Assembly: GCA_023078555.1 (NCBI GenBank)
Contig: CM041199.1
Location: forward strand, 7,941,315 to 8,005,314
Source: Ulva prolifera
Lineage: Eukaryota; Chlorophyta; Ulvophyceae; Ulvales; Ulvaceae
Direction: 5' to 3'
Length of the DNA stretch: 64,000 nucleotides
Shown here piece after piece: positions 1 to 64,000 of the stretch (positions are counted from its first letter, which is position 1; each line of letters starts with the position of its first letter). Position numbers and translations under genes: made by a program. The notes beneath the pieces were generated by a model, which had not been told where the DNA came from, did no database searches, and worked only from the letters and a program-made list of their open reading frames with translations.

Positions 1-112
1 GTCCCGGGCTTCGCATGCACCACTCTTATCACAACTTTGTTCACGCTGTGATCCACCTTGCAGGAGGAAATTCAATGTAATTGACATCGTTCTACCCGCC
101 ACACACTTTCAG

Positions 113-2471
113 GCTGACACGAGGGACAGGAACACTAGTGCTGGTGCTTTGACCCGTCGGGTCACGAAATCGCATGTGTACCTGTATGGGCGTGACAACA
201 TATGCAAGGTGCTGCACTTGAATAGGGTATCAAAAGCGGATGGCTTGAACGCACAAGGGTGTGCTCCGTTTCTGCCCTGACAGTGTGCAAGCGTTGTGTC
301 CGGTGGTGGGGTTGTTGCATCTGGCATCGAACATGATAGTCTGTTGAGGCGATTCGTTACGCAGGATGGAAGGATCTTTGGTGGACCGCCTCGGGGGCTG
401 GACCCTGAAGACCGCCCGGCTGCTGGCTTACACTATCAGTGCCAATCCAAAGGCCACTGTCCAATGCCATGGCTTTGCAGACCTGGATGCTTTCCATCCG
501 ACCCACGCCTACCTCATCCCCGAACTGATTGATGCTGTTTTTGGCGTGGTGTTGGTGAGGGTCATTGGCATCACATCGCATACTGAGGGTATGACTGTGA
601 GTGAGGCAATCAGTGCTTGCAAGGAACATCACTCTGCCAGCAAGGAGAAGGACTTACCTGCTTACGTCTTCTTCGAAGTTCTGCTCTTCCTCGCTCGGGC
701 ACTTCTTCAAGTGTGCACCTTCCACATGTGTCCTTCCACATGTGTACCACTTGCAGCGTGAACCACCGATGTTGTATGCGACGGTGTGGTGGTAGTAGCA
801 GCACATATGAATATACCAAATCTGTTCACGTGCCATAGCAGGTGCACAATCTGCTGCCGTTCAATCTTGCCCGTCCATGGTGCGCCTAACGACCGACCCC
901 AGCCTTGTGTCTGTAGTCTCTGCCGGTCATTCGTGGCACATGGCCGTCGCTGTGGATCTTCCACGAACACTCTTTGTTCCGCACCAATTCTGGCCATCCA
1001 CAACAACAACTCTACAACGACTTCGCATCCTTGCAAGTCAAGGTGTACAACGCAGCTACAAACTACTATGATGGGCAGAAAGTATGTGGCGTCAAACCAA
1101 GGGCCACCGAGCCTTGGTCACCAGCTCCTCATCTTGCGCAGGAGGCTGCACGGATCAACGCCAAGTGGGCATTTGCAGACAAATTTGGCGATGGCATTTC
1201 TGACCCGTGCCGCCAGAGAGCCTTGAAAGAGGTGAGTGTTGTTGTCACCGTTTACGGTTGTGTACAAAGGCCAGTTTGATCTAACTGCAGTTGGCTTATG
1301 CAGTCGGCCGAGGACACTGAGACAGCAGACGATGCCATAATACCGATTCAACAGTTGACATTACAACGGCTCATCAAGCAAGCACGGGCCTTATGTCAGA
1401 ACACGCAGGTGTGTCCCTATGTGTGATTAGTGGCCCAGCATGAAACTGTGTTGGCAGCAAACGCGATTTGGTGTAGGCCATTGCGCCAACACAAGGCCTA
1501 GAGGAGCCTCGTTTCATGCACATGGCCGCCCAAGTGGCTGAGTGGGTCACGGCCTTGGAGGAGTATGATGGGCCCAGGCATGTTGATGTCCCGTGCACCA
1601 TGGTACGACCTGCCACACTGCTAACCATGCATGCCGCAAACAACCAAATGTGTGGGAGAACTAGTATTGTGTGCAAGTTTGTATGCATCACAATCCAAAT
1701 GTTTTTGTCAACACCAATAGGGTGCACCAAATTACCAACATAGTGGCTGCAATTCGACTTCCGCGGAGCTTGTGTTGCCAATCTGGGGGCAACCCATCAG
1801 CTGGTAGTGTACACCTTTTCAAAAGTTATGTGCATAGGTTGGCGATCCACGCATGGCTACGAATGCCACTAATCGATTGAGACAGCAGCTGACTGGCCAT
1901 CGCTCGGAAGTAATGCGCGAGGTGGTTGACCTCAAAACGACACAGGAATGTAATCAGCAGAAAACCGAGGCTCGGCTGGACGAGATTGCACAGAAAGTGA
2001 ACGCACTCGGGGCATCGGCAGGCGCGCCTGTGCCTAATTTGCTTATTCAAAGTGGAGCGAGCCGCGGGAAAAGAGGATCTGCCGCCGAGACACCTGGCCC
2101 ACTTCCCGAGGCTCCACAGCGATCGAGTTGCACCGAATTGTGCCCCAAGCAAGCCTCGGCAGTGACATCTTTCGGCAATAGTTTCGCTGGGTTTTCGGTG
2201 CGATCTGTTTGACTCATGGTCATGTGCCTGCACTCGCCTCTATGACGCTTTGCATACATGACACTTGTTCTGGAGCATGACTGATGTTTCATTGTTGCAT
2301 TGCAGCCACAAGATGCAGTGCGGTTGGTGCTTCATGGCCTCGTGTTGGCCAGAGGTGGCCTACAGCTTCCTCCGCTTGGCCTCCAAACGGCCCAAGCTAA
2401 GGCATCCATTGACTCCGTGATGTACCAGCAGGCCGTCAATCACAGGTCCTACGGCACACTTGCACACCCAG
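113..2471 (+). CDS. Unrecognised multi-exon gene (partial, opens before or at window edge)
   Basis: A run of short open exons bounded by plausible splice sites on the plus strand. The best are 366 to about 711 (enters after CGCAG), about 1000-1230 (leaves at GTGAGTG), 1304-1408, 1477-1602, 1853-2197 and 2306-2471. The 1853 exon encodes a charged, heptad-like helical stretch (MATNATNRLRQQLTGHR and onward, about 45 residues) followed by a Gly/Ser/Pro-rich tail. The 366 exon contains LVDRLGGWTLKTARLLAY and a hydrophobic helix. No family was recognised. It lies upstream of, and co-oriented with, the transposase at 3242, so it could be an extra gene of that element, part of an older neighbouring element, or a host gene. 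Exon joins are inferred and the start is unknown. Confidence 0.33.
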
Positions 2472-3241
2472 GTGCGCTACATGTCGAGGTGGGCTAAACT
2501 GGGGTGAGCCAACTCGTAACTTCTCGAAAATTGCGGGTTTCGGTGATCTGAAGGCGTAGTTGTGCTGTAGAGTGGTGCTAGAGCTCACTGGTGTGGTTGG
2601 CATCCCTGTGACAGCCATGGACCGATTTTGCAGGCCAACAGGCTCCTATCCTGCTCACCCGGTGGGTGCTCCAAGGCCTTGGGTGCGCTGAATGTGGGTG
2701 AGTCAGTCTATTACAGACACTGGGACGGGGCCTGCAATGGTCCGAATCCTGTTGGAATGATGCGACACGAATGAAGGTGTCGTTGGAGTCATTATACATA
2801 AGTTGGAATGTGGTATCATGCTTCTTGGTGTGTTGGGTCACCACGCGTAGCTCACCCAGCAGGTGCGCCTTGGTTATGAGTGAGCAGTCTCGAGGTGTGC
2901 CTTGCGCGTACTTGGCCGATGGATGGCTCGTCGCCGTGAAGTCTCGAGTTTGTTGACAGAGTATACTTCGTTCTCTGACCAATCTGTATTTGGAAGACTC
3001 GCCATGATGGACGCACAGAATAAACACGAGCTGACGCACCCTTGAAATGTTGGCACTACCGCCACAACGCTGTCATAACTCCATCCGTTTACGCACGCTT
3101 GGTTTGGAGTGGCCGCCATCTTCTCAAAACAATGCAGTCGCGCTGGACGTGTCTTCCACAGTCCGTGTTGGCAAGATGATCGCCATTGTGCTTGCCGTTT
3201 CGCTAGTGTGGAGCTTGATCAATACATGTCCAACACTTGTT
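2472..3241. other. Spacer between first gene and family 1 transposase
   Basis: About 770 bases with only short overlapping open frames on both strands. The left terminus of the family 1 element and the transposase promoter should lie here, but no CACTA-type inverted repeat could be paired with one on the right side. CACTACCGCC occurs at 3054, but no reverse-complement partner was found after 11.6 kb. Confidence 0.4.
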
Positions 3242-6200
3242 ATGCAAAATAAGCGATTGGCACAAGATGATTTCGTAGAACTTGCAGACGGTAGGTGGTG
3301 GTGCGCGCCCTGTGGAATCCCTATCTCTGACCGCCACAATCTCGTCGCGCACCTGCTGGTGTGGTCTCACATCAAGCACGCCGACAAAGTGGCTCGCGGT
3401 AAACGTCGCTGCATTACACCACCATTGGTGACTGTATCTGACGATGATGATACAGAGGAGTGTGCTACCAAAAACCCGAAGTCCCCTTCTGCCGAGGGAA
3501 TTGTTGGGTCGTCAGAACGCAGGTCTACGCCTCCACAGAACGACTGCCTGCCGGAGAACGACCATGGCCAGAGTAGTGAAATGGAGAATTGTGGGCGACT
3601 TTTTGCCCCGCCAGAAAGTCTCTTGCCATCTCTTCCTTCCACTACCGGGGTGTCTGCTGCAGTAGCTGCTTCATTAACGCTAGAGCGTTACGTACAGCCT
3701 GATCAGTCGCCTGAACTCCTGTTCCATGACAGTTGTGAGGCAGGATGTGAAACACCGGTGTGGCCTTGGACATGGTGTTTGTTCTGATGCTATGCTGAGT
3801 ACATTGTGTTGCAGCTTGTCAAAGGGTCACGGCGTGCCATGCAGCCTCATGTTGCTCTCCTATATGCAGGATCTTGCTACCTGGCTACGCCTGGCAGTGG
3901 AGGAGTTGCGCTTGCGAGGCGGACAAGACCATGACGACCATACACTGCTGCAAGCTGCTCGGCAGCATGGTATGCATGCTGAAGGCAATGATGCAGAGGA
4001 AGTGGTCATTGCCGAGCTGCGGGACCGAATGATGCTTCAGAAATCCCAACAAGAGGCCACAGATACACCTTCGCCGCGCCAATTTTCAATTAGATGGTAC
4101 CAGGATAATAGAAATAAGACGATTGCTCCAGGTAGTACGGTCACGGTCTTGCAAGCGTGCTACTGTATGACGTGGCTGAAGATGAGGGGCAATATGACGT
4201 CATACTGCCTTGACATGATCTGCCGGATGCTGGCTTCCGGTGGGATGCTCCCCGTGACTAACAATCTAATGCCTAGGTATGATTTGTCCATTCCACCTTT
4301 GCCCCTGTCTTGGTTCGAAACAACCTATGATGTCCCTTGCCTATTTAACACCACACTTTGACCCCTCGTTTGGGCCCACGGCTTTGTTATGGCTTCAGTT
4401 GCAAATCTGTGTAGGTCAGAACACATTATACGGGGAGTGCTGTGTCTGCAAGGTACGGATGAGTACACATACGACATGTGTGACAATGGACAGTGTCCTC
4501 ATGTCTATGGCAAGCAACTACCGATGTCGGAGAGGCGCCTCAGAGCTGGCGAGAGATGTCCGACTTGCGGTAACCTAAGGTACCGGACACGGAACAAACA
4601 GGTGCACCCTGTTCGCAGGTGAGTCCAGAATCGGTGCTTGTGTCCTCCGCATGACATCCCTTGCAGTAGCTGGTGTAAATGCATGTCTATTGCATGTTGT
4701 GCTTTTAGCAGTTGATGGATGAGATCCTGGTGTATTGCGTGCAGTGCATATGTATTGAACCTGAAAGATGTGATAAACCACTTGTTTGGGGAGCCCATGT
4801 TCGCCAGATTTGCCGGGACACGTACCCATGCTATGCTTGATTCGCCTTTCTACCAGCGGATTGACAAGGCACATGGGAGGGCATTGTCGGCGCTCGACAG
4901 TCAAGAGCAGGCTGCATGTGCACAAGATGCCCATATCGCCACGGAAGATGCTGATACCCCAGCCTGCGCCGGTCCCTCTACTCAGCCCGCCATCAACGAG
5001 GAGACAGCCTCGGATGGAGATATCGTGGACCCCGACCCAACGGATGAGGTGGCGACAGGTGACGGCGAAACACTTACTCTCTTGTTTGCCTTGTTCATCG
5101 ACGGAGTGCAACTGCATGGCCATGGCCGCGCCACCACGACTGTAGTGGGGCTGAAGTGTATCGATCTACCAGGTTTTCTTTGCAATACCGATCTCGCTTG
5201 TTTCCCCTTGGCATACATTGGCGGAGTCAAGGAGCCAACATGTCTCACCCAGATCACACATATTATACTGAAGCAGTTCAAGGATCACGAGGTGTCCACC
5301 GACACTGATGCTGAAGGTGATGCTCTCGCCTATTTTAATCTGCATGTGGTGCACTGTATGTTGGGCGGCATGTTTCACCGGTGTGCATTGTCCGCAAGTG
5401 CTGCCTTCACAGGCAACATCCGAGTCAAGGGGACCCCGATCAGGGTCTGGGATAGCCATCGCAACAGCTGGCGATACGTGTACCCTGTCCTCGTGTTTGC
5501 CTTTGCTGACACACCCGCAAGACGCGGATGGGCTCTTACCACTGGCCACACCGGGAAGAGTGGCTGTGATAAGTGTGGCATTCGGGGATTCCGTTTACTA
5601 CCCAGTGGTATCGAATTGAATTGGACAGCTTTCATGGGGTATTCATCCCCATGTCCGGTCCTCCTCTTTGATGCTGAATCGAAGGTATGCTCGCCAGGGT
5701 TGTCATGGGTTGTTGTTATGCTGTTGTGGTTCAGTTACCTGTGCGTACCTATTCGGGGGCCCTGAGTAGACGATGTTGCTGACATCGCCATACACTATAG
5801 AAATGGACGGCCGAGATGATCCAATTTGGTGTGGACGGTGAGCCTGATCAAGCAGCTCTGGAGCGCGTGGTCATCACAGACGAGAAGCATCGCATCCGCA
5901 GCCAGGCTGCAGAGGAAGACAGTCAGACCGCGCTTGCTGCCCATCCCCTTCCTGTGGATGCTCGTGGTGGTGGGGCCTTGGGAGCGGATCCAAACTCCAG
6001 GGAACAGATCCTATTGAGCAGAGGTGTGTGTAGCCTCCACTGCACCTTACACGAATTCAACCAAGTCAATTGGTGTATCCGCTGCTCTGGTTAGTGGCCA
6101 TAATATTGGTTAGGATTATCTGCGTAAAGTTTGCCCTGCGTCAATGAGCAACGTTGACACCATCACTATACTGCTCCGCTTGCTGCACAGATTGTGCTGC

Positions 6201-8505
6201 CACGTGGCGTCGTCGCCACGATGTTGCCAACACTGCACACAAGCACCTCGGATCGAGAGGAATCAATCCCTTCCAAGGATCCGGCCTTCTTGGTTACGAG
6301 TGCGCAGCAACACCGCATGCAAACGTATTCGTATGCGTGTGTCCATGCCTGTCCTATTAGTATTCACCTAATAGTACCTCCGCCAAAAATCCGTGTGTGC
6401 AGCTTCCCCACAACATTCGTGGAACCTATGTCTCACACCATCCTATATGCCCTTCTGCGTAATTTCCTGGTGTTCATTTGCAACACCGGAAACCCCATAA
6501 AGGTTGATGGAGAGTATTTCTGCCTCTCTGCCGCTCTGCAGCTTCGGATGGACAGTTACATGAAGATGATACAGTATCCCAGCGCGTACAATCGGAGAAT
6601 CCAAGGCATACTTGGGTAAGGTCACCACAATGTACTGCATCATGCTCCGGTCGAATGTATTGTGCTTGCATGAACCCAGTTGGGTTCAGTAGGTCAGTGT
6701 GACATCTGATGCGACGTCTGCGTGATGAACTGCAGAGTCAAGATATCCCAGTGGTTATTTGAGGAATGCAACACCTTCCTGGAGATCACGGGAGCCATAA
6801 CTTTTTGGCACTTCCGCGAAGAGATACACGCTGGCATTTTGAAGATGTGGGCGCATTTGCGGACTTACGCTCTCTATTTTTTGCATTACCGGCCAGGTCA
6901 ACACACCAGTGAGCAAGTTCTTGCAGCTCAGCGTGAAATATTCCAGTTTGCCGAGTACTCAGAGAAGCATTTGGGAGGGAAGCTGCTCACTTGCTTGACT
7001 CACCGTTGTTTTGCTCACATCCCCCCCCATATACTTGCGACTCTTCCAGGGGCTTTCTTGCGAGAGGACTTCGGCGAGCGGCTTGTGCGGTGGACAAAGC
7101 GATACATCCAGGGCCATGCCACTGTGAGAGCACCTCAAGCGTCTGCGGCAGTGTGCCTGACCCAAATGGGACTGCGCATCTTGAAGAACCAGAATTTCAA
7201 TGTGGACGAGCCGTTGAACAGGGTCAGGCCACCACAGGCCCGTCGCCCCCAGGACTCAGGTGACGTCTACGGCTCTGCTTTGCATCAGATGATCAACGCC
7301 CACACCGGAGAAGACCGTGACGAGGTGAGTTCTCCCAATCCATGCATGCTCACATTTACGAGTATTTGTAGGCATCCATGTACGTGTATTACTGTCTGCA
7401 TGTGAATTGGGCTTTTGGTTGTGCGTGTGAGCTTCGGTACTTTGGGCAGTTGACTGTTTCACAGTGTTGTGCACACGGCAGGTGTACACGGTATCGTAGG
7501 AGTGGAAGTTGGGATTTCTTAGCCTAATGGACCAACACGGGTGTGTCGGTGGCAGTGATATACCTGGGCATTGCAATTGCGCATTCTATGGCAGCAGGTA
7601 CACCATAGACGATGCAGTCGCCGGACAAGAGGTATATCACTGCCACCGACACACCCGTGTTGGTCCATTAGGCTAAGAAATCCCAACTTCCACTCCTACG
7701 ATACCGTGTACACCTGCCGTGTGCACAACACTGTGATTGTGTAACTGTGATTGTGTATACATTTGTCACAGACCTCGATGAACACCCACTCATTATTGTC
7801 GGTATGATGTAGGTCACCAGGTTTGTGGAGGTTCTCGACGAGATGATGCCACAGCGGGCAAGTCAGTGTCACCAGGTGCAAGGACCTTTGGCCATTGCTG
7901 GGCGATTAACCAGGAAACACATTAAGGGCACCTTCAACAGAGGTACAGGTAAGATTGAGCATAAAGACAATGAGATGGCCACGGTGTGGTGTTCAGACTC
8001 TGCTACGATCCAATCTGGGGCCTGGATTGTGCGAACGCACGATGGCTGCCACGCCCATGGAAGGGAGCACACTGACCAGTACGTGTATGTCCCATTCCGG
8101 TATGCGAGAGGGCACAACCACTGCGTCATGCATATCAAACAAATTCTGTTGATACGTCGCAAGAAGATGGACTGGGTAAATGATGAAGCTAGAGTTGCGG
8201 TTGGCACTCTGTGGGAGCATCTTCCCGTTCGGAGGGGTGCAGGCCTGGAGACCGAGTACAACGATGATCCGTCAACGGGTGCCTGCTCTGTGCCACGGGC
8301 AATGCACCTGAGTCCGAAGCAGAAGGGGAAGGGGCGGTCCTACTGCATTTTTTTGAGGCAGATCCACTGCCCATGCGTGTTCATACCCGACAAGATTTTC
8401 GGTGATACATTCATGACCTTGAGCAAGATGGGGTATCACGGCAGAAGGGATCTGCAGGTCACCGGGGTGATGGAAGTGTATGATGTGCTTGAGGAGACTT
8501 CTTGA
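3242..8505 (+). CDS. CACTA (En/Spm) TNP2-type transposase, family 1
   Basis: Transposase expected to cut and paste a CACTA element in the nucleus. Nine exons are inferred: 3242-3757, 3870-4276, 4415-4618, 4745-5684, 5801-6023, 6191 to about 6338, 6403-6615, 6736-7324 and 7813-8505. Most intron phases match exactly; the exon 6 donor is uncertain. Product is about 1,300 residues. Exon 1 has a C2H2-like finger (Cys21, Cys24, His37, His43/46; WWCAPCG). Exon 3 has a Cys-rich ribbon (CPHVYG, CPTCGN). Exon 4 is the TNP2 core (FIDGVQLHGHG, FADTPARRGWAL, GHTGKSGCDKCGIRG). Exon 7 (FVEPMSHTILYALL) matches the TNP2 DxMH region. Exon 8 is the conserved helical C-terminal part, and exon 9 contains WIVRTHDG and YVYVPFRYA. 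The start was chosen just before the finger by analogy with family 2. The intron between exons 8 and 9 holds a perfect foldback. It appears intact by eye. Confidence 0.8.
7460..7735. repeat. Perfect 106-bp foldback in transposase intron
   Basis: Left arm 7460-7565 and right arm 7630-7735 are exact reverse complements over all 106 positions, separated by a 64-base loop. The structure lies in the intron between transposase exons 8 (ends 7324) and 9 (starts 7813), so nascent transcripts would contain a long perfect RNA hairpin. Confidence 0.95.
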
Positions 8506-8977
8506 GTGTGCTTAAATGTTTAGGCCCGTGTACCAATGGTCTTCCATCACGTCATTGCCACTATGTCTGCCTGATCTCTGAGCTGCTTGATGTGTCACCT
8601 GTGTCTCCTGCACTGAGTGCTTCAGATGTGCATTGCTATTATGTGTGGCTGCGAGTGTTGTCAAAGGTCCAAACTGAAGCCCATGGCCGGACTGTGTACA
8701 GTTGCTCGGTTCGTCGTGTACAATGCGGCATTCAATTTGAATAAGGCAGCTGTTGTCACTGATGCTAGGGAGAAATCCGGACAACTTAATTTGCCCATAC
8801 TGCTTGTATCCTGCTGGCCACGACGTCGCTGCGTGGCCACAAGTGTGTTCGCCGCTGCGTAGCAATTTCAAAATCCTGTCCACTGCACGGGGACTGTACG
8901 AAAGTTCAAAATTCTTTACAGACCCGGAACGACCACAGTGGCGGAGACCGTTCTATATGTAGTGCGCACAGTGTATA
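8506..8977. other. Intergenic spacer between transposase and ORF2 (family 1)
   Basis: About 470 bases with no supported exon. It should hold the transposase 3' end and the ORF2 promoter. In the inverted copy at 20-21 kb the equivalent gap is about 390 bases, so the two-gene spacing is conserved within the family. Confidence 0.5.
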
Positions 8978-11621
8978 ATGGCAGAGCAACCTGAGCCCAT
9001 CCTAGTGCGTTCACTTGAATGCCTGACGGTTATGGTCGGAGACCAGCAGATCAGTCTCACTTTAGCAAAGAGCGCTGGCGACACTGTCGATGAATATTTG
9101 ACCGACCTTTTCGCCGACTTCAAGCGCAAAGTGGAGGAGATCACCGACAGGGAGTTTCACGCGGCCTTGGGGTATACATCTCTAAAGAATGACACTCTGA
9201 AGAAGATCTTCTGGGCGCTATATGGTGTACCATACGAAAAGGAGGCCATATGGAAAGGTGAGTGGATCGACAGGACTGGTGCTTTCGCACTCGACGACCC
9301 GACGTCTACCAGCACTGCGAAGCAGGCTGCGAAAGCCGGCACTTCACGTAGCAGCAGAACCACACGAACTCCGACTGAGGTATGATAGCTGACAACTAAG
9401 TGCCCCGTGGTTAGCCGCGCCCAACTGGTTGTTACTATCTGACCACAACGTCATAACTCTCCGACCACGACTTTACAACATTGCTGATATGTCGCCTACA
9501 GGCAGAATTTGATCTAAAGTGCGCCATGGAGATGTTCGCGCCGTACAATACACCGGAAATGGTCGTGCACATGCTCATGTACCTGCCCGTCGAAGTTTGC
9601 TTGGACAGACCTTCCCTAATGCTTGGGTCCGTGATGTCCACCCGAGTGAGGCGGTTATTGCAATCCATTGATGCATGGAGACGGGATCCATTCTTGGAGG
9701 TGCGATACTATAGTATTGTGCATGAGCAGCAACGGAAAAGCCCTTGGATGACAGTGTATAGATTAGAATTTGCCACACAAGGATCAATCCCGTCTCTGCC
9801 ATACCTGCACCATTGCATCTCCAATGTGTATCTGTAGGACATCACTGGTATTGACCAGTTACGACACGGCACCGCAATCAAAAATGCAAGAGCTGAAGTA
9901 ATCCAATTGACAAACACATACGTCAAGGCCCGATGCAAGAAGGAGCTCAAGCCTGCTGTGGCCACCGAAGTCCAGGCAGCATTGAACAAGGTAGGTAAGT
10001 CCATGGACTCCGACAACGGCAGGAAAATACGCCCAACGCTGTACATGATGTTCCTGTCATGGGCACAGCACAAAGACACCGCCAATCAGTTGGCTGTGCT
10101 GCTTGCCAAGGAGCCATGGTCATGCACGGCTACAGAGATTGATGCCGTCGTGTCCAAGCTAGGTGCCATTTTCAAAACCCTCGGGAAGCAAGCAGCCAAA
10201 CCAGCTAAGAAGTTTCGCGAGAAAGTGAAAATAGAATTGTTCAAGCTGACTGAGTCCGAGGAGTTGAAAAAGGTTTTTTCACGCACTCAGTCGTCGTGTA
10301 TTATTTCATCATGCTGTGATGTACCCTTGTTCATCGCGGCATATGTTGTAGGGCCTGCGAGCTTTGTTGATCGAGTGGACAACAGAATTGAAGACTTGCG
10401 AGACATTAGGCGCAATCCAAATGAAGGAGGCCGCCATCATCGAGTCCGAGGACATGGACATCATTCATGAAGAGGCGTGGCGCGTGGAGTGGGGTCCATC
10501 TGGCCATCCCACTCCGGACAGTCCATATGGCCCCGCTGCAGAAGGCCGTTACGTGCTCGATCCAGAGAAACAGAAAGACCGTGCACTCAGGACCGAACCC
10601 AAGACCATGACCATGTCTGCCATGCTTGCTCCGTGTGGTGGGAACACATTTGCAGGTCTGCAGCTCTTCCGCAATACTCATCCATTCGCAGTGTGGAGAG
10701 TCATGGTACCAGACTTCCTCGAGCAGGGCAATGAAGATGCAGTGAAAATCAGTGCACCAAAGAGCGGATACCATTGCGTCATTGGAGTCCACATGCTTTC
10801 GAGCGTGCGGAAGTATGTGGTGCGTCTCATCAACACCTCCATGCTGTTGTAGCTGTAATGTTTACTAGTAGCTGGCCTGTGCGCATTGCCTCGTGGCTCA
10901 TGTTGCTAGATGATCTTTACGCCTTTGCCGCGACAGAGTACGGAGGGCCGGTTGGATGCAGGAGGCAACATTTGCTGCTGCATCAATGAGGCCTCCCACA
11001 GAGCTGACGGAGTACTGCACAGTTTTGAAAGAGACGGTCCCGTTGCCGCCAGGGGCTACAGTTACAGCAGAAATTGACAGTGCGGATTGGGAGGACAATG
11101 ACAACGACGGAACAGGATCGGGAGAGGAAGTTGCGGTGCCCGATGAGCCAACACAAACTGCAGGGCCCAGCACAAGAGCTGCCCGCCGACAACGCCGAGC
11201 GATTGCAATTGAACCACCTGTTGTAGCAGAAGGCAGCTCAGAAGAGGAACCACAAGTTGAAGAAGACGCAACCGAAGATGATGAATTTCACTTTCACTCG
11301 GCAAAGGCATCTGTTGTGCAAGCCCAGGTCGAGACTGGGCCGGAGCAGACACCACTCAATGACTTGAGCAACGTCCAGGTGCTGATGAGCTATACTATCT
11401 TTTGATTGAGGCATCAATTTGCTGTGCGACCTTCATCAGGCTAGCTGCATGGATCCACACCAATCTTTCACAGTCGGCTGCTGCAGGCCCAGCGAGATGC
11501 TGAAGCAATTGCAACACAACACACCGAAGCAATGGCTGTTCAAGGGAAAAGACGGCGTCCTCAAAAAGCTCAACGTGCAAGTCGAGCCAAGAGTACTCGT
11601 CTTGTCAAGCGAACACCGTAA
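8978..11621 (+). CDS. CACTA partner protein ORF2, family 1 (function unknown)
   Basis: Second gene of the element, co-oriented with the transposase. Inferred exons: 8978-9379, 9502-9699, 9838-10272, 10352-10655 (end uncertain), 10962-11378 and 11487-11621. Phases are zero at nearly every junction. Product is about 630 residues. Exon 1 starts MAEQPEPILVRSLECL and forms a compact mixed alpha/beta-looking region. Exon 3 is helical (RKIRPTLYMMFLSWAQ), and exon 4 contains LLIEWTTELKT. Exon 5 is acidic and disordered-looking. The last exon is a basic tail (GKRRRPQKAQRASRAK) that looks like a nuclear-localisation or DNA-binding segment. The same exon order and similar sequences occur in family 2 (53491-57286, minus). 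A TnpA-like accessory DNA-binding role is conceivable by analogy with En/Spm, but no homology to TnpA was recognised. Confidence 0.68.
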
Positions 11622-13157
11622 GAGCATGGTGCAAAGTGCGCCCGGCAGGCAAGTACTTCTGCCCCAGTCATATTCAAATATATTCCTACTGTACAGGTTC
11701 CAACTGCCTTGTGGTCTGAACCGCGACGACACCTCAATGCTTATGTGCAGGAGATTTGAACGGAGACTATATACGATCCACAAGACGGAATGGTATCTGA
11801 GTTGTCAATCGTAAATTATTCATTGAACATGGCAAGCGATTTGGCAGTGCAATAGTTCGGTAGCTAGTGGCTGCCGATCGATATGATGCTCTTCAGACAT
11901 ACCACAGCGGTACTAGGATTGTACCAGAAGCATATGACAATGATATTAATGAATATCCACTGTCCGTGCGGTGGTTTGCGTGCATTGTGCATCTTGCGCA
12001 CCTGACTTGCCAACCCACTCGCGCCTCGCGCACTCGATGGCGCACGCCAGCGGGTGAGCCTTGGTTTCACAGGCGCGCAGACGAGACCGGGTGCGCTGAC
12101 CCAAAGTGCGCCAAATCCAAGACGTGCCATAACGCACGCATACGACGCCTGATACCCTGGCTGACGTACGCAAGAAAGCTTTCGGAAATACTGCGTCCAG
12201 AAGCAGAGCGCCTTCGACTGACCACTGGTGTTCAGTGACACGCGTCCAGCCAAGGAGAGCCACATTCGGAATTAGTTACCTCGTGAACAGCCAAATGAAC
12301 CTAGGGATCTTATAAAAATCGTGAGTGTTCAAAGCTTGCCATGCAGTAATGCGCGGGGCATGCGCGAGGAAGAAAACCTCCAGTACCTGCGAACTGCTAC
12401 CTATGCCAAGCCACGTACAAACCAAGTACCCGAGGGCCATCCCACTAACACGGTCGTCCCAGAACACCATTTGGTAGCTCATACATTCATATTCGCGACG
12501 TATGGGGAGATAACGGTGGCGTGTGTCTGGCAGGGCCGGGACAACACGGAACGCAAGAGCAGCTGCACAAGCTGATCTCGGGTCGATCACACACTCCGAC
12601 CAAGTACATCGCGATGCTCGATGCCATAAAATGATTTCGATGGTTCAGCATGGCACGAACCGTGATCGTGGCGACAAATATCACGACACATGATGCGGAC
12701 GCACTACACGGGATGTAGTCGCAGCAGCGCAATGTGTGCGCATGCGACCGTAAAGTTGTAGCCTATGTTTACAACGATCATAGTAAAGGATATTAGCGAG
12801 TCCGTCTAGCGCATGAACTGTTCCTTCGCCCCAGATATCAAGGCCAGGCTACCGGACTTGGGCCAAACGGAGAGGACGTCGGCGAGCCAACATGCGGCCA
12901 GAACATGTTGGCGACGGAACATACGGTCACTTATTATGTATGAACGATATTGGTCGTCATCAGATGCTGCGAATCGTGGAATGCGTGCCATGAACAGGTT
13001 CGCTGGGTCCCATCCAAGCCACTCACACGAAGACACAGGAGGCCGAGATCTCCACCAATCGACATCGGAACGGTTCCATGCAACAAAGTATATATCTATC
13101 GGCTACCATGAGCCTTCCTGAGTCCAAACGCCGCTTTTTGTCCAATTTCGATAATCC
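11622..13157. other. Stretch without supported gene, probably containing the family 1 right end
   Basis: Open frames on both strands overlap one another and have no consistent exon structure. The right terminus of the family 1 element is expected here; TAGTG occurs at 11865 and 13219, but neither has a convincing inverted partner before 3.2 kb. Nothing else was recognised. Confidence 0.4.
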
Positions 13158-16100
13158 GTGTCTACTTGCGCACCCAGTACGCTCACCCATGGTGAGCATG
13201 CTACTCGTCTGACCTGTGATAGTGTGCGTCAAGAACTGGAGCACAATAGGGTGGACAGCACCAAAGTAAAGTGCATCATTCATGAGCTCCAAGGTGATGC
13301 TGTCATGGTCCAAGCATCGGTGAGTACTTCACAATCCCGACGTAAATGTCCGGCCTACAATAGCTGACTCCCATGGGTGCACTGTGTACTGTAGGTGCCC
13401 TCACCGGTGCTCAAGAGCGTGGCCCCGCAGGTCACGAAGTCGTTTGCGGCGGCGCGCAGGGCCTTATGGGTCTGGTTTCACGAGGTGACCATCTTTAGGG
13501 TCCTCAGTCGGCACAAATGTGGTCTCCATGGACTACAACTTGCATGTGACAGTGATCGAGAGAAGATGTCATGCACAAGCATAGGACAAGAGCACGCCGC
13601 CTTCTGCCTCGCCAACCATTTCGATACCAGCTCCCGGGGCGACGGGAAGGGCCTCTCCGGGTGGGCGAGGTATGCCAAGTACACTGCTTCCAATGCTGGC
13701 ACAAACAAGAAGACTTTGCACATGAAAGGAAGTGCATGTCTCCCTCTTCGAGTGCGCGCGTCTGCAGCTGCATGCATGGTCCCTCCCCACAAGGCAGCAA
13801 GGCATCAAACCTTCAATCTAAGGCTTCTTGTGTATGTAGCACGGGGCCGGGTTGATCAAGATAGCAGCGCCGCAGTGGCGGTACAACACCAACGCGCGCC
13901 GAGCATCTGGGGAGACGGTAGATGACCTTGCTGCGCCGACGTCCACAGCGCCGCCGCCTTCAGCAGCGGCGGCGGCCGCCTGTCCGGCTACGGCCTCAGC
14001 TGCCACGCCGTGTTCAATTGCACCAGCCGCGCCTGCCCCACCCGCACCCGCGCCTCCTCCTCCACCGGCGGCGGCAGCCGCCTGTGCGGCGGCTGTGGCC
14101 TCAGCTGTCACGCCGTGTTCAACGGCTCCAGGCGCGCCTGCCACCCCCGCACCTGCGCCTCCTCCTCCACCGGCGGCGGCAGCCGCCTGTGCGGCGGCTG
14201 TGGCCTCAGCTGCCACGCCGTGTTCATCGGCTCCAGGCGCGCCTGCCACCCCCGCACCTGCGCCTCCGCCTTCCGCAGCAGCGGCAGCCACTTATCCAAC
14301 ATTGCCAATATCTCCGGCACCGGCGGTTGCAGCCTCAGTCTCAACTATCCTCCCCTGCGCAAGTGAGAGTGAACTGCTGCAATCAGATCCTTCCATCATG
14401 CTCCTGCGCTCGCCTTCCTCCTTGCATCAAATCCACACCGCGCAAGTTCTAGACTTGTGCATCACGGCTGTGCGCATGGTGTATGACAACATTGAGGTGC
14501 CCTCTGAGGGTGGCCCTGTGGTGTTCCGGCATGTCGGATTGGGGGGGTCAGCGGCAAGTCGCCCCCATGTTGTCACGTGGCTTCAGCGGGAGCTCCCGCA
14601 GGTTCACGCTGCCGTGACCGACAGCCGTGAGTATGTGTCAGCACTAGCACCATGCTTAAAATTCAGCGATGGTGGTGCCTTTCAAAACAAGCATGGCTCT
14701 CGTGAGTTCGTAAAAGTGGCCAGAGCACTATTCATAGATGTCATTGCTCTGCATCGCTGCCGCATGATGACGGCCCCCCCTCCAGATGGATTTGGCCTGC
14801 GCATGCATGTGGAGGGGAAACAAGAGCAAGAGGTTCCATTCGATTGGGACCTCCTCCTTGGCCTTCTGCCGTCTGCCTATCCTGAACATGTCATGTCTGT
14901 TCACGCCACTGCGTACATCTATGCTCGCATCACAACTGGGATCAGTCATCTTGACTGCTCATGCAATTGGTATCAATTCACTAGGTGCCAGCTGGTATCT
15001 CAAGGGCTACTGCTGGTCACAACAGCCTTGAAAAATCAGCGAAGCATAACAGCTTCTACCACAAGGAGGCATCGCCGACCAGACTCTCGTGGTGCAATAG
15101 AGCGGCAAGATTTGCCTCGGAAGCCTCCGGTGCGGAAGCGTGTTCACAATTTGTTGCCCCCTGAGGAACCCGCTTTGCAGCGGAAGTCTCGGCGTCTCGC
15201 AAGCAAGTGCGATCTGTGGCTAGTGCATGTCCACTGTGTCTTTGTAGTACACTTTGCTGAATCCCAACATGTGCGAACACTTGGTGTAGGACTGCTGTTG
15301 GAGGTGCTGCCGCTGCTGCACACGATCCGCACCGTGTTGTGGGACAGTCTTCGAAAACGAGCACTGCTGCCATTTCTGATGCAACTGCAGATGAGCAGCC
15401 CGTGGCTGCTGCCTTGCCATCTTGTTCAGATGGGCTACTATGGTCGAAGCTGCCTGCACTGCAAGGCCTGGCTGTGCCAACGGACGGAACCGCTGGGTAC
15501 GCTTGTCACCAGGCACTGCTCCACACAATGCCAGCACCAGAGTGATAGTGTATGCAGTAATGTTCACACGCATCACGGCTTCAGCATGCCCATTTTGGCA
15601 TGATTTGGTGCAGGTGCTTACACGAAAGTCTCACAATTGCTTTTGAGAGGCTTGTGGGTCAAGATGTCCCCATTGATGTTGATGGTGGCACTGTCAAGAT
15701 CAATGCGTTGAGCGAGCTCCGAATGCCAGGCTCACGCATCCGTATCAGTCCTGAGGACTTCGCTACATGTGCCTATGGACGGCAAGTCAATGACATCGTG
15801 ATCGAAATGTACGGAAAATTGCTCCAGGTACGGTATTTCTCAGACTTCCACCACCACCATGACCCAAATCCACAAGGTATGCCCGCTCACGTGTGATTCA
15901 GGAGAGGAATTTCATGGATTGTATGGCCGGGAGGGCTGGCGCCACATACATCACCACATCTCACCTGCTTCCTAAGCTGGCAGATGTGATGGATATGACA
16001 TCAGCTCGATTCGATTACCATGAAACCGAGCGATGGCGTACATCGAAGGCAATGGGTCAGCCGATGTTCAGAGTTTATGGTTCCCTACCCCAGCTAGATT

Positions 16101-16731
16101 GTGTGTTAGTGCCTGTGCACCTGCCGATGGGGAAGGACGATGGCCACTGGGTATGCCATCTACTTCTCAGCTATGACCTACCATGACCCTGTGTCCGTGT
16201 CTCATATTGACTTCACCTACCTGATTAAATCTTGTAGCACATACTCGTGCATGTCATGTGCAGACTCTCATTGAGGTCAGGTTCAACTGGAAGGATGAGC
16301 GCGAACGGCATGTCATTAAGTACATTGACTCACTGACACCTACATCTACAATCGCGGCCAAGGCAGTGTCCACTATCATCAGATGGATTGGATGTGAGTG
16401 GTTGCGCGAACACATCGGTGCTAATGGGCGGCCTGCGGATCTGCCGCATAGATTACAGGTGTGATCAAATCCTCCACCTACCTTCTTGTTCCAGCTTTCC
16501 ACTGCACACCAACGGACACATTCCATGCAGGAACAGCAATGGGAAGTGCAACTGCAGCCAGCCAAAATTCCGACGCAAAGTAGCAGTGTCGACTGTGGTT
16601 TTTTTATGATGATGGCAATGAAACGCATTACTGCTGGCGCTTCACTGGATTTTACTCAAAGTCAGGTGTCCAACATGTTTCGTGCTTTGTGCACGTTGGA
16701 GTGTGCGTGTTTACAACTATGCAACGTGTAA
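13158..16731 (+). CDS. Ulp1-like (C48 family) cysteine protease gene
   Basis: The C-terminal part is a Ulp1/SENP-type desumoylating peptidase. The four last exons (15614-15827, 15902-16150, 16264-16458, 16531-16731) join in phase 0. The catalytic set is visible: His in DDGHW (16144), Asp in KYIDSL (16327), oxyanion Gln (16576) and Cys in QSSSVDCGFF (16594). Gln and Cys are six residues apart, as in the family. The upstream long exon ends at 15206, and its phase fits 15614 (ASK joined to CLHESLTIAF). That exon encodes an Ala/Pro-rich repeat region, then about 230 residues of unrecognised globular sequence, then a basic Arg-rich stretch. Exons at 13158-13319 and 13395 onward are probable, but their joins are uncertain. 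Ulp1 domains are often captured by plant DNA transposons. It follows the family 1 genes in the same orientation but has no counterpart in family 2, so it may be a third element gene, a separate element or a host gene. Confidence 0.66.
13975..14286 (+). repeat. In-frame 105-bp coding repeat (3 units, Ala/Pro-rich)
   Basis: Three tandem units begin at 13975, 14077 and 14182, the first shortened by one codon. Each encodes 35 residues rich in Ala, Pro and Cys (for example AAAAACAAAVASAV and APAPPPPPA). The unit length is a multiple of three, so expansion keeps the reading frame of the protease-gene N-terminal region. Confidence 0.85.
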
Positions 16732-17186
16732 AACATTGCAGCATTGCCCTGTACTGACTCGGTCTGCTCGACTTCAATCATTGCTCTGTGGATGCATTGC
16801 TGTCGTGACCATCCCGCATGCCACCGTCAAACGCGTGAGAGTTCCCAAAAACATCATCTGAGCTCAATGAAATCACAGCGACAGTAAAGGAGCGGGTGGC
16901 ATCTTTACAATGTCTGTACGTCAACACGATCTAGTGGAGTCTGCAGTCCAACTGCTGCTGGCATATCTACTACAAGTACATCTATGGGCTCCTATTGTCA
17001 AGGTGTACCTTCTACATCCTATTTCTAGATTTTCCGACGGACTTGCATGAGTTGAACCTTTTTCCTGCCAACAGACACTTTCACAACTGACACAACTGCT
17101 CAGCCACACTCAGCGATATACACGCATTTACTGACACACAGCGACAGCATATACCACCCTGAAGTCACCAAGCATGCTGTAACATA
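16732..17186. other. Spacer after the protease gene
   Basis: About 450 bases, no supported gene. It leads into the 91-bp tandem array; a degenerate partial unit (CACCAAGCATGCTGTAAC) is visible from about 17166. Confidence 0.5.
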
Positions 17187-19082
17187 ACAGGCAGAGGAGG
17201 GATGTGAGCACCTTCGGCATTCATTGCCTCTGGCTAACATCACAAGCAGACATGCTATCACAACCAAGTTGAAACAAACAGGCACAGGAGGGATGTGATC
17301 ACCTTCTGCATTCATTGCCTCTGGCAGACATCACAAGCAGACATGCTATCACAAACAAGCAGCAACACACAGGCAGAGGATGGATGTGATCACCTTCTGC
17401 ATTCATTGCTTCTGGCAAACATCACCAGCAGGCATGCTATCACAAACAAGCAGAAACACACAGGCAGAGGATGGATGTGATCACCTTCTGCATTCATTGC
17501 CTTTGGCAAACATCACCAGCAGACATGCTATCACAACCAAGCAGAAACAAACAGGCAGAGGAGGGATGTGAGCACCTTCTGCATTCATTGCTTCTGGCAA
17601 ACATCACCAGCAGACATTCTATCACAAACAAGCAGCAACACACAGGCAGAGGATGGATGTGATCACCTTTTGCATTCATTGCTTCTGGCAAACATCACCA
17701 GCAGGCATGCTATCACAAACAAGCAGAAACACACAGGCAGAGGATGGATGTGATCACCTTCTACATTCATTGCCTCTGGCAAACATCACAAGCAGGCATG
17801 CTATCACAACCAAGCAGAAACACACAGGCAGAGGAGGGATGTGATCACCTTCTGCATTCATTGCCTCTGGCAAACATCACAAGCAGACATGCTATCACAA
17901 ACAAGCAGCAACACACAGGCAGAGGATGGATGTGATCACCTTCTGCATTCATTGCTTTTGGCAAACATCACCAGCAGACATGCTATCACAAACAAGCAGA
18001 AACACACAGGCAGAGGATGGATGTGATCACCTTCTGCACTCATTGCCTCTGGCAAACATCACAAGCAGGCATGCTATCACAAACAAGCAGAAACACACAG
18101 GCAGAGGATGGATGTGATCACCTTCTGCATTCATTGCCTCTGGCAAACATCACAAGCAGGCATGCTATCACAACCAAGCAGAAACAGACAGGCAGAGGAG
18201 GGATGTGATCACCTTCTGCATTCATTGCTTCTGGCAAACATCACCAGCAGACATGCTATCACAAACAAGCAGAAACACACAGGCAGAGGATGGATGTGAT
18301 CACCTTCTACACTCATTGCTTCTGGCAAACATCACCAGCAGACATGCTATCACAAACAAGCAGAAACACACAGGCAGAGGATGGATGTGATCACCTTCTA
18401 CACGCATTGCCTCTGGCAAACATCACAAGCAGGCATGCTATCACAAACAAGCAGAAACACACAGGCAGAGGATGGATGTGATCACCTTCTGCATTCATTG
18501 CTTCTGGCAAACATCACAACCAGACATGCTATCACAAACAAGCAGGAACAAACAGGCAGAGGATGGATGTGATCACCTTCTGCATTCATTGCCTCTGGCA
18601 AACATCACAAGCAGACATGCTATCACAACCAAGCAGGAACAAACAGGCAGAGGAGGGATGTGATCACCTTCTGCATTCATTGCTTCTGGCAAACATCACA
18701 ACCAGACATGCTATCACAAACAAGCAGGAACAAACAGGCAGAGGATGGATGTGATCACCTTCTACACTCATTGCCTCTGGCAAACATCACAAGCAGGCAT
18801 GCTATCACAAACAAGCAGAAACACACAGGCAGAGGATGGATGTGATCACCTTCTGCATTCATTGCCTCTGGCAAACATCACCAGCAGACATGCTATCACA
18901 ACCAAGCAGAAACAGACAGGCAGAGGAGGGATGTGATCACCTTCTGCATTCATTGCTTCTGGCAAACATCACCAGCAGACATGCTATCACAAACAAGCAG
19001 AAACACACAGGCAGAGGAGGGATGAGATCACCTTCTGCATTCATTGCCTCTGGCAAACATCACAACCAGACATGCTATCAGA
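17187..19082 (+). repeat. 91-bp tandem array, about 21 units
   Basis: Head-to-tail repeats of 91 bases, recognisable by GGATGTGATCACCTTCTGCA and ACATGCTATCACAAACAAGC recurring every 91 bases. Units differ by few substitutions (GGAGGG/GGATGG, ACCAAG/ACAAAC, GCCTCT/GCTTCT). Because 91 is not a multiple of three, open frames of about 60 residues appear in every unit as a by-product. No separate spacers exist, so this is a satellite and not a CRISPR array. Confidence 0.95.
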
Positions 19083-20178
19083 CCCAGGCGAAAAACGAGC
19101 ATAAGTAAACAATGTGTACTACACATCACACATACAAAAGCAAGTGTGTTCGTTGTAGAAGCAAGTGTGTTCGTTGTGAGTGGAGCATGCACGCGCAAGC
19201 TGTGAACGACGCCACGACTACTGGCGTCGGGAAAGAGGGAAAGACAAAGGCGTGCACTCAAATCGAAAACAAAGGTGGTCTGTGAGCGAGGTTCGAGTGA
19301 GTTGCGCTTTGTTTTTGGCGTGCAGCATGATGCATGGTGCTGACGCGAGGAGAGCGATTGCGCGTGCATCAGATTTCCCGGGTGTGACATGTACTGTTGC
19401 CGCCTGGCACACACTACAATTCTAGTGATACACCATTCCGGCATTTTGTAAACATGAGATTCACACAACAGAGTTTACGTTTCCCCAGCAGATTTATTCC
19501 GTTTCCATCCACTGCTCAGGACCCAGACTCGTAGTGGCGATCACTCTTCCAAGCTTCACCTTTACGTTAGGTATCTATTGTCTGCTATTTTCTGTATGCG
19601 TTGACTGGACCGCATGCCGCCTCGCAGATGGCGGAAGTACAAGGATGGCAAACAAGCCTACTGGTGCCGACCCGCCTCCATCATCGCTCTGACACGCATT
19701 TCCCACCATAAAATCCAATAGGAAGCAATACTTCTCATGTCGCGCTGACCGAGAGTGCCGTCGCTGATGCTGCGTGTTGGTGGTGTGCAATACAAGGTGT
19801 GCGTCATGTGGACGGACAAAGCAGCCCAGGCGCTCGACTACGCACACGAATCACGCGACACGCGCAGTTCATCAGCACTTACCATATCACACATCTTCTG
19901 CGGGCGTCGGTCAGCATCGCGGCGTCGCCAGGCCCACGACGCTGCTGCGACCGCGCGCCCCAGCGCAGCTGCTGCCCGCAGCGCTGCAGAGGCCCCGCCC
20001 GAGGCGCCCAGGTGCCTCAGATATGTCTCAGAAGAGTATCAGGATGCGTCTGGGCGTGTCTCCGTGTGCGCGCGGGCTCGGGGTCGCAGCCGAGGGCTAG
20101 CCGAGGGCAGCCCGCTGGCCCGCCGCGGCGCGCGCCGGAAGTAGGGGAGACATATATATATATATATATATGACGACG
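19083..20178. other. Non-coding stretch with GC-rich block and AT dinucleotide run
   Basis: Contains a 20-base direct duplication (GCAAGTGTGTTCGTTG at about 19141 and 19161), a GC-rich block around 19900-20145 with a 130-residue Ala/Arg-rich plus-strand open frame that looks compositional, and an alternating AT run at 20152-20171. No gene is supported. Confidence 0.5.
20152..20171. repeat. AT dinucleotide microsatellite
   Basis: Ten alternating AT dinucleotides. It lies directly next to the broken end of the inverted family 1 copy, suggesting a fragile junction. Confidence 0.9.
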
Positions 20179-20364
20179 TCAGCCGCAAGGTTGCACACGC
20201 CTGTATACATCATTCAAATATTCAGCGATACTTTCGCTATCGCTCTTTGACAGGGCTATCGAGATCTCTTGGTTGTCGACGAAAATTACCAAGCATTCGA
20301 GGTCACGCACGAGCACAGGCTCGTGCTCAATTGCTACGTCGTCAGTCATTGCGTGCGATCTCAA
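20179..20364 (-). pseudogene. ORF2 N-terminal fragment, inverted family 1 copy
   Basis: The minus-strand frame encodes EPVLVRDLECLVIFVDNQEI and then SESIAEYLNDVYRR. It aligns with the first 50 residues of the ORF2 at 8978 (EPILVRSLECL, VGDQQISLTLAKS, VDEYLTDLF). Homology stops at the AT run, so the copy is truncated inside ORF2 exon 1. Confidence 0.75.
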
Positions 20365-20749
20365 CGTGACATGAGTATGGAGATCGGCCCCGATTTGTCT
20401 AATGTATGGACGTACCTGTGGAAGCGTTGCTTGAACTCGCGAGGCGTATGAATGTTGTTTGCCCTGGTGGACACAGTCTGCACAGATTGTGGCAGACCGC
20501 CTTCAGGCAACCCGACACCGGGCTCACCGACATCAAACCAGGACGCATGCTTTTGTTATCAATATTATTACGCCTCTTCTAGATAGGAAAGAAATGAAGT
20601 TCGTGATCGCATCGTGGACGGTCAAGATGTGCTCCAGATGTGTCATGTAAAAGTGGCAAGCAAGCAGTGAAAAAAGGTAATAGCTTGAGGAGTAGGTTAC
20701 GCAAAGAGTGTAGACAATTATGTGGTACAAACGAACAATTATCCTGACA

Positions 20750-23100
20750 TCATCGTTTACATATCTCCTCCAGCTCTCCGAATAAATCTGATGAGGTTAT
20801 ACCAAGATCTCGTCTACCGTGAATGCCCATCTTGCTAAGAGTCATGAAAGTAGCACATCCATCCTTCCCAGGTATGTAAACACACAAACAATGCACTTGT
20901 CTGAGGAACACCGCCATGTCACTGCCTTTAGCAAGCTTAGATGACGTAGCATGCAGAGCTCTGGGCACACGACATGCCCCGCTAGTCGAGTCGTCGTTGT
21001 ATTGTGTCTCCAAGCCTGCCCCCTGTCGAACTGCTGGTGATGAAATAGGGTGCCTACCGCTAGCTTGGCCTCGTCACCACGCCACCCCATGTTCCTGCGC
21101 TGCACCAGTACTAATTGCTTGATCTTCATCACACAGTGATTCATGCCACCTTTTGACCTGAATGGGATGTATGCATATTGGTCTGAATACTGTCGCCCGT
21201 GGGACACGGACCCAGTGTCAGTGCGCACTACCCACGCTCCATTTCGGATGCTAGCAGAATCGGAACACCACACGGTTGTGGGGTCTCCCTTCTCCAGAAT
21301 AGTAGTGTTGAGGTCTCTGAGTCGCCGGGACAGAACGGACCTACGGTGCTGCGCGAGGACATCTGAATAAAATGGGCAAAATGCCGCAGCACGAAGGCTG
21401 TACAGGCAGACAGAAATAGAACAAACAGATGCGAAAAGAGGCAAGAAGTCAACACAATGTGATGCACGAATGGGTGGCGCCCCAACCGGATCACTGTAAA
21501 TAACGTCCCTGGTCCCAGCAAGCGCTCGGTATAAATACCGATGGTGTGTGCGCCCAGGTCGATCCCCCTGTTAGAGCTGGCCTCGCCGGATCGCGCAGAG
21601 TGCAGACCCAAGATCCCGAGTAACTGCGGGAGAAAGTGAACATGTGGCCTTCGGAGCCTGAAAGCTGATCGCACACTGATTTCGTGTTCGATGTGGGTGC
21701 CGTGCCTGCTAACAGCGGGCATGCATGCGAAGCCCCAAGGCTGCCGCGTAACATGTGTGAAATGAAATAAACATGGGAGGTCTGCATGCGACCCGGTCTG
21801 TAAGAGACCAGTCTAGCTTAGGAAGGACATGACCGCTAATGCACTGGTCCAGGTAATCCGATATAATACAGTGCCAACTAAGCATGGCTGCGTAAGCTGG
21901 CCGAGTTGGTGCACTCGTAGCCACGTCCAGTAAGGTGTCTGGCATACACGTATCATTGTGATTCGAGTGTACAGGACGCTGTACATAAATTGCGTACACA
22001 TATGTGCATAATAATAATTAACGTGGTATATAATGTATAAGTGGCGTTGTACAGATGCCAGTCCAAATTACGAGGACACATGTTGTGGTCTGCGCTGCAG
22101 CCTTAGGTGCCTACAGGTGTGCCGCGCCAGCATGCGCCTAGTGAGATGTATCTCACAACAAGTAGCACCCGTAGTTGAATCATGTGTGCCCATGATATCC
22201 TTACTGGTGAGCTTGCCTGCAATGGCCAGCTCTACTTCAACTCTATGGAAACGACCAGCAACGTGGCGCTCCATTGCATCCAGTGTTGACATGAATGTTG
22301 CGATCTGCACTGCCATTGCCATCAGGATGTTCACCGCATGCACGGCAAAGTGGTATCAACTGCAAACATGCACACACACATTGGATAGGTGATGAGATGT
22401 ACATGCAAGTACACATACCTCGTCATGGTCTGCTCCAATGTTGGCATTGACTAAATACTGGAGACTGGTACCATACTCATCGCCTTTGTCTTGGGGTCGA
22501 ACATTGACATGAGATCTCACCAGGTTCAACGGGGCATCGACGGTATGTGATTCACTCTTCACAATCCGGAGTCCCATCTGAGTCAGGCAGACTGCTGCCG
22601 ATGCCTGTGCAACCCTCACTGTCGAATGCCCTTTGATAAACTTCTTGGTGCACCGCACAAGGCGTTCTCCAAAGTCTTCTCGCAGGAAAGCTCCATGCAA
22701 TGTGGCCAGTACCTGCGCGGGGATGTGAACAACGGCCCTATATATGGATAAGCGACGTCAACAAATTACCCTCCAGGTGTTTCTCGGCGAACTTGAACAG
22801 TTCCTGTTGGGCAGCCCTAATCTGGCCCTCAGTATGCTGGCCCAGGCGGTAGTGCTAGAAGTACAAAGCCTAAGTCCTGAGATGTTGCCACATTTTCAAT
22901 ATTCCTGGATGAATGGATTCCTTGAAATGATAGAACACAATGGCTCTGGAGATCTCCAAGAACGTATTGCATTCTTCAAATAACCACCTGGATACGCTAA
23001 CCCTACAAACCACCACACAGGATGAACGAAGCAACCGCCGGGCAAGAGGTATATCAACACAACCGCCATTGTCCCTGCTATTAGATGGAATCCTAAACAC
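20750..23100 (-). pseudogene. Truncated CACTA transposase, inverted family 1 copy
   Basis: Only the C-terminal third of a family 1 transposase is present, on the minus strand. An exon at about 22870-23050 (SRWLFEECNTFLEI, PGILKMWQHLRT) and one at 22440-22700 (FLREDFGERLVRCTKKFIKG, SAAVCLTQMGLRI) match exon 8 of the plus-strand copy. Exons at 22200-22340 (LAIAGKLTSKDI) and 20750-21370 (TVWCSDSASIRNGAWVVRT, QYAYIPFR, SKMGIHGRRDL) match exon 9. The TNP2 core and zinc-finger exons are absent. Gene order to the ORF2 fragment is kept. It is clearly diverged from the 3.2-8.5 kb copy, so this is an old, defective insertion rather than a recent inversion. Confidence 0.75.
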
Positions 23101-23138
23101 AAAATTTCGTTCCTACGATATCGAGCACATGTGCTCAC

Positions 23139-23494
23139 ATAGGCTATGCGTGGCACGCGCACGCTGAGTGCGCGTGCCGGGTGCGCGCCGAAAGGTGACA
23201 TCTCAAGAACACCACAAACTCCTGTAAATCATCTGAACTTAACTGCAGAAGATAGCCTTTGGTCTTGGCATCTCAGTGAACTTGTTGCTAGAACGATCGG
23301 TGAGGTATTCGCATTCCCACAGGTGTTTCCGCGAAGCAGGTCACCGGGGTCGTCGTGCCCCTACAAGTAATACCACATGCCTCCAAGCCTACACTACGAT
23401 ATGGTATCGCTGAAATGATATTATATTGAAGCTTGGGCTTGTGTACAACCTACCCGGGTTGTTTTCGTCGCGGAAGTGCGTTGTATAGGTTGCT
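23139..23494 (+). repeat. Dispersed repeat, copy 1
   Basis: About 356 bases, from ATAGGCTATGCGTGGCACGC to GTTGTATAGGTTGCT, closely matching 51237-51593 in reverse complement. An open frame of about 74 codons is shared by the two copies (HLNLTAEDSLWSW) but has no recognised domain. No terminal inverted repeat or poly(A) tail is visible. It could be a SINE or a solo terminal repeat. Confidence 0.8.
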
Positions 23495-25437
23495 GTCACT
23501 AGAAGAATGGCGACACGGTGAATCAGAGAGCTGACGTAGTGTTTATGGAGGAACAGTTGGAGTGCCTTCGGAGATTGGGTGGAGGCATGACGTATGTTGC
23601 ACGGACTATCGGGGTGATGCTGCAGAGGTGGGGCGGAGGTTGGTAGGATGGTCCGTTTCCCGTCCGGTAAGCCCCAGGGGCACGCCTTTTGTGGCTAGCG
23701 TGCCTTCGGAGCACACTCGGAGTTTGAACGGACGAAAACACTGTTCCGTTGTGCATCCGACGGACAGGAAACGGACGTTTGCACTAATTTCGGATCCGTC
23801 TCGTATCCGTCTGGCGTCCCACACGGGGCGGCGGAATGCGCAGGTTTGGATGTAAGATATGGTGACTTCAAACGTTCGGCCTGTGATATATGACAAGTAT
23901 GGCTCGTGATGTTTGCACGTGTGGACACTTCGCCATTCGCGGGCTGTGCGTGATTGGCATTGTACACTAGATGAGATATGATGCGTTTGCGCGGGTGAAG
24001 CTGACCTTTCCAGGTCTTGTTCTCGTGCAGTGCTCGAGGTGATGGCAACACCTTTATGTATCGAGTTGAAGAGTCATATTTCGTCTGTCTGCACCTCATG
24101 AGCACAACATTGTACACAAGTAGCTCGCCAGAGACTGTATGCCTCGATTGCTTACATTGATTTTGCAGACCACGCCAATATCACGCGGCCCGGGGGTCAC
24201 ACACACGTACATTCATGACACATCCCCATTAACACACACAGCCTCTTTTGTCAAACCGGCGTAACATGCTCTAAAACTGACATCGGCCAAAGGATATGAA
24301 TATGTACCATACAAGATGTATGTATTTGTGAGCCGGCCTTGCGTCACTCTTGAAGTCAGTGGGCATCTATACCCGCTCTGTTGGCAAATCGATGCCACTA
24401 AGTATTCCTCGGCCTTTGTCAACTCAATCTGCAAACGATTTGCATTGAATGGCGGCGCAGGCGGTTACGGGTAACTAGCCATACATTGATCACTTCTTGC
24501 ACCCATCATGCTCAGGCGGCCGTGTCATGATCAGAGCTGTTGGTACCAACCTTCGACTCTGCTCGCTCTCTTCAAGTTGTCATGTTGCACGGGGGGGAGT
24601 CCGCGGTCCCCTCCATAGCAACTAGGGCCCCGTCCGTGCTTTTGCTAAAGTTTTAACGCAAACTGTCCGTCTTCGAATGCCCTTTACTCGGGCGGCTTCA
24701 TCGCTTCACCGTCAGGTGGGATGCGGTTCCTTCGGATGGTAAACTGCACAGAAAAATGGTCAATCCTTGCGATGTGGTCACTACGCTACTGACCACTCAA
24801 GATACATGCACGCGCAGATTCATGCATGCCGCGCCGTGCCCGAGTGGCCATTCCGCGAATGGCCACTCCAGCCATAGTTTACCTTGCACATGCCCCATCT
24901 GTATGCACTCCACGATGGATGCCCTCGGCATAGGATCGCACCACCCCAATTTCATCCGATTGAGCTTGACTTCACGAACCCATGGCTAGCCCGGTGAACT
25001 TGCGCGTGAACGTTGGTTCTTACCGGCAGATGCTGACGACCTGTGACCTGCGAAAGCACACCCGGTTAAAAACCGACAAAATGAAGGGCACCACGACGGT
25101 CCAGATCGAGCAGCAGAGAAGCAGCAGTAAAAAGGCGCCATGTAATAGTACTGCTTATGTGTAATCTGAGAATTGAAGTTTGTCTAAGGCACGGAGTTGA
25201 ACGGACATGACCTCGGACAGCCGCTCTACAAGCAAGGTGCACATGCTTCATGCAATCGGGCGCCATCGCACATCCGAAGCGACAGCGTTGCAGAATTTGG
25301 CTTACGGAGTAGTTCCAAAGTGGCAGAAGGCACCATCTCGAACAGAACAGTGTGTGCGCCTCGACGATAGGCACAACGGCTGCGTCTTCGACGCCTTCGC
25401 AAGGTAGTAATGTTCAAGACGACGCGGTCAGACAGAT
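23495..25437. other. Unassigned sequence up to element A
   Basis: About 1.9 kb. Short open frames on both strands overlap and show no convincing splice pattern. No repeat shared with the rest of the window was seen. Confidence 0.4.
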
Positions 25438-25453
25438 CACTTCAGGAAACTCG
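25438..25453 (+). repeat. Left terminal inverted repeat of element A
   Basis: CACTTCAGGAAACTCG. It differs from the element B end only at base 5 (T for A) and pairs with the right end at 46550-46565. Confidence 0.88.
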
Positions 25454-26746
25454 GCTGGTCTCAGAGGACGGAAGGCCAGATTCCAGATGCCACTTTGGCG
25501 ACTTTGGTGGGGGCAACTGGGGCACATTTGGCTAGGTTTGGGGCTGATGTTGGAAAGGCTTAGCATTTGGAAATAGCTGGTACAGAGTGCTTGAAAGGTT
25601 GTTTTCCATGCCGCCGTCGGCAATCGATTGTACAGTAATTGAGCTATTGATATGTTGGCAATTGCGTCGCAGTCGCAACGCGCTGGCGATCTCATGCAAA
25701 CTGCCCTATTTGCAAAATGCAGCGTAGAGCTGTTTCAGCACGTACATGTTGGCTTCAATTGAACACCACGTCCGTGGATGTTGATGCAGAGATGTTGCAG
25801 ATTATGATAGACTGCATCTTGGGGTGTTCGCGGAGCTCAAGCAAGACATTCTGTGACCACAGAGGCCGGCACAATGGATGGTGCGCGCATTGGTTATACA
25901 GCTCCAAAATACGCTGGATTACAAGCGCGCCTTCGCATCTGTGTTCGCTCGTAAATAGTACACCGTATGTGATCTTCTACAGTCCGTGGTTGGCCAGCCG
26001 CGGGCTGTTTGGCGATGTTACAGTCCTTGCACACATGCCACTCCGAAGTGTGCCGATATTGCCCCTGTTGCCACAACGGGCGGAATTTGCCGTACGTCCA
26101 CGAGCAGATTCATCTGAATTAGGACCAGTTCGAGAATTTAGATGGCAGATTCTGCCTGTTTTGTGAAAAGGGCAAATTCCGTATGCTGGCGGGAGGCCAT
26201 GCGTCCCAGGCTGAACGCACGGTAGATCAGTGGCTGTGCAGCAGTAATTGTTCGATGGTTGATCGTTTTGATGTTACACACATGGTTACAGAGGTACAGC
26301 TTCACTGCACTCTGCTCCCTCCCGCCCACGATTCCCGAGGGATTCCTCACAACCCACAAGGCAAGTACAGTGCGATGCAATGGCTAAGTGCCACAAGTAA
26401 GGGTATGGAAGAACTTTAGAGTCTACTGCTCGAACGAAGCTGCCACCGGTGAGTCTCTGTACGCTTGCTAGCCATCCTCACTTTTGTGGGGGAGCTCTGC
26501 GCCGGGATGTTCTTTGCAAGGAACCAGTACCTGTCAGACACAGTTTGCATGTGTGAGTATGCTAAACGTAGCATTTTACTTTGAATTGTCACCAAAGTGT
26601 CAGTCCAACTTCATGCTGTGCAGTGTTGCTGGTACTATAGGCCACACGTATAGGCTGCAAATATGGATCCACAATCGCACGTATTGCATCCAGTCGCAGA
26701 CTGCTGATGTGCATATGAACGAGTGCTTTGAGCTGACTGTACGGTA
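25454..26746. other. Subterminal region of element A (beyond ORF2)
   Basis: Corresponds to 52190-53490 of element B. Open frames exist on both strands but none is clearly coding. G/T-rich short motifs (CTTTGGTGGGGGCAACTGGG, GGCTAGGTTTGGGG) sit within 150 bases of the end, as expected of CACTA subterminal transposase-binding regions. Confidence 0.45.
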
Positions 26747-29700
26747 TCATACCTTTGGCGCAGGCCGCTGACGGCACTTGGACGGTTGAGTGGTTGCTGC
26801 TAGTCGCTTTTTTGCTCGAGCACTACTCTGAGCTCCTTGCATCTGGTTCTCTTTGCTGGCAACGGATTGCAAAACACCCTGCACATAAAAGGACACCAGT
26901 ACAATGCGCGATCAGATACAATATTCATTGTTGCCATACGTTTCCCTGCCGCAGCTCTGCTCTCCAGCACGTGCATACCTGTTGGCTCGAAAATGTTTGC
27001 AATCTGTCACAGGACTAGCTTTGACATTTACTCGGCACCAGACTTGTCAGAAATACAGGTTGATGTTACACACCTGGCCCCCGTGTTGGTCCTCGGTCAC
27101 CTGCTTCTGTGTTGTGTACATATGCTGTCCGGTCGCAAGCTTTCTCTGAGCTGCATTCAATGGTTTTGTCCCGATGGCCGTGGATGCAGGTAGCGGATCT
27201 GGCAGCACTGTTTGGGTCAGTGCACATGTTGCCACACGTACGCTGTCCTCACCCACATGTGCACGGCTTGCAATGTCCTCCTGCGTACATTCTTACGAAT
27301 ATGCTATCCATTTCTCAAATGCATACGCTAGCAGCTTAGCAGAGCTAGCACCACACCCGAGTCAATGATGGCGTCGTCATCACTCTTGCATCAATTGTCG
27401 TCCTGGGTGTGGTCTGAGTAGGTGGTCCTGTATAATGGGCTGCTGCTGGTTGCATGCAAGCATCCACAATGTCCGGGACCATGTCAGATCGACCTGATTT
27501 GCGGCTGGTGTCTGCCGGGCGGTGCATGGTTTTGCCTGTCTGAGGCAGCATGTTCACGTGAGCGGCCATCGGCCATCCTATGGGCTGGCCTTGGCGTGGT
27601 GGCCACATGCGCTGCTGCGGAAATGCCGATACGGGGGCCCCCACTGCTGGAGAACCTCCGGTCCAGCTGAAGGCATGAGAACAGGCTCAGAGATAGATTG
27701 CCATCGGCTTCCAGCACTGCCTATGCTGGACCTGTGACAGTCTAGTTTGCAGAAGATGTCTTCGCGGATGTGCTCTGGCCTGGGCTAATCCATTGAGGCA
27801 TGGCTTCCTTGAAATGCTTGGCCCATCGAGGGTGAATCTCCACCTCGTGAGGTCGCCGCACCTTTTCGTCAGGTGCAATCAGCTCCTTGTGATCATCGCT
27901 GTTCACACAGGCAAGGAACGCCAATTGTCTCTCGGACACTTCGGCGCCGATCAGGTCTGTAGGGTCTTCTACCAGCTGCCATGCATACTTTGCCCATACA
28001 GTCTGTGCACAGGTCAAGTCGGAGTCGAATGCAATGGACAAAGCTGGAGGGGAGTTCCTGGACCAATTGGCTATTCCTTGATTCGTCAAAGCCGGTGCCT
28101 CATACCCTCATCCGCCTTTTCGTGATCATAGTGAGGGCGATGGCAGTCTCCTTGGGGTGCCTTCAGATCTTCCAGTGCTGTCTCGGTCAGCCCTTGCTCA
28201 AATGCTGTGCTGCTCATTTCGCCTTTAATCGTCTTGAGCCAGGCTTTCGTGAGATTCATCAACGCCTGTGAGTATTAGGACATGGGTGCAGGGACTATGC
28301 AGTCGCCCAGAACAAACGCATTGTAGCTGATGAGGCTGTGCCACCCATGAAGACCATTCATGATGATAATCAGATGTATAGATCGCACCGTCGGCTTACT
28401 TTCACAGAGCTCTGTGATGAATTCCGTCAAGACGTCTGGCAGCCTTTCCGTGCTTGCTTTTTTTCAGAGACTGCCGCATCGCTTTGTATTTCACCATGAT
28501 GGGTCCATCCTGGAGTCCATCAGACTGTGTGCTCTCCGTTGATGCCTCGGTGTACTCAATGGCAACATGTGGCTCCTCTTCAGTGGGGGGCTCTGAGTAA
28601 TCTTCCAGATCCGAGGCCGGGATTATGTCTTCAGTCTCGGGGTCCCCTTCTCGCTCGCTCCGCAGCAAGTATAACATAAACAACATCATCAAGGCCGGCC
28701 TCCTGTGTCTGTGGATAATGTCTGCCATCCTGTAGTCATGCAAACATTAAAAACTCCCGTATGCCTGCGTTTATGTGTCTACCACAGGGACAACATGTAC
28801 GGTGGAGAGCATCTTGGCTCTGTGTAACCCAACATCAGATGTCGCGATATAAACATACGCATTCAACTTATCTTTTTCTTGTGATATCTTCTCTGCCACT
28901 TTCAGGACAGCCTTCGTGTGACGCTTGCGGGTCTCGGCTGCAAAGCATGCTAGGGCCAGCAATGCATTCATCGTGTCCAAGTCCGACTGGGTGTCAAGAT
29001 TCTGCAACAGTACACCTACCCGATTATGACAACCTTGATGTGGTCCGGGGTCTGGATCAAGTGCCACCTGCTGCATCAGGCAACCAGGCATTTCAATAGA
29101 CATGAACAGAGCAGCTCACCTGTTTAAACGCAGCATCATCGAGATGCCGCTTCAAGAGATCAACACACGCATAATTTCCAGGCAGACATGACTTTTGCTT
29201 CGAACTCCAAAATTCGGATGCGCTGCCGAGTCCTTTAAAAATGACTTCAGCCCCTGCCGTCGGGATCACGGCTAAGCCCTGCAATCCCGCTTCCACCCTT
29301 GCAGCAACCTGCAACAGTCATTAATACATGGTATCTCCATGTCGTGGCTGCATTGCTGGATGGCGACACATCAACAGGGACAAAGACACCGTCTCACCGA
29401 CCTGATCAACAACGTAGCAGGACCCACGCCAGTGGCGCAATGAGCATCCGCCACTGGTAACGGCTTGGCTTTCTGCTTCCCTCGTTTGTTCTTCTTAGTC
29501 GTCAGATAGAGATCGTATGTCATTGTTAGGCCAGCGACTGGCTTCACCAGAGCAGCGTGGGGCGTCTCCAAATCTTCCAAGGGCAGCGAATACACTTTCT
29601 CGAATATCTTACGGAATGGGAGGAATTCGCTTTGATCTGTATGGGTAAGGCTGTACCTCCTTCCCAACGCCGCTGCCACCAAAATCTCTTCCAAAGTGCT

Positions 29701-29862
29701 GTACACCTCTTCAGCATAGTTTCGGCGCTTTGCTGGCGACTCGAGTCGTCGAGTGGTGTGCGTATCGGCTGTCACGAGCTGGACATTGTCTACGTAAATA
29801 CAAATCGAGCGAATTGCATGAGTCCGTGGACCCGTCGCAACTGGCCGTCCAATAGATGCCAT
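26747..29862 (-). pseudogene. ORF2 partner gene, element A (internally deleted)
   Basis: Near-identical to the intact-looking gene at 53491-57286. It starts at ATG 29862 (MASIGRPVATGPRTHAIRSI), runs through the same helical exons (29093-29314, 28771-29000, 28402-28743, 27746-28260) and ends in the basic-tail exon at 26747. It lacks 669 bases present in B: the junction is at 27745/27746, equivalent to losing B 54491-55159. This removes an intron and more than half of the 300-residue exon. A single-base length difference in a T run near 28457 also disturbs the frame relative to B. Confidence 0.75.
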
Positions 29863-30429
29863 CGTCAACGATATCGTGTGCAGTTGAGTAGCCGCGCAAA
29901 GCAAAGGGTGCGCTGCATAATACTGTCGCTGGCTGGAGAAGTTTACCGCCGCGAGCGAGTGGACGTTGGATCGAGCATGGACTGCTGTTCGGATTTGCGT
30001 GTTGGATTCCCTCCCTACCTCGCAAATCTGCTCTGATGTCCGCTGGAGGGGCCACAGCGATCTTTGACGATGGCAATACGCGATCACTGGTGCCCTTGCA
30101 TCAGCAATAGCCGTAGATCAATTGTCTACAGATGCTTGGCGTCTAGCTGACCTCGAGCGGGGCGACCCCTGCTTCCTCGCACTTGGAATAGCGTTAGAGT
30201 GTCACCACTGGTGCAACGGCAACGACGAACACGCCAGAAATTTCTCAGTGTCAGCGCAACAACGTGCATCACTTCACGCCCTGCGATTGACTGATCCTTC
30301 AGCTGCTGAGCTCACGAGCGGACCCGGGCAAGCACCACCACTCTGTGTTTCATTAGAAATCGCAAGCACGGCGGGAATATATCATTGCCATACTTCATTT
30401 ATTGAATCAGTCGTTGTATTTCTGCCGAC

Positions 30430-30456
30430 GAATTCCCGCCTTTCAGGCGGGAATTC
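30430..30456. repeat. 11-bp-arm hairpin between transposase and ORF2, element A
   Basis: GAATTCCCGCC, loop TTTCA, GGCGGGAATTC: a perfect 11-bp stem. The identical structure is in element B at 57854-57880. It lies in the intergenic gap after the transposase and before ORF2. Confidence 0.9.
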
Positions 30457-31440
30457 ACCATAGCTGGAAAGGTATGCCACCGGTAGTGCTGGCACATCCA
30501 ACATGCCCAGGTCGCTCATGAACGTCAGATTACAGGCAGTTTTCATGAAATTCCGGAGAGTGTTGAAGTGTTTCATCTGATAGCTTGCCAGGTCTGCATG
30601 TAGTGCTGTGTTTCACAAGTGTGTGTGGCAAAAAGCAGCCACGATGCACAACTGTAGGAGTGGCCCCCGAGCAGCTCACTTGCTGCACGGACCAAAGCTC
30701 GATCACAAATCGATCTTACATATTGATAACACGTACAGCAGGGGCGTACAACATGCGCTGGTGTATTGCACTGTACAGCGGCAGTGGCGTGTCGATGCCT
30801 TATGTTGACACAATTTAGTTCGTTTCAACCCCTGGTACATCATCCAAAGCTACACAACTTCAATGTTGGGATAAAATACTGATCATTCTTTGTACTCACC
30901 AAGGTGCAATCTATCTTGTCTAGCCACACACCGTATTGGTACCCAACTTGACCGTTGCCTGCTGCTGCATGTCGCTTTCTCAATAGTGAGGGCTTCCTCA
31001 CCCTTCCCCCACTGCCACCGTCGGTGTAATTCAACTCCTATCCATGCTCTTTCCGCCCTACTGCGTCCAAGGCATGCATAGTGCCTAGAGCAAACCTATA
31101 CACCTGCAATCCCCCTTCCTCAGTGGCCCGATGCCACGAGAATAGGTCGGTCACTTTCAACACAGTGTTGTACCCTTGCGTGGCCTCGGCATCACCGTCC
31201 ACGCCGGAGTCACTACCCTCATCGGAAGTCAAATATGGAACATATGCAAAATTATCGCGTTTGGCCAGTCTGGCATCAGTCGTTCGAACCAGGAACTGAC
31301 CCCCTTTGCACGAGGCGACCTTGCTGCGATATAGTCTCACCTTAGGTTTCCCATCAGCAAGCTGCGCTGTCAACATTGCAGGATCGAGGGGGCCGCCTGC
31401 TCCACTGGAGATTGCAGCATCATCACCCTCTGCATTAGTA

Positions 31441-31488
31441 TCGATAGACTCAATTGAGTCTATCGAGCATTTAAATATATTTAAATGC
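31441..31488. repeat. Double palindrome (snap-back insertion) in element A transposase exon
   Basis: TCGATAGACTCAA followed by its exact reverse complement (31441-31466), then GCATTTAAATA followed by its exact reverse complement (31467-31488). Element B has only TCGATAGACTCAAATGC here, so 31 bases were inserted, built from inverted copies of both flanks. Confidence 0.92.
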
Positions 31489-31822
31489 TTCTTGGATCCG
31501 TTTGACCTGCATGCACGGCACTTGATGAGTATGTACTGTTAGCCAATGTATTTGTAACAGGTTCAAATTCGACAAAAGCCGATCATGTCGAGAATGCATG
31601 TTCACTCAGGCATGATTGCTTCATGTCATCATGCGTGTTAGAACTACAAACCGGTGTTGAAGCCATGGCATTCTGGTTTCAGTGGACAGTTCGCACCACT
31701 GCATGCTTACTGGTCACGTCTTCGACGGCCCCCACAAGCCAATCGTCACCTGTTGTGTCATCCCGGTTCCGCCTGCTCGCTAACCGAAGGCGATCGCTTG
31801 GACTGATTGCCTTCAAGAGCCG

Positions 31823-31825
31823 CGT
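31823..31825. other. Target-site duplication, left copy (CGT)
   Basis: CGT immediately before the nested element, repeated at 41667-41669. Element B has a single CGT at 59222-59224 in the same context (GAGCCGCGTGGCCCGAGG). Confidence 0.93.
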
Positions 31826-31845
31826 CACTAGCACGATTGAACACT
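31826..31845 (+). repeat. Left terminal inverted repeat of nested element
   Basis: CACTAGCACGATTGAACACT; pairs with 41647-41666 with one mismatch at base 12. Confidence 0.95.
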
Positions 31846-33676
31846 CATTAAACAGGGGGTTACACAGTCTCTACACAGTCCTCATCAGGTCACTAGGAGC
31901 TCGCGTACGACCGTATAATGAGTTGTTGATGAAGCCTGGAGGACCTAGTAGTGATGGATTGGGGACCTCGTAAGAGCACGGATGACACATCCTTAGCATA
32001 TGATGTTGCAGGGAGTCCCCTGCCGGTCCTTGCAGACTCCGCACCTGGTCATCACCTGGTCATCTTCGCCAGTGATTGGCTAAGGACCGCCTAGAGGTTG
32101 CGAGAAAGCAGGTTTGGGCATTGAGGGGCTCCTAGTGACTACCTAGGGCCTCGCTGAGGATCAGCTATGGAGCAAACGTGAACTCGTGTGGTCCATGGTG
32201 ATCCAGATTGATCATGCAATGACCTCCTAGGCAGTCTATGTGGACGGGGTGGCACCAGGCCGGTGTGGCACGAGGCCGCAATAAGTAGATGCAATTCCAT
32301 TGTGTGGATGCATAGAACATTGTGTCTCAAACACACCACTCATGCCGACATCGCTGTGTATCACAGGTAGAAAAGTCAGAACTGGATGGGAACATGTATC
32401 AAGGACATGAAGCACAATATACAGTCAATTCCATCTCTACGCACGGATTATGTGGCCATATGTTACATCGAGCGCCAAGGACCCCTAAAAGTAAAGTCTC
32501 CCGGCTTGAAGACGCATACTGGAGCCTCTTAAAACATACAAAAATGCACAAGTATTGGCGCCTGACTTGCATCCTAAAGGAGCCCGCAGTTAAACTGCAA
32601 TTTCCCGGTCCACCCCACTGCAGTCTCATCTCACATCCATAGGACCATTCTGTAATGTGACTGAAATACTTCACTTGCTTGTCTCTGGCTCCACAGCCTC
32701 TCTTCAGCGCAGACATCAAATATAGTCAAAGCCTGCATAAGAATCATGTTCACATAACTAGACAGCTCGCCACAACAACAGGCTCTGCACAATTTCGCAT
32801 GCAATACAATTCACTAGACAGTGGCCAAGTGGGATTCTTAACATCACACGAAACATACCGCATAATGTCAGATCTGAGATGGCTCTTTAAAAAATATAAC
32901 CATTGTTGTGTGACGTGTGCAGTCCCAGGCGCTTCTTCACATTCCTAATTCATCTGCATGCCAAAAATTCTGTTACGAATCTGGTATGGGCATGCAAAGG
33001 ACTGACTTTGGGCACTCTTGGCATGTGAAACACCACACACTTTCAGGTTGAGAATGACACTTCAAGAGGTTTTCCAAGAATACAGGTGGCGAGGCGGGCA
33101 GCATCAACACCACACCAGCAATCAGGCCAAGAACACTCTGAGATGTAATTATGCTAGTGCAAAGGCAACGCATGCCATGAACTCACAATGCACCACATCT
33201 GCATGTGCAGGCCCAAAGACAATGTGTTGACATCAGAAACATGCACCTAGATAGCATGATTCGCATTTTGCAATGCATCGAAGTGCATGTGTAGCATGTG
33301 CAAATCAAGATCAGTATGAGAGCTTTGCATACCGCAGCGGGAATGATCATATTTTAGCCTTAGAGGCAGACTCTGTACAGCTTTGAATAGATCTACACTT
33401 GGCACGGCATTTTGTAATTCCTTGACATTGTCTGATATGCCTGCATGGTCATAAAGTCTGTGAGATGAGGCAGTGGAGAAATATATAGCAGCCTGGTACT
33501 ACAGAAATGTTAACTTGCTTCAGAAAGGCATACATGCAAGGGCAACATGACTGACAATGACTGCATATTTCAATGGATCACACTGATCAAGCTCGCATGG
33601 TGTGGGGCAGGTTAAAATACAGTCACTGCCGGTGCTAAGCAGCCAACTGGTGTCAAGTGGAGACGTCGGGGGAACT

Positions 33677-33734
33677 GATGTGACCACAAGTGCATTAGGA
33701 TGGTATACCATCCTGATGCACTTGTGGACACATC
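33677..33734. repeat. 58-bp near-perfect palindrome
   Basis: Centred on AGGATGGTATACCATCCT, with arms GATGTG..CCACAAGTGCAT and its complement; only two of 29 pairs mismatch. The core GATGGTATACCATC recurs at about 41061 in the same element. Confidence 0.92.
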
Positions 33735-34401
33735 ATTGTCAGCGCGCGCTACGTGGGAACCCCCCCGGAATCATGGGGTGGCCGTAACATTGCCTGATCA
33801 CGCGTCGTGACGGCCTATCGACGCCCGAATGCGTCATTACTGACCAAAACGCGGAGGTGTATGATGACAGGTGTCCGCGTGACGGCCCGGCGTGTGAGGG
33901 GCACGCGTGCCTTTAATGGTGGGGCGGACACGGTGCACGCCATGTATCGAGCCCCAACGCGCCCACAGGCTGCGGCAAACACGTTTGTTTTTGTTCAAAA
34001 TGTATTCGTGCATCGCTCGCGTTGTCCTGCCAAGTCACGCGGCCCGGATGGACGATCATCGCAACATTGCGTCATCCGAATGCAGTAGCAATGCAGCAAG
34101 TGCAAGTCCGTCGCCCCGGTTGCGCATCGGCCAACCTGAGGCCTGCATACTGCAATTTAGTGTATGCAGAGGTCTCCTGGGGTCGATACGTTTGCGATCG
34201 CAGGCGTCACGACATGTGCCATGCCCGATTGCTGCTAATCGGTGGTCTGTTCAGCTTCATAAGCTCACCTACCGCCCACATTTTGCGAAACTGTCTTCAT
34301 ACACCCCTGAAGAACGTGATTATTGGGATATTTGATAGAAAAAACGAGAGAATTTAGCACCAGCGTGACGGTGATCTGGCCAGCCCAGAAATCGCGCTTT
34401 T

Positions 34402-34402
<1 letters not shown>

Positions 34403-34435
<33 letters not shown>
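34403..34435 (+). repeat. 33-base homopolymer G tract
   Basis: An uninterrupted run of 33 G following ATCGCGCTTTTC. It could form G-quadruplex DNA, or its length could be affected by sequencing or assembly error. Confidence 0.9.
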
Positions 34436-34437
<2 letters not shown>

Positions 34438-36064
34438 CCCACGTAGCGCAGCTGCTGCTGCAGCGTGCAGGTCACATCGGAATGAACAAGGGCGTCATCA
34501 CAATATGCATGCATTTGCGCGCACATATCCACATGGCCTTCGTCGTCAACTACCTCGGATATCATGTAACAACGTCAAGAACTTTGAAGAATCTTAAGCG
34601 AAACGCTGCAGCAGATGCAAACTCGTCTACAGCAGTACCATTACCTGGGTGGACAGAGCAACAATGTCATACGCCGACGCAGGGTGCGGTAAAGCAGCTC
34701 CGAATTCACCTCACCGTTGTTCCAGCTCTTATCGAACAGCGGGTATGAGCGCAAGCACGTACCAACATGTCACTTCGTAAACGTCCATGACTCGTTGACT
34801 GTGCATCTTATGTGACGAGTAGTGGCGATTCAATGGAGCACCTGCGTCAATGCGCATTCTGTCAATCGTCTCGTTGGACCGCATAGACCGGAGGCGTTCG
34901 GTTGTCAGCACACGACCGTCAACACCAGGCGTTGTTGGACATAAAGTCTGCCACACATTACTGATATTCATGTAGTACCATCAGGAATAAAAACAAACAG
35001 ACTCTCCCGTGCACGGCAAGGCAGCGCCGCACGATCGCAGGCCTCACAGAAGGCAAGCAAAGCACCATTGTGAATTAAGTTAAAACGCAAAACAAGATAA
35101 AGACGCACCGTGTATACATGTTATGCTGGCCTTCTTAGGCATCCTTGCGCAGAGCTGATCGAGCTGTGCAGGTCGCGATGGTCAACAACGCTTGAAACAA
35201 AGCGACAGACAACGGCAAGCCCCATGTTGGATACAGATCAAATTAATAACTACAATTGCATCTATCAAGTCATAACTAATGGCGCTGCAATCCAGGTGCG
35301 CCTGTAATGGGCATGGGACCAGCAGCCGCCAAGTATGGCTCCGGCTCAGGTGTTACGAGCCAATACATGGACTAACGTTATTAAATGATACATGCCAAAT
35401 GGAATCCCGGCTAAGAATGCGCGCATGTTGATTGTGCAAGCTGCAGAAGCAGTGATCTCGCGCCGGTGGCAAAGCCCCTGTAGCCACCGACGACGTGTGG
35501 CATGCAGAGCTCTGCAGCGTCCCTTGTACGAACACCTCCACATTCTCCGGCTGAGCACGTCTCAGCTGAAAAGGAATCAGGGATACCTGTTGACGTGGGC
35601 AACGCCACATATGTTGACTGGAAAGGGTACCCTGACGTCAGCTAATAAAAACATGCATGGCCAACAGCAGCTATGCTCAGGCTCGACCGTGCACGCCATG
35701 GTGTGATCACCTCGAAGATTGATTCACTGGACTGCGGCCAGTGCTAATGAGCATGTGTTGTGCAAGTGAGGGTTGTACACCATGCAAACGCTTGGCAAGC
35801 TGCACTGCGTCACAACAACAAATTTCAAGGCATGGCCGAGCCGGCGCAACGCCGCACATGCTGTGGGTGGGTGCTCCCACCTACCAGTACCTACGGCGTG
35901 ATATCCTGAACAAACCCGCACGTGCGCAGCTGGACTACCACTGCACAAGACGCCGCTGACAAGACAAAGATCACCTCGAGGTGAGGCTCATATACACCAG
36001 CAGGGCCATGTATCTCACAATCGATGTAAATCCGAACAGTGCTCACCATTCCAGGCTGCAAATG

Positions 36065-39000
36065 CAAGGCAGAGTGTAATGCTGTAGAGCAGCACTGCAT
36101 GCAGAGGGGGAGGGGGGTGGGTGGTGCGGTGATGCAGAATTCTGTGAAGGCACACCAGCAAGCACTCAGTGCAATTGCTGTGGAGCAGCACTGTTCTGAC
36201 AGCGAGGGGTGGGTGGTGCGGTGATGCAGAATTCTGTGAAGGCACACCAGCAAGCACTCAGTGCAATTGCTGAGGAGCAGCACTGTTCTGACAGCGAGGG
36301 GTGGGTGGTGCGGTGATGCAGAATTCTGTGAAGGCACACCAGCAAGCACTCAGTGCAATTGCTGAGGAGCAGCACTGTTCTGACAGCGAGGGGTGGGTGG
36401 TGCGGCGATGCAGCATTCTGTGAAGGCACGCCAGCAAGCACGCAGTGCAATTGCTGTGGAGCAGCACTGTTCTGACAGCGAGGGGTGGGTGGTGCGGCGA
36501 TGCAGCATTCTGTGAAGGCACACCAGCAAGCACGCAGTGCAATTGCTGTGGAGCAGCACTGTTCTGAAAGCGAGGGGTGGGTGGTGCGGCGATGCAGCAT
36601 TCTGTGAAGGCACACCAGCAAGCACTCAGTGCAATTGCTGAGGAGCAGCACTGTTCTGACAGCGGGGGGTGGGTGGTGCGGGGATGCAGAATTCTGTGAA
36701 GGCACGCCAGCAAGCACGCAGTGCAATTGCTGTGGAGCAGCACTGTTCTGCCATCGAGGGGTGGGTGGTGCGGCGATGCAGCATTCTGTGAAGGCACACC
36801 AGCAAGCACGCAGTGCAATTGCTGTGGAGCAGCACTGTTCTGACAGCGAGGGGTGGGTGGTGCGGCGATGCAGCATTCTGTGAAGGCACACCAGCAAGCA
36901 CGCAGTGCAATTGCTGTGGAGCAGCACTGTTCTGAAAGCGAGGGGTGGGTGGTGCGGCGATGCAGCATTCTGTGAAGGCACACCAGCAAGCACTCAGTGC
37001 AATTGCTGAGGAGCAGCACTGTTCTGACAGCGGGGGGTGGGTGGTGCGGGGATGCAGAATTCTGTGAAGGCACGCCAGCAAGCACGCAGTGCAATTGCTG
37101 TGGAGCAGCACTGTTCTGCCATCGAGGGGTGGGTGGTGCGGCGATGCAGCATTCTGTGAAGGCACACCAGCAAGCACGCAGTGCAATTGCTGTGGAGCAG
37201 CACTGTTCTGACAGCGAGGGGTGGGTGGTGCGGTGATGCAGCATTCTGTGAAGGCACACCAGCAAGCACTCAGTGCAATTGCTGAGGAGCAGCACTGTTC
37301 TGACAGCGAGGGGTGGGTGGTGCGGTGATGCAGAATTCTGTGAAGGCACACCAGCAAGCACTCAGTGCAATTGCTGTGGAGTAGCACTGTTCTGACAGCG
37401 AGGGGTGGGTGGTGCGGTGATGCAGAATTCTGTGAAGGCACACCAGCAAGCACTCAGTGCAATTGCTGAGGAGCAGCACTGTTCTGACAGCGAGGGGTGG
37501 GTGGTGCGGTGATGCAGAATTCTGTGAAGGCACACCAGCAAGCACTCAGTGCAATTGCTGAGGAGCAGCACTGTTCTGACAGCGAGGGGTGGGTGGTGCG
37601 GTGATGCAGAATTCTGTGAAGGCACACCAGCAAGCACTCAGTGCAATTGCTGAGGAGCAGCACTGTTCTGACAGCGAGGGGTGGGTGGTGCGGCGATGCA
37701 GCATTCTGTGAAGGCACGCCAGCAAGCACGCAGTGCAATTGCTGTGGAGCAGCACTGTTCTGACAGCGGGGGGTGGGTGGTGCGGGGATGCAGAATTCTG
37801 TGAAGGCACGCCAGCAAGCACGCAGTGCAATTGCTGTGGAGCAGCACTGTTCTGCCATCGAGGGGTGGGTGGTGCGGCGATGCAGCATTCTGTGAAGGCA
37901 CACCAGCAAGCACGCAGTGCAATTGCTGTGGAGCAGCACTGTTCTGACAGCGAGGGGTGGGTGGTGCGGTGATGCAGCATTCTGTGAAGGCACACCAGCA
38001 AGCACTCAGTGCAATTGCTGAGGAGCAGCACTGTTCTGACAGCGAGGGGTGGGTGGTGCGGTGATGCAGAATTCTGTGAAGGCACACCAGCAAGCACTCA
38101 GTGCAATTGCTGTGGAGTAGCACTGTTCTGACAGCGAGGGGTGGGTGGTGCGGTGATGCAGAATTCTGTGAAGGCACACCAGCAAGCACTCAGTGCAATT
38201 GCTGAGGAGCAGCACTGTTCTGACAGCGAGGGGTGGGTGGTGCGGTGATGCAGAATTCTGTGAAGGCACACCAGCAAGCACTCAGTGCAATTGCTGAGGA
38301 GCAGCACTGTTCTGACAGCGAGGGGTGGGTGGTGCGGTGATGCAGAATTCTGTGAAGGCACACCAGCAAGCACTCAGTGCAATTGCTGAGGAGCAGCACT
38401 GTTCTGACAGCGAGGGGTGGGTGGTGCGGCGATGCAGCATTCTGTGAAGGCACGCCAGCAAGCACGCAGTGCAATTGCTGTGGAGCAGCACTGTTCTGAC
38501 AGCGAGGGGTGGGTGGTGCGGCGATGCAGCATTCTGTGAAGGCACACCAGCAAGCACGCAGTGCAATTGCTGTGGAGCAGCACTGTTCTGAAAGCGAGGG
38601 GTGGGTGGTGCGGCGATGCAGCATTCTGTGAAGGCACACCAGCAAGCACTCAGTGCAATTGCTGAGGAGCAGCACTGTTCTGACAGCGGGGGGTGGGTGG
38701 TGCGGGGATGCAGAATTCTGTGAAGGCACGCCAGCAAGCACGCAGTGCAATTGCTGTGGAGCAGCACTGTTCTGCCATCGAGGGGTGGGTGGTGCGGCGA
38801 TGCAGCATTCTGTGAAGGCACACCAGCAAGCACTCAGTGCAATTGCTGTGGAGCAGCACTGTTCTGACAGCGAGGGGTGGGTGGTGCGGTGATGCAGAAT
38901 TCTGTGAAGGCACACCAGCAAGCACTCAGTGCAATTGCTGTGGAGCAGCACTGTTCTGACAGCGAGGGGTGGGTGGTGCGGTGATGCAGAATTCTGTGAA

Positions 39001-39529
39001 GGCACACCAGCAAGCACTCAGTGCAATTGCTGAGGAGCAGCACTGTTCTGACAGCGAGGGGTGGGTGGTGCGGTGATGCAGAATTCTGTGAAGGCACACC
39101 AGCAAGCACTCAGTGCAATTGCTGAGGAGCAGCACTGTTCTGACAGCGAGGGGTGGGTGGTGCGGTGATGCAGAATTCTGTGAAGGCACACCAGCAAGCA
39201 CTCAGTGCAATTGCTGTGGAGCAGCACTGTTCTGACAGCGAGGGGTGGGTGGTGCGGCGATGCAGCATTCTGTGAAGGCACACCAGCAAGCACGCAGTGC
39301 AATTGCTGTGGAGCAGCACTGTTCTGAAAGCGAGGGGTGGGTGGTGCGGCGATGCAGCATTCTGTGAAGGCACACCAGCAAGCACTCAGTGCAATTGCTG
39401 AGGAGCAGCACTGTTCTGACAGCGAGGGGTGGGTGGTGCGGTGATGCAGAATTCTGTGAAGGCACACCAGCAAGCACTCAGTGCAATTGCTGAGGAGCAG
39501 CACTGTTCTGACAGCGAGGGGTGGGTGGT
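36065..39529. repeat. 92-bp satellite array, about 37 units, with higher-order structure
   Basis: Units of 92 bases, recognisable by GATGCAGAATTCTGTGAAGG (or AGCATTC variant) and GTGCAATTGCTG every 92 bases. A marker variant (GCGGGGGGTGGG followed by GGGGATGCAG) occurs at about 36662, 37030, 37766 and 38686, i.e. spaced by 4, 8 and 10 units, so blocks of units were duplicated together. Minus-strand frames stay open for up to 367 codons only because the unit lacks stops; no protein is implied. Confidence 0.96.
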
Positions 39530-39929
39530 CCCACGTGCAGTGCACATATCTTGGCAGGCCGTTTGTATTCGACTCTGGATATGCTTTGTGCGTTGCTGGC
39601 CCTGTAGCCGGCTTGCTGTATCAGTGCATACTTCGTCGGAGCTGTAAGAGCGGTGAGGGCACGTGCAGTGATGTAGACCCTCCGGCTACGCTGGCATTAG
39701 CAGGTGTCGGCCAGCTACGGCACCAATTTTGTTGCATCATGACATTCGTAATTATCGGGAATGCTGTGTTGGTTGGCATGCCAGCAGTAATTGCTGTAAA
39801 AGCCATGCTGAGCCTGATAATTTGGTACACCTTCATGGCCACATGTGACCCTGTTTGTTGACACATAAGGCAGATGGTAGTGATGATAGTGAATAATTAG
39901 CAGCCTTCAGGATTGCATACTTGCTTTAT

Positions 39930-41620
39930 TGCCACATTTTTAGTAGTTCCGGCTGATCAAAGGCGAGCAAGCGTGCTGGTGGCAGCATGGGTATCTCCCA
40001 CGCGCGGCATGTTTCCATTGGCAGCGTTGTCAATGCCATCACCAACACATGTATATGCAATGGTGCAATGACGTGCGGAGCTCGCATGCGTTATGCGTAG
40101 AAATTGATCGTGTAGTCGCGATCGCACTAAAGCAGAGCTGGAACTGAGACAACGGCACAAGCAGCAGGGCCCCATGCAGCCACAACCACACTCTTGCGTG
40201 TTTTTCCGTTGTCTGGTTCATGTAACCCAGCTCTTCACGATGCTGAACCTGAGAATACCGCTGGTCTGCTCTGCATTGGATGCCTGTAGACACGCTGCGC
40301 AATGGTCGTAATTCGGGCCAGGCGGGCGGTTTGCAGTCCAAATTGCTTCTCTCACACGCGATCTCACATTTGATATTTCAATCCAAGCTATACGAGCATC
40401 TTCTGGACCTGCAATACCTTTTGCCTGCGAAGCGCAGTGTAAGGCAGTACGACGAGATGTTGACCGTGAGACTCGGACAATGCGCCAGCCCAATCACGAT
40501 ACAGTTATGTGTAGCTAATCTTATATCTATAACGATCAATAATGTACCTGCGTAAGCCTCGACTTCTGTTGTCTCTGGACTTGCTGTCGCTCGGCTGCGG
40601 ACGACGTCAAGCGGCGGTGCACCATGCAGCGGCTGAAGTCGGGGCCAAGCCGTGCATAATTGAGCCATGGATTCTAGAGGTTTTCTTCTTCTACGTGTGC
40701 GCTTGCCTGCCGTGTCTGTCGCAGCCCCAGGTCCATTCGTGACGGCACGCCATGTGCCGTGACCGCTCAGCGCCCCCTTCAGTTTGCCAACCTTTGCCTT
40801 CGTGCGCCTCTGGTAAAAACAAGTTTATCTGAAGAGTCACCTGAATGGCCAGGGCGGAAGGCAGTAGCTGCTGGTCGCTCCTGCAATTGTTGACTTCTAG
40901 GGCCTTGCGCTTTGTGCCAGACACCGCCACACTCCTGCCACAAACCGGAATGTAGCAAACGAGGGACACACAATCATGACCGCATTGTGCGCAGCCAACA
41001 GCCGCTGAACAACTGGTGTCAACTGTGCAGCGGTGCAGCCTCCCTTGTCTCCCGTGATAGGATGGTATACCATCGTATCCCCTGCATGGCCATGCATGTG
41101 CGGTGGCGTTGCAGGCGATGCAATCTGGCCTCGAAATGCATTGCACAAGTCCATAACATGCCCACGTGTTTCCATACTAACCCCACCTTGTAGAAACTTC
41201 CCACAAGCATGATGTCCATTGAATGTATGTGTCCGCATGTCATGTGAGTGTATGGTCATATGGTCTCATGTTCAGGCAGTGTGCTTGCAGCACCGCGAAT
41301 GATGCGCGGTGGTGCAAGCACACTTTCAGTTTTTGATGTTAAGGTATTGTCAAGCAATGTATATGTAATGTGAGATTAACCCATAGCATCGGGATGTGTT
41401 CATGCAAGTGGTAGCTTGGCATGTGTTTGGTATTATGGTCCGCTGCTGCTGTACCACTTTTACTCACACTTGCGTCGGCGAGTTGGTCTAGTGATCTCCT
41501 TCGCAGGCCCGTCACACCTCCTCGGATGGAGGACGTTTCAGTGACAGCTGTGCCCGAATCCGTCCTTGCCACTGTGAGCACTGGAGAGTGAGGTCGAGTT
41601 GCTAAGGGGGTTCCTATCAA
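39930..41620 (-). CDS. Possible intron-containing gene of the nested element (unrecognised)
   Basis: A minus-strand series of exon-like frames begins 46 bases inside the right terminus. The first (41620 to about 41471) starts MIGTPLATRPHSPVLTVART and leaves at a good donor, GTGAGTAAAAG. Others are 40897-41259 (MVYHPITGDKGGCTAAQLTP, HNAVMIVCPSFATF), about 40842-40928 (SVAVSGTKRKALEVNNC, between CAG and GTGACT), 40550-40668 (VVRSRATASPETTEVEAYA) and about 40218-40430. No domain was recognised. Position and orientation are those expected of a CACTA gene promoted from one end. Exon joins are inference. Confidence 0.3.
41278..41324. repeat. Subterminal 20-bp-arm hairpin, nested element
   Basis: Arms AGTGTGCTTGCAGCACCGCG and its reverse complement (one mismatch) around the loop AATGATG, about 340 bases from the right end. 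Confidence 0.9.
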
Positions 41621-41646
41621 GGTGACTGATTGAGGTCCCTATAAGA

Positions 41647-41666
41647 AGTGTTCAGTCGTGCTAGTG
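41647..41666 (-). repeat. Right terminal inverted repeat of nested element
   Basis: Reads CACTAGCACGACTGAACACT inward on the minus strand, followed outside by the CGT duplication at 41667-41669. Confidence 0.95.
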
Positions 41667-44353
41667 CGTGGCCCGAGGGTTGCAGCAAGGCAACTTATCT
41701 AATGCTTGTACAGCCAGAAAGTGGTTTGTGCCAACACATTCCGGATGACGGGTTGACCTGTACTTTGTGATCCTTTTGAACACCTGCATACATCTCTCCA
41801 ACCACCACTCTGCCGCAAAGGCTGTGGGACCACAATGGCGCGCCTGGTCCGCCACATGTGCCATGCAAGTGTGTAGCTGGAATGTCATCAGCTCATTCAT
41901 CCCAAAATGCTCTTGCACGAGAGCCGAGTATCAGAATAGTTCTTGCTGGGCTGCATCGATGTACTTTTCTTGATGTTGGCAAAACTGATGCCGCATGAAG
42001 TATACGGTTGCAGATCTCAAGTGACCCCACATCTCCAAGATGCTGGCGTCGATCCCGGATTCGTGCAAAGCGTAGGCTGCTACTGTGTCCGCCCATGTCA
42101 TCTTGTCTTCCATCGTCAAATTGGACCCACTGCATAGCCAAAGACCTAGTCAATGCAGCGGTCGGCGCTACATAAGTGCTTGTGTTGGGCAAGGTGTCAA
42201 AAATGGCACCACATGCTAGTGTAAGCCGGCGCACTGTATCAAGTCCGGCAAAGCTGCAGTGTAGCAGCTGGTGCCTTGTAGTTCAACCACTTTTGCCTTG
42301 ATAAATGCCTTCTGGTCAGCTGTGAGTATGATGTCATTCCCAAATGCCAGGGGCACCTTTCCCGAGCGAGCCATAAGCGCCCAGAAACCTTGGATCAAGC
42401 CGTTTGCAAATGCGTGTGCCACAGGAACACGGTGCATAGTGGATGCCCTGCACGGAACAAAAATCCTTGAAGAATTCGTGCTGGGTACAAGGCAACAACA
42501 TACAAAGGGCTGGTTATCCATGAAATGAGGCTTCTGAGCAACTGTATGACACTGTCTCGGCACACGCTAGCAGACTGTTGCCGAAAATAAAACTTCCCAT
42601 TCTTGACCCGTTCCACATCACCGCGGAACAGACAAATCGATGTGGACACATCTGTGAGGTTGGACGCACCTGTAGTACGGTAACCGACTGAACTCACACC
42701 TCCCGTTACGCGCAATCTGTAGGTGGCGATTGTTGCGTCGAGTATTGAAAGCTGTGTAAACCTTCTCATACACTGCACATGCACACTGTGCACCTCACCG
42801 CACGGAAGTCACGGAGAGGAACCCCACAAAGAAATTCTAATCATGTGCGGCACATGCTACATCAGTGCACTGCAAATGTGGGAACAACAAATTCATGTGC
42901 GTACATGTGCGTCTAGTGAGGAGACAGTGAGTGATCAGAGCCGTGCCTGCTTGTTTGGCAGCAGTGGTGCTGTTGTCTCCCAACGCCTGTAGCCGATGTC
43001 GGAGAGTGTTAGTATACCACTCTTGCTCCTCCGTGGTGTACCTTTCCGCAGCTTCGGCCAACTATTCGTCTAGCACATCATCGATGAGAATATCTGTTGC
43101 AGCCTTCTTGCTGAAATTGCCGTCTTGGTCTTCATAAGTAAAACTCATTCTGTTCAGTCATCTTGCTGAGGCGGGTTTGGTCATGCTCCATGACAGGTTT
43201 CTGATATTGTGCCTGTTGGGAGACACCTCCGTATGCTGTAGCCTTCAGCGTCACAGAACTCGGAGTGCCATCTTCGTTGGGTCGTTCGACTCTTAGAGGC
43301 CAGGAGCGTACACCGTGGACAACCGGTGAATGCAGCTGCACCTGCAGTGCGTCGCATCTTAGCAGCAAATCGTGTATCGCCATGAAGAGCCACCACAACA
43401 AGATACCACTGCTCCTGCAATGTAGGCGGCACGGCTGCGGCGGCCTCTCGAGCCGCTGCATCTGCTAATGTGGCGGTCTGCAAGCGCTCATTTGCTGCTT
43501 GAGCAGCTTGTCGCTTGAGGTGGCTTCCGGGGTGTGCATCTGCAAGTGACTTGCATGTAGTATGTGCTTCATCGGCACCGAGTAGCTCTGCATGCTTTTG
43601 CTCTGCCTCCAGGTGCAGCGGGTGTGGGGCATCCCAGAGCATCGGAGTCCCATCAATTCCTACACCGTGCGTAGCAAGGTCAATTGAAAAAGCTGATACG
43701 GGACATTGATCAAGTCATGCGGATCAGGCACACCAAAGCAAGCGCCACGTCATGAGTGTTAGAGCACACTACACAAGCATAAACACAAGTGTATTCACTA
43801 AAGAGCAAGAGGGGCATACTTTCACCATCACTAGAGGGAGCGTGCATGACGAGGAAATCCACTGTCCTCCTCAGTATGTGGTTGAGGTTGGAGGGCTCTG
43901 CAGGCCCTTCTATGATGATCAACGGAGCCACATCCCTGCCTGTTTGGACAAGATGAGCCGGTAAGTCCTCACATTTCACCGCAAGAACGGTTGCAACGCG
44001 ACTCCCCCAATTTAGCAGCTGCACCCCATCTCCACCTACACTGATCATCAACGTGTTTACGTCCGCTGCAGTCAATGCACCAGCGCAGTCCTTGTCAAGA
44101 TCCTTGTATTTTTGAGACCCGTAGAATGTCGCCGGATTATCGGTAGTTCGGTGGGCCTTCGCCTTGATGGCACTGTGCAGCTCTGGGTCCTCAAGAAACT
44201 TGGCTGCGGCTCTGCCAACGCCCAGACCCCATAACCTGCACACACGAAGCTCCACCGTATGCTCTTCCCGAACTGCCTAGATATAACTGAGGCGCACGGA
44301 ACCCAGAGACCCCCGGAGTGCGGACAGTGATGAGGAGAGACATGGGCCCCCCG

Positions 44354-44389
44354 GATCCCGTCGCATGCGCCGGCGCATGCGACGGGATC
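44354..44389. repeat. 36-bp perfect palindrome in element A
   Basis: Each 18-base arm is GATCCCGTCGCATGCGCC or its complement, with no loop. It lies in the intron between the 43710-44255 and 44662-44865 transposase exons. Element B keeps only one arm (61893 onward), having lost about 27 bases. Confidence 0.95.
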
Positions 44390-46549
44390 GAGGGCGAGAC
44401 ATACTGAGTTGATATGAGAAACCTGACACTAGAGAGTTATGAGGAGGTAGCGGATACATGAGACACGGAGAGAAACCGCATAGATGAGATATACTAGAGA
44501 GGACAGCCGCGGAGGATAAAGACAGCAGACACTAGACCAGATGAGACCCAAGATGACAGCAAACAAAAAGAGGTAAGATGAGAGACAGGCCGACAAAAAA
44601 GGACCTTCGGAGTCAAGCACGGAAGACAAACTGGATGACACATGAGGATAGCGAAATGGCATCACCTTTTAGACGCCTGTAAGTGTCCTTTGCCAGCCTT
44701 GAAACGGCGTCCAAGGCGGCAGTGTTGGCACACATCATCTTTGTGTGCTTGCCATTCGTTCTTCTTGATTAACGGGAAGACATGGCAACAGTGCTTAGTT
44801 GGGCACATATGATATTCAAAGGCTGCAGCTGGTGGCACGTGCACCGCGGCCTTTAATTCATGCAAGCTCCTGCACTACAGATGATGAGTCAAAGACAACA
44901 TGTAATTTGTAATGACCGCATTAATATTGCCAGCAATCCGCGCTTGGTCAAGCTGTCTATGTGGGCCAGAAACGTACGTTGGACCTGCATATCCTTCAGG
45001 CATCGCTTCTGAGATCAGTTTGCATAGCATGTCGGCTCGGTCATCATGTATGGAACCTGTCTTGACACGGAACAGTGCATAGCTGTACTGCTCAACCGTG
45101 TACTTGCACCCCGGATACAGTGGCTTGTCCAACTTCTCCCTGCACCAAGCTCCACCGCCAGCTTCCTTTTCTTGCTCGTGCTCTTCAGCATCATCGGCCA
45201 GCAGGTTCGGAAGCCCGTGTGCATGAAAGAATTCTTCCGCATCAAGCGGGTCGTCGTGCACACCGTCCTCCTGCTCCTCGAATTCCAGTCCCCCTCGCAT
45301 GCGGAAGTCATCGGCGCATCCCATGCCACAAGCCTCGACTCCCTGCAACGCAGCTGACTACTCATACAATCTGCATAGACTTGGCATCTTTGACAAGGGC
45401 AGACTTGTTGCCGGCTACAGTAGCATGAGTACCTTCAAGCAGTCTATCACTTCATTTGGAATGGCTTTACCACCTGATTCATCCCCAAGGAAACACTGCA
45501 GCATATGTGATGCAATCTCTTCAACCGAAAGGTCGGCCAATGCAGCCGAGGGATTTTGTGCACGGTCAACGTGTTGGCGATCTTGTGGAATTCCTGCAAG
45601 CACGGCAGGCGCACTCAGGTGTGCAGGCGCCATCTGCCACTCCTCTGATGACTCATGAACGATCAGCAAGGTACAATACCCCTCAAGATCGTACCATTCA
45701 TCGAACCTTGTTGTTGAGACGCGTCGTAGCCGTCGTCTTGCGAACGACAAGGCTGAGCATGATCAGCACCATGATGCGACTGGCGACATTTAAATTTGAG
45801 TCGTCGAGCTTGAGCTCTCGCCCGGGCCTGGTTTTCATCTCTGATGATGTCTTCGTTGTCTTCGAGTCTGGTCGTGCATCTGAGCCCACCTGGTATCGGT
45901 TCTTGCTTCTCGAAGTGATACCTCAATCTCTTGCGAGTACGAGTTCTTTCCAGACAATCAGGACACTGATATATACCATTCGCGGCCGGGACAGAACGAC
46001 GCTGCACATCAAGCCGTTTCGAAGTGAAGTATGTACCAGACATAATTTCACACGAGCGTATCTCGGCGGACAAACAATGCGATCCTTAATATGCAGTGCA
46101 GTGACAGTATGTTGGGCCGATGTACGTGAACCGCCCGTATTGCAGGCCGTGTTAGGCAGATCGTTGACGCCTGCACACTTGGCATCCACGACTCGGCGAC
46201 CGTGCATCGCAAATACACGTCGCGTGCATGATCAACTTCCATTCACATCCACATCACGTTCGTTCAAAGATCAATAAGTCCAAACGTGGCCTCTATTGAG
46301 TGGCATCTGCAGTGGCACCCATTGCCCCTCCGGTATACAAGTCATCAAGCCCTTTTCAGACGGCTTGAAACAAGCAGGGCACATGCACGCGCCGGCCAAT
46401 CTGACCCTTTCCAACTTCTGGAATCTGAGGCTGGCTTTCCAGGTGAGCGCCAGACTCGCGATTTGCCCTTTGCAAACCCAAGGGCATAATGTGGTCTCCG
46501 AGTGAAGGGCCGTGCCAAGAAGGACCAGATCCCCGGTCCCTAGGCCTCA

Positions 46550-46565
46550 CGAGATTCCTGTAGTG
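46550..46565 (-). repeat. Right terminal inverted repeat of element A
   Basis: Reads CACTACAGGAATCTCG inward, one mismatch (base 12) to the element B left end. It gives the position where B should end, about 78 bases beyond the window. Confidence 0.9.
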
Positions 46566-47587
46566 TATACTAAAGTCATACCTTGTATCATTCTTCAAGT
46601 GAGCATGTCGGAAGTTGCGCAAGGGCGATGATGCCTGCGACTGTTGCTTGCTAACAAAGATACGCCAGCCCAGGAGTGAAAGAATCGCCTACGATTCACT
46701 CCACATGATACAGCAATACCCACAGCCTGAGATTAAATGATTCTTCAGGCGCCCTAGTCTTCAAGCTACGTTGCAATGAACACGTCGGTGCGCCCACACA
46801 AGCGGTACACGTACGACGTCGACCTGATGTCATCGCTATAGCACTCCAAGGCCTTGCGACAGCACAGTTGATTGGTCATACATTTGTGCTCATGATGCAA
46901 TGTTTGGAACTTAACAGCTCACACATGGAGATTGCGCCTGCACTGGCGAGCGTTCTCGCCGCACAGCGAATGCACGCATGCATGCATAAACAGCATGGCC
47001 GTATGTTTGGCGTTTGTGGACCCACCGATGCACGCAAGGCTGACAGTCCCAGGCCTCCACAGCACAGATCTCACGGTGCCTTCTGGCGCTAGCATGAACC
47101 CCACATGATTTACGACACCGAAAGCAGAGCAGCAACGGCGGTATATATGCTGACATGCCTTATAATACCTATAGCTATAGCTAGCAGCAAATGTACTACA
47201 TTTAGTACACAGCATTTAGTACACAGCATCGCCATGACACAATCGGACCGCGTCAGTCAGTGGAGTAAGTTGTATGCATGCTGTCAACCTTTACTGCCTC
47301 TCAGCCGCTGCATGGCCATCTCAGTGGCTGCTTGACGCTGTCCTTTCCATAATGGTTGCAAGGCCTGGTTGTTGCCGCCGTTGTAGCTAGAACGCAGTTG
47401 AGACTTCACCTATAAACACTCTGCATCCAAAGTCTGTACTGCAGCCACAGGGGCGATGCTGTGCCTATAGTACTGCGTTATGAACTTAAAGGAAGCTAGG
47501 CCATTCTGTGAGCATCGGCCCGGCCACCTCAAGTCTGGAGGCGCTCCGCCGGGCAAAATCGTCTACGCACATAGGCTACAGCAAGAT

Positions 47588-48006
47588 AGGAGCACCCGGG
47601 TGATCCAGGAATCAAGGTGCGCATGAAGTGGGTGCGCATAGCCATGTGAAACCGAAAATCGCTCGGATTCCGATCTAAAGGCCTTTATAGTATTTATTGA
47701 GGTGTATGCCGTCCTAAGACGTGCCGAGAGTGAAGATTGGCGGCATATACGACCCGCGGCAATACTGCAGAGAGCTTCCCTGCGCACCTTGAGGGGTGCG
47801 CACAGGTACAGGTGCGCACGGTGCACGTGCGCGTTGTTGTGAACAATGTTATACTGGAAGGGAACGACGTCGTTTTAGGGCTAACATGTAAGAAGGTGTG
47901 TAGACGGGCTTTGTCGAGTGATTTGGGTCCGTGAAAGCAATGATGCAGCTTGCAGCCTTCCAGCTGGCGCACCTGGGTGGGTGCGCAATCGTGACAGGTG
48001 CGCCCC
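47588..48006. repeat. Cluster of GGTGCGCA motifs, both orientations
   Basis: At least eight occurrences of GGTGCGCA/TGCGCACC-like octamers within about 420 bases, some as close inverted pairs. A similar cluster is at 50357-50485, and related GTGCGCG words open the dispersed repeat at 23139/51593. Confidence 0.6.
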
Positions 48007-48147
48007 CCGCGAGCGCTTGTCTGACACTGGTGTCTGCGTCTCGCGATACCCAGGTCTCCAAACGGTATGAGCCGTGGTATTGCTGGTTTTTCTTTCGTGC
48101 GAGATTGCCGTGACTGTCCTGGTCACCGCAGATGTTGTTGTTGTCAA

Positions 48148-48184
48148 GTGCGTGCCTCCAGTGCGTGCCTCCAGTGCGTGCCTA
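48148..48184 (+). repeat. 13-bp minisatellite, about 3 units
   Basis: GTGCGTGCCTCCA twice, then GTGCGTGCCTAC. Confidence 0.9.
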
Positions 48185-49327
48185 CGCAGCACCTCATCTG
48201 CTGGGGATACATACTAGAGAGGGATAAGCGCTGTGCTATATATACGTTGCGTGATGACGGATGATTGTGCATGCATCCACCTCTTGGAGTTGCGCACTGG
48301 GACGCGGCAAGCTATATTCATCAATGCGCGTGCCCAATGTAATGCATGGCCACTATGTAACTATTGCTGACTTGTAGCTTGCTTGCTTCTTCCCGGAGCT
48401 TGCCGACGGGCATGTAGAGTCGCTGAATTGTCCAAATCGACGACGTGTTTGGCTTAAGCTTAGCCATTCCCGCCATGCTTCTTCTGAGCCATACAATACG
48501 ATTCATATCTCACTGTTGACTTGAGGTTATCCGCTTTACCCATACTGATGCCCGAGCCCGGAAGTTGTGCATGTCAGTCGCTGCGGCAGTGACCAGTTGC
48601 CCCTTGTTGCCACTCTGCAACGTTAACGCTGTGACGCAGATCACAAGTCAAGGGCAGCTGAAGATTGCCCTCTTGTATTTTGAAGCAGAGGTGACATGTC
48701 ATGTCAGGGCGACAATTAGTATCGTATTGATTGCGAGACGCTGACGTACTCTCGCAACGTCGTCGATGTCTTGCACTGCCTTTGTTGTGGCACGAGGCAG
48801 CCGTGCCTTGGCTCAAGCTATCTTGATACGCATCGCTCTGTTTACCCGATAGTATCATGCCACTAGCAGCTGTCCAGGCTCGGCAACTGCAACGGTGCCA
48901 GCAACTATCGGCACCACGCAAACATAAGTCCTGGATCTAGCGCTGACGCTGACGACTCCGCGCCAGAACGATAATCTTCCTACATGGTATGCTCCCTCTT
49001 CCAGTTCTGGGTCAAGGCACTTCATTCAAGTTCGCGTTGGTGATTCGCGAGTCTCGCGAGCAGGCCCGCGGGCCTCGCAAAGACCATAGCTTCATGCTTG
49101 AAGTTTTACAAATAGTTATGGATAACCTTCGCAAATAGTTGATACAGTACAGCGAATACGCACAAATTGAAACCTTGCCGTTGCACTGTGTCGGGGGCTG
49201 GTGCTGTACAGTTTTGCGTCACTTGTGTGGCTCCACATGCAAAGGCAGCCGTCATGCAAGTCAGGAACTCCTTATGTTGTGGGAATGCGACTATCTAGAT
49301 TCGTAGCTTAGTCTGTTACGCCTGATT

Positions 49328-49655
49328 TTGACCGTTCACAGCGTCGTTGTCACAGAGATTACCAAGCAATGTGAATCTGTGCTTGAACAATGTGATTTGG
49401 CAGTGCATTGGATCTATCAAACGCTGATAGCAACTTATGCAACTGTGCCTATGCAGCATGCAGGCATTTCAGGAGAAGCGTACATCGAGACTAAAAGCCA
49501 TGGTGACAATGGTCATTAAACAAACAAGACGATATGCACAGATGGTCAGGTATCACAAGGTACGGCGACTGTTACACCAATCTATGCATCTTATCAGATC
49601 TGATGCTGCCATCATGCAGTGTACCACAATGCTTGCCATGGCTGTCCGACCATGA
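49328..49655 (+). CDS. Possible two-exon fragment, unrecognised
   Basis: One frame (VTEITKQCESVLEQCDLAVH) is followed by a second beginning after a CAG at about 49471 (EKRTSRLKAMVTMVIKQTRR) and leaving at AAG/GTACGG near 49560. Both are helical and charged, but too short and isolated to call with confidence. No neighbouring exons or domain were recognised. Confidence 0.18.
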
Positions 49656-50165
49656 GCCCTTACCATATCACATTCTTGCAGGTCTGCAGCATCCGCATCG
49701 CAATGGTCATGCAAGAAGCAAAGCAAAGCAAAGCTGTGGCCGCAAGGTTCCCAGTCAGCCTGTGGCATTGTGGTGTACTCTGTCTGTGAGGCGGGCTGGT
49801 AAGATGCTGAGCCGTTATTGCGATTGTTGTGCTGCTTCCATGGTCTAGCACTCTCAGCCAAACTCTTGAGTGCAGGTCAGGGTTGCCTAAACTTCATTCA
49901 GACAACATGATTTACTTGCTTAGCATGACAGGTGTGTATTCACCCTCCTGCTAGAGTTTCGCATGCCCGAAGACTTGTGCAACACAGCGTTACTACTGTT
50001 TCGGACCGCCTGGTGAACTTGGTACCTGGAAGCTTGACTCGGGTGTATTGTTGTAGTACAACCACTGACAATTGTGTTGTTATGCAGGCTGGCCAACTAG
50101 CAAGACCAAGGGAAGGCCACGCTGATACAATACAGAGTTCGAAGTTTATTTAGTTGACTTCGTCC

Positions 50166-50185
50166 ACTTGACTTGACTTGACTTG
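50166..50185 (+). repeat. ACTTG pentanucleotide repeat, 4 units
   Basis: Four exact tandem copies of ACTTG. Confidence 0.9.
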
Positions 50186-50356
50186 TCTTTCAGTGATGGT
50201 GAGTGCTTGCAGTTTCGAAGCGCATTGTGACAAGTGCCTAGCTAGCAGGATGTATATGATTGTAAACATGAACAGTAATCAACCAGATACGACATGGGAC
50301 AGTTCTATACAATAATAGCGATGATTGCCCGTGATATCAATCCCTGTGGTCTTGTC

Positions 50357-50485
50357 TGCGCACCTAATCGGCGCATGCCGCGGCTGCTTGCGCACCAAGT
50401 AGGCGCACAGTCAGGCGCACCCCCCAGGTGCGCCGATTGAGGCGGCGCAAGCTAGAAAGTGCGCGCCACCAGGTGCGCAACGGAA
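50357..50485. repeat. Second GGTGCGCA-type cluster with inverted symmetry
   Basis: Contains CTAATCGGCGCA early and GGTGCGCCGATTGAGG later, giving an imperfect inverted repeat, plus several TGCGCACC and AGGTGCGC words. Confidence 0.55.
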
Positions 50486-51236
50486 CCCCTGAAGAGCGCA
50501 GGATCGCCGCGAGGCTCGCGGAGAGGCGTATATACTCTCTGAACATATATAGTTTAATCCCCGGGAAGGGCCAAAGCGGCGGAGCCCTGGCGTGGCATGG
50601 AGCAAGCCGGATACGTTGAAAGAACAGCTCAGGAGATACGATCACAGCCCAACTCCCACCGACATTAAAGGATCTGCAATAACAGAGTCTAAGACGTTAT
50701 ATGGACTGGTTGGCCGACCCGGAACCTGTAATGCTGACGCCTAGACTGATGAGGAAGTCCAAGAGCCTCGCCTGCTATTGAACACTGTATGTACGCGATT
50801 ACGAAAGATAGCGACGCACAAAACGCATCGTAATGCCAAGAAATTGTCAATTATATCGATACTTCGGTTCCGCGTCACACCGTACCCGGACGAGTACAGG
50901 GCACTGGGCTCGGCGTAAGCCTCTGGTGCACACACAACTCGAATAAGTGTGCGAGCACGCACGCCAACATCGCAAGTCGCACGTAAGTATTTCACATTGG
51001 CTTATTTAAATGCTATGGAACGGTGACATTCCTTTTAAAGCACCAAAGCACCTCAATTTCGGTGAGTGACCCCCGGGGCAGCTCACCGACTTCATAGCTG
51101 TGCCACCCAACTCGGCGCACCGCAGCGCAAACGGCAAACAGGAACCTCAGAAAAACATATTTTTAGCTTACACGAGTGCCGGCGCGCAAATTCAAGTTAC
51201 TCTGAAGGACTTACGCCAATGATGCGCGACAGGGCG

Positions 51237-51593
51237 AGCAACCTATACAACGCACTTCCGCTCCGAGAACAACCCGGGCAGGTTGTGACGGAAGCCCAAA
51301 CTTCAATTTAATATCATATCAGCGATACCATGTCGTGGTATTGGCTTGTAGGCATGCGGTATCACCTGTAGGGGCTCGACGACCCCAGTGACCTGCTTCG
51401 CGGAAACACCTGTGGGAATGCGAGTACCTCACCGATCGTGTTGGGAACAAGTTCACTGAGATACCAAGACCACAGGCTATCTTCAGCAGTTAAGTTGAGG
51501 TGATTTAGAGGAGTTTGTGGTGATCTTGAGATTTCACCTTTCGCCGCGCACCCGGCACGCGCACCCAGGGTGCGCGTGCCACGCATAGCCTAT
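51237..51593 (-). repeat. Dispersed repeat, copy 2 (inverted relative to copy 1)
   Basis: Reverse complement of 23139-23494 with scattered substitutions. Ends coincide at ATAGGCTATGCGTGG and at the AGCAACCTATACAACGCA edge. The shared open frame is preserved here too (HLNLTAEDSLWSW). Confidence 0.8.
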
Positions 51594-51825
51594 CTCGGCC
51601 ACTCATGATCAGGTTGTCGGTGTCTGGGATGTTGTACAGATGTGCACCATGGACGTGCATGCGTGTTTGTGCGGGTGAGCAGGGTGTGGCCTTCCCCCTC
51701 TCTGATAGCAGAGGCGTGTAGTGTGCCAGTGGCTATGTCGCTGCATAATACACCAGCAATAGCTCGGCAATGCATTGTGATGTCAGCAACACCGTGTCCT
51801 CTACCCCCGCACATATATGGTATCG

Positions 51826-52173
51826 CAGCCACAGCGGCACTTAGTGTTTCTGTCCTAGCTAGTCTGCCATCTGTCCCCGCACGCGGTGCAGAGGGGGTGA
51901 CAGCGATGCTGTCCATCGCAGCCACAGCGCAGCAGCACTTGGTGTTTCTGTCCTAGTCTGTCATCTGCCCCTGCTCGCGGTGCAGAGGGGGTGACAGCGA
52001 TTATGTCCATCGCAGCTACAGCACAGCAGCACTTGGTGTTCCTGTGCTGATGTGCCATCTGCCCCCGCACGCGGTGCAGAGCCTCTGACGGGGTGGAAGT
52101 GATGCTGCCCATCACATCCGCAGCAGATTGAAAATTGGCATCGGGTGTTTCTGTGTTGTGCCCTCTGCCCGGG
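51826..52173 (+). repeat. Tandem repeat of about 94 bp, 3.5 units, at element B insertion point
   Basis: Units start with GCAGCCACAGC at about 51826, 51919 and 52013 and share GCACTTGGTGTTTCTGTCCT and GGTGCAGAGGGGGTGACAGC. The last, partial unit is cut off at CTCTGCCCGGG by the start of element B, so B inserted within the array. Confidence 0.85.
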
Positions 52174-52189
52174 CACTACAGGAAACTCG
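52174..52189 (+). repeat. Left terminal inverted repeat of element B
   Basis: CACTACAGGAAACTCG, close to the classical En/Spm terminus CACTACAAGAAAA. Confidence 0.9.
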
Positions 52190-53490
52190 GCTGGTCTCAG
52201 AGGACGAAAGGGCCAGATTCCAGATGCCACTTTGGCGACTTTGGTGGGGGCAACTGGGGCACATTTGGCTAGGTTTGGGGCTGATGTTGGAAAGGCTTAG
52301 CATTTGGAAATAGCTGGTATAGAGTGCTTGAAAGGTTGTTTTCCATGCCGCCGTCGGCAATCGATTGTACAGTAATTGAGCTATTGATATGTTGGCAATT
52401 CCGTCGCCTCCGCAACGCGCTGGCGATCTCATGCAAACTGCCCTATTTGCAAAATGTAGCGTAGAGCTGTTTCAGCACGTGCATGTTGGCTTCAATTGAA
52501 CACCACGTCCGTGGATGTTGATGCAGAGATGTTGCAGATTATGATTGACTGCATCTTGGGGTGTTCGCGGACCTTGGAGCTCAAGCAATACATTCTGTGA
52601 CAACAGAGGCCGGCACAGTGGATGGTGCGCGCATGGGAAATACAGCTCCAAAATACGCTGGATTACAAGCGCGCCTTCGCATCTGTGTTCGCTCGTAAAT
52701 AGTACACCGTATGTGATCTTCTACAGTCCGTGGTTGGCCAGCCGCGGGCTGTTTGGCGATGTTATAGTCCTTGCACACATGCCACTCCGAAGTGTGCCGA
52801 TATTGCCCCTGTTTCCACAACGGGCGGAATTTGCCGTACGTCCACGAGCATATTCATCTGAATTAGGACCAGTTCGAGAATTTAGATGGCAGATTCTGCC
52901 TGTTTTGTGAAAAGGGCAGATTCCGTATGCTGGCGGGAGGCCATGCGTCCCAGGCTGAACGCACGGTAGATCAGTGGCTGTGCAGCAGTAATTGTTCGAT
53001 GGTTGATCGTTTTTATGTTACATACATGGTTACAGAGGTACAGCTTCACTGCACTCTGCTCCCTCCAGCCCACGAGTCCCGAGGGATTCCTCACAACCCA
53101 CAAGGCAAGTACAGTGCGAAGCAATGGCTAAGTGACACAAGTAAGGGTATGGAAGAACTTTAGAGTCTACTGCTCGAATGAAGCTGCCACCGGTGAGTCT
53201 TTGTACGCTTGCTAGCCATCCTCACTTCTGTGGAGGAGCTCTGCGCCGGGATGTTCTCTGCAAGGAACCAGTACCTGTCAGACACAGTTTGCATGTGTGA
53301 GTATGCTAAACGTTGTATTTTACTTAGAATTGTCACCAAAGTGTCCGTCTAACTTCATGCTGTGCAGTGTTGCTGGTACTATAGGCCACAAGTATAGGCT
53401 GCAAATATGGATCCACAATCGTACGTATTGCATCCAGTCGCAGACTGCTGATGTGCATATGAACGAGTGCTTTGAGCCGACTGTACGGTA
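52190..53490. other. Subterminal region of element B
   Basis: About 1.3 kb between the left end and the ORF2 stop. Frames of 60-120 codons occur on both strands in both copies, but the copies are too similar for conservation to be informative. No Ulp1-like exon equivalent to 15.6-16.7 kb was found. Confidence 0.45.
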
Positions 53491-56400
53491 TCATACCTTT
53501 GGCGCAGGCCGCTGACTGCACTTGGACGGTTGAGTGGTTGCTGCTGGTCGTTTTTTTGCTCGAGCACAACTCTGAGCTCCTTGCATCTGGTTCTCTTTGC
53601 TGGCAACGGATTGCAAAACACCCTGCACATAAAAGGACACCATTACAATGCGCGATCAGATACAATATTCATTGTTGCCATACATTTCCCTGCCGCAGCT
53701 CTGCTCTCCAGCTCGTGCATACCTGTTGGCTCGAAAATGTTCGCAATCTGTCACAGGACTAGCTTTGACCATTACTGGGCACCAGACTTGTTAGAGATAC
53801 AGGTTGATGTTACACACCTGGCCCCCGTCTTGGTCCTCGGTCACCTGCTTCTGTGTTGTGTACAGATGCTGTCCGGTCGCAAGCTTTCTCTGAGCTGCAT
53901 TCAATGGTTTTGTCCCGATGGCCGTGGATGCAGGTAGCGGATCTGGCAGCACCGTTTGGGTCAGTGCACATGTTGCCACACGCACGCTGTCCTCACCCAC
54001 GTGTGCACGGCTTGCAATGTCCTCCTGCGTACATTCTTACTAATATGCTATCCATTTCTCAGCTGCATACGCTAGCAGCTTAGCAGAGATAGCACCACAC
54101 CCGAGTCAATGATGGCGTCGTCATCACTCTTGCATCAATTGTCGTCCGGGGTGTGTTCTGAGCAGGTGGTCCTGTATAATGGGCTGCTGCTGGTTGCATG
54201 CAAGCATCCACAATGTCCGGGCCCATGTCAGATCGACCTGATTTGCGGCTGGTGTCTGCCGGGCGGTGCGTGGTTTTGCCTGTCTGAGGCAGCATGTTCA
54301 CGTGAGGGGCCATCGGCCATCCTATGGGCTGGCCTTGGCGTGGTGGCCACATGTGCTGCTGCGGAAATGCCGATACGGGGGCCCCCACTGCTGGAGAACC
54401 TCCGGTCCAGCTGAACGCATGAGAACCTGGCTCAGAGATAGATTGCCAGCCTTGTCCAGCACTGCCTATGCTGGACCTGTGACAGTCTAGCACGCCGGCT
54501 TGTGGACGGCCTTCGCTGGCTTCATGCACACGCATGGGAGGCGGCCCGGCATGTGTCCTGGGGAATCCTTCCTGTGCCAACTCGGCTAGCACCTCCGCGC
54601 GCACCCTTGCTCTCATCTGCTCTGCAGTCTCTTGGAGGATCATATTCGGGGGTTGGGTCTGCACGTGAATTCCGTAGCTGTCGTTTGTGCCTGTTGTAGC
54701 GGACTGTGTTGCTCGGACATTTGCCTCGGAAAGCTCATGAGGTCGATCTCCTGTCACCAGTTCATCAGTTGGGTGAAGCTGGTGTGCGCTAGTCACTGGC
54801 AGCAAGCCGGCCAAGCCTGAGTTGAAGCACTGCTCGCCGCCTGCCACGAGGTCAGGAAAAAATTCTTCTGGTGTCACATGCTCGACACCGCCCGGAGCAC
54901 ATGTACCTTGGCGAGTAACAGGCTCCCAGTCGTCCATGCCATCGATGTCAATGCTTCCCATTGCCTGTACGATGATATGCAATTGAGTCTTGGCTTGTGT
55001 TGTACAGGCAGTGTAGCAACCATGCTTTCATGACCTGGGCATCACTCATGAGTGCTCATTCATTTGATCATACAGATTGCACTCACAGTTGTCATCATGA
55101 ATATGGCTTCAGCATCACATGTGCACATACTGCCTACACATTGTTCGAAGCATACCTCGTTTGCAGATGATGTCTTCGCGGATGTGCTCTGGCCTGGACT
55201 GATCCATTGAGGCATGGCGTCCTTGAAATGCTTGGCCCATCGAGGGTGAATCTCCACCTCGTGAACTCGCCGCACCTTTTCGTCAGGTGCAATCAGCTCC
55301 TTGTGATCATTGCTGTTCACACAGGCAAGGAACGCCAATTGTCTCTCAGACACTTCGGCGCCGATCAGGTCTGTAGGGTCTTCTACCAGCTGCCATGCAT
55401 ACTCTGCCCATACAGTCTGTGCACAGGTCAAGTCGGAGTCGAATGCAATGGACAAAGCTGGGGGGGAGTTCCTGGACCAGTTGGCTATTCCTTGATTCGT
55501 CAAAGCCGGTGCCTTCATACCCTCATCCGCCTTTTCTTGATCATAGTGAGGGCGATGGCAGTCTCCTTGGGGTGCCTTAAGATCTTCCAGTGCTGTCTCG
55601 GTCAGCCCTTGCTCAAATGCTATGCTGCTCATTTCGCCTTTAATCGTCTTGAGCCAGGCTTTCGTGAGATTCATCAACGCCTGTGAGTACTAGGACATGG
55701 GTGCACGGACTATGCAGTCGCCCAGAACAAACGCATTGTAGCTGATGAGGCTGTGCCACCCATGAAGACCATTCATGATGATAATCAGATGTATAGATCG
55801 TTCCGTCGGCTTACTTTCACAGAGCTCTGTGATGAATTCCGTCAAGACGTCTGGCAGCCTTTCCGTGCTTGCTTTTTTCAGAGACTGCCGCATCGCTTTG
55901 TATTTCACCATGATGGGTCCATCCTGGAGTCCATCAGACTGTGTACTCTCCGTTGGTGCCTCGGTGTACTCAATGGCAACATGCGGCTCCTCTGTGTGGG
56001 GCTCTGAGTAATCTTCCAGATCCGAGGCCGGGATTATGTCTTCAGTCTCGGGGTCCCCTTCTCGCTCTCTCCGCAGCAAGTAGAACACAAACAACATCAT
56101 CAAGGCCGGCCTCCTGTGTCTGCGGATAATGTCTGCCCTCCTGTAGTCATGCAAACATTGAAAACTCCCGTATGCCTGCGTTTATGTGTCTACCACAGGG
56201 ACAACATGTACGGTGGAGAGCATCTTGACTCTGTGTAACCCAACATCAGATGTCGCGATATAAACATACGCATTCAAATTATCTTTTTCTTGTGATATCT
56301 TCTCTGCCACTTTCAGGACAGCCTTCGTGTGACGCTTGCGGGTCTCGGCTGCAAAGCATGCTAGGGCCAGCAATGCATTCATCGTGTCCAAGTCCGACTG

Positions 56401-57286
56401 GGTGTCAAGATTCTGCAACAGTACACCTACCCGATTATGACAACCTTGACGTGGCCCGGGGTCTGGCTCAAGTGCCACCTGCTGCATCAGGCAACCAGGC
56501 ATTTCAACAGACATGAACAGAGCAGCTCACTTGTTTAAACGCAGCGTCATCGAGATGCCGCTTCAAGAGATCGACACACGCATAATTTCCAGGCAGACAT
56601 GACTTTTGCTTGGAACTCCAAAATTTGGATGCGCTGCCGAGTCCTTTAAAAATGACTTCAGCCCCTGCCGTCGGGATCACGGCTAAGCCCTGCAATCCCG
56701 CTTCCACCCTTGCAGCAACCTGCAACAGTAAGTAATACATGGTATCTCCATGTCGTGGCTGCATTGCTGGATGGCGACACATCAACAGGGACAAAGACAC
56801 CGTCTCACCGACCTGATCAACAACGTAGCAGGACCCACGCCGGTGGCGCAACGAGCATACCATCGCTTTCTCCGCCACTGGTAACGGCTTGGCTTTCTGC
56901 TTCCCTCGTTTGTTCTTCTTAGTCGTCAGGTAGAGATTGTATGTCATTGTTAGGCCAGCGACTGGCTTCACCAGAGCAGCGTGGGGTGTCTCCAAATCTT
57001 CCAAGGGCAGCGAATACACTTTGTCGAATATCTTACGGAATGGGAGGAATTCCCTTTGATCTGTATGGGTAAGGCTGTACCTCCTTCCCAACGCTGCTGC
57101 CATCAAATTCTCTTCCAAAGTGCTGTACACCTCTTCAGCATAGGTTCGGCGCTTTGCTGGCGACTCGAGTCGTCGAGTGGTGTGCGTGTCGGCTGTCACG
57201 AGCTGGACATTGTCTACGTAAATGCAAATCGAGCGAATTTCATGAGTCCGTGGACCCGTCGCAACTGGCCGTCCATTAGATGCCAT
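53491..57286 (-). CDS. CACTA partner protein ORF2, family 2 (function unknown)
   Basis: Starts at ATG 57286 (MASNGRPVATGPRTHEIRSI). Exons by inspection: 57286 to about 56855 (RRLESPAKRRTYAEEVYSTL; Lys-rich KKNKRGKQKAKPLP); 56533-56719 (VAARVEAGLQGLAVIP); about 56250-56420; 55700-56154 (RRHRRPALMMLFVFYLLRRE, then MVKYKAMRQSLKK); 55165-55677 (LTKAWLKTIKGEMSS); 54080-54982 (300 codons, Gln/Pro/Gly-rich, with AEQMRARVRAEVLAELAQEG); 53791-54000; and the last exon 53491-53622, a basic tail (SCARAKKRPAATTQPSK). The order and several segments match family 1 ORF2: RRHRRPALMMLFVFYLL with RKIRPTLYMMFLSWAQ, the WLKTI/WTTELK exon, and the basic last exon. Nuclear role inferred; biochemical function unknown. 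Confidence 0.68.
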
Positions 57287-57853
57287 CGTCAACGATATCG
57301 TGTGCAGTTGAGTAGCCGCTCAAAGCAAAGGGTGTGCGGCATAATACTGTTGCTGGCTGGAGAAGTTTACCGCCGCGAGCGAGTGGACGTTGGATCGAGC
57401 ATGGACTGCTACTCGGATTTGCGTGTTGGATTCCCTCCCTACCTCGCACATCTGCTCTGATGTCCGCTGGAGGGGCCACAGCGATCTTTGACGATGTCAA
57501 TACGCGATCACTGGTGCCCTTGCATCAGCAATAGCCGTAGATCAATTGTTTACAGAAGCTTGGCGTCTGGCTGACCTCGAGCGGGGCGACCCCTGCTTCC
57601 TCGCACTTGGAATAGCGTTAGAGTGTCACCACTGGTGCAACGGCAACGACGAACACGCCAGAAATGTCTCAGTGTCAGCGCAACAACGTGCATCACCTCA
57701 CGCCCTGCGATTGACTGATCCTTCAGCTGCTGAGTTCACGAGCGGACCCGGGCAAGCACCACCACTCTGTGTTTCATTAGAAATCGCAAGCACGGCGGGA
57801 ATATATCATTGCCATACTTCATTTATTGAATTAGTCGTTGTATTTCGGCCGAC

Positions 57854-57880
57854 GAATTCCCGCCTTTCAGGCGGGAATTC
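57854..57880. repeat. 11-bp-arm hairpin between transposase and ORF2, element B
   Basis: Identical to 30430-30456: GAATTCCCGCC TTTCA GGCGGGAATTC. Conserved in the gap between the two genes. Confidence 0.9.
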
Positions 57881-58269
57881 ACCATAGCTGGAAAGGTATG
57901 CCACCGGTAGTGCTGGCACATCCAACATGCCCAGGTCGCTCATGAACGTCAGATTACAGGCAGTTTTCATGGAATTCCGAAGAGTGTTGAAATATTTCAT
58001 CTGATAGCTTGCCAGGTCTGCATGTAGTACTCTGTTTCACAAGTGTGTGTGGCAAAAAGCAGCCACGATACACAACTGTAGGAGTGTCCCCCGAGCAGCT
58101 CACTTGCTGCACGGACCAAAGCTCGATCACACTTTGATATTACGTATTGATAACACGTACAGCAGGGACGTACAACATGCGCTGGCCATGGTGTATTGCA
58201 CTGTACAACGGCAGTGGCGTGTCGATGCCTTATGTTGACACAGTTTAGTTCGTTTCAACCCCTGGTACA

Positions 58270-61200
58270 TCATCCAAAGCTACACAACTTCAGTGTTGGG
58301 ATAAAATACTGCTCATTCTTTGTACTCACCAAGGTGCAATCTATCTTCTCTAGCCACACGCCGTATTGGTACCCAACTTGACCGGTGCCTACTGCCGCAT
58401 GTCGCTTTCTCAATAGTGAGGGCTTCCTCACCCTGCCCCCACTGCTACCGTCGGTGTAATTCAACTCGTATCCATACTCTTTCCGCCCTACTGCGTCTAG
58501 GGCATACATAGTGCCTAGAGCAAACCTATACACCTACAATCCCCCTTCATCAGTGGCCTGATGCCACGAGAATAGGTCGGTCACTTTCAACACAGTGTTG
58601 TACCCTTGCGTGGCCTCGGCATCACCGTCCACGCCGGAGTCACTACCCTCATCGGAAGTCAAATATGGAACATATGCAAAATTATCGCGCTTGGCCAGTC
58701 TGGCATCAGTCGTTCGAACCAGGAACTGACCCCCTTTGCACGAGGCGACCTTGCTGCGATATAGTCTCACCTTAGGTTTCCCATATGCATCAGCAAGCTG
58801 CGCTGTCAACATTGCAGGATCGAGGGGGCCGCCTGCTCCCCAGGAGATTGCAGCATCATCACCCTCTGCATTAGTATCGATAGACTCAAATGCTTCTTGG
58901 ATCCGTTTGACCTGCATGCACGGCACTTGTTGAGTATATACTGTTAGCCAATGTATTTGTAACAGGTTCAAATTCGACAAAAGCCGATCATGTCGAGAAT
59001 GCATGTTCACTCAGGCATGATTGCTTCAGGCCATCATGCGTGTTAGAACTACAAACCGGTGTTGAAGCCATGGCACTATGGTTTCAGTGGACAGGTCGCA
59101 CCACTGCATGCTTACTGGTCACGTCTTCGACGGCCCCCACAAGCCAATCGTCACCTGTTGTGTCATCCCGGTTCCGCCTGCTCGCTAGCCGATTGCTTGG
59201 ACTGATCGCCTTCAAGAGCCGCGTGGCCCGAGGGTTGCAGCAAGCCAACTTATCTAATGCTTGTACAGCCAGAAAGTGGTTTGTGCCAACACATTCCGGA
59301 TGACGGGTTGACCTGTACTTTGTGATCCTTTTGAACACCTGCATACATCTCTCCAACCACCACTCTGCCGCAAAGGCTGTGGGACCACAATGGCGCGCCT
59401 GGTCCGCCACATGTGCCATGCAAGTGTGTAGCTGGAATGTCATCAGCTCATTCATCCCAAAATGCTCTTGCACGAGAGCCGAGTATCGGAATAGTTCTTG
59501 CTGGGCTGCATCGATGTACTTTTCTTGATGTTGGCCGAACTGATGCCGCATGAAGTACACGGTTGCAGATCTCAAGTGACCCCACATCTCCAAGATGCGG
59601 GCGTCGATCCCGGATTCGTGCAAAGCATAGGCTGCTACTGTGTCCGCCCATGTCATCTTGTCTTCCATCGTCAGATTGGACCCACTGCATAGCCAAAGAC
59701 CTAGTCAATGCAGCGGTCGGGGCTACAGAAGTGCTTGTGTTGGGCAAGGTGTCAAAAAGGGCACCACATGCTAGTGTAAGCCGGCGCACTGTATCAAGTC
59801 TGGCAAAGCTGCAGTGTAGCAGCTGGTGCCTTGTAGTTCAACCACTTTTGCCTTGATAAATGCCTTCTGGTCAGCTGTGAGTATGATGTCATTCCCAAAT
59901 GCCAGGGGCACCTTGCCCGAGCGAGCCATAAGCGCCCAGAAACCTTTGATCAAGCCGTTTGCAAATGCGTGTGCCAGAGGAACACGGTGCATAGTGGATG
60001 CCCTGCACGGAACAAAAAGCCTTGAAGAATTCGTGATGGGTACAAGGCAACATCATACAAAGGGCTGGTTATCCTTGAAATGAGGCTTCTGAGCAACTGT
60101 CTGACACTGTCTCGGCGCACGCTGGCAGACTGTTGCCGAAAATAAAACTTCCCATTCTTGACCCGTCCCACATCACCGCAGTACAGACAAATAGATGTGG
60201 ACACATCTGTGAGGTTGGACACACCTGTAGTACGGTAACCGACTGAACTCACACCTCCCGTTACGCCCAATCTGTAGGTGGCGATTGTTGCGTCGAGTAT
60301 TGAAAGCTGTGTAAACCTTCTCATACACTGCACATGCACACTATGCACCTCACCGCACGGAAGTCACGGAGAGGAACCCCACACAGAAATTCTAATCATG
60401 TGCGGCACATGCTACATCAGTGCACTGCACATGTGGGAACAACAAATTCATGTGCGTACATGTGCGTCTAGTGAGGAGACAGTGAGTGATCTGAGCGTGC
60501 CTGCTTGTTTGGCAGCAGTGGTGCTGTTGTCTCCCAACGCCTGTAGCCGATGTCGGAGAGTGTTAGTATACCACTCTTGCTCCTCCGTGGTGTACCTTTC
60601 CGCGGCTTCGGCCAACAATTCGTCTAGCACGTCATCGATGAGAATATCTGTTGCAGCCTTCTTGTTGAAATTGCCGTCTTAGTCTTCATAAGTAAACTCA
60701 TTCTGTTCAGTCATCTTGCTGAGGCGGGGTTGGTCCTGCTCCATGACAGGTTTCTGATATTGTGCCTGCCAGGAGACACCTCCGTATGCTGTAGCCTTCA
60801 GCGTCACAGAACTCGGAGTGCCGTCTTCGTTGGGTCGACTCTTAGAGGCCAGGAGCGTACACCGTGGACAACCGGTGAATGCAGCTGCACCTGCAGTGCG
60901 TCGCATCTTAGCAGCAAATGGTGTATCGCCATGAAGAGCCACCACAACAAGATACCACTGCTCCTGCAATGTAGGCGGCACGGCTGCGGCGGCCTCTCGA
61001 GCCGCTGCATCTGCTAATGTGGCAGTCTGCAAGCGCTCATTTGCTGCTTCAGCAGCTTGTCGCTTGAGGTGGCTTCCGGGGTGTGCATCTGCAAGTGACT
61101 TGCATGTAGTATGTGCTTCATCGGCACTGAGTAGCTCTGCATGCTTCTGCTCTGCCTCCAGGTGCAGTGGGTGTGGGGCATCCCAGAGCATCGGAGTCCC

Positions 61201-63589
61201 ATCAATTCCTACACCGTGCGTAGCAAGGTCAATTGAAATAGCTGATACGGGACATTGATCAGGTCATGCGGATCAGGCACACCAAAGCAAGCGCCACGTC
61301 ATGAGTGTTAGAGCACACTACACAAGCATAAACACAAGTGTATTCACTAAAGAGCAAGAGGGGCATACTTTCACCATCACTAGAGGGAGCGTGCATGACG
61401 AGGAAATCCACTGTCCTCCTCAGTATGTGGTTGAGGTTGGAGGGCTCTGCAGGCCCTTCTATGATGATCAACGGTGCCACAGCCCTGCCTGTTTGGACAA
61501 GATGAGCCGGTAAGTCCTCACATTTCACCGCAAGAACGGTTGCAACGCGACTCCCCCAATTTAGCAGCTGCACCCCATCTCCACCTACACTGATCATCAA
61601 CGTGTTTACGTCCGCTGCAGTCAATGCACCAGCGCAGTCCTTGTCAAGATCCGTGTATTGTTGAGACCCGTAGAATGTCGCCGGATTCTCGGTAGTTCGG
61701 TGGGCCTTCGCCTTGATGGCACAGTGCAGCTCTGGGTCCTCAAGAAACTTGGCTGCGGCTCTGCCAATGCCCAGATCCCATAGCCTGCACACGTGAAGCT
61801 CCACCGTATGATCTTCCCGAACTGCCTAGATATAACTGAGGCGCACGGAACCCAGAGACCCCCGGAGTGCGGACAGTGATGAGGAGAGACATGGGCGCAT
61901 GCGACGGGATCGAGGGCGAGACATGCTGAGTTGATATGAGAAACCTGACACTAGAGAGTTATGAGGAGGTAGAGGATACATGAGACACAGAGAGAAACCG
62001 CATACATGAGATATACTAGAGAGGACAGCCGCGGAGGATAAAGACAGCAGACACTAGACCAGATGAGACCCAAGATGACAGCAAAAAAAAAGAGGTAAGA
62101 GGAGAGACAGGCCGACAAAAAAGGACCTTCGGAGTCAAGCACGGAAGACAAGTTGGATGACACATGAGGATAGCGAAATGGCATCACCTTTTAGACGCCT
62201 GTAAGTGTCCTTTGCCAGCCTTGAAACGGCGTCCAAGGCGGCAGTGTTGGCACACATCATCTTTGTGTGCTTGCCATTCGTTCTTCTTGATTGACGGGAA
62301 GACATGGCAACAGTGCTTAGTTGGGCACATATGATATTCAAATGCTGCAGCTGGTGGCACGTGCACCGCGGCCTTTAATTCATGCAAGCTCCTGCACTAC
62401 ATATGATGAGTCGAAGACAACATGTAATTTGTAATGACCGCATTAATATTGCCAGCAATCCGCGCTTGGTCAAGCTTCGTATGTGGGCCAGAAACGTACG
62501 TTGGACCTGCATATCCTTCAGGCATCGCTTCTGAGATCAGTTTGCATAGCATATCGGCTCGATCATCATGTATGGAACCTGTCTTGACGCGGAACAGTGC
62601 ATAGCTGTACTGCTCAACCGTGTACTTGCACCCCGGATACAGTGGCTTGTCCAACTTCTCCCTGCACCAAGCCCCACCGCCAGCTTCCTGTTCTTGCTTG
62701 TGCTCTTCAGCATCATCGGCCAGCAGGTTCGGAAGCCCGTGTGCATGAAAGAATTCTTCCGCATCAAGCGGGTCGTCGTGCACACCGTCCTCCTGCTCCT
62801 CGAATTCCAGTCCCCCTCGCATGCGGAAGTCATCGGCGCATCCCATGCCACAAGCCTCGACTCCCTGCAACGCAGCTGACTACTCATACAATCTGCATAG
62901 ACTTGGCATCTTTGACAAGGGCAGACTTGTTGCCGGCTACAGTAGCATGAGTACCTTCAAGCAGTCTATCACTTCATTTGGAATGGCTTTACCACCTGAT
63001 TCATCCCCAAGGAAACACTGCAGCATATGTGATGCAATCTCTTCAACCGAAAGGTCGGCCAATGCAGCCGAGGGATTTTGTGCACGGTCAACGTGTTGGC
63101 GATCTTGTGGAATTCCTGCAAGCACGGCAGGCGCACTCAGGTGTGCAGGCGCCATCTGCCACACCTCTGATGACTCACGAACGATCAGCAAGGTACAATA
63201 CCCCTCAAGATCGTACCATTCATCGAGCCTTGTTGTTGAGACGCGTCGTAGCCGTCGTCTTGCGAACGACAAGGCTGAGCATGATCAGCACCATGATGCG
63301 AATGGCGACATTTGAGTCGTCGAGCTTGAGCTCTCGCCCGGGCCTGGTTTTCATCTCTGATGATGTCTTCGTTGTCTTCGAGTCTGGTCGTGCATCTGAG
63401 CCCACCTGGTATCGGTTCTTCCTTCTCGAAGTGATACCTCAATCTCTTGCGAGTACGAGTTCTTTCCAGACAATCAGGACACTGATATATACCATTCGCG
63501 GCCGGGACAGAACGACGCTGCACCTCAAGCCGTTTCGAAGTGAAGTATGTACCAGACATAATTTCACACGAGCGTATCTCGGCGGACAA
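58270..63589 (-). CDS. CACTA (En/Spm) TNP2-type transposase, family 2, element B
   Basis: Complete-looking family 2 transposase. The minus-strand start is at 63589 (or the inner Met of MSGTYFTSKRL). Exons in order: C2H2-like finger (QCPDCLERTRTRKRLRYHF); about 62937-63180 (LADLSVEEIASHMLQCFLGD); 62440-62870 (acidic, then YPGCKYTVEQYSYALFRV); 62184-62387 Cys-rich ribbon (CPTKHCCHVFPSIKKNEWQA); 61300-61804 (GGDGVQLLNWGSRVAT, first TNP2 block); 60750-61191 (ALHGDTPFAAKMRRTAG, GCPRCTL); about 60448-60690; 59771-60000 (HRVPLAHAFANGLIKGFWAL); 59100-59668 (helical C-terminal part); 58270-58910 (FLVRTTDARLAKRDNFAYVP, YRFALGTMYALDA). Every block has a counterpart in the family 1 protein. Intron boundaries are approximate, and a single-base error in one exon cannot be excluded. 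Confidence 0.75.
59222..59224. other. Paralogous empty site for the nested CACTA element
   Basis: A single CGT in GAGCCGCGTGGCCCGAGG. Element A has the same flanks with CGT duplicated around the 9,841-bp insertion. Confidence 0.93.
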
Positions 63590-64000
63590 ACAACGAGATC
63601 CTTAATATGCAGTGACAGTATGTTGGGCCGATGTACGTGAACCGCCCGTATTGCAGGCCGTGTTAGGCAGATCGTTGACGCTTGCACACTTGGCATCCAC
63701 GACTCGGCGACCATGCATCGCAACTACACGTCGCGTGCATGATCAACTTCCATTCACATCCACATCACGTTCGTTCAAAGATCAATAAGTCCAAACGTGG
63801 CCTCTATTGAGTGGCATCTGCAGTGGCACCCATTGCCCCTCCGGTATACAGGTCATCAAGCCCTTTTCAGACGGCTTGAAACAAGCAGGGCACATGCACG
63901 CGCCGGCCAATCTGACCCTTTCCAGCTTCTGGAATCTGAGGCCGGCTTTCCAGGTGAGCGCCAGACCCGCGATCTGCCCTTTGCAAACCCAAGGGCAGAA

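Follow-up and report, generated by a model that had tools for sequence, protein, structure and literature searches.

The window analysed here, a stretch of 64,000 nucleotides of Ulva prolifera, contains a CACTA-type element, termed family 1, in which a transposase gene is followed downstream, on the same strand and within the same element, by a second gene, ORF2. The features of family 1 are as follows.

2439..2440, no strand: left target-site duplication AT, with the right copy at 13219-13220; based on flank overlap and sequence
2441..13218, plus strand: family 1 CACTA-type element, 10,778 bp, termini CACAGGTC...GACCTGTG, borders from empty sites
2441..2940, plus strand: subterminal region of the 5' end, containing nine GGTGNGC motifs, some in each orientation
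4744..8505, plus strand: transposase, main exons, with DGVQL, C-x2-C and H-x4-H motifs; further N-terminal exons lie before this span
8978..9379, plus strand: ORF2 exon 1, N-terminal domain with a beta-grasp-like model and a short basic tail
9502..9699, plus strand: ORF2 exon 2
9838..10272, plus strand: ORF2 exon 3, all-helical model, net charge +11
10352..10819, plus strand: ORF2 exon 4, LRALLIEW and WRV motifs
10962..11378, plus strand: ORF2 exon 5, acidic, few order-promoting residues, net charge -22
11487..11621, plus strand: ORF2 exon 6, a basic tail (net charge +9) ending in the stop codon at 11619-11621
11905..13218, plus strand: subterminal region of the 3' end, containing six GGTGNGC motifs, of which three lie within the last 60 bases

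Window segments 1-2440 and 13219-16500 lie contiguous, at 98-99% identity and with a 2-base overlap, at C3:3870004-3875827 and C2:10863591-10869519 of the genome searched (88.9 Mb, 44 contigs). These empty sites fix family 1 as an insertion of 2441-13218 with a 2-bp target duplication, AT. As the flanking DNA is itself repeated on C3 and C2, family 1 landed in another repeat or in a recent duplication. Copies of family 1 on C1 and C2 are 99.6-99.9% identical to that of the window in five of six compared stretches and 98.6% identical in the sixth, which reaches into a hairpin region. Inside the transposase gene, between the last two exon blocks, lies a 278-bp palindrome (window 7459-7736; arms of ~139 bases, 88% identity over the alignment), which also occurs, in altered form, in the C1 and C2 copies and could produce a long hairpin RNA. 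Elsewhere in this genome, an opsin locus matches the solved chain 'Archaeal-type opsin 2' (E 5e-53), which we take to be Chlamydomonas channelrhodopsin 2; this match points to a green-algal host related to Chlamydomonas.

The six exons of ORF2 (8978-11621) are separated by five introns of 79-142 nt, all GT..AG, and read in this gene model from sequence as a single 684-aa protein. ORF2 of family 1 is a real gene of the element. The structure model of exon 1 gives a weak match to a beta-grasp-like, PB1-like fold. No Pfam family and no solved structure was matched by the ORF2 sequence, and hmmscan of 13 ORF2 proteins (9 + 4) at E values up to 1 detected no TnpA, Transposase_24 or TNP1 family, in agreement with an earlier, sequence-only reading of this DNA that had recognised no similarity to TnpA. 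Judged by sequence, ORF2 is not a member of TnpA or Transposase_24 and appears to constitute an undescribed protein family.

Two copies of a second family (family 2) and the remains of a third element lie on the opposite strand of the window.

20179..20502, minus strand: fragment with the start of ORF2 exon 1 in a degraded third element, after transposase fragments at 20750-22757
25438..46564, minus strand: family 2 copy A, ~21 kb including other DNA at ~31825-41666, termini CACTTCAGG..CCTGTAGTG
~29443-29862, minus strand: copy A ORF2 exon 1
52174..64000, minus strand: family 2 copy B, running off the window, terminus CACTACAGG at 52174
54080..54964, minus strand: low-complexity exon of copy B ORF2, its start placed by eye
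55156..56719, minus strand: copy B ORF2 exons 2-5 (56719-56531, 56478-56270, 56140-55815 and 55680-55156), ends read by eye, junction 4/5 uncertain
56861..57286, minus strand: exon 1 of copy B ORF2, homologous to exon 1 of family 1 ORF2
58330..61822, minus strand: copy B transposase, the stretch matched by the query

ORF2 of copy B extends from 57286 to ~54081 on the minus strand, after the transposase. Termini of the CAC..GTG type are present at both ends of copy A and at the left end of copy B; a target duplication was not seen at the ends of copy A. The ~9.8 kb of other DNA that interrupts copy A (31825-41666) includes a strongly GC-skewed 92-bp tandem array (36114-39529), a 94-bp tandem repeat (51830-52173) that matches many places in the genome directly adjoins the start of copy B, and a 91-bp tandem array of ~21 copies occupies 17187-19080. 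In the third element, ~20204-20470 has 94% DNA identity to a locus of another family (L026) over the stretch before and into exon 1 (about the first 40 codons), which bears out the earlier proposal that an inverted copy retains a fragment of the ORF2 N terminus.

A 752-column alignment of the two families' transposases (E 2e-27) shows 24% identity and the common motifs DGVQL, C-x2-C and H-x4-H, with CDKC and HRCFAH of family 1 opposite CPRC and HTCMAH of family 2. PMC12730594 describes the CMCT group by CA..TG termini, a target duplication of 2 to 5 bp and C(2)C and H(3-4)H motifs. The algal elements agree with this group in both motifs, in their termini, which in family 1 (CACAGGTC..GACCTGTG) are the CAC..GTG of CACTA/EnSpm within CMCT, and in target duplication, the 2-bp AT of family 1 lying within the CMCT range but differing from the 3 bp of plant CACTA elements. 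However, the family 2 transposase matches Pfam DUF4218 below the cut-off (E=0.18) and that of family 1 matches no related Pfam family; a Transposase_21 search of the genome gave no match, and control genomes likewise gave none. SmTRC1 of Schistosoma, as described in PMC1636069, is a CACTA element that resembles family 1 in its 2-bp target duplication and in having extra products without similarity to TNPA, but these arise by alternative splicing, unlike the algal ORF2. For green algae, other transposon groups are named in Chlamydomonas in PMC8226300, and no paper on a second CACTA gene was found among titles and abstract openings, subscription papers and Repbase lying outside this scope.

The sequence-only reading had proposed that the ORF2 genes of families 1 and 2 are one conserved partner gene with the same exon order. 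Profiles of exon 1 (12 versus 6 sequences) align with a P value of 1.9e-4 (hhalign probability 47.5%). Spliced profiles (14 versus 4 sequences) are co-linear over 321 columns with a score of 40.0 (P 4.6e-4, hhalign probability 32.8%), compared with a maximum of 24.4 in 200 column shuffles and 19.9 for a reversed profile. Without exon 1, however, the score is 19.7, which 6 of 150 shuffles equalled, so exons 2-4 fall short of significance; their best alignment falls in the matching register, from RP..MMFL to LIEW/KAW. Because exon 1 carries the homology signal, these profiles identify family 2 ORF2 as a remote relative of family 1 ORF2 in its N-terminal exon, while kinship beyond this domain is likely. 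For exons 2-4 the proposed common exon order is borne out only as far as this register goes, and the alignment suggests that family 2 splits exon 3 of family 1 in two, so that exon number would differ. A short final exon with a basic tail is present in family 1 but was not confirmed in family 2.

Genome searches with single exons gave at least 117 matches for family 1 ORF2, at least 126 for a distant member, at least 45 for family 2 ORF2 and at least 62 for a relative of the latter. By tblastn, other families have the same exon blocks as family 1 ORF2, with matching breaks at ~30% identity. The spliced family 1-type profile takes in 13 loci outside the window (exon 1 was unfound in one, exon 2 in another and exon 5 in three), and in 11 of 14 family-1-type loci examined exon 1 is followed, in the corresponding position, by a phase-0 donor site. 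Linkage to the transposase is strict in this group: among the matches listed, all 40 family-1-type transposase exons (39 elements) are followed downstream by a co-oriented ORF2. These comprise one exon per element (one element is represented twice), mostly the H-x4-H exon and in four cases the DGVQL exon, and include the window's own element and its two near-identical copies. ORF2 lies within 4.3 kb of 37 of these listed exons and at 7.6, 8.2 and 10.9 kb from the other three, and the chance of one ORF2 within 12 kb is ~0.02 if 75 ORF2 loci are placed randomly.

Retention in the group of family 2 is less clear. Among the matches listed, 25 family-2-type transposase exons include 4 with ORF2 downstream on the same strand, all from the window's two copies, 8 with ORF2 upstream on the opposite strand, 1 paired with the ORF2 of a neighbouring copy and 12 with no ORF2 within 12 kb. 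Six of these 12 are 38-46% identical to the query and six 47-76%, one of the latter having an opposite-strand ORF2 ~22 kb away. In the relatives with opposite strands the two genes stand head-to-head, ~3-8 kb apart, unlike those of the window's family 2.

C1:131k, C1:9410k, C2:10722k, C2:10735k, C3:6982k, C4:3150k, C6:5685k and C2:10315k: head-to-head loci (L043-L049 and L060)

These relatives are 73-75% identical to family 2 in the catalytic exon, 40-70% in other transposase exons and 35-41% in ORF2 exon 1. Co-orientation after the transposase, which had been noted for families 1 and 2 of the window and is found there, is therefore no general rule. A further set of nearly identical ORF2-bearing copies (L051-L059; C1:3898583, C2:6124365, C2:6273559, C4:9238926, C9:1761727 and others) has a shared stop in exon 1 that is absent from the related L060 and, among the matches listed, no family-2-type transposase nearby; it is perhaps a derivative that kept ORF2 and lost the transposase.

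Purifying selection on ORF2 between families of the family 1 group is clear. The comparison of substitution patterns that had been proposed, made on four pairs from different families, shows saturation at silent sites (pS 0.76-0.81) but not at amino-acid sites (pN 0.32-0.42), and the same pattern is seen in each of exons 1-5, with exon 5 covered in three of the four pairs. Close-copy pairs (n=4) have dN/dS values of 0.28-0.58, and the window's own two family 2 copies give 0.44. The linkage among the listed family-1-type matches, taken with this contrast between pS and pN, implies selection for ORF2, whichever step it may serve. The earlier claim that retention implies a role in transposition is partly supported: retention is stronger in the group of family 1 than was visible from the window, and less clear in that of family 2, with its 12 listed exons lacking ORF2 within 12 kb.

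The ends of family 1 provide a candidate target. Counting both orientations, the outer 1,000 bases of family 1 contain 12 GGTGNGC sites and the remaining 9,778 bases contain 7. Unguided k-mer counts compared with dinucleotide shuffles gave P values of 0.002-0.006 when 500 bases were taken as the ends and 0.004-0.054 when 300 bases were taken, versus 0.91-1.0 for a control stretch. The 28-base start of family 1 is found, with up to 2 mismatches, at 23 genome places, including three full copies and one degraded copy, while a reversed control is found at 0. Fifteen 5'-end matches of 68-71% identity, among the matches listed, are nearly alike, and 14 of these are among the 23 start places; their motif columns are 95% conserved versus 58% elsewhere, a level reached by 0 of 490 circular shifts. 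A 2.37-kb non-autonomous derivative with a TG target duplication has blastn matches solely to the ends of family 1 and none to either gene, and contains a counterpart for each of the nine motifs at the 5' end and the six at the 3' end. Its motif columns are identical to those of family 1 at 101/105 positions (96%) versus 540/838 (64%) for other columns, a both-end comparison made on the one derivative followed to its other end; in a second copy the other end lay beyond the sequence examined. Family 2 ends yielded no clear motif in k-mer tests (n=6, lowest P 0.044).

Plant CACTA elements depend on a second protein, according to PMC2613891 and PMC8195511. The former describes TNPA as binding subterminal repeats and as required together with TNPD; maize En/Spm TnpA and snapdragon Tam1 TNP1 are second products of elements whose subterminal repeat arrays such proteins bind. 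Plant CACTA elements with a Transposase_24 (PF03004) ORF2 are also two-gene elements, the second ORF having an unknown or helper function in PMC4158355 and PMC8978399, but none of the 13 algal ORF2 proteins matched Transposase_24. The algal elements have such subterminal arrays in family 1 but not clearly in family 2, and their ORF2 differs from TnpA and TNP1 in lacking a Pfam match to such proteins, in being one family common to many subfamilies and in reading as its own gene, on the other strand in some relatives. TNPA and TNP1, in contrast, are reported to be dissimilar to each other.

Of the roles considered, that of a TnpA-like helper has the best support, given the conserved cis array and the need of plant CACTA elements for a second protein. 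We therefore favour, with moderate confidence at most, the reading that ORF2 is a regular second gene of this algal CACTA-type group and most likely a TnpA-like helper of transposition, one that probably works on the element's own ends. In this reading, the basic parts of ORF2 (exon 3 and exon 6) would bind the GGTGNGC arrays close to each end, its N-terminal beta-grasp-like domain would mediate self-association, and the protein would thereby bring both ends together for the transposase. We infer that ORF2, and not the transposase, reads GGTGNGC, that it multimerises and that transposition needs it. The earlier suggestion of a functional analogue of TnpA thus gains indirect support from the motif array at the ends of family 1 but finds no TnpA-family domain in its favour.

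It is unlikely, but consistent with several observations, that ORF2 is instead a regulator that counters host silencing or drives the element's promoter, with no role in the cutting and joining steps. An acidic exon 5 beside basic parts resembles an activator, maize TNPA also reactivates methylated promoters (PMC1636069), and the subterminal motifs could be promoter sites; however, the motifs are conserved at the 3' as well as the 5' end of a derivative that by DNA match has neither gene, which a promoter role does not need. A structural subunit that binds the transposase and not DNA, with the transposase reading the motifs, also seems improbable. The beta-grasp/PB1-like model points to a fold used for protein pairing and the linkage to the transposase gene in the listed matches of family 1's group would fit such a subunit, but the fold match is weak, and in the head-to-head relatives ORF2 exon 1 is far less similar to that of family 2 than is the catalytic exon, an argument that is thin because other transposase exons also reach 40-70%. 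A captured host gene carried as a passenger is disfavoured and very improbable, since ORF2, with its introns, stands beside transposases in many families among the matches listed and is under purifying selection between them, even though capture of host fragments by CACTA elements is documented (PMC8195511).

If the helper reading is correct, green-algal CACTA elements may use a two-protein machine whose second protein, unrelated to plant TnpA, would combine a beta-grasp oligomeriser with a basic helical reader of GGTGNGC ends, would be older than the split between the 24%-identical transposases and could move from a downstream, co-oriented position to a head-to-head one; this fuller proposal is tentative. 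Three near-identical copies of family 1, together with derivatives sharing its ends and a candidate motif, make the division of labour directly testable. The second proteins of plant CACTA elements are so unlike from one element to the next that it is difficult to study what their logic has in common, whereas in this alga one recognisable second-protein family runs through dozens of CACTA elements.
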